A DNA stretch of 48,430 bases from a virus. Made by a program: the position numbers and the translations under genes. Under the pieces are notes generated by a model. The model ran no database searches and was not told the origin of the DNA. It saw only the letters and a program-made list of their open reading frames with translations. The first letter of the stretch is position 1. Each line of letters opens with the position of its first letter. The stretch covers positions 1 through 48,430 of IMG/VR virus record IMGVR_UViG_3300045051_000319; one strand, given 5' to 3'. This document shows, piece after piece, positions 1-48,430 of the stretch.

Positions 1-32
1 CGTTTGGCGAGAGTTCGTCAAAACAAACGAAC
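1..32. promoter_or_regulatory. Overlapping dyads beside terS, candidate cos or terminase-binding region
   Basis: CGTTTG at 1-6 is the inverted complement of CAAACG at 24-29, and GTTCGT at 13-18 is the inverted complement of ACGAAC at 27-32. The central bases are A-rich, unlike the surrounding sequence. Phages with P27/terminase_1 enzymes and an adjacent HNH protein usually package from cos sites near terS. The assignment as cos is inference; it could instead be a chance dyad in the HNH coding end. Confidence 0.35.
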
Positions 33-47
33 GGGGGGGTTGCGTGA
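1..47 (+). CDS. HNH endonuclease, C-terminal end (continues from 47605-48430)
   Basis: If the window is closed into a circle, the open frame that runs off the right edge continues here in frame through 15 sense codons and stops with TGA at 45-47. That stop overlaps the GTG start of the small terminase at 44 as GTGA, the junction type used all through this genome. This stretch is A-rich compared with its surroundings and holds two overlapping dyads that may be part of the packaging site. See the main entry at 47605. Confidence 0.7.
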   Translation, partial: FGESSSKQTNGGVA

Positions 48-538
48 GCCGGATTGGCCGCCCCCGCAAGCCGGACGCCGCGAAGCGTCTGGAGGGCACG
101 TTTCGGCCCGACCGGGAGCGTTCCGGGGTGGTTGATGCGCCCCCGGCGATGCCGGAGCGTCCCGAGTACCTGACGGCGGGTGCGCGCAAGGAGTGGGACC
201 GTGTCGCGCACTTCCTCGTGGAATACGGGCTGATCGCCGCGGGTGACGGGGCGGTGCTTGAGGGCTACTGCTGCTCGTACGGGCGGGCGGTCGAGGCCGA
301 GAAGGCGCTCAAGAAGCACGGGTTGATCATCAAGACGCCGTACGGCCCCCAGGTCAACCCCGCGGCGGCCATCGCGCGACAGAACTGGGAGGCGGTGCGG
401 AAGTTCGCATCGGAGTTCGGGCTCTCGATCGGCGGTCGGCAGGGCATCAAGGTCCCCGAGAGGCCGAAGGAGGACGCGACCGAGGGGTTCCTGTTCGGCG
501 CCGGCCTGAAGGCGATCGAGGGGGGCAAGGTTGGCTAG
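44..538 (+). CDS. terS: Terminase small subunit, P27 family
   Basis: This 164-residue protein should recognise the packaging site and recruit the large subunit. The N-terminal GRPRKP-DAAKRLEG stretch, the central L..GARKEWDR segment and the closing FGLSIGGR segment match the layout of the P27 small-terminase family. The start is GTG at 44, fixed by the GTGA overlap with the HNH gene that closes the circle. It ends 8 bases inside the large-terminase gene, so the two are probably translationally coupled. Confidence 0.93.
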   Translation: MSRIGRPRKPDAAKRLEGTFRPDRERSGVVDAPPAMPERPEYLTAGARKEWDRVAHFLVEYGLIAAGDGAVLEGYCCSYGRAVEAEKALKKHGLIIKTPYGPQVNPAAAIARQNWEAVRKFASEFGLSIGGRQGIKVPERPKEDATEGFLFGAGLKAIEGGKVG

Positions 539-2168
539 CCTTCCTCCCGTCCGCCCGATCGGCAAATGGGAGCGGCTCGCCGCGGAGCGGAACGAGCGCG
601 AGCTCGCGCTTGCGCGCAAGGGGCACCCGCGGGGCTTCTACTTCGATCCCGTCGCGGCGGAGCGCCCGATCCATTTCATCGAGCGGTACTGCAAACACCA
701 CAAGGGCGAATGGGCCGGTCAACCGCTTCTCCTCGAGGGGTGGCAGAAGGAGCAACTTCGTCAGGCGTTCGGGTGGAAGCGGGCCGACCACTTCCGGCGC
801 TACCGTTCGATCTGGGACGAGGAACCGCGCAAGAACGGGAAGACCGAAAAGGCGGCAGGCGTCGGCTGCTACCTGCTCGTCGGCGACAACGAACCGGGCG
901 CGGAGATCTACGCGACGGCGACGAAGCGGGAGCAGGCACTCATTCTGCACTCGGCAGCGTCGGCCATGGTGCGGGCGTCGCCGGAACTCCGCCGGTTCGT
1001 GAAGGTGTCGCGGCACAACCTCTCGTGTGACCGGTTGGGGTCGAAGTTCGAGCCGCTCTCCGCGGACTACAACACGCTCGACGGGCTATCGCCCTCCGGC
1101 GATCTCCGGGACGAGGTCCACGCATGGAAGGATCACGCCTTGTCGGCGGTGCTCGACACGGCCATGGGCGCGCGGCGCCAGCCGATGACGTTCGAGATCA
1201 CCACGGCCGGGACCTATGATCCCGAGTCGGTCGGCTGGCAGCACCACAACGTCGCAACGAAGGTGCTGGACGGGACCGTCGAGGACGATTCCGCGCTGGC
1301 GATGATCTACGCCGCGGACGAGGGCGACGACCCGTTCGATCCGGCGACATGGTGGAAGGCGAATCCGAACCTTGGCGTATCGCTGAAACTCGACTACCTC
1401 GCCAAGCAGGCCGCGAAGGCGAAGCGGGAGCCGTCGTTCCTCAACGACTTCCTGCGCCTGCACCTCAACGTGTGGCCGAGTCAGGTCACGCGACGGATCC
1501 CGATCGAGCGGTGGAACGCCTGCGACGCGACCCGGATCAACGAGGACGATCTCGCCGGTCGCGACTGCTTCGCTGGGATGGACCTCGCGACGAAACTCGA
1601 CCTTACGGCGCTCGTGCTCCTGTTTCCGCACGAGGACGGGTCCTGCTCGCTCCTGTGCCGATTCTGGCTCCCGGAGTCCACGGTCGGTGACTACGGCAAG
1701 AAGGGCCAGCGGTATTGGCAGCAGTGGGCCGATGAGGGCTGGCTCAAGACGACACCCGGAGACGTCGTGGACTACGACTTCATCCGGGCCGAGGTAAACG
1801 AACTCGGCAAGAAATTCCGCATCCAGGAGATCGCGTTTGACCCGTGGGGCGCGACACAGATCGCGACGCAACTCGGCGGCGACGGCTTCACGATGGTCGA
1901 ATGCCGGCAGGGCTACAAGACGCTGTCTGAGCCGTTCAAGGAGTTCGAGGCGCGGATCTTCTCCAAGCGCCTGCGTCACGGCGGAAACCCGATCCTTCGC
2001 TACTGCGTCTCGAACGTCGCGGTTGACACCGACGCCGCGGGCAACCTGAAACCCGCCAAGGACAAATCGATGGGCCGGATCGACGGCGTGGTGGCGGCGA
2101 CCATGGCGCTGTCGCGCTGCATCGTAAGCGTCGCACCCTCGCAGCCAAAGGTCTGGTTCATCGACTAG
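531..2168 (+). CDS. terL: Terminase large subunit, terminase_1 family (ATPase and nuclease)
   Basis: This 545-residue packaging motor pumps DNA into the prohead and cuts it. The Walker A-type motif PRKNGKT lies at residues 99-105, the Walker B acidic pair is D194-E195 in DLRDEVHAW, and the RNase H-like nuclease domain begins near D351 in the segment FAGMDLATKLDLTAL. Length is normal for the family. The TTG start at 531 overlaps the terS stop by 8 bases. No later start fits the conserved N-terminal region (FYFDP, IHFIE) better. The portal gene follows after two bases. Confidence 0.96.
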   Translation: MASLPPVRPIGKWERLAAERNERELALARKGHPRGFYFDPVAAERPIHFIERYCKHHKGEWAGQPLLLEGWQKEQLRQAFGWKRADHFRRYRSIWDEEPRKNGKTEKAAGVGCYLLVGDNEPGAEIYATATKREQALILHSAASAMVRASPELRRFVKVSRHNLSCDRLGSKFEPLSADYNTLDGLSPSGDLRDEVHAWKDHALSAVLDTAMGARRQPMTFEITTAGTYDPESVGWQHHNVATKVLDGTVEDDSALAMIYAADEGDDPFDPATWWKANPNLGVSLKLDYLAKQAAKAKREPSFLNDFLRLHLNVWPSQVTRRIPIERWNACDATRINEDDLAGRDCFAGMDLATKLDLTALVLLFPHEDGSCSLLCRFWLPESTVGDYGKKGQRYWQQWADEGWLKTTPGDVVDYDFIRAEVNELGKKFRIQEIAFDPWGATQIATQLGGDGFTMVECRQGYKTLSEPFKEFEARIFSKRLRHGGNPILRYCVSNVAVDTDAAGNLKPAKDKSMGRIDGVVAATMALSRCIVSVAPSQPKVWFID

Positions 2169-2170
2169 CC

Positions 2171-3721
2171 ATGGCCCAACCGCGCAAGAGGCTGTCCCGA
2201 AGAGTCACGGCCGCGGCCCCGCGGCGCCGTCCGGTGAAGCCGCCCCAGGCCCCGACGTATGGGATGTGGCTGCAACGCTACGTCGATCCCGATCTGCGGC
2301 TGACGCAAGAGGAGCGGTTGTCAGAGTCCGCGGTGTACGCCTGCATCCGGCAGATCGTCGACCCGCTCGCGGCGGCGAACTGGGACGTTGCCGTGCGCGA
2401 GAAGGATCAGCGCACGAGCCTAGGGGATGGAGACCTCTGGTACAAGCTGAACGTCCGGCCGAACGACGATCAGCCGGCGAGCGCGATCAAGGAGGCGCTG
2501 GTCACCTCCGCGATCATGTCGGGGTCCGGGTACTGGGGGATCAACCGAGACGGGGCGGGGAAGCTCTCCGAACTGTGGCCGCTCGAGTACGACCGAGTCA
2601 CGCTCCTGCGCCCCGACGGCGGGGACCTCTTCTACCAGTACCGCCAGCCGGGCGGGGATGAGACGTACCTGCGCGGATCGGACGTCGTCCACGTGCGCGC
2701 CCCGACGATCTCCGGGCTGAACGGGGACAGCCTCGTCGACCGCGCGTCGCCGTCGATCTCGCTCGCGGTGGCGCAGGCGCGCTTCGCGTCGAGCTTCTTC
2801 CAAAACGCGGGCGTGATCTCGGGCTACCTGAAGTTCAAGACCGCGATCACGGATCCGAAGGTTCGGGAGCGTCTCAAAGAGGAATGGTCCTCGAAGCACG
2901 GGGGACGGAAGGCCCACGGAACGGGCGTGCTGGAAGGGGACGGGGAGTACGTCTCGACCTCGACCGACGCCGAGAAAAGCCAACTCCGCGAGTCCAGGGA
3001 GATGAGCGTACAGGACATCTCCCGCGTGTTCGGAGTTCCGCTCGTCCTGCTCTCGCTCGCGATCAGCGCGCAGGGGTACGGGACGAACACGACGCAGTTT
3101 TTCGAGATGTTTGTCCGTACGTGCCTGAGTTCCTGGCGGCGGCGGATTCAGGAAGAGGTGACGTACAAACTCTGCCCGCAACGCTCGCCATGGCCGGAGG
3201 TCTCGATCGACCTCAACTGGCTGACGCGCGGCAACGAGAAGGAGCGCGCCGAGACCCGGGCGATCCTGATCGACTCCGCGCAACTCACGCCGAACGAGGC
3301 TCGGGCCGACGAGGGGCGGGACTCGAAGCCGAACGGCGACGTCCTCATGCTGAAGGGCAAGCCGCTCGAGCAGGTCATCAACCCGCCCACTCCGGCCCCC
3401 GCCGCGGTCGTTCCCGCGAAGCCCGAGCCGCCCGATCCGGCCGACGAGGAAGAGGTGGACGGCGAGACCGTGGCGCTACTGCGGGCCGGCGTTGCGCTGG
3501 CGCTCGAGAACCACCGCCGCCGCTGGGTGGCGCGGGTCCGGGACGTGGGCGAGGAGAAGACGGCCGAAGCGCGCGAGGAGTTGCGCGCGAAGTTGTCCGC
3601 CGATCTCGCGGCGTTTTCGGAGCACATCACTGGCGGCCAGTTCGCCGCGCTGGCGGCACAGGCAGAGGCCGGCGCCGATCCCTCCAAGACGGTCGAGCAA
3701 CTGATCGGAGTCGCGGCATGA
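2171..3721 (+). CDS. Portal protein, HK97 family
   Basis: This 516-residue protein forms the dodecameric ring at the capsid vertex through which DNA passes. It has the family features SESAVYACIRQIVDP near the N terminus, the central YQYRQPGG-D-V-H-VRAP segment, and the SVQDISRVFGVPLVLL segment that precedes the crown. The C-terminal 120 residues (Pro/Ala-rich linker, then an Arg/Glu-rich helix) extend beyond the minimal domain. Its stop overlaps the protease start as ATGA, which couples the two genes. Position between terL and protease agrees with the assignment. Confidence 0.94.
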   Translation: MAQPRKRLSRRVTAAAPRRRPVKPPQAPTYGMWLQRYVDPDLRLTQEERLSESAVYACIRQIVDPLAAANWDVAVREKDQRTSLGDGDLWYKLNVRPNDDQPASAIKEALVTSAIMSGSGYWGINRDGAGKLSELWPLEYDRVTLLRPDGGDLFYQYRQPGGDETYLRGSDVVHVRAPTISGLNGDSLVDRASPSISLAVAQARFASSFFQNAGVISGYLKFKTAITDPKVRERLKEEWSSKHGGRKAHGTGVLEGDGEYVSTSTDAEKSQLRESREMSVQDISRVFGVPLVLLSLAISAQGYGTNTTQFFEMFVRTCLSSWRRRIQEEVTYKLCPQRSPWPEVSIDLNWLTRGNEKERAETRAILIDSAQLTPNEARADEGRDSKPNGDVLMLKGKPLEQVINPPTPAPAAVVPAKPEPPDPADEEEVDGETVALLRAGVALALENHRRRWVARVRDVGEEKTAEAREELRAKLSADLAAFSEHITGGQFAALAAQAEAGADPSKTVEQLIGVAA

Positions 3722-4467
3722 GCGTCCCCCAATTCAACGTGCTGCCCGACGGACGGATCGTGACGCTGCTCGCGCCGCGCGAGGACTCGCGCCTTGTCGC
3801 GGCGCGCAAGGACGCATCCGCGACGGTCCAGTTCTACGGCAACGTGGGTGAGGCGTTCGGCGGCTACGGCGCGGCCCAGTTCGCCGCGGTGCTCGACGAG
3901 GTGAAGGAAGCGAAGGCGGTCACGCTCTACATGAGCAGCGAGGGCGGCGACTTCATCGAGGGGATCGCGATCTACTCGCAGTTGGCCCGGTTCGCGGAGT
4001 CGCACGATCTCGCGATCGTGGTCGACGGGATCGCGGCGTCGGCGGGATCCGTGGTGGCGATGGCGGGGAAGACGCTCCGCATGTCGCACGCCGCGCAGTT
4101 GATGATCCACGAGGCGCGCGGCGGGCGGTACGGAACGTCGAAGGATCTCCGCGCGCAGGCCGAGGTGATCGACAGCGCGAACGGGACCATGGCGGACATC
4201 TACGCGAAGCGCACCGGACTGTCCGTCGAGCAGATCCGCGCCTTCTTCGCCGCCGGGGACACCTACTTCAACGCGGAGCAGGCGGTCGAACTCGGGTTCG
4301 CGGATGCGATCGAGGGCGAGGAGAAGCCCGCCCCGAAGCGCGCTGCGGCGATCACCGACCGTCACGTCACCGCTGCACGCATCAACGCACAGCTTGCAAG
4401 AGAACGCCGGGGCGCGGCCAGCCGCAACCCGGAACCCGGCCAGCCGGGAACCAAGCCGCAATCCTGA
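3718..4467 (+). CDS. Prohead maturation protease, ClpP-like (S14)
   Basis: This 249-residue serine protease probably cleaves the scaffold region of the capsid protein during head maturation. The ClpP-type triad is visible: Ser108 in GIAASAGSV, His131 in MIHEARGG and Asp181 in GDTYFNAEQAVELGFAD. The substrate-cleft signature SSEGGDFIEG is at residues 73-82. The ATG at 3718 overlaps the portal stop. An open frame extends far upstream, but that is only overlap with the portal gene. The last 45 residues are polar and probably flexible. The capsid gene follows 15 bases later. Confidence 0.94.
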   Translation: MSVPQFNVLPDGRIVTLLAPREDSRLVAARKDASATVQFYGNVGEAFGGYGAAQFAAVLDEVKEAKAVTLYMSSEGGDFIEGIAIYSQLARFAESHDLAIVVDGIAASAGSVVAMAGKTLRMSHAAQLMIHEARGGRYGTSKDLRAQAEVIDSANGTMADIYAKRTGLSVEQIRAFFAAGDTYFNAEQAVELGFADAIEGEEKPAPKRAAAITDRHVTAARINAQLARERRGAASRNPEPGQPGTKPQS

Positions 4468-4482
4468 AAGGAAGCACGCACC

Positions 4483-5724
4483 ATGACGAAGCGAGAGAAG
4501 CTGATCGAACGGCGCAACGATGTCGCGGGGAGCATCAACGTCCTCGTCGCGATGGCGGAGCGGAACGAGGACCAGAACAAGGAGTTCGACACCCTCACCG
4601 CGGAGTTCGACACCCTCACCGCCGAGATCGATCGGCAGGAGAAGGTCGAGCGGATCAACGCGACGCTGGAGGCCCCGGCCCCGCGCAACGTGAAGCCGAC
4701 GCAGCCCGGTCCGCGCATCACGGGCGGCGAGCCCGTCGCCCGCAGCCGCGAGGAGAAGCTCGGCGCGTTCATCGCGGCCCTGCCGTACAACGACCGGCAG
4801 CGGCTCGCCGCGACCGCGTCCGACATCTTCCAGGAGGCGCAGGGTGCCGACGGCGGCCTGATCCTCCCGGTCGACAAGCGGGAACTCCAGACGCTCCTCG
4901 CCCCGCCGGAACTCGTCCACGGCAAGTGCGACATCGTCTACACGAACAGCAACTCCATCACCGTCCCGACGGACGAGGATCCCGACTGGTCGTCGTCGAT
5001 CGCGGCCGAGGACGTGGCCGAGGGCGGCGCGCTGACCGAGCAGAAGTCCGCGTTCACCTCGGTCGACGTGACCCTGGCGAAGAAGGGCGCGCTGGTCCGC
5101 GTGACGCGCGAGATGCTCGAGGACGTTGCCAACATCGGGACGTACATCACCAACAAGCTCGGCCGTAAGCTCGCGTGGAAGCTCCACTCGATGGCGCTCG
5201 CCGCGTTCGTGGCTGCTCCGTCCAAGGTCGCCATCGCGAAGACCAGCGGCGCTGCGGCCGGTTCCGCTCCCGACGTCGACAACGTGCAGTCGATGTGGGG
5301 CTCGATGCTCGTGCAGCACCGCCAGAACGCGGTGTGGCTCGCCAATCCCCAGCTCGAAACGGAGTTCCAGAGCTACGTGCTGACGGCGACTGGCTCGGGC
5401 GTCTTCCCGATCTACATGCCGCCCGGCGGACTCGCCTCGTCTCCCTACGCGACGCTGAAGGGTCGCCCGGTGCTGTACGTGGAAGGTCTCCCTGCGGTCG
5501 GAACGACGGGCGACCTGATGCTGGTGGATCCGTCCACCTTCTGGCTCGGCCTGAAGACGATCGGCCCCCGAATCGAGGAGTCGATCCACGCGGAGTTCAA
5601 GAACGACGTCGTCCAGTACCGCGGATACGTGCGCGCGGTGGTGGCCTCGAAGTTCAAGGCGCAGATCACCCGCCCGGACGCGACCAAGGCCGGCAACGTC
5701 ATCACGCTCGCAACCCGCGCGTAG
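4483..5724 (+). CDS. Major capsid protein, HK97 fold, with N-terminal delta (scaffold) domain
   Basis: This 413-residue protein builds the icosahedral head. Residues 1-65 form a charged coiled coil typical of a delta domain that acts as built-in scaffold and is removed by the upstream protease. The remainder has the HK97 pattern: an N-arm, an E-loop region around SSIAAEDVAEGGALTEQK, and the C-terminal GDLMLVDPSTFWLGLK segment. A strong GGAAG-type site precedes the ATG. The delta domain carries an exact-frame 21-base tandem duplication at 4582-4623 (see repeats). Confidence 0.94.
   Translation: MTKREKLIERRNDVAGSINVLVAMAERNEDQNKEFDTLTAEFDTLTAEIDRQEKVERINATLEAPAPRNVKPTQPGPRITGGEPVARSREEKLGAFIAALPYNDRQRLAATASDIFQEAQGADGGLILPVDKRELQTLLAPPELVHGKCDIVYTNSNSITVPTDEDPDWSSSIAAEDVAEGGALTEQKSAFTSVDVTLAKKGALVRVTREMLEDVANIGTYITNKLGRKLAWKLHSMALAAFVAAPSKVAIAKTSGAAAGSAPDVDNVQSMWGSMLVQHRQNAVWLANPQLETEFQSYVLTATGSGVFPIYMPPGGLASSPYATLKGRPVLYVEGLPAVGTTGDLMLVDPSTFWLGLKTIGPRIEESIHAEFKNDVVQYRGYVRAVVASKFKAQITRPDATKAGNVITLATRA
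4582..4623 (+). repeat. 21-bp tandem duplication in the capsid delta domain
   Basis: Two adjacent 21-base copies (4582-4602 and 4603-4623) differ only at the last base. They encode the heptad EFDTLTA twice. Adding exactly one heptad preserves the coiled-coil register, which fits a recent in-frame duplication tolerated by the scaffold helix. Confidence 0.9.
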
Positions 5725-5736
5725 TCCGAGGACGCC

Positions 5737-6201
5737 ATGGGAAACACCTACAAGGAGCAGATCCCGCTCGCCTCGACCGGCCATGCCTGGGCGGGGACGA
5801 CGGTGGCGCACGACACGGACGCGACCTGGGGTGCCTACCTCCGGCCGACTCCCGACACGGGCGGATGGATCAGCGGCGCGGAACTGAAGAACTCGGCCCG
5901 CGCCGGCGCAGCCCTGATCAACATCGGCACCGTGGCGGCCGGCGCCACGGACGTCAAGGTGGCGATCCTCGAAGCGGACGACGCCGACGGAACGAGCGGG
6001 GCAGAGAAGACCGTGCTGCTCACGCTTGCCAACGCCGCGCTGGCGACGGGGAACAAGGTGTTCACCGCGGACGTCTCGTTCGACGCTCTCGATAGCGCGA
6101 AGTTCTACGCGCTGGCGGGCGCGTCGAAGGGCGCCACCCCGGCGACGGACGGCGTGCCGTTCGCGGCGCTGCTCGTCTACCTGGATCCGGTCCACGTGTA
6201 A
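5737..6201 (+). CDS. Hypothetical structural protein, possible head decoration protein
   Basis: I do not recognise the 154-residue family. The protein is Ala/Gly/Thr-rich with alternating polar and hydrophobic residues, suggesting beta structure, and has no signal peptide or membrane segment. It sits directly after the capsid gene and before the connector genes, where many siphoviruses encode a decoration or head-fibre protein. A 12-bp hairpin follows its stop codon. The function is inferred from position only. Confidence 0.6.
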   Translation: MGNTYKEQIPLASTGHAWAGTTVAHDTDATWGAYLRPTPDTGGWISGAELKNSARAGAALINIGTVAAGATDVKVAILEADDADGTSGAEKTVLLTLANAALATGNKVFTADVSFDALDSAKFYALAGASKGATPATDGVPFAALLVYLDPVHV

Positions 6202-6208
6202 CGGAACC

Positions 6209-6236
6209 GAGGGGGGCGGCTTCGGCCGCTCCCCTC
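6209..6236 (+). terminator. 12-bp hairpin with UUCG tetraloop between capsid and connector genes
   Basis: Bases 6209-6220 pair with 6225-6236 in a continuous 12-bp stem (one G-U pair) closed by a C(UUCG)G tetraloop. No U-tract follows, so it is not a classic intrinsic terminator. In an operon where capsid proteins are needed in large excess over connectors, it may partly stop transcription or protect the 3' end of processed capsid mRNA. That role is inference. Confidence 0.6.
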
Positions 6237-6246
6237 ACGGTGAACC

Positions 6247-6807
6247 ATGGCCGACCTGACGAGCACAGACAGCGTGAAGACGTACCTGGGAATCGACGCG
6301 GGCGAGACCGCGGACGATGCTCTGCTCACACGCCTCGTCACGGCCGCCTCAGACTTCATCACTCGGGCGACGGGTCGCGTCTGGGTTCCGACTGACTTCA
6401 CCGAGACGCAGAGTGGAAGCGGCGGTTCGGTCATCTTCCCGAATCAGTACCCCGTGATCTCGGTGTCGAGCGTCACGATCGACGGTGCGGCGATTCCGGC
6501 ACGGGCGGAGGTGACGGGTAGCGGGTGGGTCCTCGACGGTGATGTGATTCGCCTGATCGGTTACACGGTGACGCCCGGTGTAGCAAACGTCGCGATCGTC
6601 TACCGGGCGGGACTCGCGTCTGTTCCTACCGACGTCGAGCAGGCCGTGATCGAACTCGCGGCGTACCGCTACAAGGTCAAGGACCGGATGTCGATCGCGT
6701 CGAAGTCGCTGCCCGCGGGCGAGGTCGTCTCGTTCGTAGGCTACAGCGCCAGCACGGCGAGCGTGGACGCAGTGATCGAGCACTACCGCCGGCCGGGGGT
6801 CGCGTGA
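6247..6807 (+). CDS. Head-tail connector protein, HK97 gp6-like
   Basis: This 186-residue protein probably forms the adaptor ring under the portal. The N-terminal segment DLTSTDSVKTYLGIDAGETADDALLTRLVTAASDFI is the usual start of gp6/phage_connect proteins, followed by the G-R-x-W and YPVISVSSVTIDG region of the core. It is longer than minimal gp6 because of an inserted beta region. It lies after the head genes and overlaps the next gene by GTGA. Confidence 0.85.
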   Translation: MADLTSTDSVKTYLGIDAGETADDALLTRLVTAASDFITRATGRVWVPTDFTETQSGSGGSVIFPNQYPVISVSSVTIDGAAIPARAEVTGSGWVLDGDVIRLIGYTVTPGVANVAIVYRAGLASVPTDVEQAVIELAAYRYKVKDRMSIASKSLPAGEVVSFVGYSASTASVDAVIEHYRRPGVA

Positions 6808-7508
6808 GCAGCCCGATCCAGATCCTCGGGTCGATCTCGGGCGACGAGAACATCGCGCGCCGCTTCATGACGCACGGGGATCTCGTCCGCGAGTCGGTCA
6901 AGAAGCGGCTGCGGGCGCTCGGCCAGGAAGCCAAGCAGATGGCCTCTGCTCGAGCGCCGCGGAGCAGGGGAGACCGCAGCCCTGGATCGCAGAAGGTCGG
7001 CCCCCTGTACCGGAAGATCCGGCCGGTCGTGCGGAGCCCGGACCGCGGGTCGGTCAAGATGAGCATTCGGCCGACTCCGTTCTACGCCCTGTTCATCGAG
7101 GGCGGCTGGACGAAGGCGCCCTTCCGTCGCGGGAACAAGAAGGTGGACGGATCGTACGGGGCGTCCCGGCGCGTCGTGATGAACCGCGGCTACCTCGGGA
7201 AGAACGATGACGGGGACCGGGTTTACCGCGGGTTCGCCAACGTTCGCGGCCACGTCCGCCGCACGGGAGAGGACGAGTACGGCGCGATCGAAACGCGGCG
7301 CCTGAAGAAGCGGACCGAGGTCGGCTTCGGGGCCAAGTCGGTGGGCGTCACGTTCGTCAAGGCGCACACCGCCAAGCCGTTCAGCTACCGGAAGACGACG
7401 CACATCGCGGGGCGCCCGTTCATGGAGCCGGTCTCGCGCTGGGTGCGCGAGCAGGCGCAGGGGCGGATCGACGCCGCGGTCCGGGAGGCGCTCAATGAGC
7501 CCGCCTGA
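6804..7508 (+). CDS. Neck/tail-joining protein, HK97 gp10-like
   Basis: The 234-residue protein begins with a GTG that overlaps the gp6-like stop. It has a basic helical N-terminal region (VKKRLRALGQEAKQMASARAPR), a beta-rich centre, and the terminal RPFMEPVSRWVREQAQGRI segment seen in gp10-type proteins, which ends in a helix after an R-P-F/L-x-P motif. A charged insertion in the middle makes it longer than the usual 110-160 residues. By position it joins the head connector to the tail. Confidence 0.75.
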   Translation: MSSPIQILGSISGDENIARRFMTHGDLVRESVKKRLRALGQEAKQMASARAPRSRGDRSPGSQKVGPLYRKIRPVVRSPDRGSVKMSIRPTPFYALFIEGGWTKAPFRRGNKKVDGSYGASRRVVMNRGYLGKNDDGDRVYRGFANVRGHVRRTGEDEYGAIETRRLKKRTEVGFGAKSVGVTFVKAHTAKPFSYRKTTHIAGRPFMEPVSRWVREQAQGRIDAAVREALNEPA

Positions 7509-7950
7509 TTTCTTCGAGTCGAAGTACGCGGCGCTGTTCGACCGACTGGCCGACAAGGTGGGGATCTACTCGACGCGGAAGAACCTCACAAGCGACGACC
7601 TGACCGCGACGGCCAAGCAGCCCGCGCTGGAACTCCGGGTCACGGGGATGGCCCCCGAGAACGAGGAAGGCTGCGACACGGTCTGGACGCTCTCCGCGGA
7701 CGTGTGGCTGTACGCGCGGAACACGCTCAAGGACGGGACCTCGGATACCGAGCTGCTCGGCTACGCGGGGGCGATCCTGAAGGCGCTGAAGCTCCAACCC
7801 GGAGAGTCGGGCGAGGAGCAGACCACGCTGGGCGGGAAGGTGCTGCGGGCGTGGATCGGTGGACCGATTGAACTGATGCAGGGGCAAGTGTCGGACCAGG
7901 CCGCGGCAGTCGTTCCGGTGGAGATGCTCGTTTCAGAGGAGTCACTCTAA
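7495..7950 (+). CDS. Probable tail terminator / minor tail protein
   Basis: This 151-residue protein overlaps the previous gene by 14 bases and lies just before the major tail protein. Siphoviruses encode the tail terminator or completion protein in this slot. It is of the right size and shows a mixed alpha/beta pattern without membrane segments. I see no diagnostic motif, so the assignment depends on gene order. Confidence 0.65.
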   Translation: MSPPDFFESKYAALFDRLADKVGIYSTRKNLTSDDLTATAKQPALELRVTGMAPENEEGCDTVWTLSADVWLYARNTLKDGTSDTELLGYAGAILKALKLQPGESGEEQTTLGGKVLRAWIGGPIELMQGQVSDQAAAVVPVEMLVSEESL

Positions 7951-7981
7951 ACACGCCGCGGACGCGGCAGGAGAGAAGACA

Positions 7982-8728
7982 ATGGCAGCCACGTACGCAA
8001 CTCCCTTCGGGATCGGCTTTCTGAGCGTCGTTCCCTCGGGCACGAACCCCACCCCAATCCGCATCGCGGTCCTGAAGGAGATCAGCGTCAAGACCTCGAC
8101 GGACTTCGAGGAGCTCTACGGCGAGGAGATCGATCCGATCGACGCGGCTGACAAGAGCCGCTCGACGGAGATCAGCGCGAAGGCGTCCGGGTTCAACGCG
8201 CTGCTCTACGCTGCCGCCTTCGGCGCGAGCGCGACGACGGGATCGGTCATCGGGGTCAAGGATGAGACCGCGACGATCCCGACCACGCCGTTCGAGGTGA
8301 CGGTCACGCACGGCGCGACCTTCGCCCTCGACTGCGGCGTGATCGACACGACGGCCGGGATCGTGATGACCCGTGGCGCGACCGCGACGGCAGCGGGCGT
8401 CTATGCCGTCGACACGGCGACCGGGAAGTACAGTTTCAACACCGCGGACGCCGGCCACGTCGTGTCGGCCTCGTACCTCTGGACCGATGCGGCGAACGGG
8501 AAGACGGTCGCGATCGGCGGATCGCTCGCGGGCGCGGCGACGCAGATGCGGCTCGACATCGCCCGCACGTACGCATCGTCGAACACGCTGTTCTCCTTCC
8601 CTGCCGTCAAGTTCGCTGGGGTGTCGGAGTCGTTCGGCAACCAGAAGCACGGCGAGATCGATCTGACCTTCCGGGCGTTCAAGGACCCGACCACCGGGAA
8701 GCTGATGAACGTCTACATGACCAAGTGA
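7982..8728 (+). CDS. Major tail tube protein
   Basis: The 248-residue protein is Thr/Ala/Gly-rich and beta-rich, as expected for the subunit that stacks into the tail tube. It is preceded by a strong GGAGAG-type ribosome site, in keeping with high expression, and followed directly by the chaperone pair and tape measure gene, which is the normal order. A central insertion around DCGVIDTTAG resembles an extra domain exposed on the tube. There is no signal peptide. Confidence 0.82.
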   Translation: MAATYATPFGIGFLSVVPSGTNPTPIRIAVLKEISVKTSTDFEELYGEEIDPIDAADKSRSTEISAKASGFNALLYAAAFGASATTGSVIGVKDETATIPTTPFEVTVTHGATFALDCGVIDTTAGIVMTRGATATAAGVYAVDTATGKYSFNTADAGHVVSASYLWTDAANGKTVAIGGSLAGAATQMRLDIARTYASSNTLFSFPAVKFAGVSESFGNQKHGEIDLTFRAFKDPTTGKLMNVYMTK

Positions 8729-8732
8729 GACC

Positions 8733-9029
8733 ATGGCCCTGACCGGAACATTCGAGGCTGACGGGCGGACGTGGACCTTCCGCAAGCCGCACGTCGGCCC
8801 CGTCCTCCGCTTCAACGAAGTCCTGGCGCTCGCGGAAGAGGGCAACGCGAAGTTGTCACAACTCTTCGGCGCCTCGCTCGACGTCATCCGAGACGCCGTC
8901 GCCCGCATCGATCCGGGCGTCACGCGGGAGCAACTCGCGGACGCGCTCGACGAGGATCAGATCCGGGAGTTTCAGGCCGCGATCATGAAACTGAGCCGGC
9001 CGGAGGGAGCCAACCCGGGGGAACGCTGA
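8733..9029 (+). CDS. Tail assembly chaperone, short form (gpG-like)
   Basis: The 98-residue product starts at ATG 8733, four bases after the tail tube gene. Position between tail tube and tape measure, small size and an overlapping -1 frame identify it as the gpG equivalent, which keeps the tape measure soluble during tail assembly. It ends at TGA 9027-9029 just after a slippery heptamer. The frameshifted long form is given separately. Confidence 0.88.
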   Translation: MALTGTFEADGRTWTFRKPHVGPVLRFNEVLALAEEGNAKLSQLFGASLDVIRDAVARIDPGVTREQLADALDEDQIREFQAAIMKLSRPEGANPGER

Positions 9030-9295
9030 CGCCCGCGGAGGTCAATGCGCGGATCTACGGGCGACTACAGACCGCGCTCCGGTGCAGTCGAGAAGAGATC
9101 GACCGGAAGACGATGGATGAGGTGGACGACCTGATGGGCTACTGGCGAGAGACCCCGCCCGAACACGAGATGCTCCAGGTCGTCGCGGCGTGTCTGGGCT
9201 GGAAGCCGCAGCGGTCGGAGTCGTTCACCATGCCTGCGCCGATGACCGATGACGAGGCCCGCGCCTTCGAGGCGATGGTCAACGGGGGTGTCTAG
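8733..9295 (+). CDS. Tail assembly chaperone, -1 frameshift fusion (gpGT-like), join 8733..9020 and 9020..9295
   Basis: Reading through the heptamer at 9014-9020 with a one-base backward slip joins the short chaperone to a second frame encoding TPAEVNARIYGRLQTAL and onward to 9295, giving about 187 residues. The T-frame segment has no good start of its own near this point. It carries a Met/Trp-rich helical region (DDLMGYWRETPPEHEML) typical of the T domain that binds the tape measure and tube. The tape measure gene starts three bases after the stop. Confidence 0.85.
9014..9020 (+). promoter_or_regulatory. Slippery heptamer C CCG GGG for -1 programmed frameshifting
   Basis: The heptamer has the X XXY YYZ form and is in the correct phase relative to the short-form frame. 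It lies seven bases before the short-form stop codon at 9027. Slipping back one base joins exactly the two chaperone frames. Another G follows, so slippage on GGGG-G is an alternative at the same place. Confidence 0.8.
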
Positions 9296-9297
9296 CC

Positions 9298-10980
9298 ATG
9301 TCCGGGAACGCCACCGTACAGGTTGAAGTCCTCGCGCTCGTCGCGGACTTCAAGGCGCAGATGGCCTCCGCGGCTGTCGCGATGAATCAGGCCGTCAAGA
9401 AGATGGGCGGCGACCTCGGGGAACTGGGGCACGGCGCCAGGAAGGCGGGCGACAACGTCGTCAGCCTGTCGGGCTGGCTCAAGGAGCACCGCCGCGAGAT
9501 GCGCGCGGAAGCGGGAATGACGAAGGTGCTGGCGCGCGACATGGCTGCGTTGGGCGTCGGAGCAGAGGGAGCGGGCGGGGCGATTGCTCATCTCGTCGGA
9601 GCGTTCGCCATCGGTGGCGGGGTCGGGGTCGCGATCGCCGCCGTGAAGCTGATCGCGGAGGCGTTCAGGAAACTCGGGGAGGAGGAGGAGAAGGCCAGGG
9701 AGGCCCTGTCCAAGTGGTTCGACGAGATGGACAAGAAGCACGCCAAGAGCCTCCGCGAGATTCAAGACATCGAGGACAAGGTCGCCGGGCTTCGCCCGGA
9801 GCAAATCTACGCCCGCGAGCAACAGGCGGTTCTCGCGCAGGTGTCGGTGCTTCAGGCGCGGATCACAGCGGAGGAACGCGAGCAAGAGCGGCTCTCCGAA
9901 AACATCCTGGCCGACAAGAAGAAGACGGCCGATGCCATCACACGCGGATCGTCGCTCCGCATGGAGGATGTCGGCGTCGTGGACGCCGACAAGATCGCGA
10001 AGTCGAAGCGCGAGGTGGCGAGCCTCCAGTCGCAGATCGCAGCGCTCAACCGCGACGCTGAAGACTACGCGAAAAAGGCATCCGGGGTCGTCTCGCTCGG
10101 CGCGAAGGACTACAACACCAAGCGGGACGAGGATGCGCGCAAGGCCCGCGAGCAGGCCCGCAAAGACGAACTGGCGGGGATGAGCGAGGAGGAGGCGCGG
10201 CAGGCCAAGAAGGTCGCTGACTACCTCGCGGGCGAGGCTCAGTACGCGCAGCAGGCGGCGCAGATCCGCTCCCACTGGGCGAAGGTCGGCGCGACCGAGG
10301 AAGAAAAAGCCTACCTCGACATGCAGGAGGCGATGAAGAACCTGCGCGAGAATGACCAGGCGTCGCGCGACGAGGTCTGGGCCGGCTACATCCGCCGCAC
10401 CGAGGAGATGAGGCTGAAGCGGAAGGCTGACCTCGTCACCGAGCAGTTGGACATCCAGAAATGGTCGCAGGACATCGGCCGCTCCTTCGGTCGCCTGTTC
10501 TCTGATTCACTCCTGCACGCGAAATCGTTTGCGGACGGCATGACCGCGATGTTCGCGTCTATGGCGGATGCAATCATTGAGCAGCTCGCGCGGATCGCCG
10601 CGGCCGAGGCCGCGACGTTCGCGATCAAGGGCATCCTGTCCCTGTTCAGTGGGGGCATCACCGCAGGCATCGGCGGCAGTTTCCTTCAGAGCCAGGTGGA
10701 CATCGCGGATCTTGAGGGTGCGATCGGCGGTCGCGCGGGCGGCGGGCCGGTCTCCGCCTGGACTCCGTACATGGTCGGTGAGCGGGGCCGGGAACTGTTC
10801 GTGCCACAGACGCCGGGCACGATCGTTCCCAACGGCGCGCTAGCGGGTGTCGGCGGGATGAACGTCTCGCTAACGGTGAACGCGATCGACGCTCGCTCCT
10901 TCGATGGCTACCTGCGCTCGGGCGGTGACTCGGTGATTCTCCGCGCGCTCAGCCGCGCTCGCGCTCAGGGGAGGAGCTAG
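9298..10980 (+). CDS. Tail tape measure protein
   Basis: The 560-residue protein sets tail length and is ejected with the DNA. Residues 1-80 are helical. Around 85-125 there is a hydrophobic Gly/Ala-rich segment (HLVGAFAIGGGVGVAIAAVKLI) typical of the membrane-active part. Long Glu/Lys/Gln-rich coiled coils fill residues 130-370. The C-terminal GGGPVSAWTPYMVGERGREL-x-PQTPGTIVPN segment is a hallmark of many tape measure proteins. The length is short for a siphovirus and predicts a short tail. Confidence 0.9.
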   Translation: MSGNATVQVEVLALVADFKAQMASAAVAMNQAVKKMGGDLGELGHGARKAGDNVVSLSGWLKEHRREMRAEAGMTKVLARDMAALGVGAEGAGGAIAHLVGAFAIGGGVGVAIAAVKLIAEAFRKLGEEEEKAREALSKWFDEMDKKHAKSLREIQDIEDKVAGLRPEQIYAREQQAVLAQVSVLQARITAEEREQERLSENILADKKKTADAITRGSSLRMEDVGVVDADKIAKSKREVASLQSQIAALNRDAEDYAKKASGVVSLGAKDYNTKRDEDARKAREQARKDELAGMSEEEARQAKKVADYLAGEAQYAQQAAQIRSHWAKVGATEEEKAYLDMQEAMKNLRENDQASRDEVWAGYIRRTEEMRLKRKADLVTEQLDIQKWSQDIGRSFGRLFSDSLLHAKSFADGMTAMFASMADAIIEQLARIAAAEAATFAIKGILSLFSGGITAGIGGSFLQSQVDIADLEGAIGGRAGGGPVSAWTPYMVGERGRELFVPQTPGTIVPNGALAGVGGMNVSLTVNAIDARSFDGYLRSGGDSVILRALSRARAQGRS

Positions 10981-11343
10981 ATGGCCGACTTCCCGTCCTT
11001 CGTCGCCAAGAAGCGCAACTGCCGCCGCGCCGGCCCGTTCTTCGACGAGATCATCGCCACATCCAAGACCGGGAAGGAAACGCGCGCCTGCTACCAGTTG
11101 GTCGGGCGCTATCGCTGGACGATCGGTCTGACGCGGCTCGGCCAGGATTTGAACGGTGACGAGGTGGCGACGCTCTGCGCGTTCATCGCGGCGCGGCGTG
11201 GTCGTTACGACTCGTTCAACTTCACTTGCCCGCTCGACGGCACGGTGAGGGCGGTCCGGTTCGATACGCCGCAGATCGAACTCGAACGCATCGTCAACCG
11301 GAAGTGGGCCGCCGCGACCATTTCGCTCGTCTCGGTGCTCTAG
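10981..11343 (+). CDS. Minor tail protein, lambda gpM / DUF2460-like
   Basis: The 120-residue protein starts immediately after the tape measure stop. The pattern of a -YRWTIGL- strand, a helix (DEVATLCAFIAARRGRYDSFNFTCPLDG) and a final strand resembles the small tail-tip proteins that follow the tape measure in lambda (gpM) and in gene transfer agents (DUF2460). It probably helps form the distal tail ring. The family match is from memory of patterns and is moderate. Confidence 0.68.
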   Translation: MADFPSFVAKKRNCRRAGPFFDEIIATSKTGKETRACYQLVGRYRWTIGLTRLGQDLNGDEVATLCAFIAARRGRYDSFNFTCPLDGTVRAVRFDTPQIELERIVNRKWAAATISLVSVL

Positions 11344-12282
11344 ATGAAGCCCGCCGCGTCCCCGCTCGCGACGCTCCTGGGAAGCGACAACAAGTTCTTT
11401 CTAGGCGACCTCGTCACGGTCACGCTCCATGCATCGCAGGGTGGGACGGTCTACCGCTGGACTGGGGCGACCGTCGATCTCACCTTTGGCGGCGTGACGT
11501 GGTCCCACCTCGGGCCGGCGATCGACTCCGGACGTCACCGGCAAGAGGGGCAACTCACGACCGACACGCGCGACATCACCTTGACCTGCGGTGACGCGGT
11601 GCTGATCGGGGGCGTGCCGCTCCAGGCGCTCTCCGCGAAGTCGCTTTTCAGGCGGGCCCGGATCCTCATCGGTCGCGCGTACATGAGCGTACCGGGCACG
11701 GTCGTCGGGATCCTCCCGGAGTTCGAGGGTCGGGTCTCCGATGTCCAGCCGTCGAGCACGTCCGTCGTGCTCCGCTGCGCGTCGGAGACGGAGGCGCTGA
11801 AGCGTCCCAGCCCGCGCTTCACCTGGGGCCCGCAGTGTCCGCACGTCCTCGGGGACGCACTTTGCGCCGTGAACCTCGCGACGTATACGTTCAGCGGGAC
11901 CGTCGCCGCTTCGCCGGCCCCCACGATCTCGCGCTTCAATTCCGATCTCGTCCCGCCCGCGTCGCCTTCGTTCGGGGGTCGCGGCGGGAACTGGGGAAAC
12001 GATCGCGGGTACTACGGGCTGGGCGTCGTGACCTTCACCTCGGGCGCGCTCAACGGCCAGCAGCGTCAAGTGGAGTCCTCGTCGCTGCGGGACGGAAGCG
12101 GCAACCTCATTCAGACGGGAACCCTGAAGTTCTCGAACCCGTGGCCGACTCCTCCCGTCGCGGGGAGCACGTTCACGGTCGAACTCGGCTGCGACAAGTC
12201 CCAGCTCCAGTGCCTCTACAAGTTCTCCAACCTCATTGCCAATCGCGGGTTCTGGACCATCCCGCGCAGCCTGGGGCGCTAG
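11344..12282 (+). CDS. Tail tip protein, DUF2163 / phage_BR0599 type (gpL-like)
   Basis: The 312-residue protein has the C-terminal BR0599 pattern: GVVTFTSGALNGQQRQV, a Pro-rich turn, FTVELGCDKSQLQCLYKFSN and a final Gly-Phe-Trp. Four cysteines, C165, C174, C283 and C290, occupy positions like those that bind an iron-sulfur cluster in lambda gpL; binding here is inferred. It directly precedes the tail hub gene, as in lambda-like and GTA-like tail clusters. The lambda K and I equivalents are absent between it and the hub. Confidence 0.82.
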   Translation: MKPAASPLATLLGSDNKFFLGDLVTVTLHASQGGTVYRWTGATVDLTFGGVTWSHLGPAIDSGRHRQEGQLTTDTRDITLTCGDAVLIGGVPLQALSAKSLFRRARILIGRAYMSVPGTVVGILPEFEGRVSDVQPSSTSVVLRCASETEALKRPSPRFTWGPQCPHVLGDALCAVNLATYTFSGTVAASPAPTISRFNSDLVPPASPSFGGRGGNWGNDRGYYGLGVVTFTSGALNGQQRQVESSSLRDGSGNLIQTGTLKFSNPWPTPPVAGSTFTVELGCDKSQLQCLYKFSNLIANRGFWTIPRSLGR

Positions 12283-15200
12283 ATGGCGACTCCGACCTGG
12301 GGATACGAGCCGGACTTCGGGCCCAAGCCGCCCTCGGTCCCGATCGCCTCGTCAGCGCCGACGATCACGCGCAACCGGACGGTACTCGTCGACAACGGCG
12401 CGGCGCTCCCGCTCGCCTACGGACTCTGCCGGGTTCAGGGCACAGTGCTGTGGCAGGGCGCTCCGGTCGCGGACGGGACGCAGTCGACGACAGAGTACGT
12501 GATCGCCCTCGCTATCGGGCTGTGCGAGGGGGAGATCACAGGCGTCCGCCGCGTCTGGATCGGAGACGAGGTAGTCAACAACACGCCGGATCCCGGATTG
12601 GCGGCGGACTGGCGGAACCCCTCGCGCACGGTTCCGCGGGCCGGGTTCGAGATCCACGCCGGAACGTGGCCGCAGTCAGTCGCGACGATGCTGTCCGGGC
12701 TGACCGGGGCGAAGCTGGGCACGTCCACCGCGCCTTCATTCAACTGGTCCGGCACGGCCTATGCCTGTCACGATTCGTTCTGGCTGAAGGAAAAGGCGAC
12801 CCTTCCGACATCCATGACGTTCGAGGTCGAAGGGATGTTCATGGACGGGACGACGCTCAATGCGTCACCCGCCGACGTCCTGAACGATCTCCTGACACAC
12901 CCGCGGCGCGGGGCTGGCCTCGACTCGTCGCTCGTCGATGCGGACGCGCTCGCCGCGTACCGCGCGTACTGCGCCGCCGCGGGGATCGGGATCTCCTGGG
13001 TTATCGACAGTCAGGGCTCGCTCGTCGATCAGGTCAAGACGTTGATGACCGCTACCAACGCGGATCTCTTCTGGTCGTGGAAGGCGGACGGGAGCGGCGG
13101 GTGCTTCAAGGTCGTGGTGCTCGCGGATCAGCCGGTACTCGACGATCAGGGCAACGCGGTGTGGTCGCCGCCGACGATCCCTGAGTACGACCTGATGGAA
13201 GACGATTTCAAGCCGTCCGGCGGCGACGACTTGCTCCGGGTGGAGCAGCTCCCGGACATCGAGACGTACAACTCGTTCCCGGTGGAGTATCTCGACCGCT
13301 CGATGGGGTACGTGACCAACCTCGTCGCGGACGACGATCTCGTGGATGTGCGGACCTTCGGCCTGAGCCGCGCGCCGACGACGACGCTGCATTGCATCCC
13401 CGACGACTCAACGGCGCAGTTCATCGCTCGACTCATCGCGCAGCGGACGACGCGGTGCCGGAACGAGTACCACTTCCGGCTCGACTGGCGCCACGGCCGG
13501 CTCGAGCGCGGGGACATCGTCACGATCACGGATAGCGTGTTCGGGCTCGACCACGTCCCGGTGCGGATCACCGTGATCGACGAGGACGGGGATGGACTGC
13601 TTGAGGTGACGGCGAAGGACTGGCCGCCCGGCGTTTCCGCGGCAGCGCGCTGGGGAACGCAGGCCGGGGAAGGCTCCGGGCCGGAGTTGTGGCCGGACGA
13701 TCTTGTGCCGGCGATCCGGGAGGGGGAGATCGGCGCGGGGGTGGACGCGCTTACGTGCATGATGACCGCCGACTCGCTCGTCATCGCGGGCGACTCGAAC
13801 GGTAACGTGACGGCCGGGCTTCCGTTCACGACCACGATGATTGTGACGCGCGGGACCACGGATGAGTCGAGTTCGTGGACCTTTAGCGTGTCACCCGCGA
13901 GCAGCGGATCGAACGTCACCTACAGCCGGACCGGCAATGCGATCACGGTCACCGGCCTAGCGGCGTCGATCGACATGGCGCAGCTCACGATCACCGCGAC
14001 GCTTGCGGGAAGTCCGACCCTGACGCGCTACTTCAGCATCGCGAAAAGCAGGGTGGGGCCGACGGGGGCGACGGGCGCCACCGGAGGAACGGGATCCACG
14101 GGGGCCCCGGGCACTCCCGGCGTGAATGCGCTGTCGGCGTACATGACGCTCCCGGCCGCGGCGGTCACCTGTGACAAGGATGGGAATCCAACCGTCAGCC
14201 TACCAACGAGCCAGATGATCCCGATGTACGGGACGAACCAGGACACGGGTTGGGCATTCAGCGGCAGCGCTGATCAGGGATCGCTGGGCTACTCGGTGAA
14301 CGGGAGCACGGGCGTCGTCACGATCTCGAGCTTCCCGAACACGATCGACTCAGCGGTGGTGACGGTCACGGCGACGAAGGGAGGGCAACCCAACCTCGTC
14401 TGCCGCTTCGCGCTGTCCAAGAGCAAGGTCGGAGCCACAGGCGCGACCGGATCGACGGGGGCGACCGGATCTCCGGGCAGCAACGGCACGAACGGCGCTC
14501 GCGGGTCGATGGCGTTCTATCTCAACGGCTACACGTCGTGGAGCGACACGGCGGCGAATAACGCCACGCTCTACAGCGCGACGGCGGGCTATACGCGCAT
14601 CTTCGGGGACACGGTCTGTGAGTACGGGACCGGGTTCTCGCAAACGAAGATGTGGAGCGGGTCGTCATGGGACGTGCTCGCGGTGACCCTCGATGGTTCG
14701 CTGCTCGTCCACGGGAGCGTTGCGGCCGACGCGCTCGGCGCCACGCTCGTCCTTGGGACCCGGATTCAAAGCGGTTACACCTATGACGGCGGCACGGCCG
14801 ACAGTCCCACCCGGGTGACGGGCGGCGCAATGCTGTCGGGCGCGGGCGGTCCGCCGTTGAAGATCGCGCCTGACGGGATCCAGATCGGTGCTACGAAACT
14901 CTCGGAGGCGTGGTTTGGGCAGTCGCTTATCGGGGTGGCGTCACTCTACAACCCGGGGACCGGGGCCGATCCAACGATGGCCGCGCACACGGCAAACATG
15001 TCCCCATCTTCGCCAACGTGGGGCGTGCAAACCATCGCGGGCCAGGCAACGTGGGCGCTCTGGATCGCGGACAGTTTCCCGACGATCAGCGAGGCCGATC
15101 AACTCGCAGGAGATGTCTACATCGTCATGCCGCAGGCAGAGCACCAGTGGTACATGGGGAGCACCGATTCCCGGACCGCGCTGGCCTGGCGACCGATCGT

Positions 15201-15378
15201 CGTCACCGACACGGGATGGGGCGGGTTCAGGTCGGCCGGGTACAACACGGACATTCAGCGCGGCTACCTTGCGTTCATCGACGGTAGCGGAAACTTTGTG
15301 GTGGACCCGCGAGGTTACAAGTGGTCCGTCACGATCACTTATGCGGCGTACCGGATGACCACGCAGTTCATCTTCTAG
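12283..15378 (+). CDS. Tail tip/hub protein (gpJ / GTA gp15-like) with collagen-like fibre extension
   Basis: The 1031-residue protein combines a baseplate hub with a receptor-binding part. Residues 20-470 match the hub pattern LPLAYGLCRVQGTVLWQGAP, EGEITGVRRVWIGDE and repeated beta domains. From about 485, two Ig-like domains each end in a KSRVG/KSKVG motif leading into Gly-X-Y triplets (about 592-613 and 717-741), which should form triple helices. The last 290 residues are probably the receptor-binding tip. The stop at 15376-15378 overlaps the end of a convergent lipoprotein gene. Confidence 0.85.
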   Translation: MATPTWGYEPDFGPKPPSVPIASSAPTITRNRTVLVDNGAALPLAYGLCRVQGTVLWQGAPVADGTQSTTEYVIALAIGLCEGEITGVRRVWIGDEVVNNTPDPGLAADWRNPSRTVPRAGFEIHAGTWPQSVATMLSGLTGAKLGTSTAPSFNWSGTAYACHDSFWLKEKATLPTSMTFEVEGMFMDGTTLNASPADVLNDLLTHPRRGAGLDSSLVDADALAAYRAYCAAAGIGISWVIDSQGSLVDQVKTLMTATNADLFWSWKADGSGGCFKVVVLADQPVLDDQGNAVWSPPTIPEYDLMEDDFKPSGGDDLLRVEQLPDIETYNSFPVEYLDRSMGYVTNLVADDDLVDVRTFGLSRAPTTTLHCIPDDSTAQFIARLIAQRTTRCRNEYHFRLDWRHGRLERGDIVTITDSVFGLDHVPVRITVIDEDGDGLLEVTAKDWPPGVSAAARWGTQAGEGSGPELWPDDLVPAIREGEIGAGVDALTCMMTADSLVIAGDSNGNVTAGLPFTTTMIVTRGTTDESSSWTFSVSPASSGSNVTYSRTGNAITVTGLAASIDMAQLTITATLAGSPTLTRYFSIAKSRVGPTGATGATGGTGSTGAPGTPGVNALSAYMTLPAAAVTCDKDGNPTVSLPTSQMIPMYGTNQDTGWAFSGSADQGSLGYSVNGSTGVVTISSFPNTIDSAVVTVTATKGGQPNLVCRFALSKSKVGATGATGSTGATGSPGSNGTNGARGSMAFYLNGYTSWSDTAANNATLYSATAGYTRIFGDTVCEYGTGFSQTKMWSGSSWDVLAVTLDGSLLVHGSVAADALGATLVLGTRIQSGYTYDGGTADSPTRVTGGAMLSGAGGPPLKIAPDGIQIGATKLSEAWFGQSLIGVASLYNPGTGADPTMAAHTANMSPSSPTWGVQTIAGQATWALWIADSFPTISEADQLAGDVYIVMPQAEHQWYMGSTDSRTALAWRPIVVTDTGWGGFRSAGYNTDIQRGYLAFIDGSGNFVVDPRGYKWSVTITYAAYRMTTQFIF

Positions 15379-15695
15379 CCGCAACGGTTGAACACGGAGA
15401 TCGCGGGCGGCGACTTGTTCAGATTCGCCTCGACGAGCACCAGGGTTCCGCTCGCGCATCGCCAGTAGCAACCCTCGGTGGCGATGTCGTTGACCATGGT
15501 CTTCCCGTCGTAGGGGTTCACGTAGGTCACCGGGAACGGATCGTGGAACTCTGAGACGGCCCCGTCGCATTGCAGCCGCGTTCCGACGAGCCGGTAGGAA
15601 ATGGTCGGATCGGTCGGCGGCGGCGGGCCGGGGGGCGGGCCACCGGAACACGCCATCGCCACCGCCAGAGCCGCCGCAGCAATCGCCCGCTTCAT
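15375..15695 (-). CDS. Putative lipoprotein moron
   Basis: This 106-residue protein is encoded against the surrounding late genes. Its N terminus has two basic residues, a hydrophobic Ala-rich segment and Cys16 in AMACSGG, a plausible though weak lipobox. A Pro-rich linker and a small domain with three further Cys residues follow. It has its own promoter-like sequence and ends by overlapping the tail-tip gene by four bases. Such lone reversed lipoproteins are often lysogenic-conversion or superinfection-exclusion factors; the function here is not known. Confidence 0.78.
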   Translation of the reverse strand: MKRAIAAAALAVAMACSGGPPPGPPPPTDPTISYRLVGTRLQCDGAVSEFHDPFPVTYVNPYDGKTMVNDIATEGCYWRCASGTLVLVEANLNKSPPAISVFNRCG

Positions 15696-15714
15696 AGCCC
15701 CACCCCCGACCCGG

Positions 15715-15737
15715 AGTATAGCGCCGGACGGCGTCCG
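15715..15737 (-). promoter_or_regulatory. Moron promoter -10 box and overlapping dyad (possible operator)
   Basis: On the minus strand a TATACT -10 box lies at 15720-15715, twenty bases before the lipoprotein ATG. Immediately upstream, in the spacer, is the inverted repeat CGGACG-G-CGTCCG at 15725-15737. No good -35 hexamer is visible. A GGGGTGGGG ribosome site precedes the ATG. The placement suggests expression from the prophage under a separate regulator, which is inference. Confidence 0.5.
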
Positions 15738-15866
15738 AACGTAGCCCGATCATGGCGGGGTGCGTGAGACCGCTCAGCCTTGCGTCGCGCGTCTAGCGGT
15801 GGAATGCGGGGATGTGCCGCGCTCCGGGCGAATTGTCGAACGCCGCATCCACACTCAGGGGCAGGG

Positions 15867-16358
15867 ATGACCGCGCCCCGTCAAGATCCCGCCCGGCTGA
15901 GTCCACATCTGCTTGAGGCGGAGTACCTTCACACCGCGCACCGGGCGTTGTGGGGGGAGCAAGTGGCGTCGTGGCACAGCACCCCGGCGCTCCGGTACAG
16001 CGCGCAGCGGTTCGCGACGGCGGTGTTTGAGCGCGTCCGGGAGATAACGGGGCCGCTCCAAGTCACGTCGGGCTATCGGTGCGGCGTTCTCAACGCTGCG
16101 GTCGGGGGCCGCCCCACCTCGCGGCACGTCCTCGGGATCGCCTGCGACGTGATCCCGACCGGGATGACGGTCGAGGACGCGATGGCGGCCATCGTGCGCG
16201 CCCTCGACGCCGGGGCGCTTGAGGACTTGGACGAGGCGATCATCGAGATGGGCTGGCTCCATCTCCAGGGGGCGCCGGCCGGGACGCGGGCCCGGCGTCT
16301 CGCGCTCCAGACCCACGACGGCGTCCACTTCCAGCCCTATGCGCGGAGGTCCGCCTGA
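15867..16358 (+). CDS. Endolysin-type peptidase, M15 family (zinc D-Ala-D-Ala or L-Ala-D-Glu type)
   Basis: This 163-residue protein probably cleaves peptidoglycan peptides at lysis. The family signature SGYRCGVLNAAVGGRPTSRH spans residues 68-87. Zinc ligands are likely His87, Asp94 and His132, with Glu127 as candidate catalytic acid (IIEMGWLHLQ); His near THDGVHF is an alternative third ligand. I chose ATG 15867, which follows an AGGGGCAGGG site, over an upstream start at 15780 that lacks one. No signal peptide is visible, so it depends on a holin. Confidence 0.85.
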   Translation: MTAPRQDPARLSPHLLEAEYLHTAHRALWGEQVASWHSTPALRYSAQRFATAVFERVREITGPLQVTSGYRCGVLNAAVGGRPTSRHVLGIACDVIPTGMTVEDAMAAIVRALDAGALEDLDEAIIEMGWLHLQGAPAGTRARRLALQTHDGVHFQPYARRSA

Positions 16359-16579
16359 TGGGCGAGTGCGTGTGCCTCGGGGCCTTGCAGCCCGCGCCGA
16401 TTCGGCGGGTCGTCCACACGCCGCGGGTGTGCGTTTCGGTCCCGAACGACGGCGGTGCTCCCGTCGTGATCCTTCCCTGTCGCGCCGGGGTTCCCTGCGG
16501 GGAGCCGGGGTCCACGGTTTCCGTGACGTCCGTGCCAATCCCCGGCGCGACCTCTTCCACCAATCCGGAGATCGCATGA
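16358..16579 (+). CDS. Small Cys-containing protein of the lysis cluster
   Basis: This 73-residue frame is unrecognised. It is supported by overlaps at both ends: its ATG shares a base with the peptidase stop, and its TGA overlaps the next ATG as ATGA. It contains five Cys and is Pro/Val-rich without a clear membrane helix. Position between endolysin and holin-like genes suggests a lysis accessory role, which is inference. Confidence 0.5.
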   Translation: MGECVCLGALQPAPIRRVVHTPRVCVSVPNDGGAPVVILPCRAGVPCGEPGSTVSVTSVPIPGATSSTNPEIA

Positions 16580-17187
16580 CGGAACCCACGCCGGTCGAAC
16601 CGAAGCCGAACCCGCTGTTCGGGGCGGACAAGTGGTCGAGCATCATCGGATACGCGCTCGCCGCCGCAGTCGAAATCTTCGCGCTCGTCGAGGAAGTGAG
16701 CGGCGCACTCGGCCTCTCGCCCAAGACGAAGACGATCCTGCACGTGGTCGCCGGGAGCATCGCGATCATCGGGCGGGTGCTGAACCTGCTCCCGAAAGCC
16801 GCGGCGGTGCTCGTCCTGTGCGCCCTCGCCACGCCCGCGCGCGCCGACTCGTCACCCGGCGGTCCGCTCAGTCTCTATCTCGGCACCTTCCGCGGCGAGT
16901 CGGTCACTCTCAACTTCGGACTCGGGCTCAGCGGCTACGCCTACGACTTCGGGACACGCGCGGTGACGCGGAACGTGCAGTTCACGGGGCTGACGGAGTT
17001 GTCGGTGGGCGCCTTCCCGGTGGCGCTGATCGGCGGCGCGGGATTCCAGACCGGCGAGAATCAGGGACTCGCGTTGCAGATCGGGCCCGAGTACCGGCCC
17101 CTGAATGCGGCGGTTCTGTTCACAGCCGTTCCGGTCGGCTCGACCCAGAGCTACGGCGTCGCGGCCGGCTACGTCCTCCGCTTCTAG
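16576..17187 (+). CDS. Holin-like membrane protein fused to an outer-membrane-like beta domain
   Basis: The 203-residue frame has two parts. Residues 1-75 are short and holin-like: a polar start, hydrophobic helices (WSSIIGYALAAAVEIFALVEEV and ILHVVAGSIAIIGRVLNLL). Residues 75-91 (AAAVLVLCALATPARA) read as a Sec signal peptide with an A-x-A site, followed by about 110 residues of alternating beta strands ending in GYVLRF, a terminal Phe like outer-membrane proteins. An in-frame GTG at 16777 could give a separate secreted product. The whole could be a fusion or a dual-start gene. Confidence 0.65.
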   Translation: MTEPTPVEPKPNPLFGADKWSSIIGYALAAAVEIFALVEEVSGALGLSPKTKTILHVVAGSIAIIGRVLNLLPKAAAVLVLCALATPARADSSPGGPLSLYLGTFRGESVTLNFGLGLSGYAYDFGTRAVTRNVQFTGLTELSVGAFPVALIGGAGFQTGENQGLALQIGPEYRPLNAAVLFTAVPVGSTQSYGVAAGYVLRF

Positions 17188-17190
17188 GCC

Positions 17191-17385
17191 ATGAGTCTCT
17201 TCTACGCGCTACTGAGTTGGGCCATCCCGCGCGCCCTCGACGCGGGGGAGCGGTACTTCGAGTCCGACGAAGGGAAGGCCCAGGCCGCTCGCGCTCGGAC
17301 GCTGGGGAAGAAGGTGCTCCTCCCGTTCATCGCGAACGCGGGCGACCCCATCAGCGAAGCGAAGAACGACGGGAGCCCGGGATGA
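17191..17385 (+). CDS. Small amphipathic protein, lysis cluster
   Basis: The 64-residue product begins MSLFYALLSWAIPRAL, a short hydrophobic segment, then a charged helix. It starts three bases after the holin-like gene and its stop overlaps the next ATG as ATGA. I do not recognise a family. By position it may be a holin partner. Confidence 0.55.
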   Translation: MSLFYALLSWAIPRALDAGERYFESDEGKAQAARARTLGKKVLLPFIANAGDPISEAKNDGSPG

Positions 17386-17594
17386 GCACACCTCCGCCCT
17401 TCTGTCCCATCAACCCCGAGTGTGAACGCCGCTTCGTCGCGATCGAGACGAAACAGGGCGAGACCGACAAGCGCGTGCAGAACCACGGCGAGTCGATCGC
17501 CTCGCTCCGGGCGCAACTGTTCATGTGGAGCGCGTTCGGCGCGCTCGCGGGCGGGGCGCTCGTGGCGGTGTTCGGGCGCGTGGTGCTGCGATGA
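17382..17594 (+). CDS. XhlA/holin-like accessory protein with C-terminal membrane helix
   Basis: The 70-residue protein has a polar N terminus with two Cys, a coiled-coil segment (IETKQGETDKRVQNHGES) and one C-terminal membrane helix (FMWSAFGALAGGALVAVFG) ending in Arg. This layout is that of XhlA/haemolysin-type small proteins that work with holins. The ATG overlaps the stop of the upstream gene. Confidence 0.7.
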   Translation: MSTPPPFCPINPECERRFVAIETKQGETDKRVQNHGESIASLRAQLFMWSAFGALAGGALVAVFGRVVLR

Positions 17595-17650
17595 CGATTC
17601 GTTCCACCGTCCCGGCCGGCGCCGGGATCACCGCAGGAGATCCCGCCTAG
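17591..17650 (+). CDS. Possible 19-residue peptide
   Basis: An ATG at 17591 overlaps the upstream stop (ATGA) and opens a 19-codon frame ending at TAG 17648-17650. Nothing marks it as functional except the coupling overlap. It may only keep ribosomes on the mRNA up to the next gene at 17673. Confidence 0.25.
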   Translation: MTIRSTVPAGAGITAGDPA

Positions 17651-17672
17651 ACCGGGAGAGGAGAGCGAACCA

Positions 17673-18122
17673 ATGGCCGCACTGACCAACGCCTTCAAGT
17701 TCGACGCGCTGAACAATGCGTTGAGCAACACGATCACCCCCGGCACCGCGGGGACCGGAGACGTGCTCAAGTGCGTCTTTTACTCGGACGCCAAGACCGA
17801 CACGCTCGCGGCCTACACGGCCACGAACGAAGTCACCCAGCCCGGAGCGACCCCGGCGATCAACGCGAAGGGTCTCGCGCTGACCCGCAGCACGACCACG
17901 GCGGGTGACGGCTCGGCAGCAACGGCGGGGTGGGACTTCGACAATCTCGTCGTCACGCCCGCCAGCTCGTTCGCCTTCCGAACGATCGTGATCATCAACA
18001 CGACGAAGGGCGACCGCACGGTGTGGTTCCATGACTACGGGTCAACGCAGACGTGGAACGCGGGCACCCAGTACACCCTCCAGGTCCCGGCAAGTGGCAC
18101 CTACTTGCTAACCCTGGCCTGA
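17673..18122 (+). CDS. Hypothetical beta-rich virion protein
   Basis: This 149-residue, Thr/Ala/Asn-rich protein has no charge clusters or membrane segment and looks like a beta-sandwich (repeated alternating strands, final TLQVPASGTYLLTLA). A GGAGAGGAG site gives strong initiation. It opens the accessory late block, so it may be a tail-fibre or decoration component. I do not recognise a family. Confidence 0.55.
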   Translation: MAALTNAFKFDALNNALSNTITPGTAGTGDVLKCVFYSDAKTDTLAAYTATNEVTQPGATPAINAKGLALTRSTTTAGDGSAATAGWDFDNLVVTPASSFAFRTIVIINTTKGDRTVWFHDYGSTQTWNAGTQYTLQVPASGTYLLTLA

Positions 18123-18135
18123 AAGCGGGGGCAGC

Positions 18136-19383
18136 GTGGCGAACGTCGTCATCCTGTCGCCGCTCTACACGTACGCCACGCAGGCGGGATCGGCGGAGCC
18201 GGTCCCGTTCGTTTGTTCCGGCGTGACGGACGTTCCGGGGCAGATCGTCGTCCTCTCGGAAGACACGACCGGGGCGGAACTGGGGCGGACGTCGGCCAGC
18301 AACACGGCGCTTCCCTCCGGGGCCTATGCCGGTTGGTATCCGTGGGCGACGACGATCTCGACGTGGTCACCGACGAACAGCCTGGGGGCTCCGGCGGCTG
18401 GCCTGACCGCGTCGGCGGGCGGGGTCGGATGCTCGGCGGTGGTCGGGTTGGCGGCGGGTTCTGGGGCGATGGCGACGGGGCCGGTGAGCTACTTCGCTGG
18501 GCTTGGCATGGGCGCGGCGGCGTTGACGGCGGGTGCGGGGGGCGTCGGCTGCGCGGGGCTCGTTGGGATGGCTGCCGGGGCGGGAACGGCTGGGGCGGGC
18601 GGGATCTCGATCTCGGCGGCGGCGGACGCGACCGCTCCGGTGGTGACTGCGTTCACGGTGGGAACGCCGAGCGGATCGTCGGTTCCGATCACGGCCTTCA
18701 CCGCGACGGACGCGGTCGGTGTCACAGGCTATCTCGTCACCGAGTCGAGCACGCCTCCCGCAGCGGGCGCGGCGGGCTGGACTGGCTCGGCGCCGAGCAC
18801 GTACACCGCAGTCGGCACGGGGAGCGTGACGCTGTACCCGTGGGCGAAGGACGCGGCCGGGAATGTGTCGAGCGTGTTTGGATCGCCCCGGACGGTGACG
18901 ATCACGGGCGGCGCATCCCTCACCTCCGACTTCGAGGCCGACGCGAACGGATGGACATTCTCCAACGGCGCCGCGCGATCCAACACGTCGCCCATCGCCG
19001 GCTCTTACTCGGTGCGCAAGACCGGATCGGGCGCATTCGACGCGGAGGTCGCTGCCAAGACGGTGAGCGGAAACCGGCAGAACATCACCTCGATCACGAT
19101 CAAGTACCGTCTGTCGCAGGGTCAGCCAACGACCGGGCACCAACTGTCCATTTATTGCGGTCCCGCTCAGCCGTTGTTCGACGGCTTGAACCACATCAAG
19201 ACGCTGGTGGCTGACGACGTGGTGCATGAGTTGACGTTCAGTGGTGCTGTCAACCCGGGCGTCACCGGCAGTGGAGCTGTCCGTCTCCAGGCAAAAGTCC
19301 AGGACTACGATGACGGGGAACCCTGGTACACCCCGTTCACCCTCACGATTGACGACGTCGTGATCAACGGGATCTCCTCGTGA
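18136..19383 (+). CDS. Adhesin-like late protein with Gly/Ala repeats, Ig-like and carbohydrate-binding-like domains
   Basis: The 415-residue protein starts at GTG 18136. Residues 1-85 are beta-rich. Residues 90-165 hold a degenerate repeat of the type TAGAGGVGCAGLVGMAAGAG. Residues 170-255 form an Ig-like domain (DATAPVVTAFTVGTPSG to WAKDAAGNVS). From 265 onward the segment FEADANGWTFSNGAARS starts a jelly-roll-like domain resembling carbohydrate-binding modules. The same repeat type occurs in the adjacent subtilase, with which it overlaps by GTGA. It may be a tail-side fibre that binds glycans. Confidence 0.6.
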   Translation: MANVVILSPLYTYATQAGSAEPVPFVCSGVTDVPGQIVVLSEDTTGAELGRTSASNTALPSGAYAGWYPWATTISTWSPTNSLGAPAAGLTASAGGVGCSAVVGLAAGSGAMATGPVSYFAGLGMGAAALTAGAGGVGCAGLVGMAAGAGTAGAGGISISAAADATAPVVTAFTVGTPSGSSVPITAFTATDAVGVTGYLVTESSTPPAAGAAGWTGSAPSTYTAVGTGSVTLYPWAKDAAGNVSSVFGSPRTVTITGGASLTSDFEADANGWTFSNGAARSNTSPIAGSYSVRKTGSGAFDAEVAAKTVSGNRQNITSITIKYRLSQGQPTTGHQLSIYCGPAQPLFDGLNHIKTLVADDVVHELTFSGAVNPGVTGSGAVRLQAKVQDYDDGEPWYTPFTLTIDDVVINGISS

Positions 19384-22217
19384 GTCCCGACCGCCGCCAC
19401 GTCCAGATCCTCGCGGTCAGGTTTCGGAAGTGGGACGATGCGGCCGTCCGCCGCGTCGTGCAGGAGTGTGGCGGCGTCGTGGAGAAGCTCACGCCCGAGT
19501 TACGTATGGCGCGTGTTTCTCCCGCGCCCGACGCGGACATCGAGGGGGTGCGGCAGCGACTAGCTGCGCGTTCCGAGGTAGAGGCTGCGACCTACGCGCT
19601 CCGCATGAACACGCGGGGCGCGTATCACGCGGCGACGAACGACACGCACCTCGATCTGCACTACCACCTGAAGCGCACCAACGTCTTCCACGCCTGGAAG
19701 TACACGCGGGGCGATCCGTCGGTGAGGGTTGCCGTCGTTGATACAGGGCTCGTCCATTCCGCGGTGGTCGCGCCTACCGGGAACGGGGACTGTCCGCTGC
19801 CGGACTCGTCCTATCGCTCCGAGGACAATGCGGCGGTCCCCTGGGACTACGGGGAAGGCGACTGCGAGTCAACGAACGTCGACTACAGCCACGGGACGAC
19901 GTGCTGGGCCATCATCAAAGCGCTGGCGAACAACGGCAGCGGCATCGCCGGCATCGCACCGGACTGCTACGGGATCATGGTTGCCGCCGCAGCGTCCACC
20001 TACCCCGACGTCATCAGCATCTACGCCGCCGAAGGAATCATCGAAGCGACCAATCGTGGAGCGCGCATCATCAGTTGTAGTTGGGGGCAGGTGGTCCCCG
20101 TCGATGCGAACGAGCAACCCACGAATCAGAACGGGTGGGACCTAATCAATGCCGTCCAGTACGCGCTCGATCACGGCGTGCTGGTGATCAACGCGGCCGG
20201 GAACCTCAACGAATACTACCCATCCGCGAACAGCTACGGTCCCGCTACCTCGTTCATGTGGCCCGCCGAGGTGGACGGCGTGCTGCTCGTGTCGAGCGCG
20301 GGCGGGCCTCCTCCACACCCGGAGGACACGCCGTACAATGGCGCCGGAGCGACGGATGGTCCGGCCTACGGGGCGGGGATAGAGGTCGTCACTCCAGCCC
20401 AGGACGTGTTCACCGCGCTCGGCCCCGGCTACGTCGCGCCGAGCTACGCGAACATTGGCCCGGACTACGGATACGGTGCGTGGTGGGACGGCCTGGTTGT
20501 GGCGAACGGGCAGCCCTATGGCGGCGGCCCGCTGCTCACGCATCACCACAGCACTTCATTTTCCGCGCCGCAGGTCGCGGGGGCGGCGGCGCTCATCCTG
20601 TCGATCAACCCGGCCCTCACCGCGGAGCAGGTCAAGGCCATCCTGAAGTCGTCGGGCGGGCCAGTGAGCCACGCTGGCGTCGCCGTCCGGTATCCGAGCT
20701 TCCCCGGCATCCTCGACACCGGGAAGGCGGTGACGAAGGCGCTCGCGACACTTCCGGCGAACGCCGGGCGGGTGTTCCCGTACGCGCGCTTCATCGGCAC
20801 CGGAGTCGTGGTCAGCGTGTCGGGCGGCGTGGCGACAACGACGCTTCCACTCAACCAGCCGATCACGCTCGACGCGGCGGGGTTCAGTTCGGACCCGATC
20901 ACGGGCGTCGAGGTGTGGGTCGGTTCGCGGCGCGTCTACTCGGGGACCGGCGGCACCGCGACGGTCACGATCACGCAGGGTGGTCCGGTTCGTGTCGTCG
21001 CGCGGACGGCCACCACCGAAACGTCTGAGACTTACTCCGACGTGGGAACCGCTCCGACTTACGCGCTCACGATCCAGGCGGGAACCGTCAGCGGCGCCGC
21101 AGTGACGGCGTGGGGGACCCGGGCCGCAGACTCGACCATCGCCGTCACCGCCCCTGGCGCGTCGGTGGGCGTGGTCGGTTACCCCGACTCTACCTCTTGG
21201 CAGGCGACCGTCTCGGACCTCCCTTCCGGAGCGACGACGATCACCGCAAGCGACGGGACCGACTCCGCAAGCGTGACGGTACAGGCGGGCGCGCGTCCGC
21301 ACACGATCCGCGCCACGGCCGGGGCTGATTCTGCCTCGTTCCCTTACTCGCTCCCGCTTGAACTCGGCGAGACCGGATCGACGGTCACTCTCGTTCCGGG
21401 GTGCGACACGCCCCCCGCGGTGCTGACGTCAGGGGCAGGGGCCGTTGCGCTGCGCGGCGCGCTGCCTGTGGCGGCGGGGAACCTGACGGCGGGGGCGGGC
21501 GCCGTGTCGCTGGCGGGTCTGCGGGGACTGCCGGCTGCGGCCGGGACGCTCGCCACCCCGGGAGCAAAGGCGCTCGGCGCGCTCGGCGCGGTTTCGGCCA
21601 ACGGGACGACCTCCGCTCAGCCGGTGTCATTCACTGCGACGCCGTCCGGTCATCGCCTGCGCGCCACCGCGGACGGTGCGCCGGCCTACGTCTGGATCGT
21701 ACCCGGCGCGGACGCGGGATCGGGTTTGGCATCCTCCGGAGCGGGCGCCGTCGCGATCGGCGCGCAGGTTCCGGCGCCTCGGGCCTCTGGCGCGTTCGCG
21801 GCGGCAAGCGTGGCCGTCCTCTCCGGGGCCGGGGTCGCGGTTCCGGCGGCGGGGATGACCTCCGGGGCGGGGGCCATCTCGATCGCCGCGGTCGTTCGCG
21901 CCCCGTCCGCTGCGGGCGTACTCGTGTCCGCGCCCGTCTCGGTTGCGATCTACGCCGCGCCGCTCGGCGTGCCGGCGGCAGGGGCGACCTCGGGCGCAGA
22001 GTCGATCGGGATCTCCGCCGTGGTCCCGGTCCCGATCGCCTCCGGCCTCTTCTCCGCGACTCCGATCGGATACCACGGCGGCGCGTTCTACGACGAGGAC
22101 CAGGCGATCGACGCGGTCCTCGTCCGGTTCGTCATCAACGCGAAACCGACCCACATCCACGCCGACGCGCGGAAGCTGTCGATCGCAACAACCGCGCGAA
22201 GGTACGTCGGGAGGTAG
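19380..22217 (+). CDS. Subtilisin-family serine protease (S8) with C-terminal repeat region
   Basis: The 945-residue protein has a complete catalytic domain: Asp121 in VAVVDTGLVH, His171 in DYSHGTTCWA, oxyanion Asn275 in INAAGN and Ser393 in STSFSAPQVAG. Residues 1-75 resemble an I9-type propeptide. There is no signal peptide, which fits a virion-bound enzyme rather than a secreted one. Residues 470-640 are beta domains, and 650-900 carry about eight degenerate 20-25 residue SGAGAV-type repeats. The GTG start overlaps the upstream stop. Substrate is unknown; host surface protein or capsule-associated protein is a guess. Confidence 0.87.
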   Translation: MSPDRRHVQILAVRFRKWDDAAVRRVVQECGGVVEKLTPELRMARVSPAPDADIEGVRQRLAARSEVEAATYALRMNTRGAYHAATNDTHLDLHYHLKRTNVFHAWKYTRGDPSVRVAVVDTGLVHSAVVAPTGNGDCPLPDSSYRSEDNAAVPWDYGEGDCESTNVDYSHGTTCWAIIKALANNGSGIAGIAPDCYGIMVAAAASTYPDVISIYAAEGIIEATNRGARIISCSWGQVVPVDANEQPTNQNGWDLINAVQYALDHGVLVINAAGNLNEYYPSANSYGPATSFMWPAEVDGVLLVSSAGGPPPHPEDTPYNGAGATDGPAYGAGIEVVTPAQDVFTALGPGYVAPSYANIGPDYGYGAWWDGLVVANGQPYGGGPLLTHHHSTSFSAPQVAGAAALILSINPALTAEQVKAILKSSGGPVSHAGVAVRYPSFPGILDTGKAVTKALATLPANAGRVFPYARFIGTGVVVSVSGGVATTTLPLNQPITLDAAGFSSDPITGVEVWVGSRRVYSGTGGTATVTITQGGPVRVVARTATTETSETYSDVGTAPTYALTIQAGTVSGAAVTAWGTRAADSTIAVTAPGASVGVVGYPDSTSWQATVSDLPSGATTITASDGTDSASVTVQAGARPHTIRATAGADSASFPYSLPLELGETGSTVTLVPGCDTPPAVLTSGAGAVALRGALPVAAGNLTAGAGAVSLAGLRGLPAAAGTLATPGAKALGALGAVSANGTTSAQPVSFTATPSGHRLRATADGAPAYVWIVPGADAGSGLASSGAGAVAIGAQVPAPRASGAFAAASVAVLSGAGVAVPAAGMTSGAGAISIAAVVRAPSAAGVLVSAPVSVAIYAAPLGVPAAGATSGAESIGISAVVPVPIASGLFSATPIGYHGGAFYDEDQAIDAVLVRFVINAKPTHIHADARKLSIATTARRYVGR
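21420..22050 (+). repeat. Degenerate SGAGAV-type amino-acid repeats in the subtilase C-terminal region
   Basis: About eight units with the loose pattern T-S/A-GAGAV/I-x-I/L-A-x-x-V-x-x-P-x-A-A-G follow one another (for example TSGAGAISIAAVVRAPSAAG). Related units occur in the upstream gene at about 18400-18620. The Gly/Ala-rich, evenly spaced pattern suggests a repetitive beta structure or linker stalk. Confidence 0.65.
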
Positions 22218-22220
22218 TCC

Positions 22221-22541
22221 ATGGCGACGAACGAGGTCTTTTGCGGAGACGACAAGCCGTTCCGGTTCGCGGTGCCGGACGACCTCGCGGTCGAACTCGA
22301 GGGCGCGGCCTTCTACTGTTCGGTGCAGACGTCGGGCGGATCCAAGATCAGCGCCGCCGAGACTACGGTGGACGTGGCGAACCGGGTCTGCTGGGCGTGG
22401 TTCAGCAAGGCGCAGACCGCGGCCATGGTCCCGCCCAAACAGTATTCGGGCGACGGACTGCTCGTCCTTGCGGACGGCGACAACCACACCATCGGAACGA
22501 TCTCGTTCAGGGCGGTCGCGAGGACCACCCCGAACCCGTGA
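22221..22541 (+). CDS. Hypothetical protein of the accessory late block
   Basis: This 106-residue protein starts three bases after the subtilase stop. It is probably all-beta (strands such as FRFAVPDDLAVELEG and GTISFRAVAR) with three Cys. There is no signal peptide. It may be a chaperone or a small fibre subunit for its neighbours. I do not recognise it. Confidence 0.5.
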   Translation: MATNEVFCGDDKPFRFAVPDDLAVELEGAAFYCSVQTSGGSKISAAETTVDVANRVCWAWFSKAQTAAMVPPKQYSGDGLLVLADGDNHTIGTISFRAVARTTPNP

Positions 22542-22549
22542 GGACGCCC

Positions 22550-23977
22550 ATGCGAAAGACCGCGCTTGCTTTGCTGCTCCTCGGGACCGCGTCCGCTCAG
22601 GTCTTCCCGAAGTCGGACGCGCGAGCGTGTTCCGGTTCCTCGACGACGTTCTGCGCCGACGACGCGAACTGGCTTTACGACCAGATCCTCCTGCGCCCCG
22701 TTTACTCAGGGGTGACGTCGAACGGGTCCAACGGCCTCGCGATCGTTGGAGGGGTTGACATAGGAACAGGTGAGCCGACGCTGCTGGGCGTGACCCCACT
22801 CACGGTGAGCGCGCTACAGGCGCTCGCTTCACCGACCACGAACGATCTCCGCTGGGTTTCCAACGGAGCGACCGCGAGTGATTGCACGGTGGGTGGGGGG
22901 GGGGACTTCCATCAATGTCGGTGGACGGGCTCGGCGTGGGTGGCGACGACGGCGGCCTACACGCTGCCGGCTGCGGGGGCCTCGACCCTCGGCGGCGTGC
23001 GGGCGCTGACCTGCTCAGGGACCGACAAGCTCTCCGCGATCGGCACGGACGGGATCCCGGTCTGCACCGCCGATCAGAACTCCGGCGGCGCGGGTGGAGC
23101 GTCGTCAACCGTGACCGGCGCCACGACCGCAGCCGATCCAGTCGTCGTGTCAGGCGTCGCCACTCCGGCCGGGTCGTATGTCCGAGTCGTCGAGGCGGGC
23201 ACGGGTACGACGCGGTACGCGGCCAGCGACGGATCGACGGGCGCGTGGTCGGCGGATTTCGGGAGCCTCGCGGAAGCGTCGTACACCTTCGTCGCGGAGG
23301 TCGTGACGGCCGGGACGGTCGTGGTGAATCGCTCGGCGCCTACGGGGATCGCGCTCGCGGCGGGGACGGGGATCAACACGTTCGATTCGACAGGTGCGGG
23401 AGGCGGGGCGATATCCAAGACCTTCTCCGTCAGCGACACGAACACCACGCTTTTGCTCGCGTCATCCATCTTCGACGGTGACGACCCTGGAACCTCTCCG
23501 CCGACAGTTACGGATGGGACGGTGTCGTGGACACTGCTCGGGTACGCCTATACCCCGGCCGGACACCGCACGACGGTCGTCTGGAAGGCTACCTCGGCTG
23601 GAACTGTCGCCAGCCACGACGTCACCGTCACATGGCCGCGATCGGAGAACCGAAGCATTTCGATCGTTGCGCTCAAGGGCGCGTCGTCGCTGGGAGCCCC
23701 CGTCGCTCGGTCGAACGAGAATCACCTAGAAGACAACACAGTGTCGGTCACGACCACCGTTTCTAATTCCTGGGTGGTCGGGTTCGGCCTGGCGCTGGCT
23801 TACGGGGCCTCGCCATCTTGGACCGCGGACACGACGCTGATCGGGACTCCCTGGAACGACGGCTACGCCTGGCTGTGGGCCGCGTACAAGGCGACGACGG
23901 GCACGGGCACGTACACGCTCGGTGCGACGAACCAGGGGGGAGACGGTGCCCTTGTGGCTGTTGAGGTAAAGCCGTGA
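22550..23977 (+). CDS. Secreted adhesin-like protein with signal peptide and G10 tract
   Basis: The 475-residue frame starts at ATG 22550 with a clear Sec signal peptide, MRKTALALLLLGTASAQ. Two Cys-containing segments follow, then long Ser/Thr/Gly/Ala-rich beta domains. The C-terminal 200 residues resemble jelly-roll modules seen in phage and surface adhesins. A run of ten G at 22895-22904 lies inside the coding frame, so slippage would truncate the protein. A signal peptide is unusual for a tail protein and suggests action in the periplasm or at the cell surface. The next gene overlaps by GTGA. Confidence 0.62.
   Translation: MRKTALALLLLGTASAQVFPKSDARACSGSSTTFCADDANWLYDQILLRPVYSGVTSNGSNGLAIVGGVDIGTGEPTLLGVTPLTVSALQALASPTTNDLRWVSNGATASDCTVGGGGDFHQCRWTGSAWVATTAAYTLPAAGASTLGGVRALTCSGTDKLSAIGTDGIPVCTADQNSGGAGGASSTVTGATTAADPVVVSGVATPAGSYVRVVEAGTGTTRYAASDGSTGAWSADFGSLAEASYTFVAEVVTAGTVVVNRSAPTGIALAAGTGINTFDSTGAGGGAISKTFSVSDTNTTLLLASSIFDGDDPGTSPPTVTDGTVSWTLLGYAYTPAGHRTTVVWKATSAGTVASHDVTVTWPRSENRSISIVALKGASSLGAPVARSNENHLEDNTVSVTTTVSNSWVVGFGLALAYGASPSWTADTTLIGTPWNDGYAWLWAAYKATTGTGTYTLGATNQGGDGALVAVEVKP
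22895..22904 (+). repeat. Homopolymer G10 in a coding frame
   Basis: Ten consecutive G encode three Gly codons plus the first base of Asp in the TVGGGGDF segment. The frame is intact at this length. Gain or loss of one base would end the product early, as in contingency loci. Confidence 0.85.
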
Positions 23978-25995
23978 CGGGAGCGCTGCTCGCGCTCGCG
24001 CTTGGGGCCAACCAGGCGGGGATCAACATCCCGTTTCCCTACGACGCGCAACCCGTGGTCTGGGCTGACGTGGTCAAGACCCTCCGCGTCATGGACGATG
24101 TGGCGCGCACGCGCCGAGCGAACAAGGACGCGAACGGCTGGCCCACGGAGGACGTCGAGTTGGGGCTCTGGTACGACCCCGCGAACCGGCACGGCACCTA
24201 CGCGATCTCGTTCACCGGGCAGGCGACGGTCACGGGCCTCGATGACTTCGCCGTGTCGGGCGTCTCCTACAACGCGGGGACGAACACGACCACGGCGGTC
24301 GGGACGGTCACGAACTCCGGCGGCAGCACCGCTCGACTCCGCCTGACGAGCACCAAGCGGCTCGCGGGGGATTCTCCGGGGACCGGGATCACGAACCTGA
24401 AGATCATGCGCCCGATCGCGCCAGGCTCGGCGACGCCGCACGCGGTGAGCGACATGTTCGGCACTCACATCCGGGATCTCGTGCAGCGGTTCAACGGCCC
24501 GGTCCGCTTCATGGACCTGACGAACACAAACTACAACCAGCAGTCAACGTGGTCGGAGCGGATGCGGCCCGCGTTCTCGTACTACACGATCCCCCGGGAC
24601 GAGCGGGCGCTGCCCGGCGACTACAACGTGGGCGCCCCGTGGGAAGACGTGATCCGGCTCGCGAACTACGTCCAGCGCGACGCCTGGGTGAACGTGCCGA
24701 TGAAGGCGGACGCCACGTACGTCACCAAGATGGCGCAGGTTTTCAAGTGCGGATCGGACGGGACGGATCCCTGGGTGAACGCCGGGACGAGCACGTGCGC
24801 GGCGGGAACGCCGACCTATCCGCCGCTCGACGCGAACCTGAAGCTCTACGTCGAGTACAGCAACGAGATGTGGAACTTTCACCGCTCGTACGTGGACGCG
24901 CAGCTCGCGGTGGAGCCCGGGGACTCCCCGATCTTCTTCGACGGGAACGCAGAGGCGCCGTGGTTCCGGTGGGTGGCGTACCAGGGGATCAAGGTTAGCA
25001 ACTCGTTCCGGGCCGTGTTCGGGGACGCGGCCATGATGACGCGCGTGCGGCCGATCTACGCGACGCAGATCAACGACGGGAACGCCGCGCTGACCTACGT
25101 CGTCCCGATGATGCTCGGCTACTTCAACAACATGCAGGGGAACTACGTCGGGAGCCCGCACCCTCCGTCATACTACTTCTACGGAGCCGGCGGAGCGCCG
25201 TACCGCTACCCCGCGGGCGGGTACACGATCGACACCGTCTGGGAGTCGGGCGGCATGGCGATCGGGTCGCACTACGACTACAACTTCCAGACCGACGCCC
25301 GACCGATCGCGGTGATGGGGCTCCGCCACATCGAGTACGAGGGCGGCCCGCAGTTCTTCGGGAACGACACCCTCGCGCGCCAGATCAACGCGGACTCGCG
25401 GATCCGGGCCAAGGTCGTCGCGCAGCACCAGGAGGCTGCCGCCGATGGCGTGGAGATGATCGTCTACTACACGGCGTCCGGGAATGCGCCGTGGGAGTTC
25501 ACGCCCAGTCTTTACGATCTGAATACGCCGAAGATGCTGGCCGTGGACGACATCCTGGGTGCGTCGCAGTACCCGATCACCTACGGTCCGGCGATCCCGG
25601 CCACGCTCGACGGGGCGAACATCTCCGCGTCGCCCAACTCGCAAAGCCACGGCGGAACCGGGAGCCGCGCGCTGAACTCAGCGAGCGCGCCGTGGACGGG
25701 GTATCTGTTCCGAGCGGCGACATCGCTGGCCGGCTCGACGGTGACGCTCTCGAAGACCGGCACCGGCACGGCGACGGTCTACGTGGACGGCGCCGAGATC
25801 GGCGGCGACGGGACGACGTTCAGTGCCGGATCGCTCTCGGCCGGGCTCCACGGCGTCGTCGTGCGCGCGAGCGCGGGATCGTTCACGCTCAACACGGTCG
25901 CGATGAACGGGACGGCGGTGGAACCACCTCCCGCTTCCGGAACGCCCTCGACCCGTCTGCGCGGGGTGAGGGTTCGGGGAGTGAAGGCGCGGTGA
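23974..25995 (+). CDS. Putative TIM-barrel glycoside hydrolase (possible depolymerase)
   Basis: The 673-residue protein starts at GTG 23974. Residues 140-540 look like a clan GH-A type barrel: the strand LYVEYSNEMWN carries Asn297-Glu298, the usual place of the acid/base, and GLRHIEYEGGPQ carries Glu456, a candidate nucleophile. Tyr/Trp-rich segments (WFRWVAYQG, SHYDYNF) would line a glycan cleft. Residues 555-650 form a jelly-roll domain resembling a carbohydrate-binding module. The N terminus (ALLALALGANQA) is hydrophobic but a poor signal peptide. The substrate is unknown; a host capsule or exopolysaccharide is likely. Confidence 0.68.
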   Translation: MTGALLALALGANQAGINIPFPYDAQPVVWADVVKTLRVMDDVARTRRANKDANGWPTEDVELGLWYDPANRHGTYAISFTGQATVTGLDDFAVSGVSYNAGTNTTTAVGTVTNSGGSTARLRLTSTKRLAGDSPGTGITNLKIMRPIAPGSATPHAVSDMFGTHIRDLVQRFNGPVRFMDLTNTNYNQQSTWSERMRPAFSYYTIPRDERALPGDYNVGAPWEDVIRLANYVQRDAWVNVPMKADATYVTKMAQVFKCGSDGTDPWVNAGTSTCAAGTPTYPPLDANLKLYVEYSNEMWNFHRSYVDAQLAVEPGDSPIFFDGNAEAPWFRWVAYQGIKVSNSFRAVFGDAAMMTRVRPIYATQINDGNAALTYVVPMMLGYFNNMQGNYVGSPHPPSYYFYGAGGAPYRYPAGGYTIDTVWESGGMAIGSHYDYNFQTDARPIAVMGLRHIEYEGGPQFFGNDTLARQINADSRIRAKVVAQHQEAAADGVEMIVYYTASGNAPWEFTPSLYDLNTPKMLAVDDILGASQYPITYGPAIPATLDGANISASPNSQSHGGTGSRALNSASAPWTGYLFRAATSLAGSTVTLSKTGTGTATVYVDGAEIGGDGTTFSAGSLSAGLHGVVVRASAGSFTLNTVAMNGTAVEPPPASGTPSTRLRGVRVRGVKAR

Positions 25996-25999
25996 CGCC

Positions 26000-27184
26000 G
26001 TGTGCGCGATCGACTGCCCCGGCTGCGATCTCCCGGAGGGCTGCGGGAAGCCGTGGGACACGGAGTACGACGCGCCGGGGGTGTTCGGGAGGTGCTGGCG
26101 GAAGGGGGACTTAGTGGCCTGCTCGACGTACAAGTGGAAGCCGGAGAGGCGCCGCGAAGTCGAGTGTGCGCTCCGGGCGTCCAAGTCGCGGAAGGAAGCG
26201 GCGCAGCTTCTCGGCATCGGACTCGGTGCCCTCGACCACGCCGCGAACACCTACGGCTTCCCGATCGCGGAGACGCTGGGGACGGGGGCGGACGCGCCGA
26301 CGATCGACGCGCCTCCGTCCCCGGAACTCACGATCGACGAGCTGCTTGAGCAACGGGAACGCCGGTTCGCCCGGAAGACCCGGCACGAGGAAGCCCGGAA
26401 ACTGATCGGGGTGCGCATCAAGAGCAACGAACCGATCGGCATCGTCCATCTAGGCGATCCCCACCTCGACGACGACGGCACGGACATCCCCTGCATTCGG
26501 TCGCACATGGCGATCGTCAAGGCGACCCCGGGCCTCTACGTGGCGACGGTGGGCGACACCACGAACAACTGGATCGGCCGGCTCGCCAAGCTCTACGCGA
26601 TGCAGTCCACGTCACAGTCAGAGGCGTGGATGCTCGCGGAGTGGCTCATCGGGGAGGGACGGGGGAAGTGGCTGTACCTCGTCGGCGGCAACCATGACCT
26701 CTGGAGCGGGTCCGGCGATCCCCTGAAGTGGATCACGGCGCAGGCCGGCGCGCTCTACCAAGACTCGGAGGCCCGGGTCGCGCTCCGGTTCCCCAACGGG
26801 ACCGAGGTGCGGGTCAACTGCCGGCACGACTTCGCCGGCAACAGCCAGTGGAACCCGGCGCACGGGCCGATGAAGGCGGGGCTCCTCGGCTGTCGGGATC
26901 ACATCCTCATCGCCGGCCACAAGCACATCAGCGCGTACGGGATCCTGAAGGACCCCGAATCCGGCACGGTGCTCCATTCCATCATCGTCGCGGGCTACAA
27001 GGTGTTCGACCGCTTCGCCCGAGACAAGGGGTTCCGAGACCAGCGGATCAGCCCCTCATGCTGCACGGTCATCGACCCCCGGCTTGCGGCCGACCATCCC
27101 GGACTCGTCAAGGTGTTCTGGGACCCGCATGAAGGGGCCGAGTACCTGACGTGGCTGCGAGGCCGCCAGCGCGCGGCAGCGTGA
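26000..27184 (+). CDS. Calcineurin-like metallophosphoesterase with N-terminal Cys and HTH-like region
   Basis: This 394-residue protein has all metal motifs of the superfamily: D153-x-H155, D186 in VGDTTNNW, N231-H232 in GGNHD, H276 in CRHDF and H307-x-H309 in AGHKHISAYG. The first 42 residues hold six Cys in CxxC-like spacing, and residues 63-88 (SRKEAAQLLGIGLGALDHAANTYGFP) look like a helix-turn-helix. DNA or nucleotide phosphodiesterase activity is likely. It is the last rightward gene before attP, a usual place for cargo gained by imprecise excision. Confidence 0.82.
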   Translation: MCAIDCPGCDLPEGCGKPWDTEYDAPGVFGRCWRKGDLVACSTYKWKPERRREVECALRASKSRKEAAQLLGIGLGALDHAANTYGFPIAETLGTGADAPTIDAPPSPELTIDELLEQRERRFARKTRHEEARKLIGVRIKSNEPIGIVHLGDPHLDDDGTDIPCIRSHMAIVKATPGLYVATVGDTTNNWIGRLAKLYAMQSTSQSEAWMLAEWLIGEGRGKWLYLVGGNHDLWSGSGDPLKWITAQAGALYQDSEARVALRFPNGTEVRVNCRHDFAGNSQWNPAHGPMKAGLLGCRDHILIAGHKHISAYGILKDPESGTVLHSIIVAGYKVFDRFARDKGFRDQRISPSCCTVIDPRLAADHPGLVKVFWDPHEGAEYLTWLRGRQRAAA

Positions 27185-27225
27185 CCCCTCGCCCGCGGCG
27201 AGTTTGCGGCAGACCCGGAAACGGA

Positions 27226-27255
27226 ACGGGGGCCCCGATCGCTCGGAACCCCCGT
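27226..27255. terminator. Hairpin between the late genes and attP
   Basis: ACGGGGG at 27226-27232 pairs with CCCCCGT at 27249-27255 around a 16-base loop, followed by ATTTA on the plus strand. It sits 40 bases after the last rightward gene and faces the end of the leftward int operon. It may stop transcription from either side. The U-tract is poor, so confidence is moderate. Confidence 0.5.
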
Positions 27256-27261
27256 ATTTAC

Positions 27262-27311
27262 TGGCTCCCCAGGCAAGACTCGAACTTGCGACCCGGTGAT
27301 TAACAGACACC
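27262..27311 (-). other. 3' part of a tRNA-Asn(GUU) gene, attP core
   Basis: Read on the minus strand, this is an anticodon arm with loop CTGTTAA (anticodon GUU), a variable loop, a perfect five-pair T stem around TTCGAGT, the 3' acceptor strand CTGGGGA, discriminator G and CCA. The D arm and 5' acceptor strand are missing, so it is not a working tRNA. One T-T mismatch closes the anticodon stem. Phages that integrate into tRNA genes carry just this part so that the host gene is rebuilt. Confidence 0.85.
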
Positions 27312-27416
27312 GTAGGGGACTAGTCCCGCGCCATTTCTGGCGGAAATGGGCCGATCCCGGCCCCTGAGAGTCACCCTGTTTCCCCCTCGGACGGCAGGTT
27401 TACGGCAGACCCTCGC

Positions 27417-28457
27417 CTAGAGGGGGGCTCCGACGCTCCGGCGGCGCTCGGTGGCGCGGAGCGCGTGGAGATACTTCTCCGTCGTCTTGATGCTGGCGTG
27501 GCCCATCCGCTCTTGGAGCCCGCGGAGATCGCCCGTGTTCCGCAGGTAGACGGTGGCGTAGGTGTGCCGGAGTTCGTGCGCGGAGTAGGGCTCGACGCCC
27601 GCCGCCTTGCAGGCGCACCGGAGGCGGTGGTCGAACTGGCCCGCCTCGTCATCGGGGACGCCGCCAAGGTCGAGGAGCTTCCGCGCCGCCCCCACGGTTC
27701 GCATCGACACGGGAATGGTCCTGGCGCGTCGCCGCTTCGTCCTGGGGACGTGAATGCCGCCCGGTCGAAGGTCCGAGGGGGCCATGCGCGCGAGCTCGCC
27801 ATAACGCAGCCCAGAGCCTAGGACGACCTCCGCGGCAAGCCGCCACTTCGGGAGCAGTTCCGCGTTGACCGCGCGCCACACCTTCTCCGGGATCTCGTGC
27901 GGCGCGTTCGCCCCCTCATCTTCGCGTAGGAGGGCGACCTTGGTGTCCGCGTCGTTCGTCGTGATGCCCTCGGATCGAGCCCAGGTCATCAGGGCTTTGA
28001 GGGCGGCCAGGTCGCGATTGACGGCGGGGCGGCCCACCTTCCGGCCCGCAACGCCCCCGTCCGCGCGCCACGCCATGTAGGCGCGCACGTCGGAGTCGGT
28101 GAAGGTGTCGAGGTTGGGGAAGAGGCGACTTGTACCGAGGTTATCGAAGTACCCGCCTTGCTTCTCGACGTGGCCGGGGCTGTTCTGCGCGGTCAGCGCG
28201 GAGAAGCGGAGGTAGCCTTCGACCGCCGACCCCCAACGAGACGACGCGCCAGCAGTCGGAAGGACGGAACGGGGGTTGCGCTCCCAGCGGCGATAGACCT
28301 CGGCCGCGGCGATCGGATCGACACAACCCGTGCTCCGGCGGAACCGGGCGCGGCCGGGGAGGGTGCGGTCGATGTAGTGGTAGCCGCCATCGGTGTAGCC
28401 GACGACGACGCCGTTGAGCTTCCAGGGCTTGCGGGAAGACCGCGCCTTGCGAGGCAC
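27417..28457 (-). CDS. int: Tyrosine-family site-specific integrase
   Basis: The 346-residue recombinase has the full active site: Arg218 in GSGLRYGELARM, Lys241 in the beta-hairpin, His294-x-x-Arg297 in SAHELRH, His320 in RMGHASIKTTEKY and Tyr329. Residues 75-180 are the core-binding domain and the basic N terminus probably binds arm sites. I chose GTG 28457 because GAGGAG lies eight bases upstream; longer starts run into the xis-like gene. It is the last gene of the leftward operon and lies next to attP. Confidence 0.93.
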   Translation of the reverse strand: MPRKARSSRKPWKLNGVVVGYTDGGYHYIDRTLPGRARFRRSTGCVDPIAAAEVYRRWERNPRSVLPTAGASSRWGSAVEGYLRFSALTAQNSPGHVEKQGGYFDNLGTSRLFPNLDTFTDSDVRAYMAWRADGGVAGRKVGRPAVNRDLAALKALMTWARSEGITTNDADTKVALLREDEGANAPHEIPEKVWRAVNAELLPKWRLAAEVVLGSGLRYGELARMAPSDLRPGGIHVPRTKRRRARTIPVSMRTVGAARKLLDLGGVPDDEAGQFDHRLRCACKAAGVEPYSAHELRHTYATVYLRNTGDLRGLQERMGHASIKTTEKYLHALRATERRRSVGAPL

Positions 28458-28648
28458 CGCTCGTACTCCTCGACTGCCGAGAGGGCGACGCGACGATCCG
28501 CCCCCACCGTGATGCCGGAGTAGACACCGAGGCGCGTCATTTCGTCCAGCGCCCGGTAGACGCTCGACTTGGAGCAGTCCCACCGCCCCATGAGGGAGCG
28601 GGCCGAAAGGAATCGGGCCAGGGCCGGGATGGCGACCGACCCCGACAC
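28193..28648 (-). CDS. Excisionase-like helix-turn-helix protein overlapping int
   Basis: From GTG 28648 the frame encodes about 70 residues with a winged-helix/MerR-like pattern: FLSARSLMGRWDCSKSSVYRA (turn and recognition helix), a beta wing and SAVEEYERCLARR. This is the layout of phage excisionases. The start shares one base with the upstream stop (TAGTG). The frame then continues, low in complexity, to 28193, overlapping int by 265 bases, so the C-terminal 80 residues may be tolerated read-through sequence. The int ribosome site lies inside its Glu-Glu codons. Confidence 0.62.
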   Translation of the reverse strand: MSGSVAIPALARFLSARSLMGRWDCSKSSVYRALDEMTRLGVYSGITVGADRRVALSAVEEYERCLARRGLPASPGSSTASSSATPMAATTTSTAPSPAAPGSAGARVVSIRSPRPRSIAAGSATPVPSFRLLARRLVGGRRSKATSASPR

Positions 28649-28812
28649 TACTCGTGGCCCCCCGCGACGTACTGCCGCAACGCTCGCCACGCGCCGACCG
28701 AATGGCCGATCTGGTAGCCAGCCCAGAAGGCCACGCCGATCGCGGCGAGGATGAACGTCAGCGCCGTCCAGTGCATCGGGGTCGCCAGAGTACAGACGCA
28801 TTCCGGAGTCAC
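28648..28812 (-). CDS. Small single-pass membrane protein
   Basis: A 54-residue product from GTG 28812 (overlapping the upstream stop as GTGA), or 42 residues from ATG 28776. It has two Cys near the start, one membrane helix (TALTFILAAIGVAFWAGYQIG) and a short basic tail. Its stop shares a base with the xis-like start. The role is unknown; small inner-membrane proteins in early operons may exclude other phages. Confidence 0.6.
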   Translation of the reverse strand: MTPECVCTLATPMHWTALTFILAAIGVAFWAGYQIGHSVGAWRALRQYVAGGHE

Positions 28813-28931
28813 GGCGTCCCCCGGGAGCGCGAGGAGGCGGAAGAAACAGCAGATTTCGCACAGCGACTCGGCGCCGGGCGTTCATCCCCGACGACCGATT
28901 CCGACGCGGTTGGTAGCGGTTCCGAGCGCAT
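28809..28931 (-). CDS. Possible 40-residue Ser-rich peptide
   Basis: The frame starts at ATG 28931, sharing one base with the upstream stop (TGATG), and ends in a GTGA overlap with the membrane-protein gene. Coupling at both ends is its only support. The sequence is Ser/Arg-rich without structure and has no recognised family. Confidence 0.38.
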   Translation of the reverse strand: MRSEPLPTASESVVGDERPAPSRCAKSAVSSASSRSRGTP

Positions 28932-29170
28932 CACGGAAGAATCCAAGCAGACGACGGCCGCGCAGCGGCTACCTGCGCGATCCGCTTCGCCGCGTCCCTC
29001 TCGTCTCCGTCCACCAGGGGTTGCCGCACGATCTGGACGGCCTCCTGCATTCCATCTCGCCACCCCTCGTGAGCGACGAGTTTCAAGATGATCGCCAACC
29101 CCGGCGCCTGTTCAGGTTGCAGGCCGGACGCTTGGGCCAGAATGCGCGCTGCGGTGTCCAGATCCATCAT
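28931..29170 (-). CDS. Small helical hypothetical protein
   Basis: The 79-residue product starts at ATG 29170 with GAGGAG seven bases upstream. It is helical and acidic then basic (DLDTAARILAQASGLQPEQAPG, WRDGMQEAVQIVRQPLVDG). No Cys, no membrane segment, no recognised family. It lies in the leftward early operon. Confidence 0.65.
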   Translation of the reverse strand: MMDLDTAARILAQASGLQPEQAPGLAIILKLVAHEGWRDGMQEAVQIVRQPLVDGDERDAAKRIAQVAAARPSSAWILP

Positions 29171-29181
29171 GATCGTGCTCC

Positions 29182-29244
29182 TCAAATGCCGCGGTTGGTG
29201 ATCGTGAACGAGCGGTCGGCGGCGACGGTCGCTCGGTACTTCAT
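29182..29244 (-). CDS. Possible 20-residue peptide, coupled
   Basis: ATG 29244 overlaps the upstream stop as ATGA and opens 20 codons (MKYRATVAADRSFTITNRGI). The ribosome site of the next gene begins within its stop codon region. It may be a real micro-protein or a coupling leader. Confidence 0.4.
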   Translation of the reverse strand: MKYRATVAADRSFTITNRGI

Positions 29245-29519
29245 GAAGTCAGATCCTCGCCCTTCGGCGTCGTGTCGTCGGCCCCCAGTGCTCGGCGGGC
29301 GCACGCGAACGCTGTGTGCGTCATTCCATCGAGGCTCTCGACTCGTCCCGTCGTGTGCGACTCCAGCCAGAAGTGACCGCACTTGCAGCAGACCCCGTGC
29401 GATCGGTGCTCGTCGCACATGCCCAGAAACCCCACCATGGGCTTGCTCACCGGCTTGCCGCAGAGGCCGCCCGCGCCCGCGACGCAGCATCGACTCCAGC
29501 GATGGTCCCAGCGGCTCAT
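29241..29519 (-). CDS. Cys-rich zinc-binding protein
   Basis: The 92-residue protein has nine Cys, including CxxH-like MCDEHRSHGVCCKCGHFWLES, which reads as a zinc ribbon. The ATG at 29519 overlaps the upstream stop as ATGA. The C-terminal CARRALGA motif is encoded by a 16-base sequence repeated in the gene at 29751. Function unknown; it could bind nucleic acid or a host protein. Confidence 0.68.
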   Translation of the reverse strand: MSRWDHRWSRCCVAGAGGLCGKPVSKPMVGFLGMCDEHRSHGVCCKCGHFWLESHTTGRVESLDGMTHTAFACARRALGADDTTPKGEDLTS

Positions 29520-29746
29520 CGGGTCGACCCCCGGCACCGCTTGCACTGAGAGATGGACCGCAGCCGACCAGCCAGCCTCCGAAGCCCGAACGCTCGCAGC
29601 GGCTTGACCTTGCGGCACTTGGGACAGAGCATCGTGACGTAGACCGGGCGACCGTCCGCGTTGAACAGGGCGGTGGAGATGGGCCGCTGCGGGGCTCGCG
29701 TCGGCGGGTAGACGTGGCGACCCGGCGGTACGACGTAATCGCTCAT
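29516..29746 (-). CDS. Small basic zinc-ribbon protein
   Basis: This 76-residue protein ends in a CPKCRKVKPLRAFGL ... QCKRCRG pair of knuckles on a strongly basic background, similar to the N-terminal ribbons of HNH-type phage proteins but without a nuclease motif. It starts at ATG 29746, four bases after the upstream stop. Nucleic-acid binding is likely. Confidence 0.65.
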   Translation of the reverse strand: MSDYVVPPGRHVYPPTRAPQRPISTALFNADGRPVYVTMLCPKCRKVKPLRAFGLRRLAGRLRSISQCKRCRGSTR

Positions 29747-29750
29747 GCCG

Positions 29751-30269
29751 TCACTCACGGCCGTCCTCCTTCGTCGGGGGCAGTGCTCGGCGGGCGGCGG
29801 CGAGCGCGGCGTCGATTCCGCAGTTCTTTCGGTGCTGCGCCGGGCCGTCCCCCCATGTGATGCGCCCGCACTCGCGGCACCGGGCATAGGACTGTCCGAA
29901 GCGAGGGTCCCCCCTGTCCTCTTCCCCGTTGAGCGTCGAACGGATGATGCCCCACCGGGCGAGCGCCTCGCGTGCGTCGCGGAGCGCGGCGTTCGCGGCG
30001 TCGCGCGCCCGCATCACGACCTCTAGGCAGGAGACGTGCGGTACGGCCCGCGAGAGGCGGGATAAGGCGCGGCGTTGAGCGGTCATGCTGGCGTCGCCAC
30101 GGGACAGCCACTCTCCGCTGTCGAAGTGGCGCTGCACCTTCTCCGCGGCCCTCGCCACCGCGAGCAGGGCGTGGAGTTCGCGCTCCGCCTGCTTCACGTC
30201 CGCGGGGCGCTTCGGATCCCAGCGCACGAGAGCCCGCAGCGTCGGCGCGATCTGCTCGGCGGGCGTCAT
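29751..30269 (-). CDS. Helical protein with C2HC zinc knuckle
   Basis: The 172-residue product has long helices (residues 1-120) followed by CRECGRITWGDGPAQHRKNC, a C-x2-C-x11-H-x4-C knuckle, and a short helix with the ARRAL motif. The ATG at 30269 overlaps the stop of the upstream gene as ATGA. I do not recognise a family. Confidence 0.65.
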   Translation of the reverse strand: MTPAEQIAPTLRALVRWDPKRPADVKQAERELHALLAVARAAEKVQRHFDSGEWLSRGDASMTAQRRALSRLSRAVPHVSCLEVVMRARDAANAALRDAREALARWGIIRSTLNGEEDRGDPRFGQSYARCRECGRITWGDGPAQHRKNCGIDAALAAARRALPPTKEDGRE

Positions 30270-30490
30270 GGCTTCGTCTCCCCCGTGCAGGCGTGCTTCT
30301 CGTCTCGGTAGACGATCTGCTCGCCGCACACCGCGCAGTAGGTCGGGTGCCGCCACTTGCGCGGCAGGGGCGTGACCGTCGCGGGCGGGTTCGTGAGCGC
30401 GTCTAGCCCCGCCTTGATCTCCTCGATCGTGAGTCGGGGGTGCTCCTTGCACGGCTGTCCGTTGGCGCACTCCCAGCAATCGGCGCTCAT
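30266..30490 (-). CDS. Small protein with two zinc knuckles
   Basis: The 74-residue product starts MSADCWECANGQPCKEHPRLT and later has TYCAVCGEQIV, giving two CxxC pairs, plus a helix (IEEIKAGLDAL). ATG 30490 overlaps the stop of the large zinc protein as ATGA. Function unknown. Confidence 0.66.
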   Translation of the reverse strand: MSADCWECANGQPCKEHPRLTIEEIKAGLDALTNPPATVTPLPRKWRHPTYCAVCGEQIVYRDEKHACTGETKP

Positions 30491-31710
30491 GGCGTCTCCA
30501 GGGCGGCGCGCAGGGCGCGGGCGCAATCAATGAGAACCGGGCACCAGATCGCCTGTTCCTCGGTCCACGCGCGGCCCACGACGACTTTGCGCTCCCACTC
30601 CTCGGCCAGCGACAAGACGCGGGCGAGGCGGTCCCGCAGCCCTGCGACGGAGGCCAGGAGGGCGGCGCGGGCGGCGGTGCGTCGCTCCATCGGCTTGCTC
30701 ATCAGCGTCACGGCAGCCTGGGCCGAAGCGGCCGCAAGCGCGTCCACCAGCCGCTCGATCTCGTCCGGCGCGGCCTCGGGGGTTCGCACCGCATCGCGTG
30801 GAGCCACGGCCTCCAGCATCTCCGCGAGGGTGTGCCGACACTCCACGAGCCCGCAGATGGGGCAGGACTGCTTCGCGATCTCGTCCGGCGGCGCGGCGTC
30901 CGGCGGGGGCGCTCGGACGGGAATCACACCCGGCCACGGAGACAGCGGTTCACGCTGGCGTCGTGCCTCCTCGCTGATGGGGGGCGGTCGTTTCTGCGCG
31001 GCGTCCGGCGCGGCGGCGGCCCCGGTCGGTGCAGGCAGGCGCTCACCGTTGACGACCGGGCGGATCAGCAGCACGTCTAGGTACTCGCCCACCTCCGCCA
31101 TCGTGCGACGGCAGAACACGCACGCCGGGTTGTTGCACTGTTCTCCTTCGAGGCGGAGGCACTGATCACAGATACGGATCGTGTGCTCCCGGACGGGCGG
31201 CTCCTCAGGGGTCGGCGCCTGCATGTCACAATCGTCACAGGCGCCATCCGGGATCGGCACGCCCTCGGGCGCCTGAAGCGTGCAGTGGTCGCCCTCACGG
31301 TTGGCGCACGGCTCGTCCGGCGGCGCGGCGTCCGGCGCGGCGGCGGCGGCGCGCTCACACCGCTTTCGCGTATGAACGATCCGGGTGAGCGGGTCCGTCG
31401 CGCTCGCGTCAGGGGACGGGTTCCGCCACAGCGTCACCGCTCCGCACTTGCAGCGGTCCGGCGAGTCGGGAGGGCCCGGCGGGCGCGGCGCGGCGGCGGA
31501 CTCCGCATCAGGGCAGTTGTGCAGCAGCCACACATGCTTGCACCCCGGACAGATCCACTTCGCGCCGCCATCGTGGACGAGGTCCAGACCGCACACCGCG
31601 CACCAGCCGCCCTTTCCACCTTCGAGCCCAGGGGGTCGGCGCGGCGCGGGCGCCCCCGCGGAGACCCCGGTTTCACTCTCATTCTTCAGGAAGCCTTCGT
31701 CCGGCGTCAT
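30487..31710 (-). CDS. Large multi-zinc-knuckle protein, unknown function
   Basis: The 407-residue protein has at least 21 Cys arranged in separate modules: C37/C40 with C54/C57, C87/C89, C135/C143, C158/C161, C181/C184 with C192/C197/C200, and C283/C286/C291 with H293. They are joined by disordered PDAAPPDE-type linkers; a helical domain fills residues 300-407. Two linkers are encoded by an identical 26-base sequence (30880-30905, 31312-31337). It reads as a concatenation of small zinc proteins like its neighbours. No catalytic motif is visible. ATG 31710 overlaps the upstream stop. Confidence 0.7.
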   Translation of the reverse strand: MTPDEGFLKNESETGVSAGAPAPRRPPGLEGGKGGWCAVCGLDLVHDGGAKWICPGCKHVWLLHNCPDAESAAAPRPPGPPDSPDRCKCGAVTLWRNPSPDASATDPLTRIVHTRKRCERAAAAAPDAAPPDEPCANREGDHCTLQAPEGVPIPDGACDDCDMQAPTPEEPPVREHTIRICDQCLRLEGEQCNNPACVFCRRTMAEVGEYLDVLLIRPVVNGERLPAPTGAAAAPDAAQKRPPPISEEARRQREPLSPWPGVIPVRAPPPDAAPPDEIAKQSCPICGLVECRHTLAEMLEAVAPRDAVRTPEAAPDEIERLVDALAAASAQAAVTLMSKPMERRTAARAALLASVAGLRDRLARVLSLAEEWERKVVVGRAWTEEQAIWCPVLIDCARALRAALETP

Positions 31711-31943
31711 TCGTCGGCCCTCGCGGTAGGTGTTGGCTGGACGGTATGCGCCGGGTTCACCATGCATTCCCCGGTGTGCTGGTGACGGACGAGGCGCCCC
31801 CTGCACTCGGGGCATGGCTTGGCGTCAGGGCCGGCTTGCTGTTCGGGCCAGCACCGCAGATCCCCGGTGCGCTCCGCGAGCAGGCGGCGGTACTTCTCAT
31901 CGTCCCCGCCCGCATCGGCCCAGCACTTCTCGCACGCGCTCAT
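31707..31943 (-). CDS. Small Cys-rich protein
   Basis: The 78-residue product has an N-terminal CEKC pair and a second CPECRGRLVRHQHTGEC knuckle. ATG 31943 overlaps the stop of the HNH-like gene as ATGA, and its own stop overlaps the next start. Probably zinc-binding; function unknown. Confidence 0.65.
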   Translation of the reverse strand: MSACEKCWADAGGDDEKYRRLLAERTGDLRCWPEQQAGPDAKPCPECRGRLVRHQHTGECMVNPAHTVQPTPTARADE

Positions 31944-32452
31944 CGCTCCCCCTCCGCGCGAGCGGCCCCGCGCGCCTCTGGGTGCTGCGCGAATTCCAGC
32001 GCCAGGGCTCGCTCGCACCGCGCCATCTGCTCGCCGTAGCCGTGGACGTAGCAGTGGCGCTTGAACCGCTCGATCCAGTGGGCGCGGTCCGGGTCGTTCG
32101 CGGTCTTGTTGTCGTGGTGGAACTTGCAGAGGTGCCAGACCGTCTCGACCGACTCCTCGGCCTTGCCGCGCCCCCAGAAGTGATCGTGCTCCGTCGCCTC
32201 GTTCATGCAGTACACGCCCGCGAAAGCGTGCTCGCAGCCCCCGCCGCTCCGGGCGTCCACCTCGGCGTAGACCTTCCGCTGCCGCCGCTGCGCTGCGGTC
32301 TCGCGCTCCCGCTTCCGGGTGGCTCCGGGACGCTGCGACCGCGGCGCTTTGACTTTCGGCTTGGAGGCGGCGGCCTTGAGCACCCGATCCGCCCACGCTT
32401 CCGCGAGCGCCGGGTGCTCCTTGATCGCCGTGGCGAGCTGCTTGTGGTTCAT
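31940..32452 (-). CDS. HNH-type nuclease-like protein
   Basis: The 170-residue protein has a basic helical N terminus and a C-terminal HNH-like core: CEHAFAGVYCMNEATEHDHFWGRG followed by WHLCKFHHDNKTAN. The D-H pair and the downstream H-H-D-N match the beta-beta-alpha metal finger. It sits next to the ERF/exonuclease pair, so a role in recombination or DNA processing is plausible. Start ATG 32452. Confidence 0.68.
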   Translation of the reverse strand: MNHKQLATAIKEHPALAEAWADRVLKAAASKPKVKAPRSQRPGATRKRERETAAQRRQRKVYAEVDARSGGGCEHAFAGVYCMNEATEHDHFWGRGKAEESVETVWHLCKFHHDNKTANDPDRAHWIERFKRHCYVHGYGEQMARCERALALEFAQHPEARGAARAEGER

Positions 32453-32454
32453 GG

Positions 32455-32661
32455 CTAGAACCCGCCGCCCTCGGTCTTCTCCTTCGGCGGCACGAGCACG
32501 AGCTCGTTGATCCCGCCGATGATCTGGAGGGCGTCCACCTTCACGTTGAACCCGCCCAGCTTGTTCGGGAAGGCGGCGCCGATCCGGTTCCACCGGGACT
32601 TCTCGTTCCCGTCGCGGTCCTGGTACTTCGTCACGATGCACACGTCGAGGCGGTCTGCCAT
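32455..32661 (-). CDS. Small conserved-looking protein of the recombination cluster
   Basis: The 68-residue product (MADRLDVCIVTKYQDRDGNEK to LVLVPPKEKTEGGGF) is beta-rich and is preceded by AGGAG five bases before ATG 32661, inside the end of the ERF gene. Similar small proteins accompany recombination or ssDNA-binding genes in some phages and plasmids, but I cannot assign a function. Confidence 0.65.
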   Translation of the reverse strand: MADRLDVCIVTKYQDRDGNEKSRWNRIGAAFPNKLGGFNVKVDALQIIGGINELVLVPPKEKTEGGGF

Positions 32662-32672
32662 GGTCGCTCCTG

Positions 32673-33425
32673 CTAGTGGTTGATCTGCCATTCGGGCTCA
32701 GAGGTGCCGACGATGGCGCCACCCTTGACACCCTCCAGGCCCTCAAGGAATCCGTCGCAGCGGGTCCAGTCGTCGGCGGTGAGCGAGGTCGAGTCGTCAA
32801 CCGGGCGGCCGATCCACTCCGCGATCTTGATCTTGCGGGCGGACGGGGTCTTGAACCCCAGCGCGATGAGGCGGCTCTGGAGGTTCGCGGTGCGGGTGCC
32901 GTGGTCCTTCGGCGCGTTGACCTTAGCCCCGCCGTTCACCTTCGCGGCGACCTTGGCCTTGACCGCATCGACGCGAGTGGTCTTCGGGGCCTCGTCGCCG
33001 TCCTCCTTCTCCGGGTCGCTGGCGCCCTGCGGCGAGGGGTCGTCGCCGGTCGGGATCAGGAGGAGCTTCATTACGGCGTACTTCTCGGCTCCGGTCATCG
33101 CCTTATAGGCGGCCTTGTCGCCCCGGTCCTGGCCCTCTCCGATGGCGCGGAAGGAAAACTCCGACTCTCCATCGGTCACGGTGAACCGGACGGTGAGCGT
33201 CACCAGCCGGTCCTGGCCTTGCTTGGTCGCGATGCTCGCAACCGTCATGGCCTCCACGTCGGGGATGATCACGATCCCCTGCTCCGCGAGCGGCCCGCGA
33301 ATGTGAGCCAGGAGCCCGGATTCGGTGGCGTAGTTGTAGTTGTGGAAGGCGTTATGCCCGTCCTTCGGCACCCAGCCTGTGGCCTTGATAACGGCGGCCA
33401 CCTTCGCGGCGAGCTTTCCGATCAT
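32673..33425 (-). CDS. erf: ERF-family single-strand DNA annealing protein
   Basis: The 250-residue recombinase anneals complementary strands after exonuclease resection. Its core matches ERF: HNYNYATESGLL near the start, then FSFRAIGEGQDRGDKAAYKAMTGAEKYAVMKLLLIPTGDDP at residues 90-130, where GDKA, TGAEKYA and the terminal DDP are the family hallmarks. An acidic/Lys-rich linker leads to a C-terminal helical domain. The ATG overlaps the exonuclease stop. Confidence 0.92.
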   Translation of the reverse strand: MIGKLAAKVAAVIKATGWVPKDGHNAFHNYNYATESGLLAHIRGPLAEQGIVIIPDVEAMTVASIATKQGQDRLVTLTVRFTVTDGESEFSFRAIGEGQDRGDKAAYKAMTGAEKYAVMKLLLIPTGDDPSPQGASDPEKEDGDEAPKTTRVDAVKAKVAAKVNGGAKVNAPKDHGTRTANLQSRLIALGFKTPSARKIKIAEWIGRPVDDSTSLTADDWTRCDGFLEGLEGVKGGAIVGTSEPEWQINH

Positions 33426-34363
33426 GGCGTCTCCTTCCAGTTCACCCTGAGACTGCGCGGGCCGGGTTTGGTGGTGCTGTGCTTGGCGAGGAGGTCGGCC
33501 GGGATGGCGGCGACCATCTCCATCAGTAGCGCCTGCCAGTCGGTCGTCGTGCGGTCCTTGCTCGCCTTGTAGGAGACCGAGAACCGATCACCCTTGATCC
33601 CGGCGGCGTCCCCGATGGCCTGGCGGAGCAGGTTGCCGGCGAGGCTCTTGGCCTCCTCGGCCGCGTCGAACGCGGCGGACGCTGCCCGGTACGCGGTGAC
33701 GAGGTGGGTCAGGTTCTCGTCGGCGGAGAGAATCGGAGCGGTGTCGCGTGGGAACGTCTTGCGGAGGTACTCGGCTGCCGCGTCGGACCCATCGATCGGA
33801 GGCGGCCGTCCCGTGTCGATGTGGTCGCGGAGGAAGCGGTCCGCGATCTCGCGCAGGCCCGCCCATGTCTCGTCATCCCACGGCACGTCGAATGGGCGGA
33901 GGTCGTTGCCACCCAGGAGGACACAGACCGTTCCTTCGTGGATGCCGGTTACGCCCATGTGCCAGAGCGTCTGGACCGTCTCCTCCTCGGTGGCCTCGTT
34001 CGCGTCGTAGCGGCGGATCTGGTCTAGGGCGCGGTTCTTGGCCTCGACGACGCGCTCCGGGGCGAGTCGGGCGTCGGTGACGATCGCGTCCGGCGTGGTC
34101 GCGTATCGACCGTCCACTACGGTTCCGGGAGCGTAGGTGACGCGCGCCCAGCCCTTGTCCTCGGCAGCGGCCTCGATGATGGCGCGCTCGAGCTTCCGGC
34201 CGAAGCGCATCCGGTTGTTGTCCGGGATCGGGTTCGCGATCCCCTTCATGTCGTTCCACACCGCGAGGGCCTTGCCCTGGTACAGTTTCACGATGCGGCT
34301 AGAGGTGATGCGGCCCTGGCGGAGTTCCTGGTCCTGCGGTGTGAGCGTTGTCGCGGTCTGCAT
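33422..34363 (-). CDS. YqaJ/lambda-exo-like recombination exonuclease
   Basis: The 313-residue PD-(D/E)XK nuclease has Glu64 in GRKLERAIIEAA, Asp92 in TTPDAIV and the E107-A-K109 motif in ERVVEAKN, the layout of YqaJ-type viral exonucleases. Helical C-terminal residues 200-280 are also typical. It resects DNA ends for the ERF annealing protein, its downstream partner. GAGGAG five bases before ATG 34363 is formed by the last codons of the upstream gene. Confidence 0.88.
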   Translation of the reverse strand: MQTATTLTPQDQELRQGRITSSRIVKLYQGKALAVWNDMKGIANPIPDNNRMRFGRKLERAIIEAAAEDKGWARVTYAPGTVVDGRYATTPDAIVTDARLAPERVVEAKNRALDQIRRYDANEATEEETVQTLWHMGVTGIHEGTVCVLLGGNDLRPFDVPWDDETWAGLREIADRFLRDHIDTGRPPPIDGSDAAAEYLRKTFPRDTAPILSADENLTHLVTAYRAASAAFDAAEEAKSLAGNLLRQAIGDAAGIKGDRFSVSYKASKDRTTTDWQALLMEMVAAIPADLLAKHSTTKPGPRSLRVNWKETP

Positions 34364-34365
34364 GG

Positions 34366-34539
34366 CTACTCCTCGTCGTCCTCGGGTTCGTCGCACTCGC
34401 GGTCAGGCTCTTCGCGCTCGATCGGCTCGTCGAAGTGGTGGATCATTCGGTCGCCGCACTTCGGGCAGGAACTCGGGCCGCCCAGGTTGTTGAAGATCGT
34501 CGTGTCGCAACTGACGCACTGATGCTCCATGCAAGCCAT
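34366..34539 (-). CDS. 57-residue zinc-ribbon protein
   Basis: The product has a CVSC ... CPKCGDRM rubredoxin-like pair (residues 8-29) and a very acidic tail ending DDEE. Its Glu-Glu stop region provides the ribosome site for the exonuclease. It starts at ATG 34539 after an AGGAGAGG sequence. Function unknown. Confidence 0.7.
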   Translation of the reverse strand: MACMEHQCVSCDTTIFNNLGGPSSCPKCGDRMIHHFDEPIEREEPDRECDEPEDDEE

Positions 34540-34542
34540 CGG

Positions 34543-34695
34543 TCACCTCTCCTGGTACTCGACGATGAACGCGCCATCCCGGGGGACGGCGACGAGCGTG
34601 AGTTCCTTGCGGCGGTTCCGGGGCGGGGGCGCGGGTCGTCGGGTCCACACGCCCCACGCGACGCACAGCGAGAGCGCGATGAGCAGGGAGGTCAT
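34543..34695 (-). CDS. 50-residue membrane protein
   Basis: One N-terminal membrane helix (SLLIALSLCVAWGVW) is followed by a short basic, cytoplasm-like tail. ATG 34695 overlaps the upstream stop as ATGA. It resembles small exclusion or lysis-timing proteins, but nothing more can be said. Confidence 0.6.
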   Translation of the reverse strand: MTSLLIALSLCVAWGVWTRRPAPPPRNRRKELTLVAVPRDGAFIVEYQER

Positions 34696-34949
34696 GGCTG
34701 CACCGTGGCCTTCGCGATCGCGGCGCGGGCGGCGTCGTGGCACCCGTCGCACGTACAGTCGTGCCGGTGATTCATCATGCGGACGAGCGCCGCGAGCAGT
34801 TCCGGCGGCGCGCAAATCAGGGCCGCGTCCTCGTTGCGTCGGACCACCGCCGTCATGTCGGAAAGCGCGACGATGATCGCCCGCCCGCTGGCGTCGAGCG
34901 GCACGCCGTCAGCCCACAGACGCCACGGGCCCGGAGAGTGCGCGCTCAT
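34692..34949 (-). CDS. HSPGPW-type small phage protein
   Basis: The 85-residue product has the common phage pattern HSPGPWRLWADG near its start and NEDAALICAPPELLAALVRMM, followed by CTCDGCHDAARAA. This small family occurs widely in early regions of temperate phages without a known role. ATG 34949 overlaps the upstream stop. Confidence 0.75.
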   Translation of the reverse strand: MSAHSPGPWRLWADGVPLDASGRAIIVALSDMTAVVRRNEDAALICAPPELLAALVRMMNHRHDCTCDGCHDAARAAIAKATVQP

Positions 34950-35170
34950 GCCGCCCTCCGCGTCGAGCGCCAGTAGTCGGCACGCTTGCGGCAGTCCTGC
35001 GCCGCGCCCTCGTACCACTCCGCGTCCGCGATCTGCTGCGCGCGGTCACAGTGCGGGTCCACCTGCGCGCGGACCCGGCGTGCCCGAGCAATCGCCTCGT
35101 AGTGCGCTGCGGTCGCCTCGGCCTCTTCCGCCCACGCCTCGCAGAGTCGGGCGTCATCCTCGCGCGTCAC
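34946..35170 (-). CDS. Small helical protein
   Basis: The 74-residue protein is charged and helical (ARLCEAWAEEAEATAAHYEAIARARR) with three Cys. Start is GTG 35170, overlapping the upstream stop as GTGA. Unrecognised. Confidence 0.6.
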   Translation of the reverse strand: MTREDDARLCEAWAEEAEATAAHYEAIARARRVRAQVDPHCDRAQQIADAEWYEGAAQDCRKRADYWRSTRRAA

Positions 35171-35457
35171 GGCTGCACCGCCTCGACCGCGCAAGCGGCA
35201 CAGACGTACTCGCCCTCCGCGTCGCGGGCCGCGCTGTCCAGCTTCTCGGGATCGACGAAGTTCCCGCAGAACATGCACGGCTCCATCTCCATCGCCTCGA
35301 TCTCCGCGAACTCAAGCAGCGAGGACGGACAGTGGTTGGCGAACTCCCGCATCCCCGCCTCGATGCTGGCCGCGATCACGGGCTCCGGTACGCGCAGGAG
35401 GTCCGTCTCCAGCGCCACCCTCCGAGCGAGCCGCCTGCACAGCTCGTGGAACGTCAC
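35167..35457 (-). CDS. Small protein with C-terminal zinc knuckles
   Basis: The 96-residue product has an N-terminal helical half and a C-terminal CMFCGNFVDPEKL ... CAAC ribbon. Start GTG 35457 overlaps the stop of the first operon gene. Unrecognised family. Confidence 0.62.
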   Translation of the reverse strand: MTFHELCRRLARRVALETDLLRVPEPVIAASIEAGMREFANHCPSSLLEFAEIEAMEMEPCMFCGNFVDPEKLDSAARDAEGEYVCAACAVEAVQP

Positions 35458-35639
35458 GGCGACACCTGCGCCACGAGCCCGTACTCGGAGCGTGCCCACT
35501 GGGCGCACTCGGAGGCGCTCTCGCCTTCGTGCGTGTCGATGATGCGGCGGCCTTCGTAGACGGCGACCACGAACAGCGGGCCTTCCACGCTGTCGTGCTT
35601 CTGCGCCGTCGCGTCGTGAATGTGTGCCGTGCGGTCCAT
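35454..35639 (-). CDS. First gene of the leftward early operon, hypothetical
   Basis: The 61-residue product (start ATG 35639, GGGGGA site upstream) is beta-rich with a helix (ASECAQWARSEYG). It is the first gene after PL, the position of lambda N. It lacks the Arg-rich N terminus expected of an N-type antiterminator. Function unknown. Confidence 0.62.
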   Translation of the reverse strand: MDRTAHIHDATAQKHDSVEGPLFVVAVYEGRRIIDTHEGESASECAQWARSEYGLVAQVSP

Positions 35640-35711
35640 CGCGTCCCCCTTCGTGTCGCCGCGCCTGACGTCTGGGGCTGTGCCCGGCGGCGCTGTTCGT
35701 TACGGGAGGGG

Positions 35712-35739
35712 AGTTTACGCGCGTAAACTAAGAAGTCAA
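35712..35739 (-). promoter_or_regulatory. PL: leftward early promoter
   Basis: On the minus strand a TTGACT -35 box (35739-35734) and a TAAACT -10 box (35717-35712) are separated by 16 bases. The -10 box overlaps operator OL1. Boxes, spacing and the ten bases before the -10 are identical to those of PR at 36463-36490. It should drive the operon from 35639 to int. Confidence 0.85.
35713..35728. promoter_or_regulatory. Operator OL1, perfect 16-bp palindrome
   Basis: GTTTACGCGCGTAAAC, fully symmetric, overlaps the PL -10 box. The same 16 bases occur at 36474-36489 over PR. Confidence 0.9.
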
Positions 35740-35742
35740 GCG

Positions 35743-35758
35743 GTTCACGCGAGGAAAC
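35743..35758. promoter_or_regulatory. Operator OL2, imperfect copy
   Basis: GTTCACGCGAGGAAAC matches the perfect operator at 13 of 16 positions. It lies exactly 30 bp from OL1, upstream of the PL -35 box, a spacing of about three helix turns that suits cooperative binding. Confidence 0.75.
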
Positions 35759-35780
35759 GACTGCGGGCTTTTCGGGGGGG

Positions 35781-36005
35781 CTACTTCGGTTCGAGCTTCA
35801 ACTGGCGCAGCAGGCCAGCGACGCGACCCGCCATCAGCTCGGCGTGGTCGCTGGCGCGCTCCAGGGCATCAGCGTCTTCGATGGCGGACGCGCAGAGCCA
35901 GCGTCCCACGGCCGCGCGCATGGAAAGCCGGGCGGCCTCCAGTTCGGCCTCTATCGCTTCCCTTCGTCCGGCTGGGGTGTTCGCGGGTCCGATCGCCGTG
36001 CTCAT
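35781..36005 (-). CDS. Hypothetical helical protein downstream of the repressor
   Basis: The 74-residue product (MSTAIGPANTPAGRREAIEAELE onward) is helical throughout. It lies between the repressor and PL, on the repressor strand, so it may be expressed in the lysogen. About 140 bases separate it from the repressor; no clear promoter is visible there. It may be a repressor modulator, but no family is recognised. Confidence 0.55.
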   Translation of the reverse strand: MSTAIGPANTPAGRREAIEAELEAARLSMRAAVGRWLCASAIEDADALERASDHAELMAGRVAGLLRQLKLEPK

Positions 36006-36144
36006 CCGAGCAGTATCCCGCACCGTGCTGACACGCATCGTTTGGCCCCCCAGCCTTAGATGGTTGAGGGCGCACCGTACCCAGACGGGGAGCGATCAGG
36101 CAATACCCCACGATCGCGGTACACGGCGGTCGCTATGAAACCGG
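36006..36144. other. Non-coding gap between repressor and downstream gene
   Basis: I see no convincing gene here. Partial promoter-like matches on the minus strand (TTGCCT with a weak -10) are too poor to call. It could hold the 3' end of the repressor mRNA. Confidence 0.3.
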
Positions 36145-36420
36145 CTACTTGCCCCGGCGCGTCATGTTGGGCGGGTCGGTCTTGAGGATCTGGGTGACGC
36201 TGAAGCCGGTGATTTCGCTCATGGCGATGAGCATTCGCAGATGGGGCACGCGGCGGGATTCTCGCGAGATGATCTGGGATAGGCCGCCCTTCGTATATCC
36301 GACAGCCTTGGCGAGAGCCTCGTCGGTAGGAAAATCGGCCGAATAGTTGTCGCGGATCCAGCGCACCCAGCGGACGACGTTGTCGCGGGCGTCCTGCACC
36401 TGTTTTTCGTAGGGCGACAC
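36145..36420 (-). CDS. Prophage repressor, small XRE-like HTH protein
   Basis: The 91-residue protein has a helical N terminus (DARDNVVRWVRWIRDNY) and an XRE-type helix-turn-helix at residues 32-59 (TDEALAKAVGYTKGGLSQIIS), ending TGFSVTQILK. It is encoded against cro between the two operator pairs, the place of cI. It has no LexA/S24 cleavage domain, so RecA-driven autocleavage is not expected. I chose GTG 36420; the long upstream frame overlaps cro. No good ribosome site is present, so the mRNA may have a very short leader. Confidence 0.75.
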   Translation of the reverse strand: MSPYEKQVQDARDNVVRWVRWIRDNYSADFPTDEALAKAVGYTKGGLSQIISRESRRVPHLRMLIAMSEITGFSVTQILKTDPPNMTRRGK

Positions 36421-36443
36421 GGGGTCGGTGTACGCCGCGAGTG

Positions 36444-36459
36444 GTTTACTCGGGGGAAC
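36444..36459. promoter_or_regulatory. Operator OR2, imperfect copy
   Basis: GTTTACTCGGGGGAAC matches the perfect operator at 12 of 16 positions and lies exactly 30 bp from OR1. It lies upstream of the PR -35 box and 24 bp from the repressor start, so it may also control the repressor's own promoter. Confidence 0.7.
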
Positions 36460-36462
36460 CTG

Positions 36463-36490
36463 TTGACTTCTCCGTTTACGCGCGTAAACT
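36463..36490 (+). promoter_or_regulatory. PR: rightward early promoter
   Basis: TTGACT (36463-36468), 16 bases, then TAAACT (36485-36490). The predicted transcription start falls at or within a base or two of the cro-like ATG at 36498, so the mRNA may be leaderless. Confidence 0.85.
36474..36489. promoter_or_regulatory. Operator OR1, perfect 16-bp palindrome
   Basis: GTTTACGCGCGTAAAC overlaps the PR spacer and -10 box. Identical to OL1. Confidence 0.9.
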
Positions 36491-36497
36491 GCTCCCG

Positions 36498-36737
36498 ATG
36501 GCATCGGAGAACCCCCTGCTCGTGTTCTTGGCGGAGAAGAAGCTGACGCAGAAGAGATTTGCGCTCCGCTACCGCTTCCCCGAGCCGACCGTTTCGACTT
36601 GGGTGAGCGGCGATCGTCGCCCGAGCCTTTCATCGGCCCTCCGCCTCGAGACGAAGACGCGGGGGAAGATCCCGGTATCGAGTTGGCCGCATCTGCGCGG
36701 CGTCGTCGCCAGCCTGCGCGCTTCCCAGTCCGAGTGA
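36498..36737 (+). CDS. Cro-like HTH regulator
   Basis: The 79-residue protein has an HTH at residues 16-43 (LTQKRFALRYRFPEPTVSTW) followed by LETKTRGKIPVSSW, the end pattern of Cro/YdaS-type proteins. It is the first gene of PR and faces the repressor. ATG 36498 lies only seven bases after the -10 box. The expected role is to bind the same operators and favour lytic growth. Confidence 0.8.
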   Translation: MASENPLLVFLAEKKLTQKRFALRYRFPEPTVSTWVSGDRRPSLSSALRLETKTRGKIPVSSWPHLRGVVASLRASQSE

Positions 36738-36747
36738 GGTCCACACC

Positions 36748-37236
36748 ATGCCGGGCTCCAACCTGAGTGGAAGTCTACCCCCGAACGCGAGTGAAACGAC
36801 TCGTAATGGGGCACTGAACAGCGCTGAAACCCCATCACGGGCACTCATCGAGGACGGACAGATCGTCCTTGGAAACACTGATGATCGTTGCCGCGTTGGC
36901 GCGTCCCGGATGGCGGCGCTGGCGCACGAGTCGTCACGGGGCCGGTTCTCGTTCGCCACGGTCGGGCGCATCTCGGGTCGGGAGGCGGTCGCGGTCACGC
37001 GGGCGTTCGACGTCGAGGACCCCAGCTCGGCGCTGCGGTGTCTCGCGGCGCTCCTCTTGCTGGACTCCGATCGTGTGTGGTTGCGCGGCGTCTGTCGTCT
37101 CTTCGGTGGGGACTTCGTAGAACGGCCGAAGCTGACGAAGGAACAGAAGTACGACCTCCTGATCGAGACGCTCCACCGTCACGGCAAGCCCGGCGAGGCA
37201 TATATCACTGAGGCGTTCGGGGAGGCCGCTCCGTGA
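36748..37236 (+). CDS. Hypothetical early protein in the cII position
   Basis: The 162-residue protein has a Ser/Asn-rich first third, then helices (SALRCLAALLLLDSDRVWLRGVCRLFGG) and a basic helical end (LTKEQKYDLLIETLHRHG). No HTH is obvious. It follows cro directly and precedes an intrinsic terminator, as cII and tR1 do in lambda in varied order. Its function is unknown. Confidence 0.6.
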   Translation: MPGSNLSGSLPPNASETTRNGALNSAETPSRALIEDGQIVLGNTDDRCRVGASRMAALAHESSRGRFSFATVGRISGREAVAVTRAFDVEDPSSALRCLAALLLLDSDRVWLRGVCRLFGGDFVERPKLTKEQKYDLLIETLHRHGKPGEAYITEAFGEAAP

Positions 37237-37249
37237 CCTCCCTTTTTTT
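37220..37249 (+). terminator. Intrinsic terminator overlapping a gene junction (tR1-like)
   Basis: GGGAGG (37220-37225) pairs with CCTCCC (37237-37242) and is followed by seven T (37243-37249), rare in this G+C-rich sequence. The 11-base loop holds the GTGA where one gene stops and the next starts. Ribosomes crossing the junction would disrupt the hairpin, and antitermination may be needed to pass it. Confidence 0.75.
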
Positions 37250-37580
37250 AGCCGCCGCGAACGACCCGCAGACAGTCGCCCCCGGCGAGAGCGTAACTAC
37301 TCGCCCCTCGCTGCGCCTAGTCCCTGATTGCGTGCCTGACCGCGCGCCCAGTGACCCCGGCGAGACGCTGGCGGACCTTCCTGCTCCGGTCCTCGTGAGC
37401 ACGCAACTCGCCGCGGAACGTCTCGCCGTCAAGTACCGGCTCTGGGGCAACGACCGGCTCTGCGAAGCGGCGATGACGATCGCGAAGCGGTGCGCGCACC
37501 TCCTCCGATGCCGGGAGAGACGCGAACGGATGCACGAGGTCATCGCGGCGGCGATCGACGGGCCGGGGGGTGCAGCGTGA
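37233..37580 (+). CDS. Hypothetical early protein
   Basis: The 115-residue product starts at GTG 37233 in a GTGA overlap. The N-terminal half is Pro-rich and probably disordered; the C-terminal half is helical and basic with two Cys (RLCEAAMTIAKRCAHLLRCRERRERM). It starts inside the terminator hairpin. Unrecognised. Confidence 0.58.
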   Translation: MTSLFLAAANDPQTVAPGESVTTRPSLRLVPDCVPDRAPSDPGETLADLPAPVLVSTQLAAERLAVKYRLWGNDRLCEAAMTIAKRCAHLLRCRERRERMHEVIAAAIDGPGGAA

Positions 37581-37870
37581 GCGACCAACTGTGGATCGAC
37601 GCGGTGACGGTGAACGCTCGCGGTGAGGAGGCCCGGCGCCTGGTTGCGTGCGCGAACGCCTGCGCCGGCATTCCGACCGCGGCCCTAGAAGCCGGGATCC
37701 TCCAGGCGCTCCTCGCGGACCTCGTGGCGTTCTACGAGGAGCCGGGGAAGATGGTCGACTGCGAGCGGGAGATGTTCCTCCTCGAACGGCTGGGCTTCCT
37801 CGGTGGCGCGGCGGCTGAGTGTTGTGCGCGCGCGGCGGCCATCGACGCAGGGCCGGGGGGCGTGGCGTGA
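37577..37870 (+). CDS. Small phage protein with NACAGIPTAALE motif
   Basis: The 97-residue protein carries ARRLVACANACAGIPTAALEAG, a motif seen in many small phage early proteins of unknown function, then a Cys pair near its end. Start GTG 37577, overlapping the upstream stop. Confidence 0.7.
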   Translation: MSDQLWIDAVTVNARGEEARRLVACANACAGIPTAALEAGILQALLADLVAFYEEPGKMVDCEREMFLLERLGFLGGAAAECCARAAAIDAGPGGVA

Positions 37871-38238
37871 GCGCGCTCGGTCTGGGCAGCAAGGTGTGGG
37901 TGTGGCGCCACGGGCACCGCCACACGGGCGTCGTCCGTGACGGGTTCGAGGAGATCGCCGTCACCGGGCAAACGCGGGTGTCGTGGATCGTCGGTGAGGG
38001 CTGGCGGGAGTTCAAGATCCCGAAGCGGCATCAGGGCGACACCTTCCGCAAGACTGACCGGAGCGGTTACGGCTCGACCGTCTATCTGACCGAAGCGGCG
38101 GTCGATGAGGCGTGCTGGCGGGCCACGCACGAACATCGCATCCGCCGCGCCGTGGAACAGTTCATGTACGGCTGCACCGTCGCCCAGCTACGACAGATCG
38201 CACAGATCATCGGCTACGACGAGGCGGGGGCCGCGTGA
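37867..38238 (+). CDS. Hypothetical early protein
   Basis: The 123-residue product begins with a beta-rich, SH3-like segment (LGSKVWVWRHGHRHTGVVRDG) and ends with a helical region (CTVAQLRQIAQIIGYDE). GTG start overlaps the upstream stop. No family recognised; a DNA-binding role is possible given the basic start. Confidence 0.58.
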   Translation: MSALGLGSKVWVWRHGHRHTGVVRDGFEEIAVTGQTRVSWIVGEGWREFKIPKRHQGDTFRKTDRSGYGSTVYLTEAAVDEACWRATHEHRIRRAVEQFMYGCTVAQLRQIAQIIGYDEAGAA

Positions 38239-38588
38239 CCCTCGACCTGTTCGCCACCGACTCAACCGGCGCTGCGACTGTGCGGGAAGCGCAGCGGGCT
38301 CGCGACGCGGGGATCGCGCAGGCCGAAGCGACAGCCGGCGAAACCTGGGCCCGAGAAGCGGACGCGGCGCTGCGGGAGTTCCTCGAAACGCACGGACTGA
38401 TGCACGTCGACGCCTTCCACACGTACACCGACGCGAAGTTCGTCCGCAAAGCCTTCGGGCCGGTCGTGCTGCGGGCGGTGAAGGCGGGGTGGATGGTTGG
38501 CACGGACGAGTACCGTCCGTCCACGTTTAGCAACCTCGCTCCGAAGCGCGTGTGGTCGTCGCGGCTGTTCAAGGGGGCGCGGCCGTGA
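38235..38588 (+). CDS. Hypothetical early protein, winged-helix-like C terminus
   Basis: The 117-residue product has an N-terminal helix (VREAQRARDAGIAQAEA) and a segment EFLETHGLMHVDAFHTYTD ... GWMVGTDEYRPS that resembles a winged-helix fold. GTG start at 38235 in a GTGA overlap. Unrecognised. Confidence 0.58.
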   Translation: MTLDLFATDSTGAATVREAQRARDAGIAQAEATAGETWAREADAALREFLETHGLMHVDAFHTYTDAKFVRKAFGPVVLRAVKAGWMVGTDEYRPSTFSNLAPKRVWSSRLFKGARP

Positions 38589-38971
38589 GCATCAACGACG
38601 CGATCGACGCGGTGGCGACTTGCGTCAAGTGTGGGCGAACGAAGCGCGGCGGCTGCGACTGCTACGTCAAGTGCGACTGCGGATGGTTGAAGGATCGCGG
38701 CACGCCCGGATGTCAGCGGTGCGTCGCTGTGGAGCGGACGAAGGTCGGCCCGGGTCACTTCATCGCCCACCCATCCACCAAGGTCGGACTGTCCGTCGTA
38801 ACCGTGCGGAAGGCGGGCATCCACTGGCGCTTCACCATCAAATGCGGCTGCGGGTGCAACTACACCGTCGAGGACGCCCGCGAGTTCGGCACCGGCAAGG
38901 ACGCCCTCTCGGTCGGGATCGGGCAGGCGTTCAAGATGCTCGACGACGGGCCGCCGGGAGAATTGTCGTGA
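38585..38971 (+). CDS. Cys-rich zinc-binding protein
   Basis: The 128-residue protein opens with a cluster of nine Cys (CVKCGRTKRGGCDCYVKCDCG to CQRC) and has a second CGCGC site in the middle. It is likely to bind two or more zinc ions. GTG start in a GTGA overlap. Function unknown. Confidence 0.65.
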   Translation: MSINDAIDAVATCVKCGRTKRGGCDCYVKCDCGWLKDRGTPGCQRCVAVERTKVGPGHFIAHPSTKVGLSVVTVRKAGIHWRFTIKCGCGCNYTVEDAREFGTGKDALSVGIGQAFKMLDDGPPGELS

Positions 38972-39180
38972 CCCCCTGCCCGACCTGCGGCCAGGACCGC
39001 AACCACCGCCCTCCGCGCGTGTTCCGCTGCCGCTCCTGCGGTCGCAACGTCTCGGTCCCGCGTCGTCGGGGCCAGCCCTACCACTACTGCTCGGCGGGTT
39101 GCCGCGAAGTCGCCAAGGCGGCGCAGCGTAGGGCATGGGATCGCCGCCACTCAGAGCGCGGCGCACGGGGAGCCCTCTAG
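38968..39180 (+). CDS. Basic zinc-ribbon protein
   Basis: The 70-residue product has CPTCGQD, CRSCGRNVSVPRRRGQPYHYCSAGC and an Arg-rich helical tail, the layout of a small nucleic-acid-binding ribbon. The GTG start overlaps the upstream stop; its TAG shares a base with the next GTG. Confidence 0.66.
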   Translation: MTPCPTCGQDRNHRPPRVFRCRSCGRNVSVPRRRGQPYHYCSAGCREVAKAAQRRAWDRRHSERGARGAL

Positions 39181-39347
39181 TGAACGACCCTACCCCCAAG
39201 TCGTCCCGTCGCGTGCGCGCGAGCGCGATCCCGGTCCAGGTTCAGGAGCGCATCCGACGGGCCTACGCCGAAGGAATCCGAGGCCGCGAGCTCGTCGAAC
39301 GCTTCGGCCTGTCGCTGACGACCATCATGCGCGTGGTGAGGACGTGA
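39180..39347 (+). CDS. Small HTH protein
   Basis: The 55-residue product is basic at the start and ends in a helix-turn-helix (VQERIRRAYAEGIRGRELVERFGLSLTTIMRVVRT) of the resolvase/transposase-HTH kind. Start GTG 39180 shares a base with the upstream TAG. Probably binds DNA as a regulator. Confidence 0.65.
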   Translation: MNDPTPKSSRRVRASAIPVQVQERIRRAYAEGIRGRELVERFGLSLTTIMRVVRT

Positions 39348-39547
39348 CGCCCCAGGCCCACGACGCCTGCTGTGACGCGCTGATGAAGGCTCTCGAGGCC
39401 CTCGGACGCCAGGACGTGATCGGGGTTCGGATTCAACTCAGGCGGGCGCTGTTCGCGGTCGAGCCGGTGCCGTCGCTGCCGGCCCCCGTGAGCGGAGAGG
39501 CGCCGCCGAAGCACTGGCAGGAAGGGAGGGAAGACGACGACCCCTGA
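39344..39547 (+). CDS. Small hypothetical protein
   Basis: The 67-residue product (GTG start, GTGA overlap) has a helical N-terminal half with two adjacent Cys and an acidic, Pro-rich end. Last gene before a 60-base gap. Unrecognised. Confidence 0.55.
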   Translation: MTPQAHDACCDALMKALEALGRQDVIGVRIQLRRALFAVEPVPSLPAPVSGEAPPKHWQEGREDDDP

Positions 39548-39554
39548 GACGTAA

Positions 39555-39576
39555 ACGGCGCCCCCCAAGGCGCCGT
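39555..39576 (+). terminator. Hairpin without U-tract before the replication genes
   Basis: ACGGCGCC pairs with GGCGCCGT (8 bp) around a six-base loop. It lies between the regulatory and ParB-like genes. No U run follows, so it may mark RNA processing or partial termination rather than a full stop. Confidence 0.45.
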
Positions 39577-39607
39577 CCACCATCCACTCAGCTAACAGGA
39601 TAACCGA

Positions 39608-40639
39608 ATGTTAACACCTCAGAAAAACGGAATCAATGGCACTACCCCCGCCGCGGTTCAGTCGGCCGTGACGAGCGACATTCAGGCCGCTGCGGAGTCG
39701 TGCTTCGCGCAAGGCGTCAAAGTCGTCACGCTGTCCAATCTGACGGCCATCGTTCACCAGAACGGCCGGCAGTACACGATCACGGGGTCGGTGGAGATCG
39801 TCACCACCGACATCGCCAAGGCGTGGCTCGAAGGCAAGCACGTCAACCGCAAGTCGTCGGAGCGTCGGGTCAAGAGTTACGGGCGCGACCGCCTCGCCGA
39901 CAAGTGGATGGTCACGAGCCAGGCGATCGGGTTCGACACCAACAACAGGCTGATCGACGGTGAGCACCGCCTCCGCATGGTGATCGACACGGGTCTCCCC
40001 ACTGCGTTTCTCGTTATCCGAGGGATGCCCGCCGAAACACAGCACGTGATCGACAACAACCGGGTTCGTACCTTCTCGGATCAGTTCGGGATGTGGACGG
40101 GCACGGACCGCGCGAAGGATCGCACCGCGGCGGCCAACATCATCCGTCTCATCATGAACGGCTGGACCGTCGAGGCCGAGATCCTCACGCACGCCGAGAA
40201 GGCCGAGACGCTGGACAGGTACAAGCCGGAACTTGACTGGGCCATGACGGCGTTTGCTGGGCGGCGCAGCAACATCCAGCCGGCGGCGGTGGTCGGAGCG
40301 TGGGCGTACGCCTACGGAGCGACGAACGAGGTGGCTCGGTGGGTCGAGTCGTTCACGGATGGCGCCGGTCTGGAGCGCGGCGATCCTCTCCTTGGGCTCC
40401 GCAACTACCTGATCACGAACGCCTCGCGGTCGGTGATGACGCGGCGGTCGATCGCCCTGCGAACACTTCGCGCGCTCTGGGGCAAGGTGAACGGCGAGAA
40501 ACTCTCCAAGCTCTACGACTCATCGGAGGGCCTGATCGGATTCGCCAGGCTGCGGAACGACCCCGTCGCGGAGTCGTGGCTCGACTGGACGACCCGCACG
40601 CCGTCGCCACGGAATCTCAGCCTCGACGTGGAGGGCTAG
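39608..40639 (+). CDS. ParB/Srx-fold protein with DGEHR motif
   Basis: The 343-residue protein has the ParB-like nuclease-fold core WMVTSQAIGFDTNNRLIDGEHRLRMVIDTG with D117-G-E-H-R121 and NNRVRTFSDQF. Its helical C-terminal two thirds differ from chromosomal ParB. No ParA is encoded, so plasmid-type partition is unlikely. AGGAT precedes the ATG. It opens the replication cluster; a role in DNA processing or replication control is inferred. Confidence 0.75.
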   Translation: MLTPQKNGINGTTPAAVQSAVTSDIQAAAESCFAQGVKVVTLSNLTAIVHQNGRQYTITGSVEIVTTDIAKAWLEGKHVNRKSSERRVKSYGRDRLADKWMVTSQAIGFDTNNRLIDGEHRLRMVIDTGLPTAFLVIRGMPAETQHVIDNNRVRTFSDQFGMWTGTDRAKDRTAAANIIRLIMNGWTVEAEILTHAEKAETLDRYKPELDWAMTAFAGRRSNIQPAAVVGAWAYAYGATNEVARWVESFTDGAGLERGDPLLGLRNYLITNASRSVMTRRSIALRTLRALWGKVNGEKLSKLYDSSEGLIGFARLRNDPVAESWLDWTTRTPSPRNLSLDVEG

Positions 40640-40643
40640 CGAC

Positions 40644-41393
40644 ATGGCCGAGGGGGAACGCGGGCCGGTGCTCATTGGCGAGGTTGAAGTCCACCCCGCC
40701 GCGCAACTGTTCCCGGAGATGGGCGAGGAGGATTTCGCTAGGCTCAAAAAGAGCATCTCGGAACACGGCATCCGCGTTCCCCTCGTGTTTCACGAGGGCC
40801 GCCTCGTCGATGGTCGTAACAGGCTCCGAGCGTATCTCGCCCTCGGGCTTCCGTTGGCGAGGCTACCCAAGGAGCAACTCCTCCCGACCCGCGACCCATT
40901 CCTCTATGCGTGGGATCGGAACTGCGAGCGGCTCGACTACACGCCCGGACTGAAGGCCGATATCCACGCGAAGGTGATGGTCGAGTCCGGGCAGTTGGAT
41001 CGGCTTCGCCGCGGGGCGGAGGAGCGCGCCAACGCGGCTAGGGCGGAGGCGGCGAAGAGCAACGGCAACGCCGCGAAAAGGCGGACGGAAAACAGTCGGG
41101 CGCCAGATGACGCCCCACCGATTTCTCGCGACAACAAAGAGAAGGAAGCGCGCAAGACCGCCGCGGTGCTGGCGCAGGCGGCTGGCGTCTCGACTCGGAC
41201 CATGGAGCGCACCCTCGCCAAGCAGAAGAATGGCGGGGCCGGGATACTGCCCGCCGACCACCCACTCCAAACCAAGCGGCCCCCCGCGAAAAACTGGTCC
41301 GTGCCGCGCGACATCACGCTCCTGTCCGTCTTCCTCCGGGAGCGGCTCACCTCGCACGAACGGCTGCGCCTCGCTCGACTTCTCGCGGAGTGA
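40644..41393 (+). CDS. ParB N-terminal-domain protein
   Basis: The 249-residue protein has a ParB_N core (residues 8-70: VEVHPAAQLFPEMGEEDFARLKKSI and VDGRNRLRAYLALGLP with D56-G-R-N-R60), then a charged helical region and an HTH-like segment (AAVLAQAAGVSTRTMERTLAK). It starts four bases after the DGEHR protein. Pairs of such genes before a DUF1376 protein suggest replication-linked regulation; not proven. Confidence 0.75.
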   Translation: MAEGERGPVLIGEVEVHPAAQLFPEMGEEDFARLKKSISEHGIRVPLVFHEGRLVDGRNRLRAYLALGLPLARLPKEQLLPTRDPFLYAWDRNCERLDYTPGLKADIHAKVMVESGQLDRLRRGAEERANAARAEAAKSNGNAAKRRTENSRAPDDAPPISRDNKEKEARKTAAVLAQAAGVSTRTMERTLAKQKNGGAGILPADHPLQTKRPPAKNWSVPRDITLLSVFLRERLTSHERLRLARLLAE

Positions 41394-42109
41394 TCGTGGA
41401 ACTTCCTTGGTTCAAGATTTACGCCGCCGAGTGCCTGTCCGACGAGTCGTTCCAGTCCTGGGACATCACAGAACGGGGCGCTTGGTTCACCCTCCTGCTC
41501 GTCAACTGGCGGGAGGGGTCGATCCCGAACGATCGCACCTCCCTAGCCAGGCTATTGCATGTCGATAGCTCAACCATGGCACAGCTATGGTCGGCCATTG
41601 GGTCGAAGTTCGTGGAGTCACCGGACGTCCAGGGGCGCCTCACCTCGCCGCGCCTCGAACTGGAGCGCGAGAAGGCGAAAATCCTTACCCGTAAGCGTTC
41701 CGAAGCGGGTCGAGAGGGCGCAAACCTGCGTTGGTCCAAGGAAAACAGGGTGAATGGCAAAACCATAGCTTTGTTATCGGTTGCCAATGCCAACCCAATG
41801 GCCGCCGATGGAGATCCAGATGTAGATGGAGATGCAGGTAAGACCAGCCAGCCAGAGGGCGTGTCCCCGCGCGTAGAGGCGTTCCGTCGTCGGTTGGCTG
41901 GCCGGCTGGAAATCGAAAACTTCGGGGTGGGAAGAAACGCCTCCGAGGTAGACGCCTTCTTCCGGAGCCAACTCGATGCCGTGGGGGAGGACTCGCTCCT
42001 CGTGGAGTGCTGCGACCTCGCCCCGAAGATGCGGACGTCCCCCGGCAACCTCTCGGCCTTCGTTGGGTGGCTGAAGAAATACCCCCTGCCGAAAGAGGTG
42101 CGGTCGTGA
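41390..42109 (+). CDS. DUF1376-type replication initiator-like protein
   Basis: The 239-residue protein begins WFKIYAAECLSDESFQSWDITERGAWFTLLLVNWREGSIPND, the DUF1376 signature found in phage replication regions (YdaU-like). A KRSEAGREGANLRWSKEN segment and an Asp-rich linker join it to a C-terminal helical domain. No separate helicase or polymerase gene is visible, so replication probably depends on host enzymes recruited by this protein. GTG start in a GTGA overlap. Confidence 0.8.
   Translation: MIVELPWFKIYAAECLSDESFQSWDITERGAWFTLLLVNWREGSIPNDRTSLARLLHVDSSTMAQLWSAIGSKFVESPDVQGRLTSPRLELEREKAKILTRKRSEAGREGANLRWSKENRVNGKTIALLSVANANPMAADGDPDVDGDAGKTSQPEGVSPRVEAFRRRLAGRLEIENFGVGRNASEVDAFFRSQLDAVGEDSLLVECCDLAPKMRTSPGNLSAFVGWLKKYPLPKEVRS
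41755..41842. other. Candidate replication origin inside the DUF1376 gene
   Basis: This linker-coding stretch is less G+C-rich than its surroundings. It holds the dyad GGTTG/CAACC (41779-41783, 41791-41795), two CCAATG motifs and two adjacent 18-base units beginning GATGGAGAT (41807 and 41825). Lambda places its origin in the same part of O. Only two units are present, so this is tentative. Confidence 0.3.
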
Positions 42110-42327
42110 CCGGCCGTGTCGGGGACCTGAAGTGGGCGCTGAAGCACGTCGTGACCGACCCCCGGTTCGTGGAGCTCTCAAACTGGCCCGCCATGGAGGA
42201 ACCGTGGGCGATTGGGCTGCGACTCGGGGGCGACCACCGGATCACCTGGCTTCACGGGACGTCGAAGACGCGGGTTTTGGAGAGGGCGCTGCGAGCGATC
42301 GAGTTGCTTGGCGTGGAGGACGCATGA
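42106..42327 (+). CDS. Small hypothetical protein
   Basis: The 73-residue product (GTG 42106, GTGA overlap) has mixed alpha/beta character (GLRLGGDHRITWLHG, TRVLERALRAIELLG). Unrecognised. Confidence 0.58.
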   Translation: MTGRVGDLKWALKHVVTDPRFVELSNWPAMEEPWAIGLRLGGDHRITWLHGTSKTRVLERALRAIELLGVEDA

Positions 42328-42494
42328 CGTGGAACTGCTGGGGCCCGTACACGGAGTGGTCTGACCAGGCGGATCGCGCTGCGGACCTTGCTCGGGAGCC
42401 TCGGGGTTGGACGGTGGCGGGGATGTTGCTCGGGTGCGCCTTCGCGGCTGCGGTGGTGGGCGTCGTCGGATGGGTAGCGGGGGTGATGCCATGA
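42324..42494 (+). CDS. 56-residue membrane protein
   Basis: A polar Trp-rich N terminus is followed by one membrane helix (VAGMLLGCAFAAAVVGVVGWVAG). ATG 42324 overlaps the upstream stop. It pairs with the next membrane gene. Confidence 0.62.
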   Translation: MTWNCWGPYTEWSDQADRAADLAREPRGWTVAGMLLGCAFAAAVVGVVGWVAGVMP

Positions 42495-42664
42495 GGGCGC
42501 TCTGGTGGATCGGGCTGGCGTGGGTGGTGTTCGGCCTCGCCTGTGAGTTCGGCGGGATCTTCTACTTCACGTGGCAGCGGGAGGGCGTGAAGGTGGCGAC
42601 CCGCGTCATCGTGCTCCTGTTCGGCACGGTGGTGTTCTGCGGCTACGTGGGGTGGCTGCCATGA
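42491..42664 (+). CDS. 57-residue membrane protein with two helices
   Basis: Two hydrophobic segments (WWIGLAWVVFGLACEFGGIF and VIVLLFGTVVFCGYVGWL) are joined by a short charged turn, so it should be a helical hairpin in the inner membrane. ATG overlaps the upstream stop. Possibly an exclusion protein. Confidence 0.62.
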   Translation: MRALWWIGLAWVVFGLACEFGGIFYFTWQREGVKVATRVIVLLFGTVVFCGYVGWLP

Positions 42665-42753
42665 CGAAGGCTCGCGGCTGGGCAGCGTTCGTGGCGTGGC
42701 TGTGCGAGGAGCCGCCGACGAGAAGGTGGCCGCCGAGGAGGGGTGAGCGATGA
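42661..42753 (+). CDS. Possible 30-residue peptide
   Basis: ATG 42661 and TGA 42751-42753 overlap neighbours at both ends. The product starts with a hydrophobic helix (GWAAFVAWL) and ends Arg/Pro-rich. Supported only by coupling. Confidence 0.4.
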   Translation: MTKARGWAAFVAWLCEEPPTRRWPPRRGER

Positions 42754-43118
42754 CGAAGCCTTCAGAAGTTTCGGCGCCGAGCGTCAACGCCCGTGGTGGC
42801 GGTTCCGACGCGAACTGCGACGGCAGTTCTGCGCCGATCAGCAAGCACGCTCGGACGCAGATTCTTGCGGCGATGGCGATCGAGGTGGACGAGGCGTGGC
42901 ACCACGCAGAAAACGATCTCCCCGCGTGCATGGTCGAACCGCTCAAGAGGCTCTGCGCGGCGGTGGATCTCGACTTCCGAGGTGGACATCGGCTAGCCGA
43001 TCGCGACTACCCGATCGCCAACCTCATCGCGCGCACGGTTGCCGGTGAAATCGCGGGCGGGTGCGCTCAACGCGCCGGGTACGCATCCCGCGAATCTTCT
43101 GAAGCCAGGGGAGGGTAA
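42750..43118 (+). CDS. Hypothetical early protein
   Basis: The 122-residue product has a Ser/Gly-rich start, then helices (RTQILAAMAIEVDEAWHHAEN, MVEPLKRLCAAVDLD). Unrecognised; no motifs. Confidence 0.55.
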   Translation: MTKPSEVSAPSVNARGGGSDANCDGSSAPISKHARTQILAAMAIEVDEAWHHAENDLPACMVEPLKRLCAAVDLDFRGGHRLADRDYPIANLIARTVAGEIAGGCAQRAGYASRESSEARGG

Positions 43119-43119
43119 A

Positions 43120-43314
43120 GTGACAACCAGTGAACATCCCACCGCCCTTGTGATGGAGATCGGCGCGTTGCAGCGGGAGGCGGAGAGGCTGCGGGCTGAC
43201 AAGGTGACGCTCCAGAACTACGCCCTCGCGTTGGAGGAGCGGGCCAAGGCTGCCGAGAATCGCTTGGCGCAGTTCGAGCGGGACGAGGAGCACCGGAGGA
43301 CGCTCTCACGATGA
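43120..43314 (+). CDS. Small coiled-coil protein
   Basis: The 64-residue product is a continuous charged coiled coil (GALQREAERLRADKVTLQNYALALEE). GTG 43120 follows GGGGAGGG, which favours it over an upstream start. Its stop overlaps the nuclease start. Confidence 0.6.
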   Translation: MTTSEHPTALVMEIGALQREAERLRADKVTLQNYALALEERAKAAENRLAQFERDEEHRRTLSR

Positions 43315-43649
43315 GCCGCTACGCCCGCCGCAAGGACGAGGTCCACCCCGCGATCGTGGCCGATCTGCGCGAGGGCGGCGCCAAGGTCGAGATCCTCGAC
43401 GTGAGCAAGGGCGGGGTGCCGGACCTCCTCGTCGGCTGGCTGGGGACGCTGCACCTCCTCGAACTCAAGAGCCCCGGCGGCAAGCCGGACGCGGAGCAGT
43501 TGCACGAGCACGACGAATGGGCGCGGGTGGGGGTCAAGGTGTCGGTGGTGAAGACGCCGCGGGAGGCGAGGGCGGCGATCGGGATGGGGTGCGGAGAACG
43601 GTACGCGGAGAACCTGAAGGCGATGGCCGCGCTGGGGAGGAAGGCATGA
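43311..43649 (+). CDS. VRR-NUC domain nuclease
   Basis: The 112-residue protein is a single VRR-NUC domain of the PD-(D/E)XK superfamily. GGVPDLLVG gives P37-D38, LHLLELKSPGG gives E51-L-K53, and Q63 in AEQLHEHDEW is the usual following glutamine. Stand-alone phage VRR-NUC proteins are thought to cut Holliday junctions or branched DNA. It is in the replication operon, as expected. Confidence 0.9.
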   Translation: MSRYARRKDEVHPAIVADLREGGAKVEILDVSKGGVPDLLVGWLGTLHLLELKSPGGKPDAEQLHEHDEWARVGVKVSVVKTPREARAAIGMGCGERYAENLKAMAALGRKA

Positions 43650-43819
43650 GCACGTACGAGGTGACACTCGTGGAGATCGAGCACCCCGACCATCGGGACG
43701 GGATGCGGTTCACGGTGCTGGTCGATCGGCCCCGCAAGCGAGACGCGGTGCGCGGGTTCCGGGATCGGTTCGTGGTGTACGGAGTGCGGCTCGTGTCGAG
43801 CGTGAGGAGGCCAGGGTGA
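43646..43819 (+). CDS. Small hypothetical protein, repeat-encoded C terminus
   Basis: The 57-residue product is beta-rich (YEVTLVEIEHPDHRDGMRF). Its last ten residues, RLVSSVRRPG, are encoded by a 27-base sequence repeated exactly at the end of the gene stopping at 44678. Confidence 0.55.
   Translation: MSTYEVTLVEIEHPDHRDGMRFTVLVDRPRKRDAVRGFRDRFVVYGVRLVSSVRRPG
43786..43812 (+). repeat. 27-bp direct repeat, copy 1
   Basis: Identical to 44645-44671. It encodes the end of one gene and contains a GAGGAGG ribosome-site-like sequence just before the next start. Confidence 0.9.
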
Positions 43820-44352
43820 GCCGCATCCGCTCCAAGCGCGCGTTTTATCGACTCTGGGGCCAGGGTGTGCTCGGGAATCGACCACGGACGTGGGTGGGAC
43901 GGGAGGCGTTGGCGGCGTCGGGCTACGGCGGGCCCGTGTCGATTCGGACGGCACAGGGATCGGGCGGTGGGAAGGCGATGTACCGGGTCCCCGCCGCGGA
44001 AGCCCTTGCACTCACCGCCGGATGGGGCCAAGCGCCCACGTTCAACGAGTCGGCCCCCGACGATCGGCTCGTCCTCCAGGGCGAAGCGGCCCGCATGGTC
44101 GGGGGACTGTGCTTGACGTACTCCACGACTCCGGGACTGGCGATGCGCGAGGCGCTCAAGAACGCCCGTACCGCGAGCGGCGTGGCGGCGCACGCGATCC
44201 TCGCGGCGTACCTCTCGCCGTCGAGCCGCGATGACCTGGACGCGCTGTGGGACCTGTACCCCGACGCCGTGATCGAGTTCAGCGCCTACGAATGCTGTGT
44301 GGGCGACCAGCGGGGCCGCAACGCGCTGATCTGGGAAGTGAGGAACTACTGA
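43816..44352 (+). CDS. Hypothetical early protein
   Basis: The 178-residue product (GTG 43816 after GAGGAGG) has a basic start, then helical regions and two adjacent Cys near the end (YECCVGDQRGRNALIWEV). Unrecognised. It is bounded by the two copies of the 27-base repeat together with the next gene. Confidence 0.58.
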   Translation: MSRIRSKRAFYRLWGQGVLGNRPRTWVGREALAASGYGGPVSIRTAQGSGGGKAMYRVPAAEALALTAGWGQAPTFNESAPDDRLVLQGEAARMVGGLCLTYSTTPGLAMREALKNARTASGVAAHAILAAYLSPSSRDDLDALWDLYPDAVIEFSAYECCVGDQRGRNALIWEVRNY

Positions 44353-44678
44353 TGACGCTGCGCGCCTACTGCGCGGAGCGGGTCCACGGGGGCGGGTGTC
44401 CTCCCGAGGGGTTGGAGTTGAGGCTGGAGGGAGGACTTGGATTCGGCGTGGACGATCTGGAGTTCGATGTGAGTCATCACCAGTTCATGGTGATCAACCA
44501 CCAGAAGCCTAACGCGGCGCAGAAGAGGGCTCTGTTTCAGCATGGATTCCAAGAGGATCTAGGCGACGGCGAGGCGGTGGCGAGGGAGCGGAAGGCGATG
44601 CTTGCGGTGGTCAGCCCGCGTGCGCGCGAAAGGGTGCTGACGAAGCGGCTCGTGTCGAGCGTGAGGAGGCCGGGATGA
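44352..44678 (+). CDS. Hypothetical early protein, repeat-encoded C terminus
   Basis: The 108-residue product has a central acidic/His region (DDLEFDVSHHQFMVINHQKP) and a helical, basic end. The last ten residues match those of the gene ending at 43819. Unrecognised. Confidence 0.55.
   Translation: MTLRAYCAERVHGGGCPPEGLELRLEGGLGFGVDDLEFDVSHHQFMVINHQKPNAAQKRALFQHGFQEDLGDGEAVARERKAMLAVVSPRARERVLTKRLVSSVRRPG
44645..44671 (+). repeat. 27-bp direct repeat, copy 2
   Basis: Identical to 43786-43812, in the same reading frame and the same place relative to stop and next start. Confidence 0.9.
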
Positions 44679-44821
44679 TGCGGTGGGGCAACGTACTGAT
44701 GGCGATTCTGTGGACTGCCGTGGGAACGCTCGCGGCGGTCGATAGCAACTGGACCGCGATTGGTCCCTGCGTCGTGCTGGTGGGGATTTACGCGGAGCGG
44801 GCGATCGGGGGCAAGGCGTGA
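44675..44821 (+). CDS. 48-residue membrane protein
   Basis: Two hydrophobic segments (VLMAILWTAVGTLAAV and IGPCVVLVGIYA) flank a short polar loop. ATG 44675 overlaps the upstream stop as ATGA and its TGA overlaps the next GTG. Function unknown. Confidence 0.6.
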   Translation: MMRWGNVLMAILWTAVGTLAAVDSNWTAIGPCVVLVGIYAERAIGGKA

Positions 44822-45036
44822 AGTTCGAGCGATGCGATCGGTGCGGCGTCGAGGGCAGGACGACGAAGATCGGCAACACCGCAGGCCACTATCTCCCGAA
44901 ACTCCCTGAAGCGTGGAGTCTCGACCTCTGCCCGATGTGCGAGGCGGCGGTCAAGGCGGTGGCGATGCGGAAGCTGACGGTGTTGCAGGCCCCAACCGCG
45001 ACGCGGCGGTGGTGGCGCTTGCGGAGGGGGGCATGA
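44818..45036 (+). CDS. Small zinc-ribbon protein
   Basis: The 72-residue product has CDRCGVEGR and CPMCEAAVKA knuckles 30 residues apart and an Arg/Trp-rich tail. GTG start in a GTGA overlap. Unknown function. Confidence 0.64.
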   Translation: MKFERCDRCGVEGRTTKIGNTAGHYLPKLPEAWSLDLCPMCEAAVKAVAMRKLTVLQAPTATRRWWRLRRGA

Positions 45037-45323
45037 GCGAAGCGCGGCTGGAGTTCCAAGTCGAGACGGCAACGCAGGAGTGGTCCGGTTTCACGCTCGT
45101 GCTCAAGAAACCCACGGCCGACTTTCGTGCGGTCGAGGGCCGCCCCGGTGCGTACGCGGTCACGCTTCTGGGCCTGTGTGAACTGACCCCGTCGAACCTC
45201 GAACTCGCCAAGCGGGGCCTTTGCACGCATGAGCGGATCTTCCGCGTCACGGGGCAGGGCTACGAGTGCGAGACGTGCGGGGCGGGGACCATGGTCCGGG
45301 GGTTCGTGAGGCGGCAGCCGTGA
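45033..45323 (+). CDS. Hypothetical protein with C-terminal Cys motif
   Basis: The 96-residue product is beta-rich (EFQVETATQEWSGFTLVLKKP) and ends with CTHERIFRVTGQGYECETCG, a zinc-ribbon-like pattern. GGAGGGGGG precedes the ATG. Confidence 0.6.
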   Translation: MSEARLEFQVETATQEWSGFTLVLKKPTADFRAVEGRPGAYAVTLLGLCELTPSNLELAKRGLCTHERIFRVTGQGYECETCGAGTMVRGFVRRQP

Positions 45324-45718
45324 AGTGGACACCCGAAGCGGATCGAGCACTCGGAGGCGACGGGACGATACGTAAGACGTTCAAGCCGGTCGTCATCGAG
45401 TCGCCGCTGGCGGGTGACGTCGCTCGCCACCTTCGCTACCTCGACGCCTGCATCCTCGACTGCATCCGGCGAGGAGAAACGCCCTACGCCTCCCATAAGA
45501 TGCTGCCCGGCGCGCTCAACGACCTGAGCCCGGACGAGCGAGAGATCGGGATCAAGGCGGGGTTCGTGATGGCCGAGGCGCTGCACATGGTCGGCGCGTC
45601 GAGGGCGGTCTACCGGGATGAGGGTGTGTCGGACGGGATGCGGGACGGTATGGCGCACGCGGCGGAGATCGGGCAGCGCGTCGAGCACCGACGGGTGAAG
45701 GGTTGGAAAGCGACATGA
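45320..45718 (+). CDS. DUF7768/DUF4406-like protein
   Basis: The 132-residue product has the pattern VIESPLAGDVARHLRYLDACILDCIRRGETPYASHKML, in which a SP-x-GD strand, an RHLRYL helix and GE-P-ASH recall the nucleoside-deoxyribosyltransferase-like DUF7768/DUF4406 phage proteins. A nucleotide-related role is inferred. GTG start in a GTGA overlap. Confidence 0.66.
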   Translation: MKWTPEADRALGGDGTIRKTFKPVVIESPLAGDVARHLRYLDACILDCIRRGETPYASHKMLPGALNDLSPDEREIGIKAGFVMAEALHMVGASRAVYRDEGVSDGMRDGMAHAAEIGQRVEHRRVKGWKAT

Positions 45719-45906
45719 CGGTGAACGAACTGATCGAGAAACTCCGCGCCTTCCCGCCGGACGCGAACGTGAAGACGAGCGCGTTCCGCTACGCCGGGAT
45801 CGTGGACGTGCGTGATGGACACCCGTACGCGGACAAAGGGGAGGCCCTGCTAGTCACCGAGGGGGACGTGCTCCGATGGAAGCAAATCGCGGGGGACGAC
45901 GAGTGA
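45715..45906 (+). CDS. Small hypothetical protein
   Basis: The 63-residue product begins MTVNELIEKLRAFPPDANVK, a common opening of small phage proteins of unknown role, and is mixed alpha/beta. ATG overlaps the upstream stop. Confidence 0.62.
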   Translation: MTVNELIEKLRAFPPDANVKTSAFRYAGIVDVRDGHPYADKGEALLVTEGDVLRWKQIAGDDE

Positions 45907-46112
45907 CGCGAACCAAACACCGTCCAGCCCGATCGACTGCGGGTGAACGCGACGGTACGCCGGAGCGAGGCTTCCTGAAGCCAGCTTCACGCTGCGTGTT
46001 CTGTGAGCATCCCGGATTCGCGGAAAGCCCTGAGTATCTACGCGCCTCCATCGCTCTGGTGGACTGGCGGGAGCGGGTGAGGGGCGAGGCACAGAACGGG
46101 GCGAAGGAGTGA
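45903..46112 (+). CDS. Small hypothetical protein with Cys pair
   Basis: The 69-residue product has a basic start, one CVFC pair and a helical end. GTG 45903 is in a GTGA overlap. Unrecognised. Confidence 0.55.
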   Translation: MTRTKHRPARSTAGERDGTPERGFLKPASRCVFCEHPGFAESPEYLRASIALVDWRERVRGEAQNGAKE

Positions 46113-46114
46113 CC

Positions 46115-46315
46115 ATGCACAGGGAAACGGTATTCGAGGGCGGAGAGATCGGGACGCTGGATATCGCTCTGGTCGAACTGCGCCAGGCTCGGGAGGAGCG
46201 GGACCGGGCGTTTGCGATCCTGCGCCGGCTCGGCAAGCCTCCCGAGGGACACGACCTGTTCGCATGGTGGGAAGCGAGGCCAACGGGGCGACGGGAGGCT
46301 AGGATCGGGCCATGA
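46115..46315 (+). CDS. Small helical protein
   Basis: The 66-residue product is a charged helix (LVELRQAREERDRAFAILRRL). I prefer ATG 46115, five bases after AAGGAG, to the GTG at 46109 inside that site. Stop overlaps the next ATG. Confidence 0.58.
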   Translation: MHRETVFEGGEIGTLDIALVELRQAREERDRAFAILRRLGKPPEGHDLFAWWEARPTGRREARIGP

Positions 46316-46623
46316 CCACACAAACCCAGACGTGTATGCGGTGCGGGCTGTCCCACGAGGACCCGCTGCCGCTCGTCTACCCCGACACGGAGGTGTTCCG
46401 CTGCCTCCGAGCCCTTTCGATGGAGATCCCGGCGGCGATCGGGCGCGAGCGTGAACGCATTGCCGCTCTCGTCCAGAGCGCCGGGGACAACCCCGAGGGC
46501 GACTACTACGGCAGCGACGAGAGATGGCGGACCAGCGTGGAGCGAACGCTTCAGGTGCTCGCGTTGCGGATTCGGTCGGGCGAAGAAGCCGAGGCGCTCC
46601 CCGACGACGAGGACGGGCCATGA
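46312..46623 (+). CDS. Hypothetical protein with N-terminal Cys knuckle
   Basis: The 103-residue product opens with CMRCGLSHEDP, then helices and an acidic end (EEAEALPDDEDGP). ATG overlaps the upstream stop. Unrecognised. Confidence 0.58.
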   Translation: MTTQTQTCMRCGLSHEDPLPLVYPDTEVFRCLRALSMEIPAAIGRERERIAALVQSAGDNPEGDYYGSDERWRTSVERTLQVLALRIRSGEEAEALPDDEDGP

Positions 46624-46916
46624 CCAAGCAAGAACGAGACGAGCTACGGAAGTTGGTCCCCGAGGCGCTGGCGATGGAGGACGACGGGGCCATCGGCGTG
46701 TGCCTGAACGCGGTCCCCGCCCTGCTCGACGAGGTCGCGCGCCTCCGGGCGCTGCTCCGGGAGGTCGAGTGGGCGAGCCTAACGATGTCGATGGGTGTGC
46801 GAACTCGCCGCGGAGTTGAAGGAGTGATGCCGTCCAGCTTCACACGATGGGCGGCACTGAGGGTGAACGGTTGGGGAAAGCTTCATGAAGTCCTGAGTGT
46901 TTTCGCGGGGTCGTGA
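46620..46916 (+). CDS. Small helical early protein
   Basis: The 98-residue product begins MTKQERDELRKLVPEALAMED and has NAVPALLDEVARLRALLREVEW, a pattern common in small phage proteins of unknown function. Its C-terminal third is basic. Confidence 0.6.
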   Translation: MTKQERDELRKLVPEALAMEDDGAIGVCLNAVPALLDEVARLRALLREVEWASLTMSMGVRTRRGVEGVMPSSFTRWAALRVNGWGKLHEVLSVFAGS

Positions 46917-46930
46917 GGGGAGGGCGGGGC

Positions 46931-47209
46931 ATGGTCGCAGAACGTCGCTGGTGTGAGATCGACGGGTGCGAGAACTACGTCGCCGGTCGAGGAACGAAGT
47001 GCCCAGCGCACTACGCGCAGATCGAGCGAAGAGGGTACACGGGCCCGGTGCGTGACTACGGCCTGACCCTCGAACAGCGCTACCAGCGCGCCATGACCCT
47101 TTGGGCCAACGCCGAGACGAATGACGAGATGCGGCGCGCATGGCGTCTCGTCCTGTCAGTGGGGCGGGAGTTCCATCGAGCCCACGGGACAGTCACAGGT
47201 CCCGGCTAG
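46931..47209 (+). CDS. Small Cys/His protein, probable zinc binder
   Basis: The 92-residue product opens with CEIDGCENYVAGRGTKCPAHYAQ, a C-x4-C-x9-C-x2-H finger like those in HNH-associated proteins, then helices. I chose ATG 46931 after AGGGGAGGG; a GTG at 46913 that overlaps the upstream stop is also possible. Confidence 0.62.
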   Translation: MVAERRWCEIDGCENYVAGRGTKCPAHYAQIERRGYTGPVRDYGLTLEQRYQRAMTLWANAETNDEMRRAWRLVLSVGREFHRAHGTVTGPG

Positions 47210-47245
47210 GCGCAATGTCGAACGCGCACCGCAGAGTCATGGTCG

Positions 47246-47608
47246 GTGGCGACCTCGTCCCTGCATCCGTGCGCGCAGCCAGGCTGCCCGCGACTTCTGC
47301 CCCGAAGCCAGAGCCGATGCGCTCCCCATGCTCGGCCATACGACAGGGAGCGCGGCACATCCACTCAGCGAGGCATGGGGTCGGACTGGCGGCGCATCCG
47401 TGACGCCCACATCGCACGGCATCCGTACTGCGCCAACGTTGGGCAGCACACTGAGCCCGTCCCCGCAACCATCGTCGATCACATCGTCCCGCACCGTGGC
47501 GACGACCGGCTACGCCTTGACCCCCAGAATCTCCAGTCGCTCTGCTCGTCGTGCCATGCGGTCAAGACCTGGCGCGAGGGGCCAGGCTACCGCGGGGTGG
47601 CGTGGTGA
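47246..47608 (+). CDS. HNH endonuclease, short
   Basis: The 120-residue protein has a Cys/His N terminus (CAQPGCPRLLPRSQSRC) and an HNH core: YCANVGQHTEPVPATIVDHIVPHRGD, then NLQSLCSSCHAVKT. Asp-His, Asn and the final His of the beta-beta-alpha metal fold are present. HNH proteins near terminase genes of HK97-like phages assist cos cleavage during packaging. The GTG start has no strong ribosome site, so the exact start is unsure. Confidence 0.82.
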   Translation: MATSSLHPCAQPGCPRLLPRSQSRCAPHARPYDRERGTSTQRGMGSDWRRIRDAHIARHPYCANVGQHTEPVPATIVDHIVPHRGDDRLRLDPQNLQSLCSSCHAVKTWREGPGYRGVAW

Positions 47609-48430
47609 GCGCGCGGAACTGCGCGATCTGTGGGGTGGAGTTCGCGCCCGCGTCGTGGACGCAGAAGGTGTGCGGTCCCGAATGTCGCGCAGAGAAACAC
47701 CGACGCAAGTGTCTGGCTTTCTATCACGCCGGGAAGATGTGTGCGCGCGAGGCAACGTGTGAGCGGTGCGGGGTCGCGTTTCGCCCGAAGGTCGCGAACC
47801 GTTCATCGTTCTGTGGGCGCAAGTGCTTCGCCGCTTACGCGAAGGAAAGCAAGGCGCCCGAGTCGCGGTACTGGGGGAAGTACCCGTCACAGGCAGCGGC
47901 CAAGGCTGCCGGTGTTCTTTGTCGGCAGTGCGGTGGGCGTGGGCCAGAGGCCGGTAAGACCATGTGTCGGCCATGCCTCAACGAGCGGCGAGTCAAGACG
48001 CAGGGATACTACGCTAGCCGCAAGTCCGCTGGACAATGCGTCGTGTGTGGTGGCGAACGCGACCAGGAATCAAGCCTAATTTGTCGCGGGTGCGCGCACC
48101 GCTTCCAAACGCCCCGCAAAGCGGCGGGCCGCTGGACGAAGATCCAATGGGAGCATCGACTCGCTTTCTTCGGGGGATGCTGCGCGTGGTGCGGCGGCGA
48201 TTGGCACCACGTCGATCACGTCATCCCGATCGCGCTAGGCGGTACCAACTGGCCCTCGAACCTCGTCCCTGCGTGCAAGTCGTGCAACCACACAAAGAGC
48301 GCGCGTAATCCGTACGAGTTCGCGATCGAGTGTGTCTCCCGCGGATTGGCGGGTCGCATGAGTGTGCTTCTCGCCAACGCCGCGCCGTCGTTGCGCTTTT
48401 GCAAATCATCGTCAGCCAGGGGTCTGGGAC
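47605..48430 (+). CDS. HNH endonuclease with several zinc knuckles, runs off the window end
   Basis: GTG 47605 overlaps the stop of the first HNH gene. The frame stays open for 275 codons to the last base and, on circular closure, for 15 more to TGA at 45-47 (290 residues). Five Cys pairs (C6/C9, C52/C55, C106/C109, C121/C124, C145/C148) precede a classical HNH domain: CAWCGGDWHHVDHVIPIALGG (D204-H205), N219 and CKSCNHTKSARNP (C224, C227, N228). It lies directly before terS. The repeated knuckles may bind the packaging site. Without closure it would count as partial. Confidence 0.85.
   Translation, partial: MSARNCAICGVEFAPASWTQKVCGPECRAEKHRRKCLAFYHAGKMCAREATCERCGVAFRPKVANRSSFCGRKCFAAYAKESKAPESRYWGKYPSQAAAKAAGVLCRQCGGRGPEAGKTMCRPCLNERRVKTQGYYASRKSAGQCVVCGGERDQESSLICRGCAHRFQTPRKAAGRWTKIQWEHRLAFFGGCCAWCGGDWHHVDHVIPIALGGTNWPSNLVPACKSCNHTKSARNPYEFAIECVSRGLAGRMSVLLANAAPSLRFCKSSSARGLG

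Follow-up and report, generated by a model that had tools for sequence, protein, structure and literature searches.

The IMG/VR virus record IMGVR_UViG_3300045051_000319, a stretch of 48,430 bases that we call the window when we mean it as a whole, comes from an uncultured temperate bacterial virus. Its head and tail module is of the lambda/HK97 type, with terminase, portal, maturation protease, capsid, tape measure and tail-tip protein. After the lysis genes, which include small membrane proteins and an M15 endolysin, six plus-strand genes occupy positions 17673-25995, and a late-operon phosphoesterase closes the run as a seventh gene, starting 4 nt past gene 6. The initial annotation had described a block of six coupled genes here, and all six reading frames are indeed present: the seven genes are tightly packed between the lysis region and a convergent integrase, with successive genes either overlapping by 4 nt or separated by gaps of 3-13 nt. 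The features are as follows.

12283..15378, plus strand: tail-tip protein (Phage-tail_3, phrog_1101), lying about 2.3 kb before the block and including a collagen-like segment
15780..16358, plus strand: M15-type endolysin, opening the lysis region ahead of the block
17673..18122, plus strand: gene 1, a small beta-rich protein of 149 aa with a 52%-identical homologue in contig L330
18136..19383, plus strand: gene 2, 415 aa, with Gly/Ala-rich stalk-like repeats and an Ig-like, possibly jelly-roll C-terminus (recognised by eye)
19380..22217, plus strand: gene 3, a predicted subtilase zymogen of 945 aa that lacks a signal peptide
22221..22541, plus strand: gene 4, a small partner of 106 aa with a weak match to phrog_1084
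22550..23977, plus strand: gene 5, 475 aa, starting at the ATG at 22550, with a signal-peptide-like N-terminus
23974..25995, plus strand: gene 6, a putative clan GH-A-type glycoside hydrolase of 673 aa with a C-terminal beta domain and a short hydrophobic N-terminus
26000..27184, plus strand: gene 7, a metallophosphoesterase (phrog_7339) coupled to gene 6
27417..28583, minus strand: tyrosine integrase, convergent with the late operon and related to an integrase in contig G002

In coding bias (GC3 0.80-0.91) the block is phage-like, and in base composition it matches the remainder of the phage. Elsewhere in the window, four palindromic operator-like sites (GTTTACGCGCGTAAAC; two perfect and two with two mismatches, against 0.02 expected) lie at 35713-35758 and 36444-36489 and flank divergent helix-turn-helix-type genes (36145-36744, minus strand, and 36441-36737, plus strand), in what is probably the immunity/repressor region.

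The subtilase and the glycoside hydrolase

Gene 3 matches the Pfam family Peptidase_S8 (PF00082) with E=9.1e-26 over residues 115-425, and residues 13-70 match the fervidolysin prodomain below the threshold. Its architecture comprises a prodomain (about residues 8-74), the S8 domain (about 101-430), a beta-rich region (about 470-635) and a repeat-rich C-terminus. The catalytic residues D121, H171, N275 and S393 are intact, and in an alignment of 40 rows (gene 3 and 39 viral subtilases) the last three are invariant while D121 is conserved in at least 90%; the Asp-His-Ser triad and the oxyanion Asn in a subtilisin fold place the protein in peptidase family S8, which bears out the complete subtilase of the initial annotation. 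The structural model is weak overall (pLDDT 53), with no alignment depth in the C-terminal half, and its C-terminal third is of low confidence and was left out of the interpretation. Because the model can be read at residues 8-74 and in the catalytic core, and because Foldseek puts fervidolysin (3e-14) and unprocessed pro-subtilisin E at the top of its ranking, we predict that gene 3 encodes a zymogen with a long C-terminal region. Fervidolysin and pro-subtilisin E (PDB 1r6v, 3whi) have the prodomain, the subtilisin fold and the triad in common with gene 3; they are, however, secreted bacterial proteases that carry signal peptides, which gene 3 does not. A resemblance between gene 2 repeats and the C-terminal part of gene 3 was discarded as a sign of homology, since a shuffling test (z 2.8) indicated that it is mostly compositional.

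An exact-pattern search of viral contigs returned no close relatives of gene 3, a stringent S8 pattern had no match, and S8 proteases are rare in named phages, tblastn of gene 3 giving only six weak matches in 50,697 phage records. A degenerate active-site pattern found at least 120 matches, and S8 proteases are thus frequent in environmental viral contigs. We surveyed 78 neighbours of 55 non-redundant viral subtilases picked for a prodomain-like, signal-free start, and many of these neighbours match baseplate-wedge, fibre-connector and tail-fibre PHROGs, the top such families having 18, 15, 11 and 10 members. Tail-located phage subtilases are therefore a general phenomenon, and a phage subtilase is by itself not unusual. 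The surveyed proteins, which look mostly to be of myovirus type, resemble gene 3 in having an S8 domain behind a short prodomain-like region without a signal peptide; in contrast to them, gene 3 lies after the lysis genes of a phage with a lambda/HK97-type tail, and the sequences are distant.

Gene 6 matches nothing by sequence in Pfam, PHROGs, NCBIfam or PDB, and neither sequence nor profile comparison assigns it to a named GH family in Pfam, NCBIfam or PDB; a profile of its own family found no PDB chain and shares no Pfam family. Its homologues were collected with a DNA pattern for EYSNE[MVI]WN and with a genome search that also employed other patterns, which yielded about 124 members of a coherent family. 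N297, E298 and E456 are conserved at 98-99% across these, and a set of 56 diverse members shows no exception at R178, N297, E298 or E456; since EYSNE was part of the viral search pattern, its conservation there is partly a product of selection, and R178 and E456 were not in the search. Retaining enzymes of clan GH-A have an Asn-Glu pair containing the acid/base, a second Glu as nucleophile and a conserved Arg, which we take to correspond to N297-E298, E456 and R178, respectively. The AlphaFold2 model (pTM 0.80, with the barrel mostly above pLDDT 90) matches GH79, GH10 and GH5 structures in the PDB with E values from 4e-5 to 8e-3 and a TM score, normalised by target, of at most 0.45, as well as phage GH5 proteins, so that a (beta/alpha)8 barrel is supported as the fold class while the superposition is weak.

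With these invariant residues and a GH-like barrel, the ‘putative GH’ of the initial annotation gains substance, and gene 6 is most likely a retaining clan GH-A-type glycosidase. It shares with the clan's GH79 beta-glucuronidase, GH10 and GH5 members the barrel, the Asn-Glu acid/base, the Glu nucleophile and the conserved Arg, and is unlike them in its large insertions and its lack of sequence matches in Pfam, NCBIfam and PDB. Judged from sequences and models, both enzymes of the block look active. A 120-aa gene in the tail module (10981-11343) bears the PHROG name ‘glycoside hydrolase’ (phrog_2913), a label that looks misleading, as Pfam identifies a DUF2460 tail protein.

On the family tree, gene 6 is sister to a protein of contig G002 (support 100/96), next to which stands a protein from Bacteroidota; the latter is cellular and lies in a locus (L071) with sulfatases and other polysaccharide and carbohydrate enzymes. 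Along the tree, membership switches between viruses and cells at least three times. One viral group (L007, L022, L030, L033, L036, L053, L054 and others) consists of hydrolases that begin with a short hydrophobic stretch and are about 497 aa long, and in L033 the gene stands alone, in the opposite orientation to the adjoining DNA polymerase and repair genes; these are probably secreted phage glycosidases. As a by-product of wider interest, a widespread GH-A-like family thus emerges that is absent from the protein-family libraries searched, secreted by Rhodobacteraceae and others, and present in a Bacteroidota polysaccharide locus and in phages.

Relatives and the slot before the phosphoesterase

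The hydrolase of G002 is 34% identical to gene 6 over the whole enzyme, including the C-terminal beta domain. Unlike gene 6, this hydrolase (G002 / L063) is part of a single 1286-aa polypeptide, in which a signal/lipobox N-terminus and chitobiase-C-like domains precede the enzyme, and it lies before the lysis genes, between a head-closure/virion protein and small late proteins in a structural run that starts with terminase, portal and capsid. No subtilase was found in G002 / L063. G002 also has a phosphoesterase 59% identical to that of the window and a related integrase (E=5e-40), whereas its structural genes are unrelated; the sharing of the hydrolase, the late-operon end and the integrase, and not of the particle genes, points to a trait linked to the host.

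The metallophosphoesterase family phrog_7339 occurs in about 340 viral contigs and, in those examined (L250-L329), often closes the late operon after lysis-type genes. Of 30 relatives with this phosphoesterase, 29 have a gap of 1.3-2.4 kb between the end of their last long gene and the phosphoesterase, occupied by small genes that are mostly of lysis type. In L250 this gap is filled by a 655-aa protein with GDPD and CBM6-like domains (L250:7833-9797), which matches a tail-fibre PHROG with E=4e-31 and ends 219 nt before a phosphoesterase 62% identical to that of the window: the block of the window occupies the same slot as this tail-fibre-type protein. The homologue of gene 1 in L330 lies directly after lysis-type genes, and in L002 a member of the hydrolase family comes last in a series of structural-type genes located after the lysis genes. 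The initial annotation had regarded the position after the lysis genes as abnormal for tail enzymes; as L250, L002 and L330 also carry structural or fibre-type genes there, this view does not hold. The slot is instead a place to look for enzyme-bearing fibres.

The remaining genes of the block are less readily placed. For genes 2 and 5, which the initial annotation labelled adhesins, gene 2 with a putative glycan-binding-like domain, Pfam, PHROGs and NCBIfam gave no matching family, none of genes 1, 2, 4 and 5 matches a known tail family, tblastn of these four and of gene 6 found nothing in 50,697 phage records, and a search for relatives of gene 5 was likewise empty. The signal peptide previously noted for gene 5 is apparent as a signal-peptide-like N-terminus, MRKTALALLLLGTASA-Q. 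Aligned with the N-terminus of the fused G002 hydrolase, the N-terminal region of gene 5 scores 69 (shuffled sequences: mean 42, sd 7.7, maximum 74), which is only suggestive of kinship. Sec signal-peptide-like or lipobox N-termini occur on tailspike or fibre-type genes at L330:2698-4560, at L246:6202-10059 and at 22550-22600 of the window, and are unexpected on proteins that are assembled into virions in the cytoplasm. The tailspike of L330 is of the beta-helix type, with a VLDYGAVGNGVADDTTAIQ motif recognised by eye, and begins with MKRLLLALLLLSTAFA, which is signal-like as is the start of gene 5; a signal-like N-terminus is therefore compatible with a fibre role for gene 5.

Role of the block and comparison with known systems

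We think it probable, though well short of certain, that the block is an exchangeable adsorption module with two enzymes acting on the host coat. An exchangeable tail fibre or spike module would sit in the slot that the lysis genes and the late operon's terminal phosphoesterase delimit. Genes 1, 2, 4 and 5 would most likely provide its structural and binding parts, with gene 3 as a subtilase that matures itself and gene 6 as a retaining glycosidase of clan GH-A. We infer that the products are present on the virion in one complex, where the two enzymes would cut protein and polysaccharide of the outer coat of the host, be it capsule, slime, a glycosylated surface layer or biofilm matrix, and so allow the tail tip to reach the cell. 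A tail role is argued from four independent gene contexts, those in G002, L250, L330 and L002, and from the signal-free viral subtilases that adjoin baseplate-wedge and tail-fibre genes; that the cellular relative of the hydrolase sits among sulfatases and polysaccharide enzymes also speaks for this explanation. Of the virion or cell-surface complex with two activities put forward in the initial annotation, the coupled block with a predicted complete protease and a complete clan GH-A-type glycosidase stands, and the gene contexts of the relatives favour the virion (tail); the supposedly abnormal location falls away.

Against a tail role count the Sec-type N-terminus of gene 5, the lipobox of the G002 hydrolase, the clade with lone hydrolase genes, and the missing tail-family matches of genes 1, 2, 4 and 5. 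Several of these would suit prophage cargo, at least genes 5 and 6, that the infected cell or lysogen exports, outside the virion, to degrade or remodel the extracellular matrix, for example freeing progeny or altering the surface of the lysogen. The hydrophobic N-terminus of gene 6, the short hydrophobic starts of lone hydrolases among replication genes in the L033 clade and the position of the block near the integrase end are all in keeping with this. Yet the largest product, that of gene 3, lacks a signal peptide, the block belongs to the late transcription unit directly after the lysis genes, a canonical beta-helix tailspike (that of L330) has a similar signal-like start, and the same slot in L250 is taken by a tail-fibre-type enzyme. 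Because of the lone L033-group hydrolases, the export-type signals and the absence of a second two-enzyme contig, we hold association with the tail to be no more than probable, and secretion to be unlikely while still deserving of consideration.

The zymogen architecture of gene 3, its signal-free start and its position directly beside its presumed substrates could also fit a maturation protease, which would process either itself or the adhesins next to it as the tail is assembled and leave the hydrolase alone to act on the host; we consider this improbable, as a protein of 945 aa with long C-terminal beta-rich and repeat regions is more typical of surface-acting subtilases. That unrelated moron genes without a joint function piled up by chance where the late operon ends would agree with an enzyme combination unique among the contigs examined and with the different location of the G002 hydrolase, before the lysis genes, but is very improbable given that all seven genes overlap by four bases or nearly abut and that the base composition is the phage's own.

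Returning to the two-enzyme adsorption module, we found no contig besides the window with both S8 and the hydrolase among the fetched loci, and no S8 family match in eight whole hydrolase-bearing records. As no other contig examined carries both enzymes, the case for a joint function is their adjacency in the window. A virion-borne machine that pairs a self-activating subtilase with an uncatalogued clan GH-A glycosidase for joint action on a glycoprotein or protein-plus-polysaccharide coat, and whose structural partners are encoded by the genes flanking and separating the two, is accordingly a tentative proposal that we hold to be possible rather than probable.

Neither the post-lysis placement nor a phage subtilase alone is unusual; what is new is the presence of both enzymes in one cassette. 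Such a pairing was not found in the literature that we searched, the coverage of which was incomplete. The words ‘protease’, ‘subtilisin’ and ‘proteolytic’ are absent from a review of phage entry enzymes (PMC6116005), and phage attachment enzymes are viewed mainly as cutting polysaccharide. Some virion-associated depolymerases do cleave polypeptides, the one verified peptidase named being that of phage PhiNIT1, which acts on poly-gamma-glutamate (PMC5380687), and glycosidase-fold tail fibres have been reported in Acinetobacter phages (PMC11058221). The block is plausibly a variant within the tail-depolymerase systems. Like the tailspike and tail-fibre depolymerases of phages (PMC5380687), among which GH-type and GDPD-type fibres are known, it combines late-region enzyme genes with binding domains and is presumed to open surface polymers. 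It differs from them in bringing two enzyme classes, a serine protease and a clan GH-A glycosidase, into one cassette, which would extend the reach of phage attachment enzymes to mixed coats of protein and sugar.

Follow-up and report, generated by a model that had tools for sequence, protein, structure and literature searches.

Genes and gene order of the locus

The window analysed here is the whole of a 48,430-nucleotide viral record (IMG/VR IMGVR_UViG_3300045051_000319). The genes that bear on its early-control region, with window positions and strands, are the following.

27417-28583, minus: tyrosine integrase
32673-33425, minus: ERF single-strand annealing protein, leftward of promoter PL
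33422-34396, minus: YqaJ/RecE-like exonuclease, leftward of PL
35454-35639, minus: 61-aa protein, first gene of the PL transcript
35781-36038, minus: 85-aa protein with coding-like base composition, between the repressor gene and PL
36145-36420, minus: 91-aa single-domain helix-turn-helix (HTH) protein, the presumed repressor, with a GTG start at 36420
36498-36737, plus: 79-aa Cro-like HTH protein, first gene of promoter PR
40644-42109, plus: ParB-like protein and a primosomal-protein-like gene, rightward of PR

Reading frames at the locus show a coding-type base composition across the three codon positions, and small genes lie between PL and the exonuclease. The layout follows the lambda-type plan. 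The repressor gene sits between two outward-facing promoters, PL on the repressor strand and PR divergent into the Cro-like gene; the same operator is found at both promoters, overlapping promoter elements; and genes for recombination and integration lie leftward, those for replication rightward. Judging from the tyrosine integrase, the phage is probably temperate. Among the late genes, a 945-aa protein (19380-22217) resembles, on visual inspection, a subtilisin-type serine protease whose C-terminal part is rich in repeats; it may be an unusual cargo or a virion-associated protease.

Both HTH proteins match known families weakly, below curated cut-offs, and the 79-aa protein has the better match (HTH_3, 1.4e-4; phrog_4779, 7.5e-5) compared with the 91-aa protein (HTH_3, E 0.001). 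The 79-aa protein has relatives, 35-45% identical, annotated as Cro-like in Microcystis and Paracoccus phages; its structure model is poor (pLDDT 56). The model of the 91-aa protein is a helical fold of moderate confidence (pLDDT 74), with weak structural matches to the DNA-binding domains of P22 C2, lambda CI, and 434 (Foldseek E > 0.1). At this length the protein amounts to one HTH domain and is too short to include a CI-type C-terminal domain for self-cleavage and oligomerisation. No homologue of it was detected in viral contigs, in phage records (including that of phage 16-3), or in 96 genomes of the family of a Myxococcaceae metagenome-assembled genome (MAG) described below. That the 91-aa gene encodes the repressor is reasonably supported. 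An earlier, sequence-only reading of the window had the promoter pairs flanking a repressor operon; the HTH gene between the promoters stands on reasonable ground, but the word "operon" goes further, as the 85-aa protein matches no family and the two genes may or may not be co-transcribed.

The ATG of the Cro-like gene lies just 7 bases past the -10 of PR, and no Shine-Dalgarno sequence is evident at this start (36490-36500) or at that of the repressor (36418-36432); cro may have a leaderless message. The repressor frame, it should be noted, stays open back through both right-hand operators, O2R and O1R, and has an ATG in phase at 36504.

Early promoters and their operators

The control elements are arranged as follows.

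35739-35712, minus: promoter PL, with -35 TTGACT (35739-35734), a 16-bp spacer, and -10 TAAACT (35717-35712)
36463-36490, plus: promoter PR, with -35 TTGACT (36463-36468), a 16-bp spacer, and -10 TAAACT (36485-36490)
35713-35728: operator O1L, perfect palindrome GTTTACGCGCGTAAAC, covering the PL spacer and -10
36474-36489: operator O1R, perfect palindrome GTTTACGCGCGTAAAC, covering the PR spacer and -10
35743-35758: operator O2L, GTTTCCTCGCGTGAAC in PL orientation, three mismatches to the 16-mer, 30 bp upstream of O1L
36444-36459: operator O2R, GTTTACTCGGGGGAAC, four mismatches to the 16-mer, 30 bp upstream of O1R, overlapping the presumed repressor promoter
36427-36448, minus: region of the presumed repressor promoter (PRM), with candidate -10 elements TAAACC (36448-36443) or TACACC (36432-36427), chosen by inspection

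The sequence-only reading had placed PL and PR at these positions with identical hexamers and 16-base spacers; all its coordinates check, and the arrangement as a whole lies far above chance. A promoter scan of 35000-37500 finds exactly these two sites and no other, where shuffled sequences lead one to expect 0.2, the consensus used being sigma-70-like and perhaps not that of the host. PL and PR are identical at 26 of 28 bases, and their -35 elements start 724 bp apart, in keeping with the 0.73 kb or so originally estimated to separate the pairs. The proposal that one perfect palindrome overlies each promoter is likewise borne out: there are exactly two perfect copies of the 16-mer, O1L and O1R, each centred 18.5 bp from the start of its promoter's -35.

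A search for further copies, as suggested in the earlier reading, yielded none beyond the four sites. At most three mismatches are found in three places (0.09 expected), and a match of at least 12 of 16 occurs at 5 of the 48,415 window positions, four of which are O1L, O1R, O2L, and O2R. A symmetric matrix built from the four sites scores them at 27.0, 27.0, 22.0, and 20.3, values that are inflated by training on the same sites, while the next-best window position reaches 11.3; in Markov sequences, the best score averages 13.2, with a maximum of 20.6 in 100 runs. The mismatch count is independent of the matrix. The matrix scan thus detects no fifth operator in the 48.4-kb window, and the record has no dispersed "stoperator" sites.

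All four sites in 48.4 kb are confined to the pair of early promoters that flank the phage's own HTH gene. This supports a genetic switch, and it also bears on the idea that the palindromes are sites for a host regulator, such as an SOS repressor, by which damage could be signalled to a prophage whose own repressor is non-cleavable. The 91-aa protein indeed leaves no room for a self-cleavage domain. However, besides the distribution of the sites, other phages have small single-domain repressors with matching palindromes of their own, and we consider a host regulator quite improbable as the reader of these sites.

The second operators deserve separate comment. Their starts are both exactly 30 bp from those of O1, on the upstream side of each promoter, where O2 abuts the -35; this position and spacing had been stated correctly. 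The same account called the second copies "degenerate", which understates the relation between them: in promoter orientation, O2L and O2R both carry T instead of G at position 7 and G instead of A at position 13, compared with O1. The pattern indicates that O2 is not simply a decayed O1. Such shared changes are expected of a second, weaker type of site that is conserved in its own right, or of a block that was copied whole.

They are also expected if two proteins read the sites differently, and might therefore be cited for a reversal or sharing of roles, with O1 bound chiefly by the 79-aa protein, and the 91-aa protein acting mainly on O2 or as a co-repressor. The better family match of the Cro-like protein points the same way, and a precedent is TP901-1, in which a MOR-type modulator needs CI as co-repressor (PMC8516035). 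Against this stands the gene order of lambda, P22, and the annotated Paracoccus phages, all of which encode the repressor between PL and PR and have Cro as the leading gene downstream of PR. In our opinion, swapped or shared roles are unlikely.

PRM was not detected by the promoter scan, and neither candidate -10 has a consensus -35. Whichever candidate is taken, the repressor promoter is overlapped by O2R and has O1R on its upstream side. O2R could therefore repress PRM and O1R could help it, in which case two sites would divide between them the work done by three operators in lambda; this division of labour is suggested by spacing only. A fuller version, in which each right-hand operator serves both divergent promoters, O1 repressing PR and activating PRM and O2 repressing PRM and helping PR, is conceivable, though we hold it rather doubtful. 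In that version, a single-domain repressor with two sites would accomplish what takes lambda three sites and a repressor that is both cooperative and cleavable.

An inverted repeat of the entire control block

The similarity of PL and PR is larger than the earlier reading reported, in that the entire control block is mirrored.

35712-35762, minus: left arm, comprising O2L, -35, O1L, and -10
36440-36490, plus: right arm, comprising O2R, -35, O1R, and -10

The 51-bp promoter/operator block forms an inverted repeat whose arms are identical at 43 of 51 positions (84%) and separated by 677 bp. The likeness of the arms ends sharply, the flanking sequence being unrelated. All eight mismatches fall outside the -35 hexamer, O1, and -10, and the stretch between the -35 and the operator is among the places affected.

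Two inverted 51-bp arms flanking 677 bp might be taken for recombination sites that invert the repressor segment. Yet each arm corresponds exactly to promoter and operator elements, and the two are unlike at those eight positions; no recombinase gene is adjacent, the integrase being 7 kb away; and inversion would leave two equivalent outward promoters. We find this explanation scarcely credible. Alternatively, the high identity over 51 bp with its sharp stop could be the trace of a recent duplication whose parts are not individually under functional selection. The complete avoidance of -35, O1, and -10 by the mismatches argues against this view, which we regard as very unlikely.

Comparison with known phages

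The phages compared were chosen because they encode proteins related to the Cro-like protein, or to the repressors adjoining such proteins, together with named yardsticks, so that the counts below are not an estimate of frequency. In a scan for outward-facing TTGAC pairs, shuffles of window length reach 17-22 of 37 and those of 6-kb length up to 21. The pair of the window is the most extreme (30/37). The top-ranked pair is also a mirrored pair around a short repressor in Paracoccus phages vB_PthS_Pthi1 (26/37) and vB_PkoS_Pkon1 (25/37), Microcystis phage Mae-JY02 (28/37), and Acetobacter phage phiAP1 (25/37), and lambda, too, ranks its mirrored PL/PR pair first (26/37). In Sulfitobacter phage pCB2047-C, a mirrored pair around the short repressor again ranks first, at 23/37, only just above the null, with a local comparison score of 14.5 against a shuffle maximum of 10.0. 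For P22, the right promoter pair was found at 20/37, not above the null and without mirrored identity, which Brevibacillus phage Jimmer2 lacks as well. The mirrored design is thus common but not universal. What the two sides share in each mirrored phage is the -35 together with a spacer palindrome, and most of the phages have a palindrome sequence of their own. All five of the other phages with mirrored pairs, lambda apart, have short repressors.

Pthi1, Pkon1, and Mae-JY02 resemble the window in having a short HTH repressor (103-135 aa), a divergent Cro-like protein, and mirrored TTGAC-palindrome promoters (24/26, 25/37, and 28/37, respectively). They differ from it in their own operator sequences, and a clear second operator is present only in Pkon1, at PL; the Pthi1 repressor has no detectable similarity to the 91-aa protein. 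The intergenic comparison gave nothing for Pkon1 because its left promoter is 2.8 kb away. This candidate PL, at which two TGTCGCA-type palindromes are spaced by 34 bp, lies 2.8 kb from PR (retrieved-region positions 130 and 2921) and is absent from the record annotation. The annotated start of the Mae-JY02 repressor (retrieved region 2586-2993) reads through its own PR promoter and operator, and the true start probably lies further downstream. In phiAP1, the mirrored promoters carry TTCGCA-N3-TGCGAA in the spacer, with a second site 34 bp upstream at PR; the operator is another one, and the promoters are only 420 bp apart. Taken with the placement of the mismatches in the window's arms, the occurrence of the same mirrored design in unrelated phages with their own operators points to selection, whatever the origin of the block.

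Lambda (J02459) shares with the window its gene order and outward mirrored PL/PR blocks, 26 of 33 positions being identical, well above shuffles. The distance from the centre of O1 to the -35 start is also similar (18 bp in lambda and Pkon1, 19 in phiAP1, 18.5 in the window). Lambda differs in its three operators at each promoter, in the 2.4 kb between its -35 starts, and in its 24-bp O1-O2 spacing. Its CI is a cleavable, cooperative repressor of 237 aa, compared with 91 aa in the window. The locus accordingly falls outside the lambdoid coliphages in the narrow sense, which have three operators per promoter, where the window has two, and a repressor with the CI-type C-terminal domain.

The closest parallel in operator number is Rhizobium phage 16-3 (NC_011103.1), in which OL1, OL2, OR1, and OR2 are annotated around the repressor gene; PL is on the repressor strand, PR is divergent, and the -35 elements are approximately 0.87 kb apart. 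The 16-3 c gene, in contrast, encodes approximately 263 aa, the operator spacing is shorter (17 and 26 bp), and the two sides are not near-identical blocks, their best match being 9/10 and not above shuffles. The operator sequence is not that of the window, and the 91-aa protein has no match there. Two-plus-two operators are therefore not new. The sequence-only reading had set the locus apart from the three-plus-three arrangement of lambda; this holds for operator number but not for distinctiveness, given the mirrored blocks of lambda itself and the operators of 16-3.

Relatives of the phage

The exact 16-mer occurs in four IMG/VR contigs, none with a comparable arrangement, and viral contigs contain no relatives of the 91-aa and 79-aa proteins or of the exonuclease. 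The large terminase subunit (TerL) has relatives in phages at 50-59% identity; in the regions retrieved from six of them, neither a homologous immunity region nor a mirrored TTGAC pair above background is present. Among cellular genomes, the closest TerL (50-52%) belongs to a prophage-like region of the Myxococcaceae MAG (contig C51:166715-168358), which has nothing corresponding to the immunity region and gives a weak hint as to the host group. A 5.6-kb contig, IMGVR_UViG_3300042876_000028, matches the window without difference across TerL and the first part of the portal gene (window 1-3165), and its end coincides with window base 1. The coinciding ends suggest a real genome end or a common assembly break.

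Proposed mechanism and significance

The promoters, the four sites, their spacing, the gene order, and the HTH domains can be read directly from the DNA, and the most probable account of them, which we hold with fair confidence, is an immunity and early-control region of a temperate tailed phage on the lambda-type plan, in which a dimer of the 91-aa protein on O1 represses PL and PR, O2 reinforces this and provides autoregulation, and the Cro-like protein competes for the same sites. A PL/PR switch with two operators per promoter, as first proposed, remains the best reading, with no further sites in the window; what does not survive is the implication that such a switch is distinctive.

From this arrangement we infer which protein binds which site, as well as cooperativity, autoregulation, and any DNA loop between the blocks. 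The 91-aa HTH dimer would bind the strong O1 at PL and PR and block RNA polymerase at both early promoters together. The near-identity of the PL and PR blocks implies that a given level of repressor should act on both early operons alike. O2 would be bound more weakly and strengthen repression, and the right-hand O2, overlapping the repressor's own promoter, would provide autoregulation. The product of the first PR gene, the 79-aa Cro-like protein, probably acts at these sites too, but with another preference between O1 and O2; it would turn the repressor off and, at a later stage, dampen early transcription from both promoters. The blocks, 0.7 kb from each other, could be joined by a loop, but the 91-aa protein shows no sign of an oligomerisation domain. 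A repressor with no self-cleavage domain implies that induction needs another input, possibly an antirepressor, a host protease, or a host regulator.

On this account, the locus would represent an unusually clean natural case of a minimal symmetric switch, with two identical strong and two matching weak operators, a 91-aa repressor, and a 79-aa Cro-like protein within approximately 1 kb. It would be a convenient system in which to ask whether a third operator, a cooperative C-terminal domain, and cleavage are needed for bistability. Finally, the comparison suggests that mirrored PL/PR blocks could serve as a simple sequence signature for immunity regions and their operators in uncharacterised phages.
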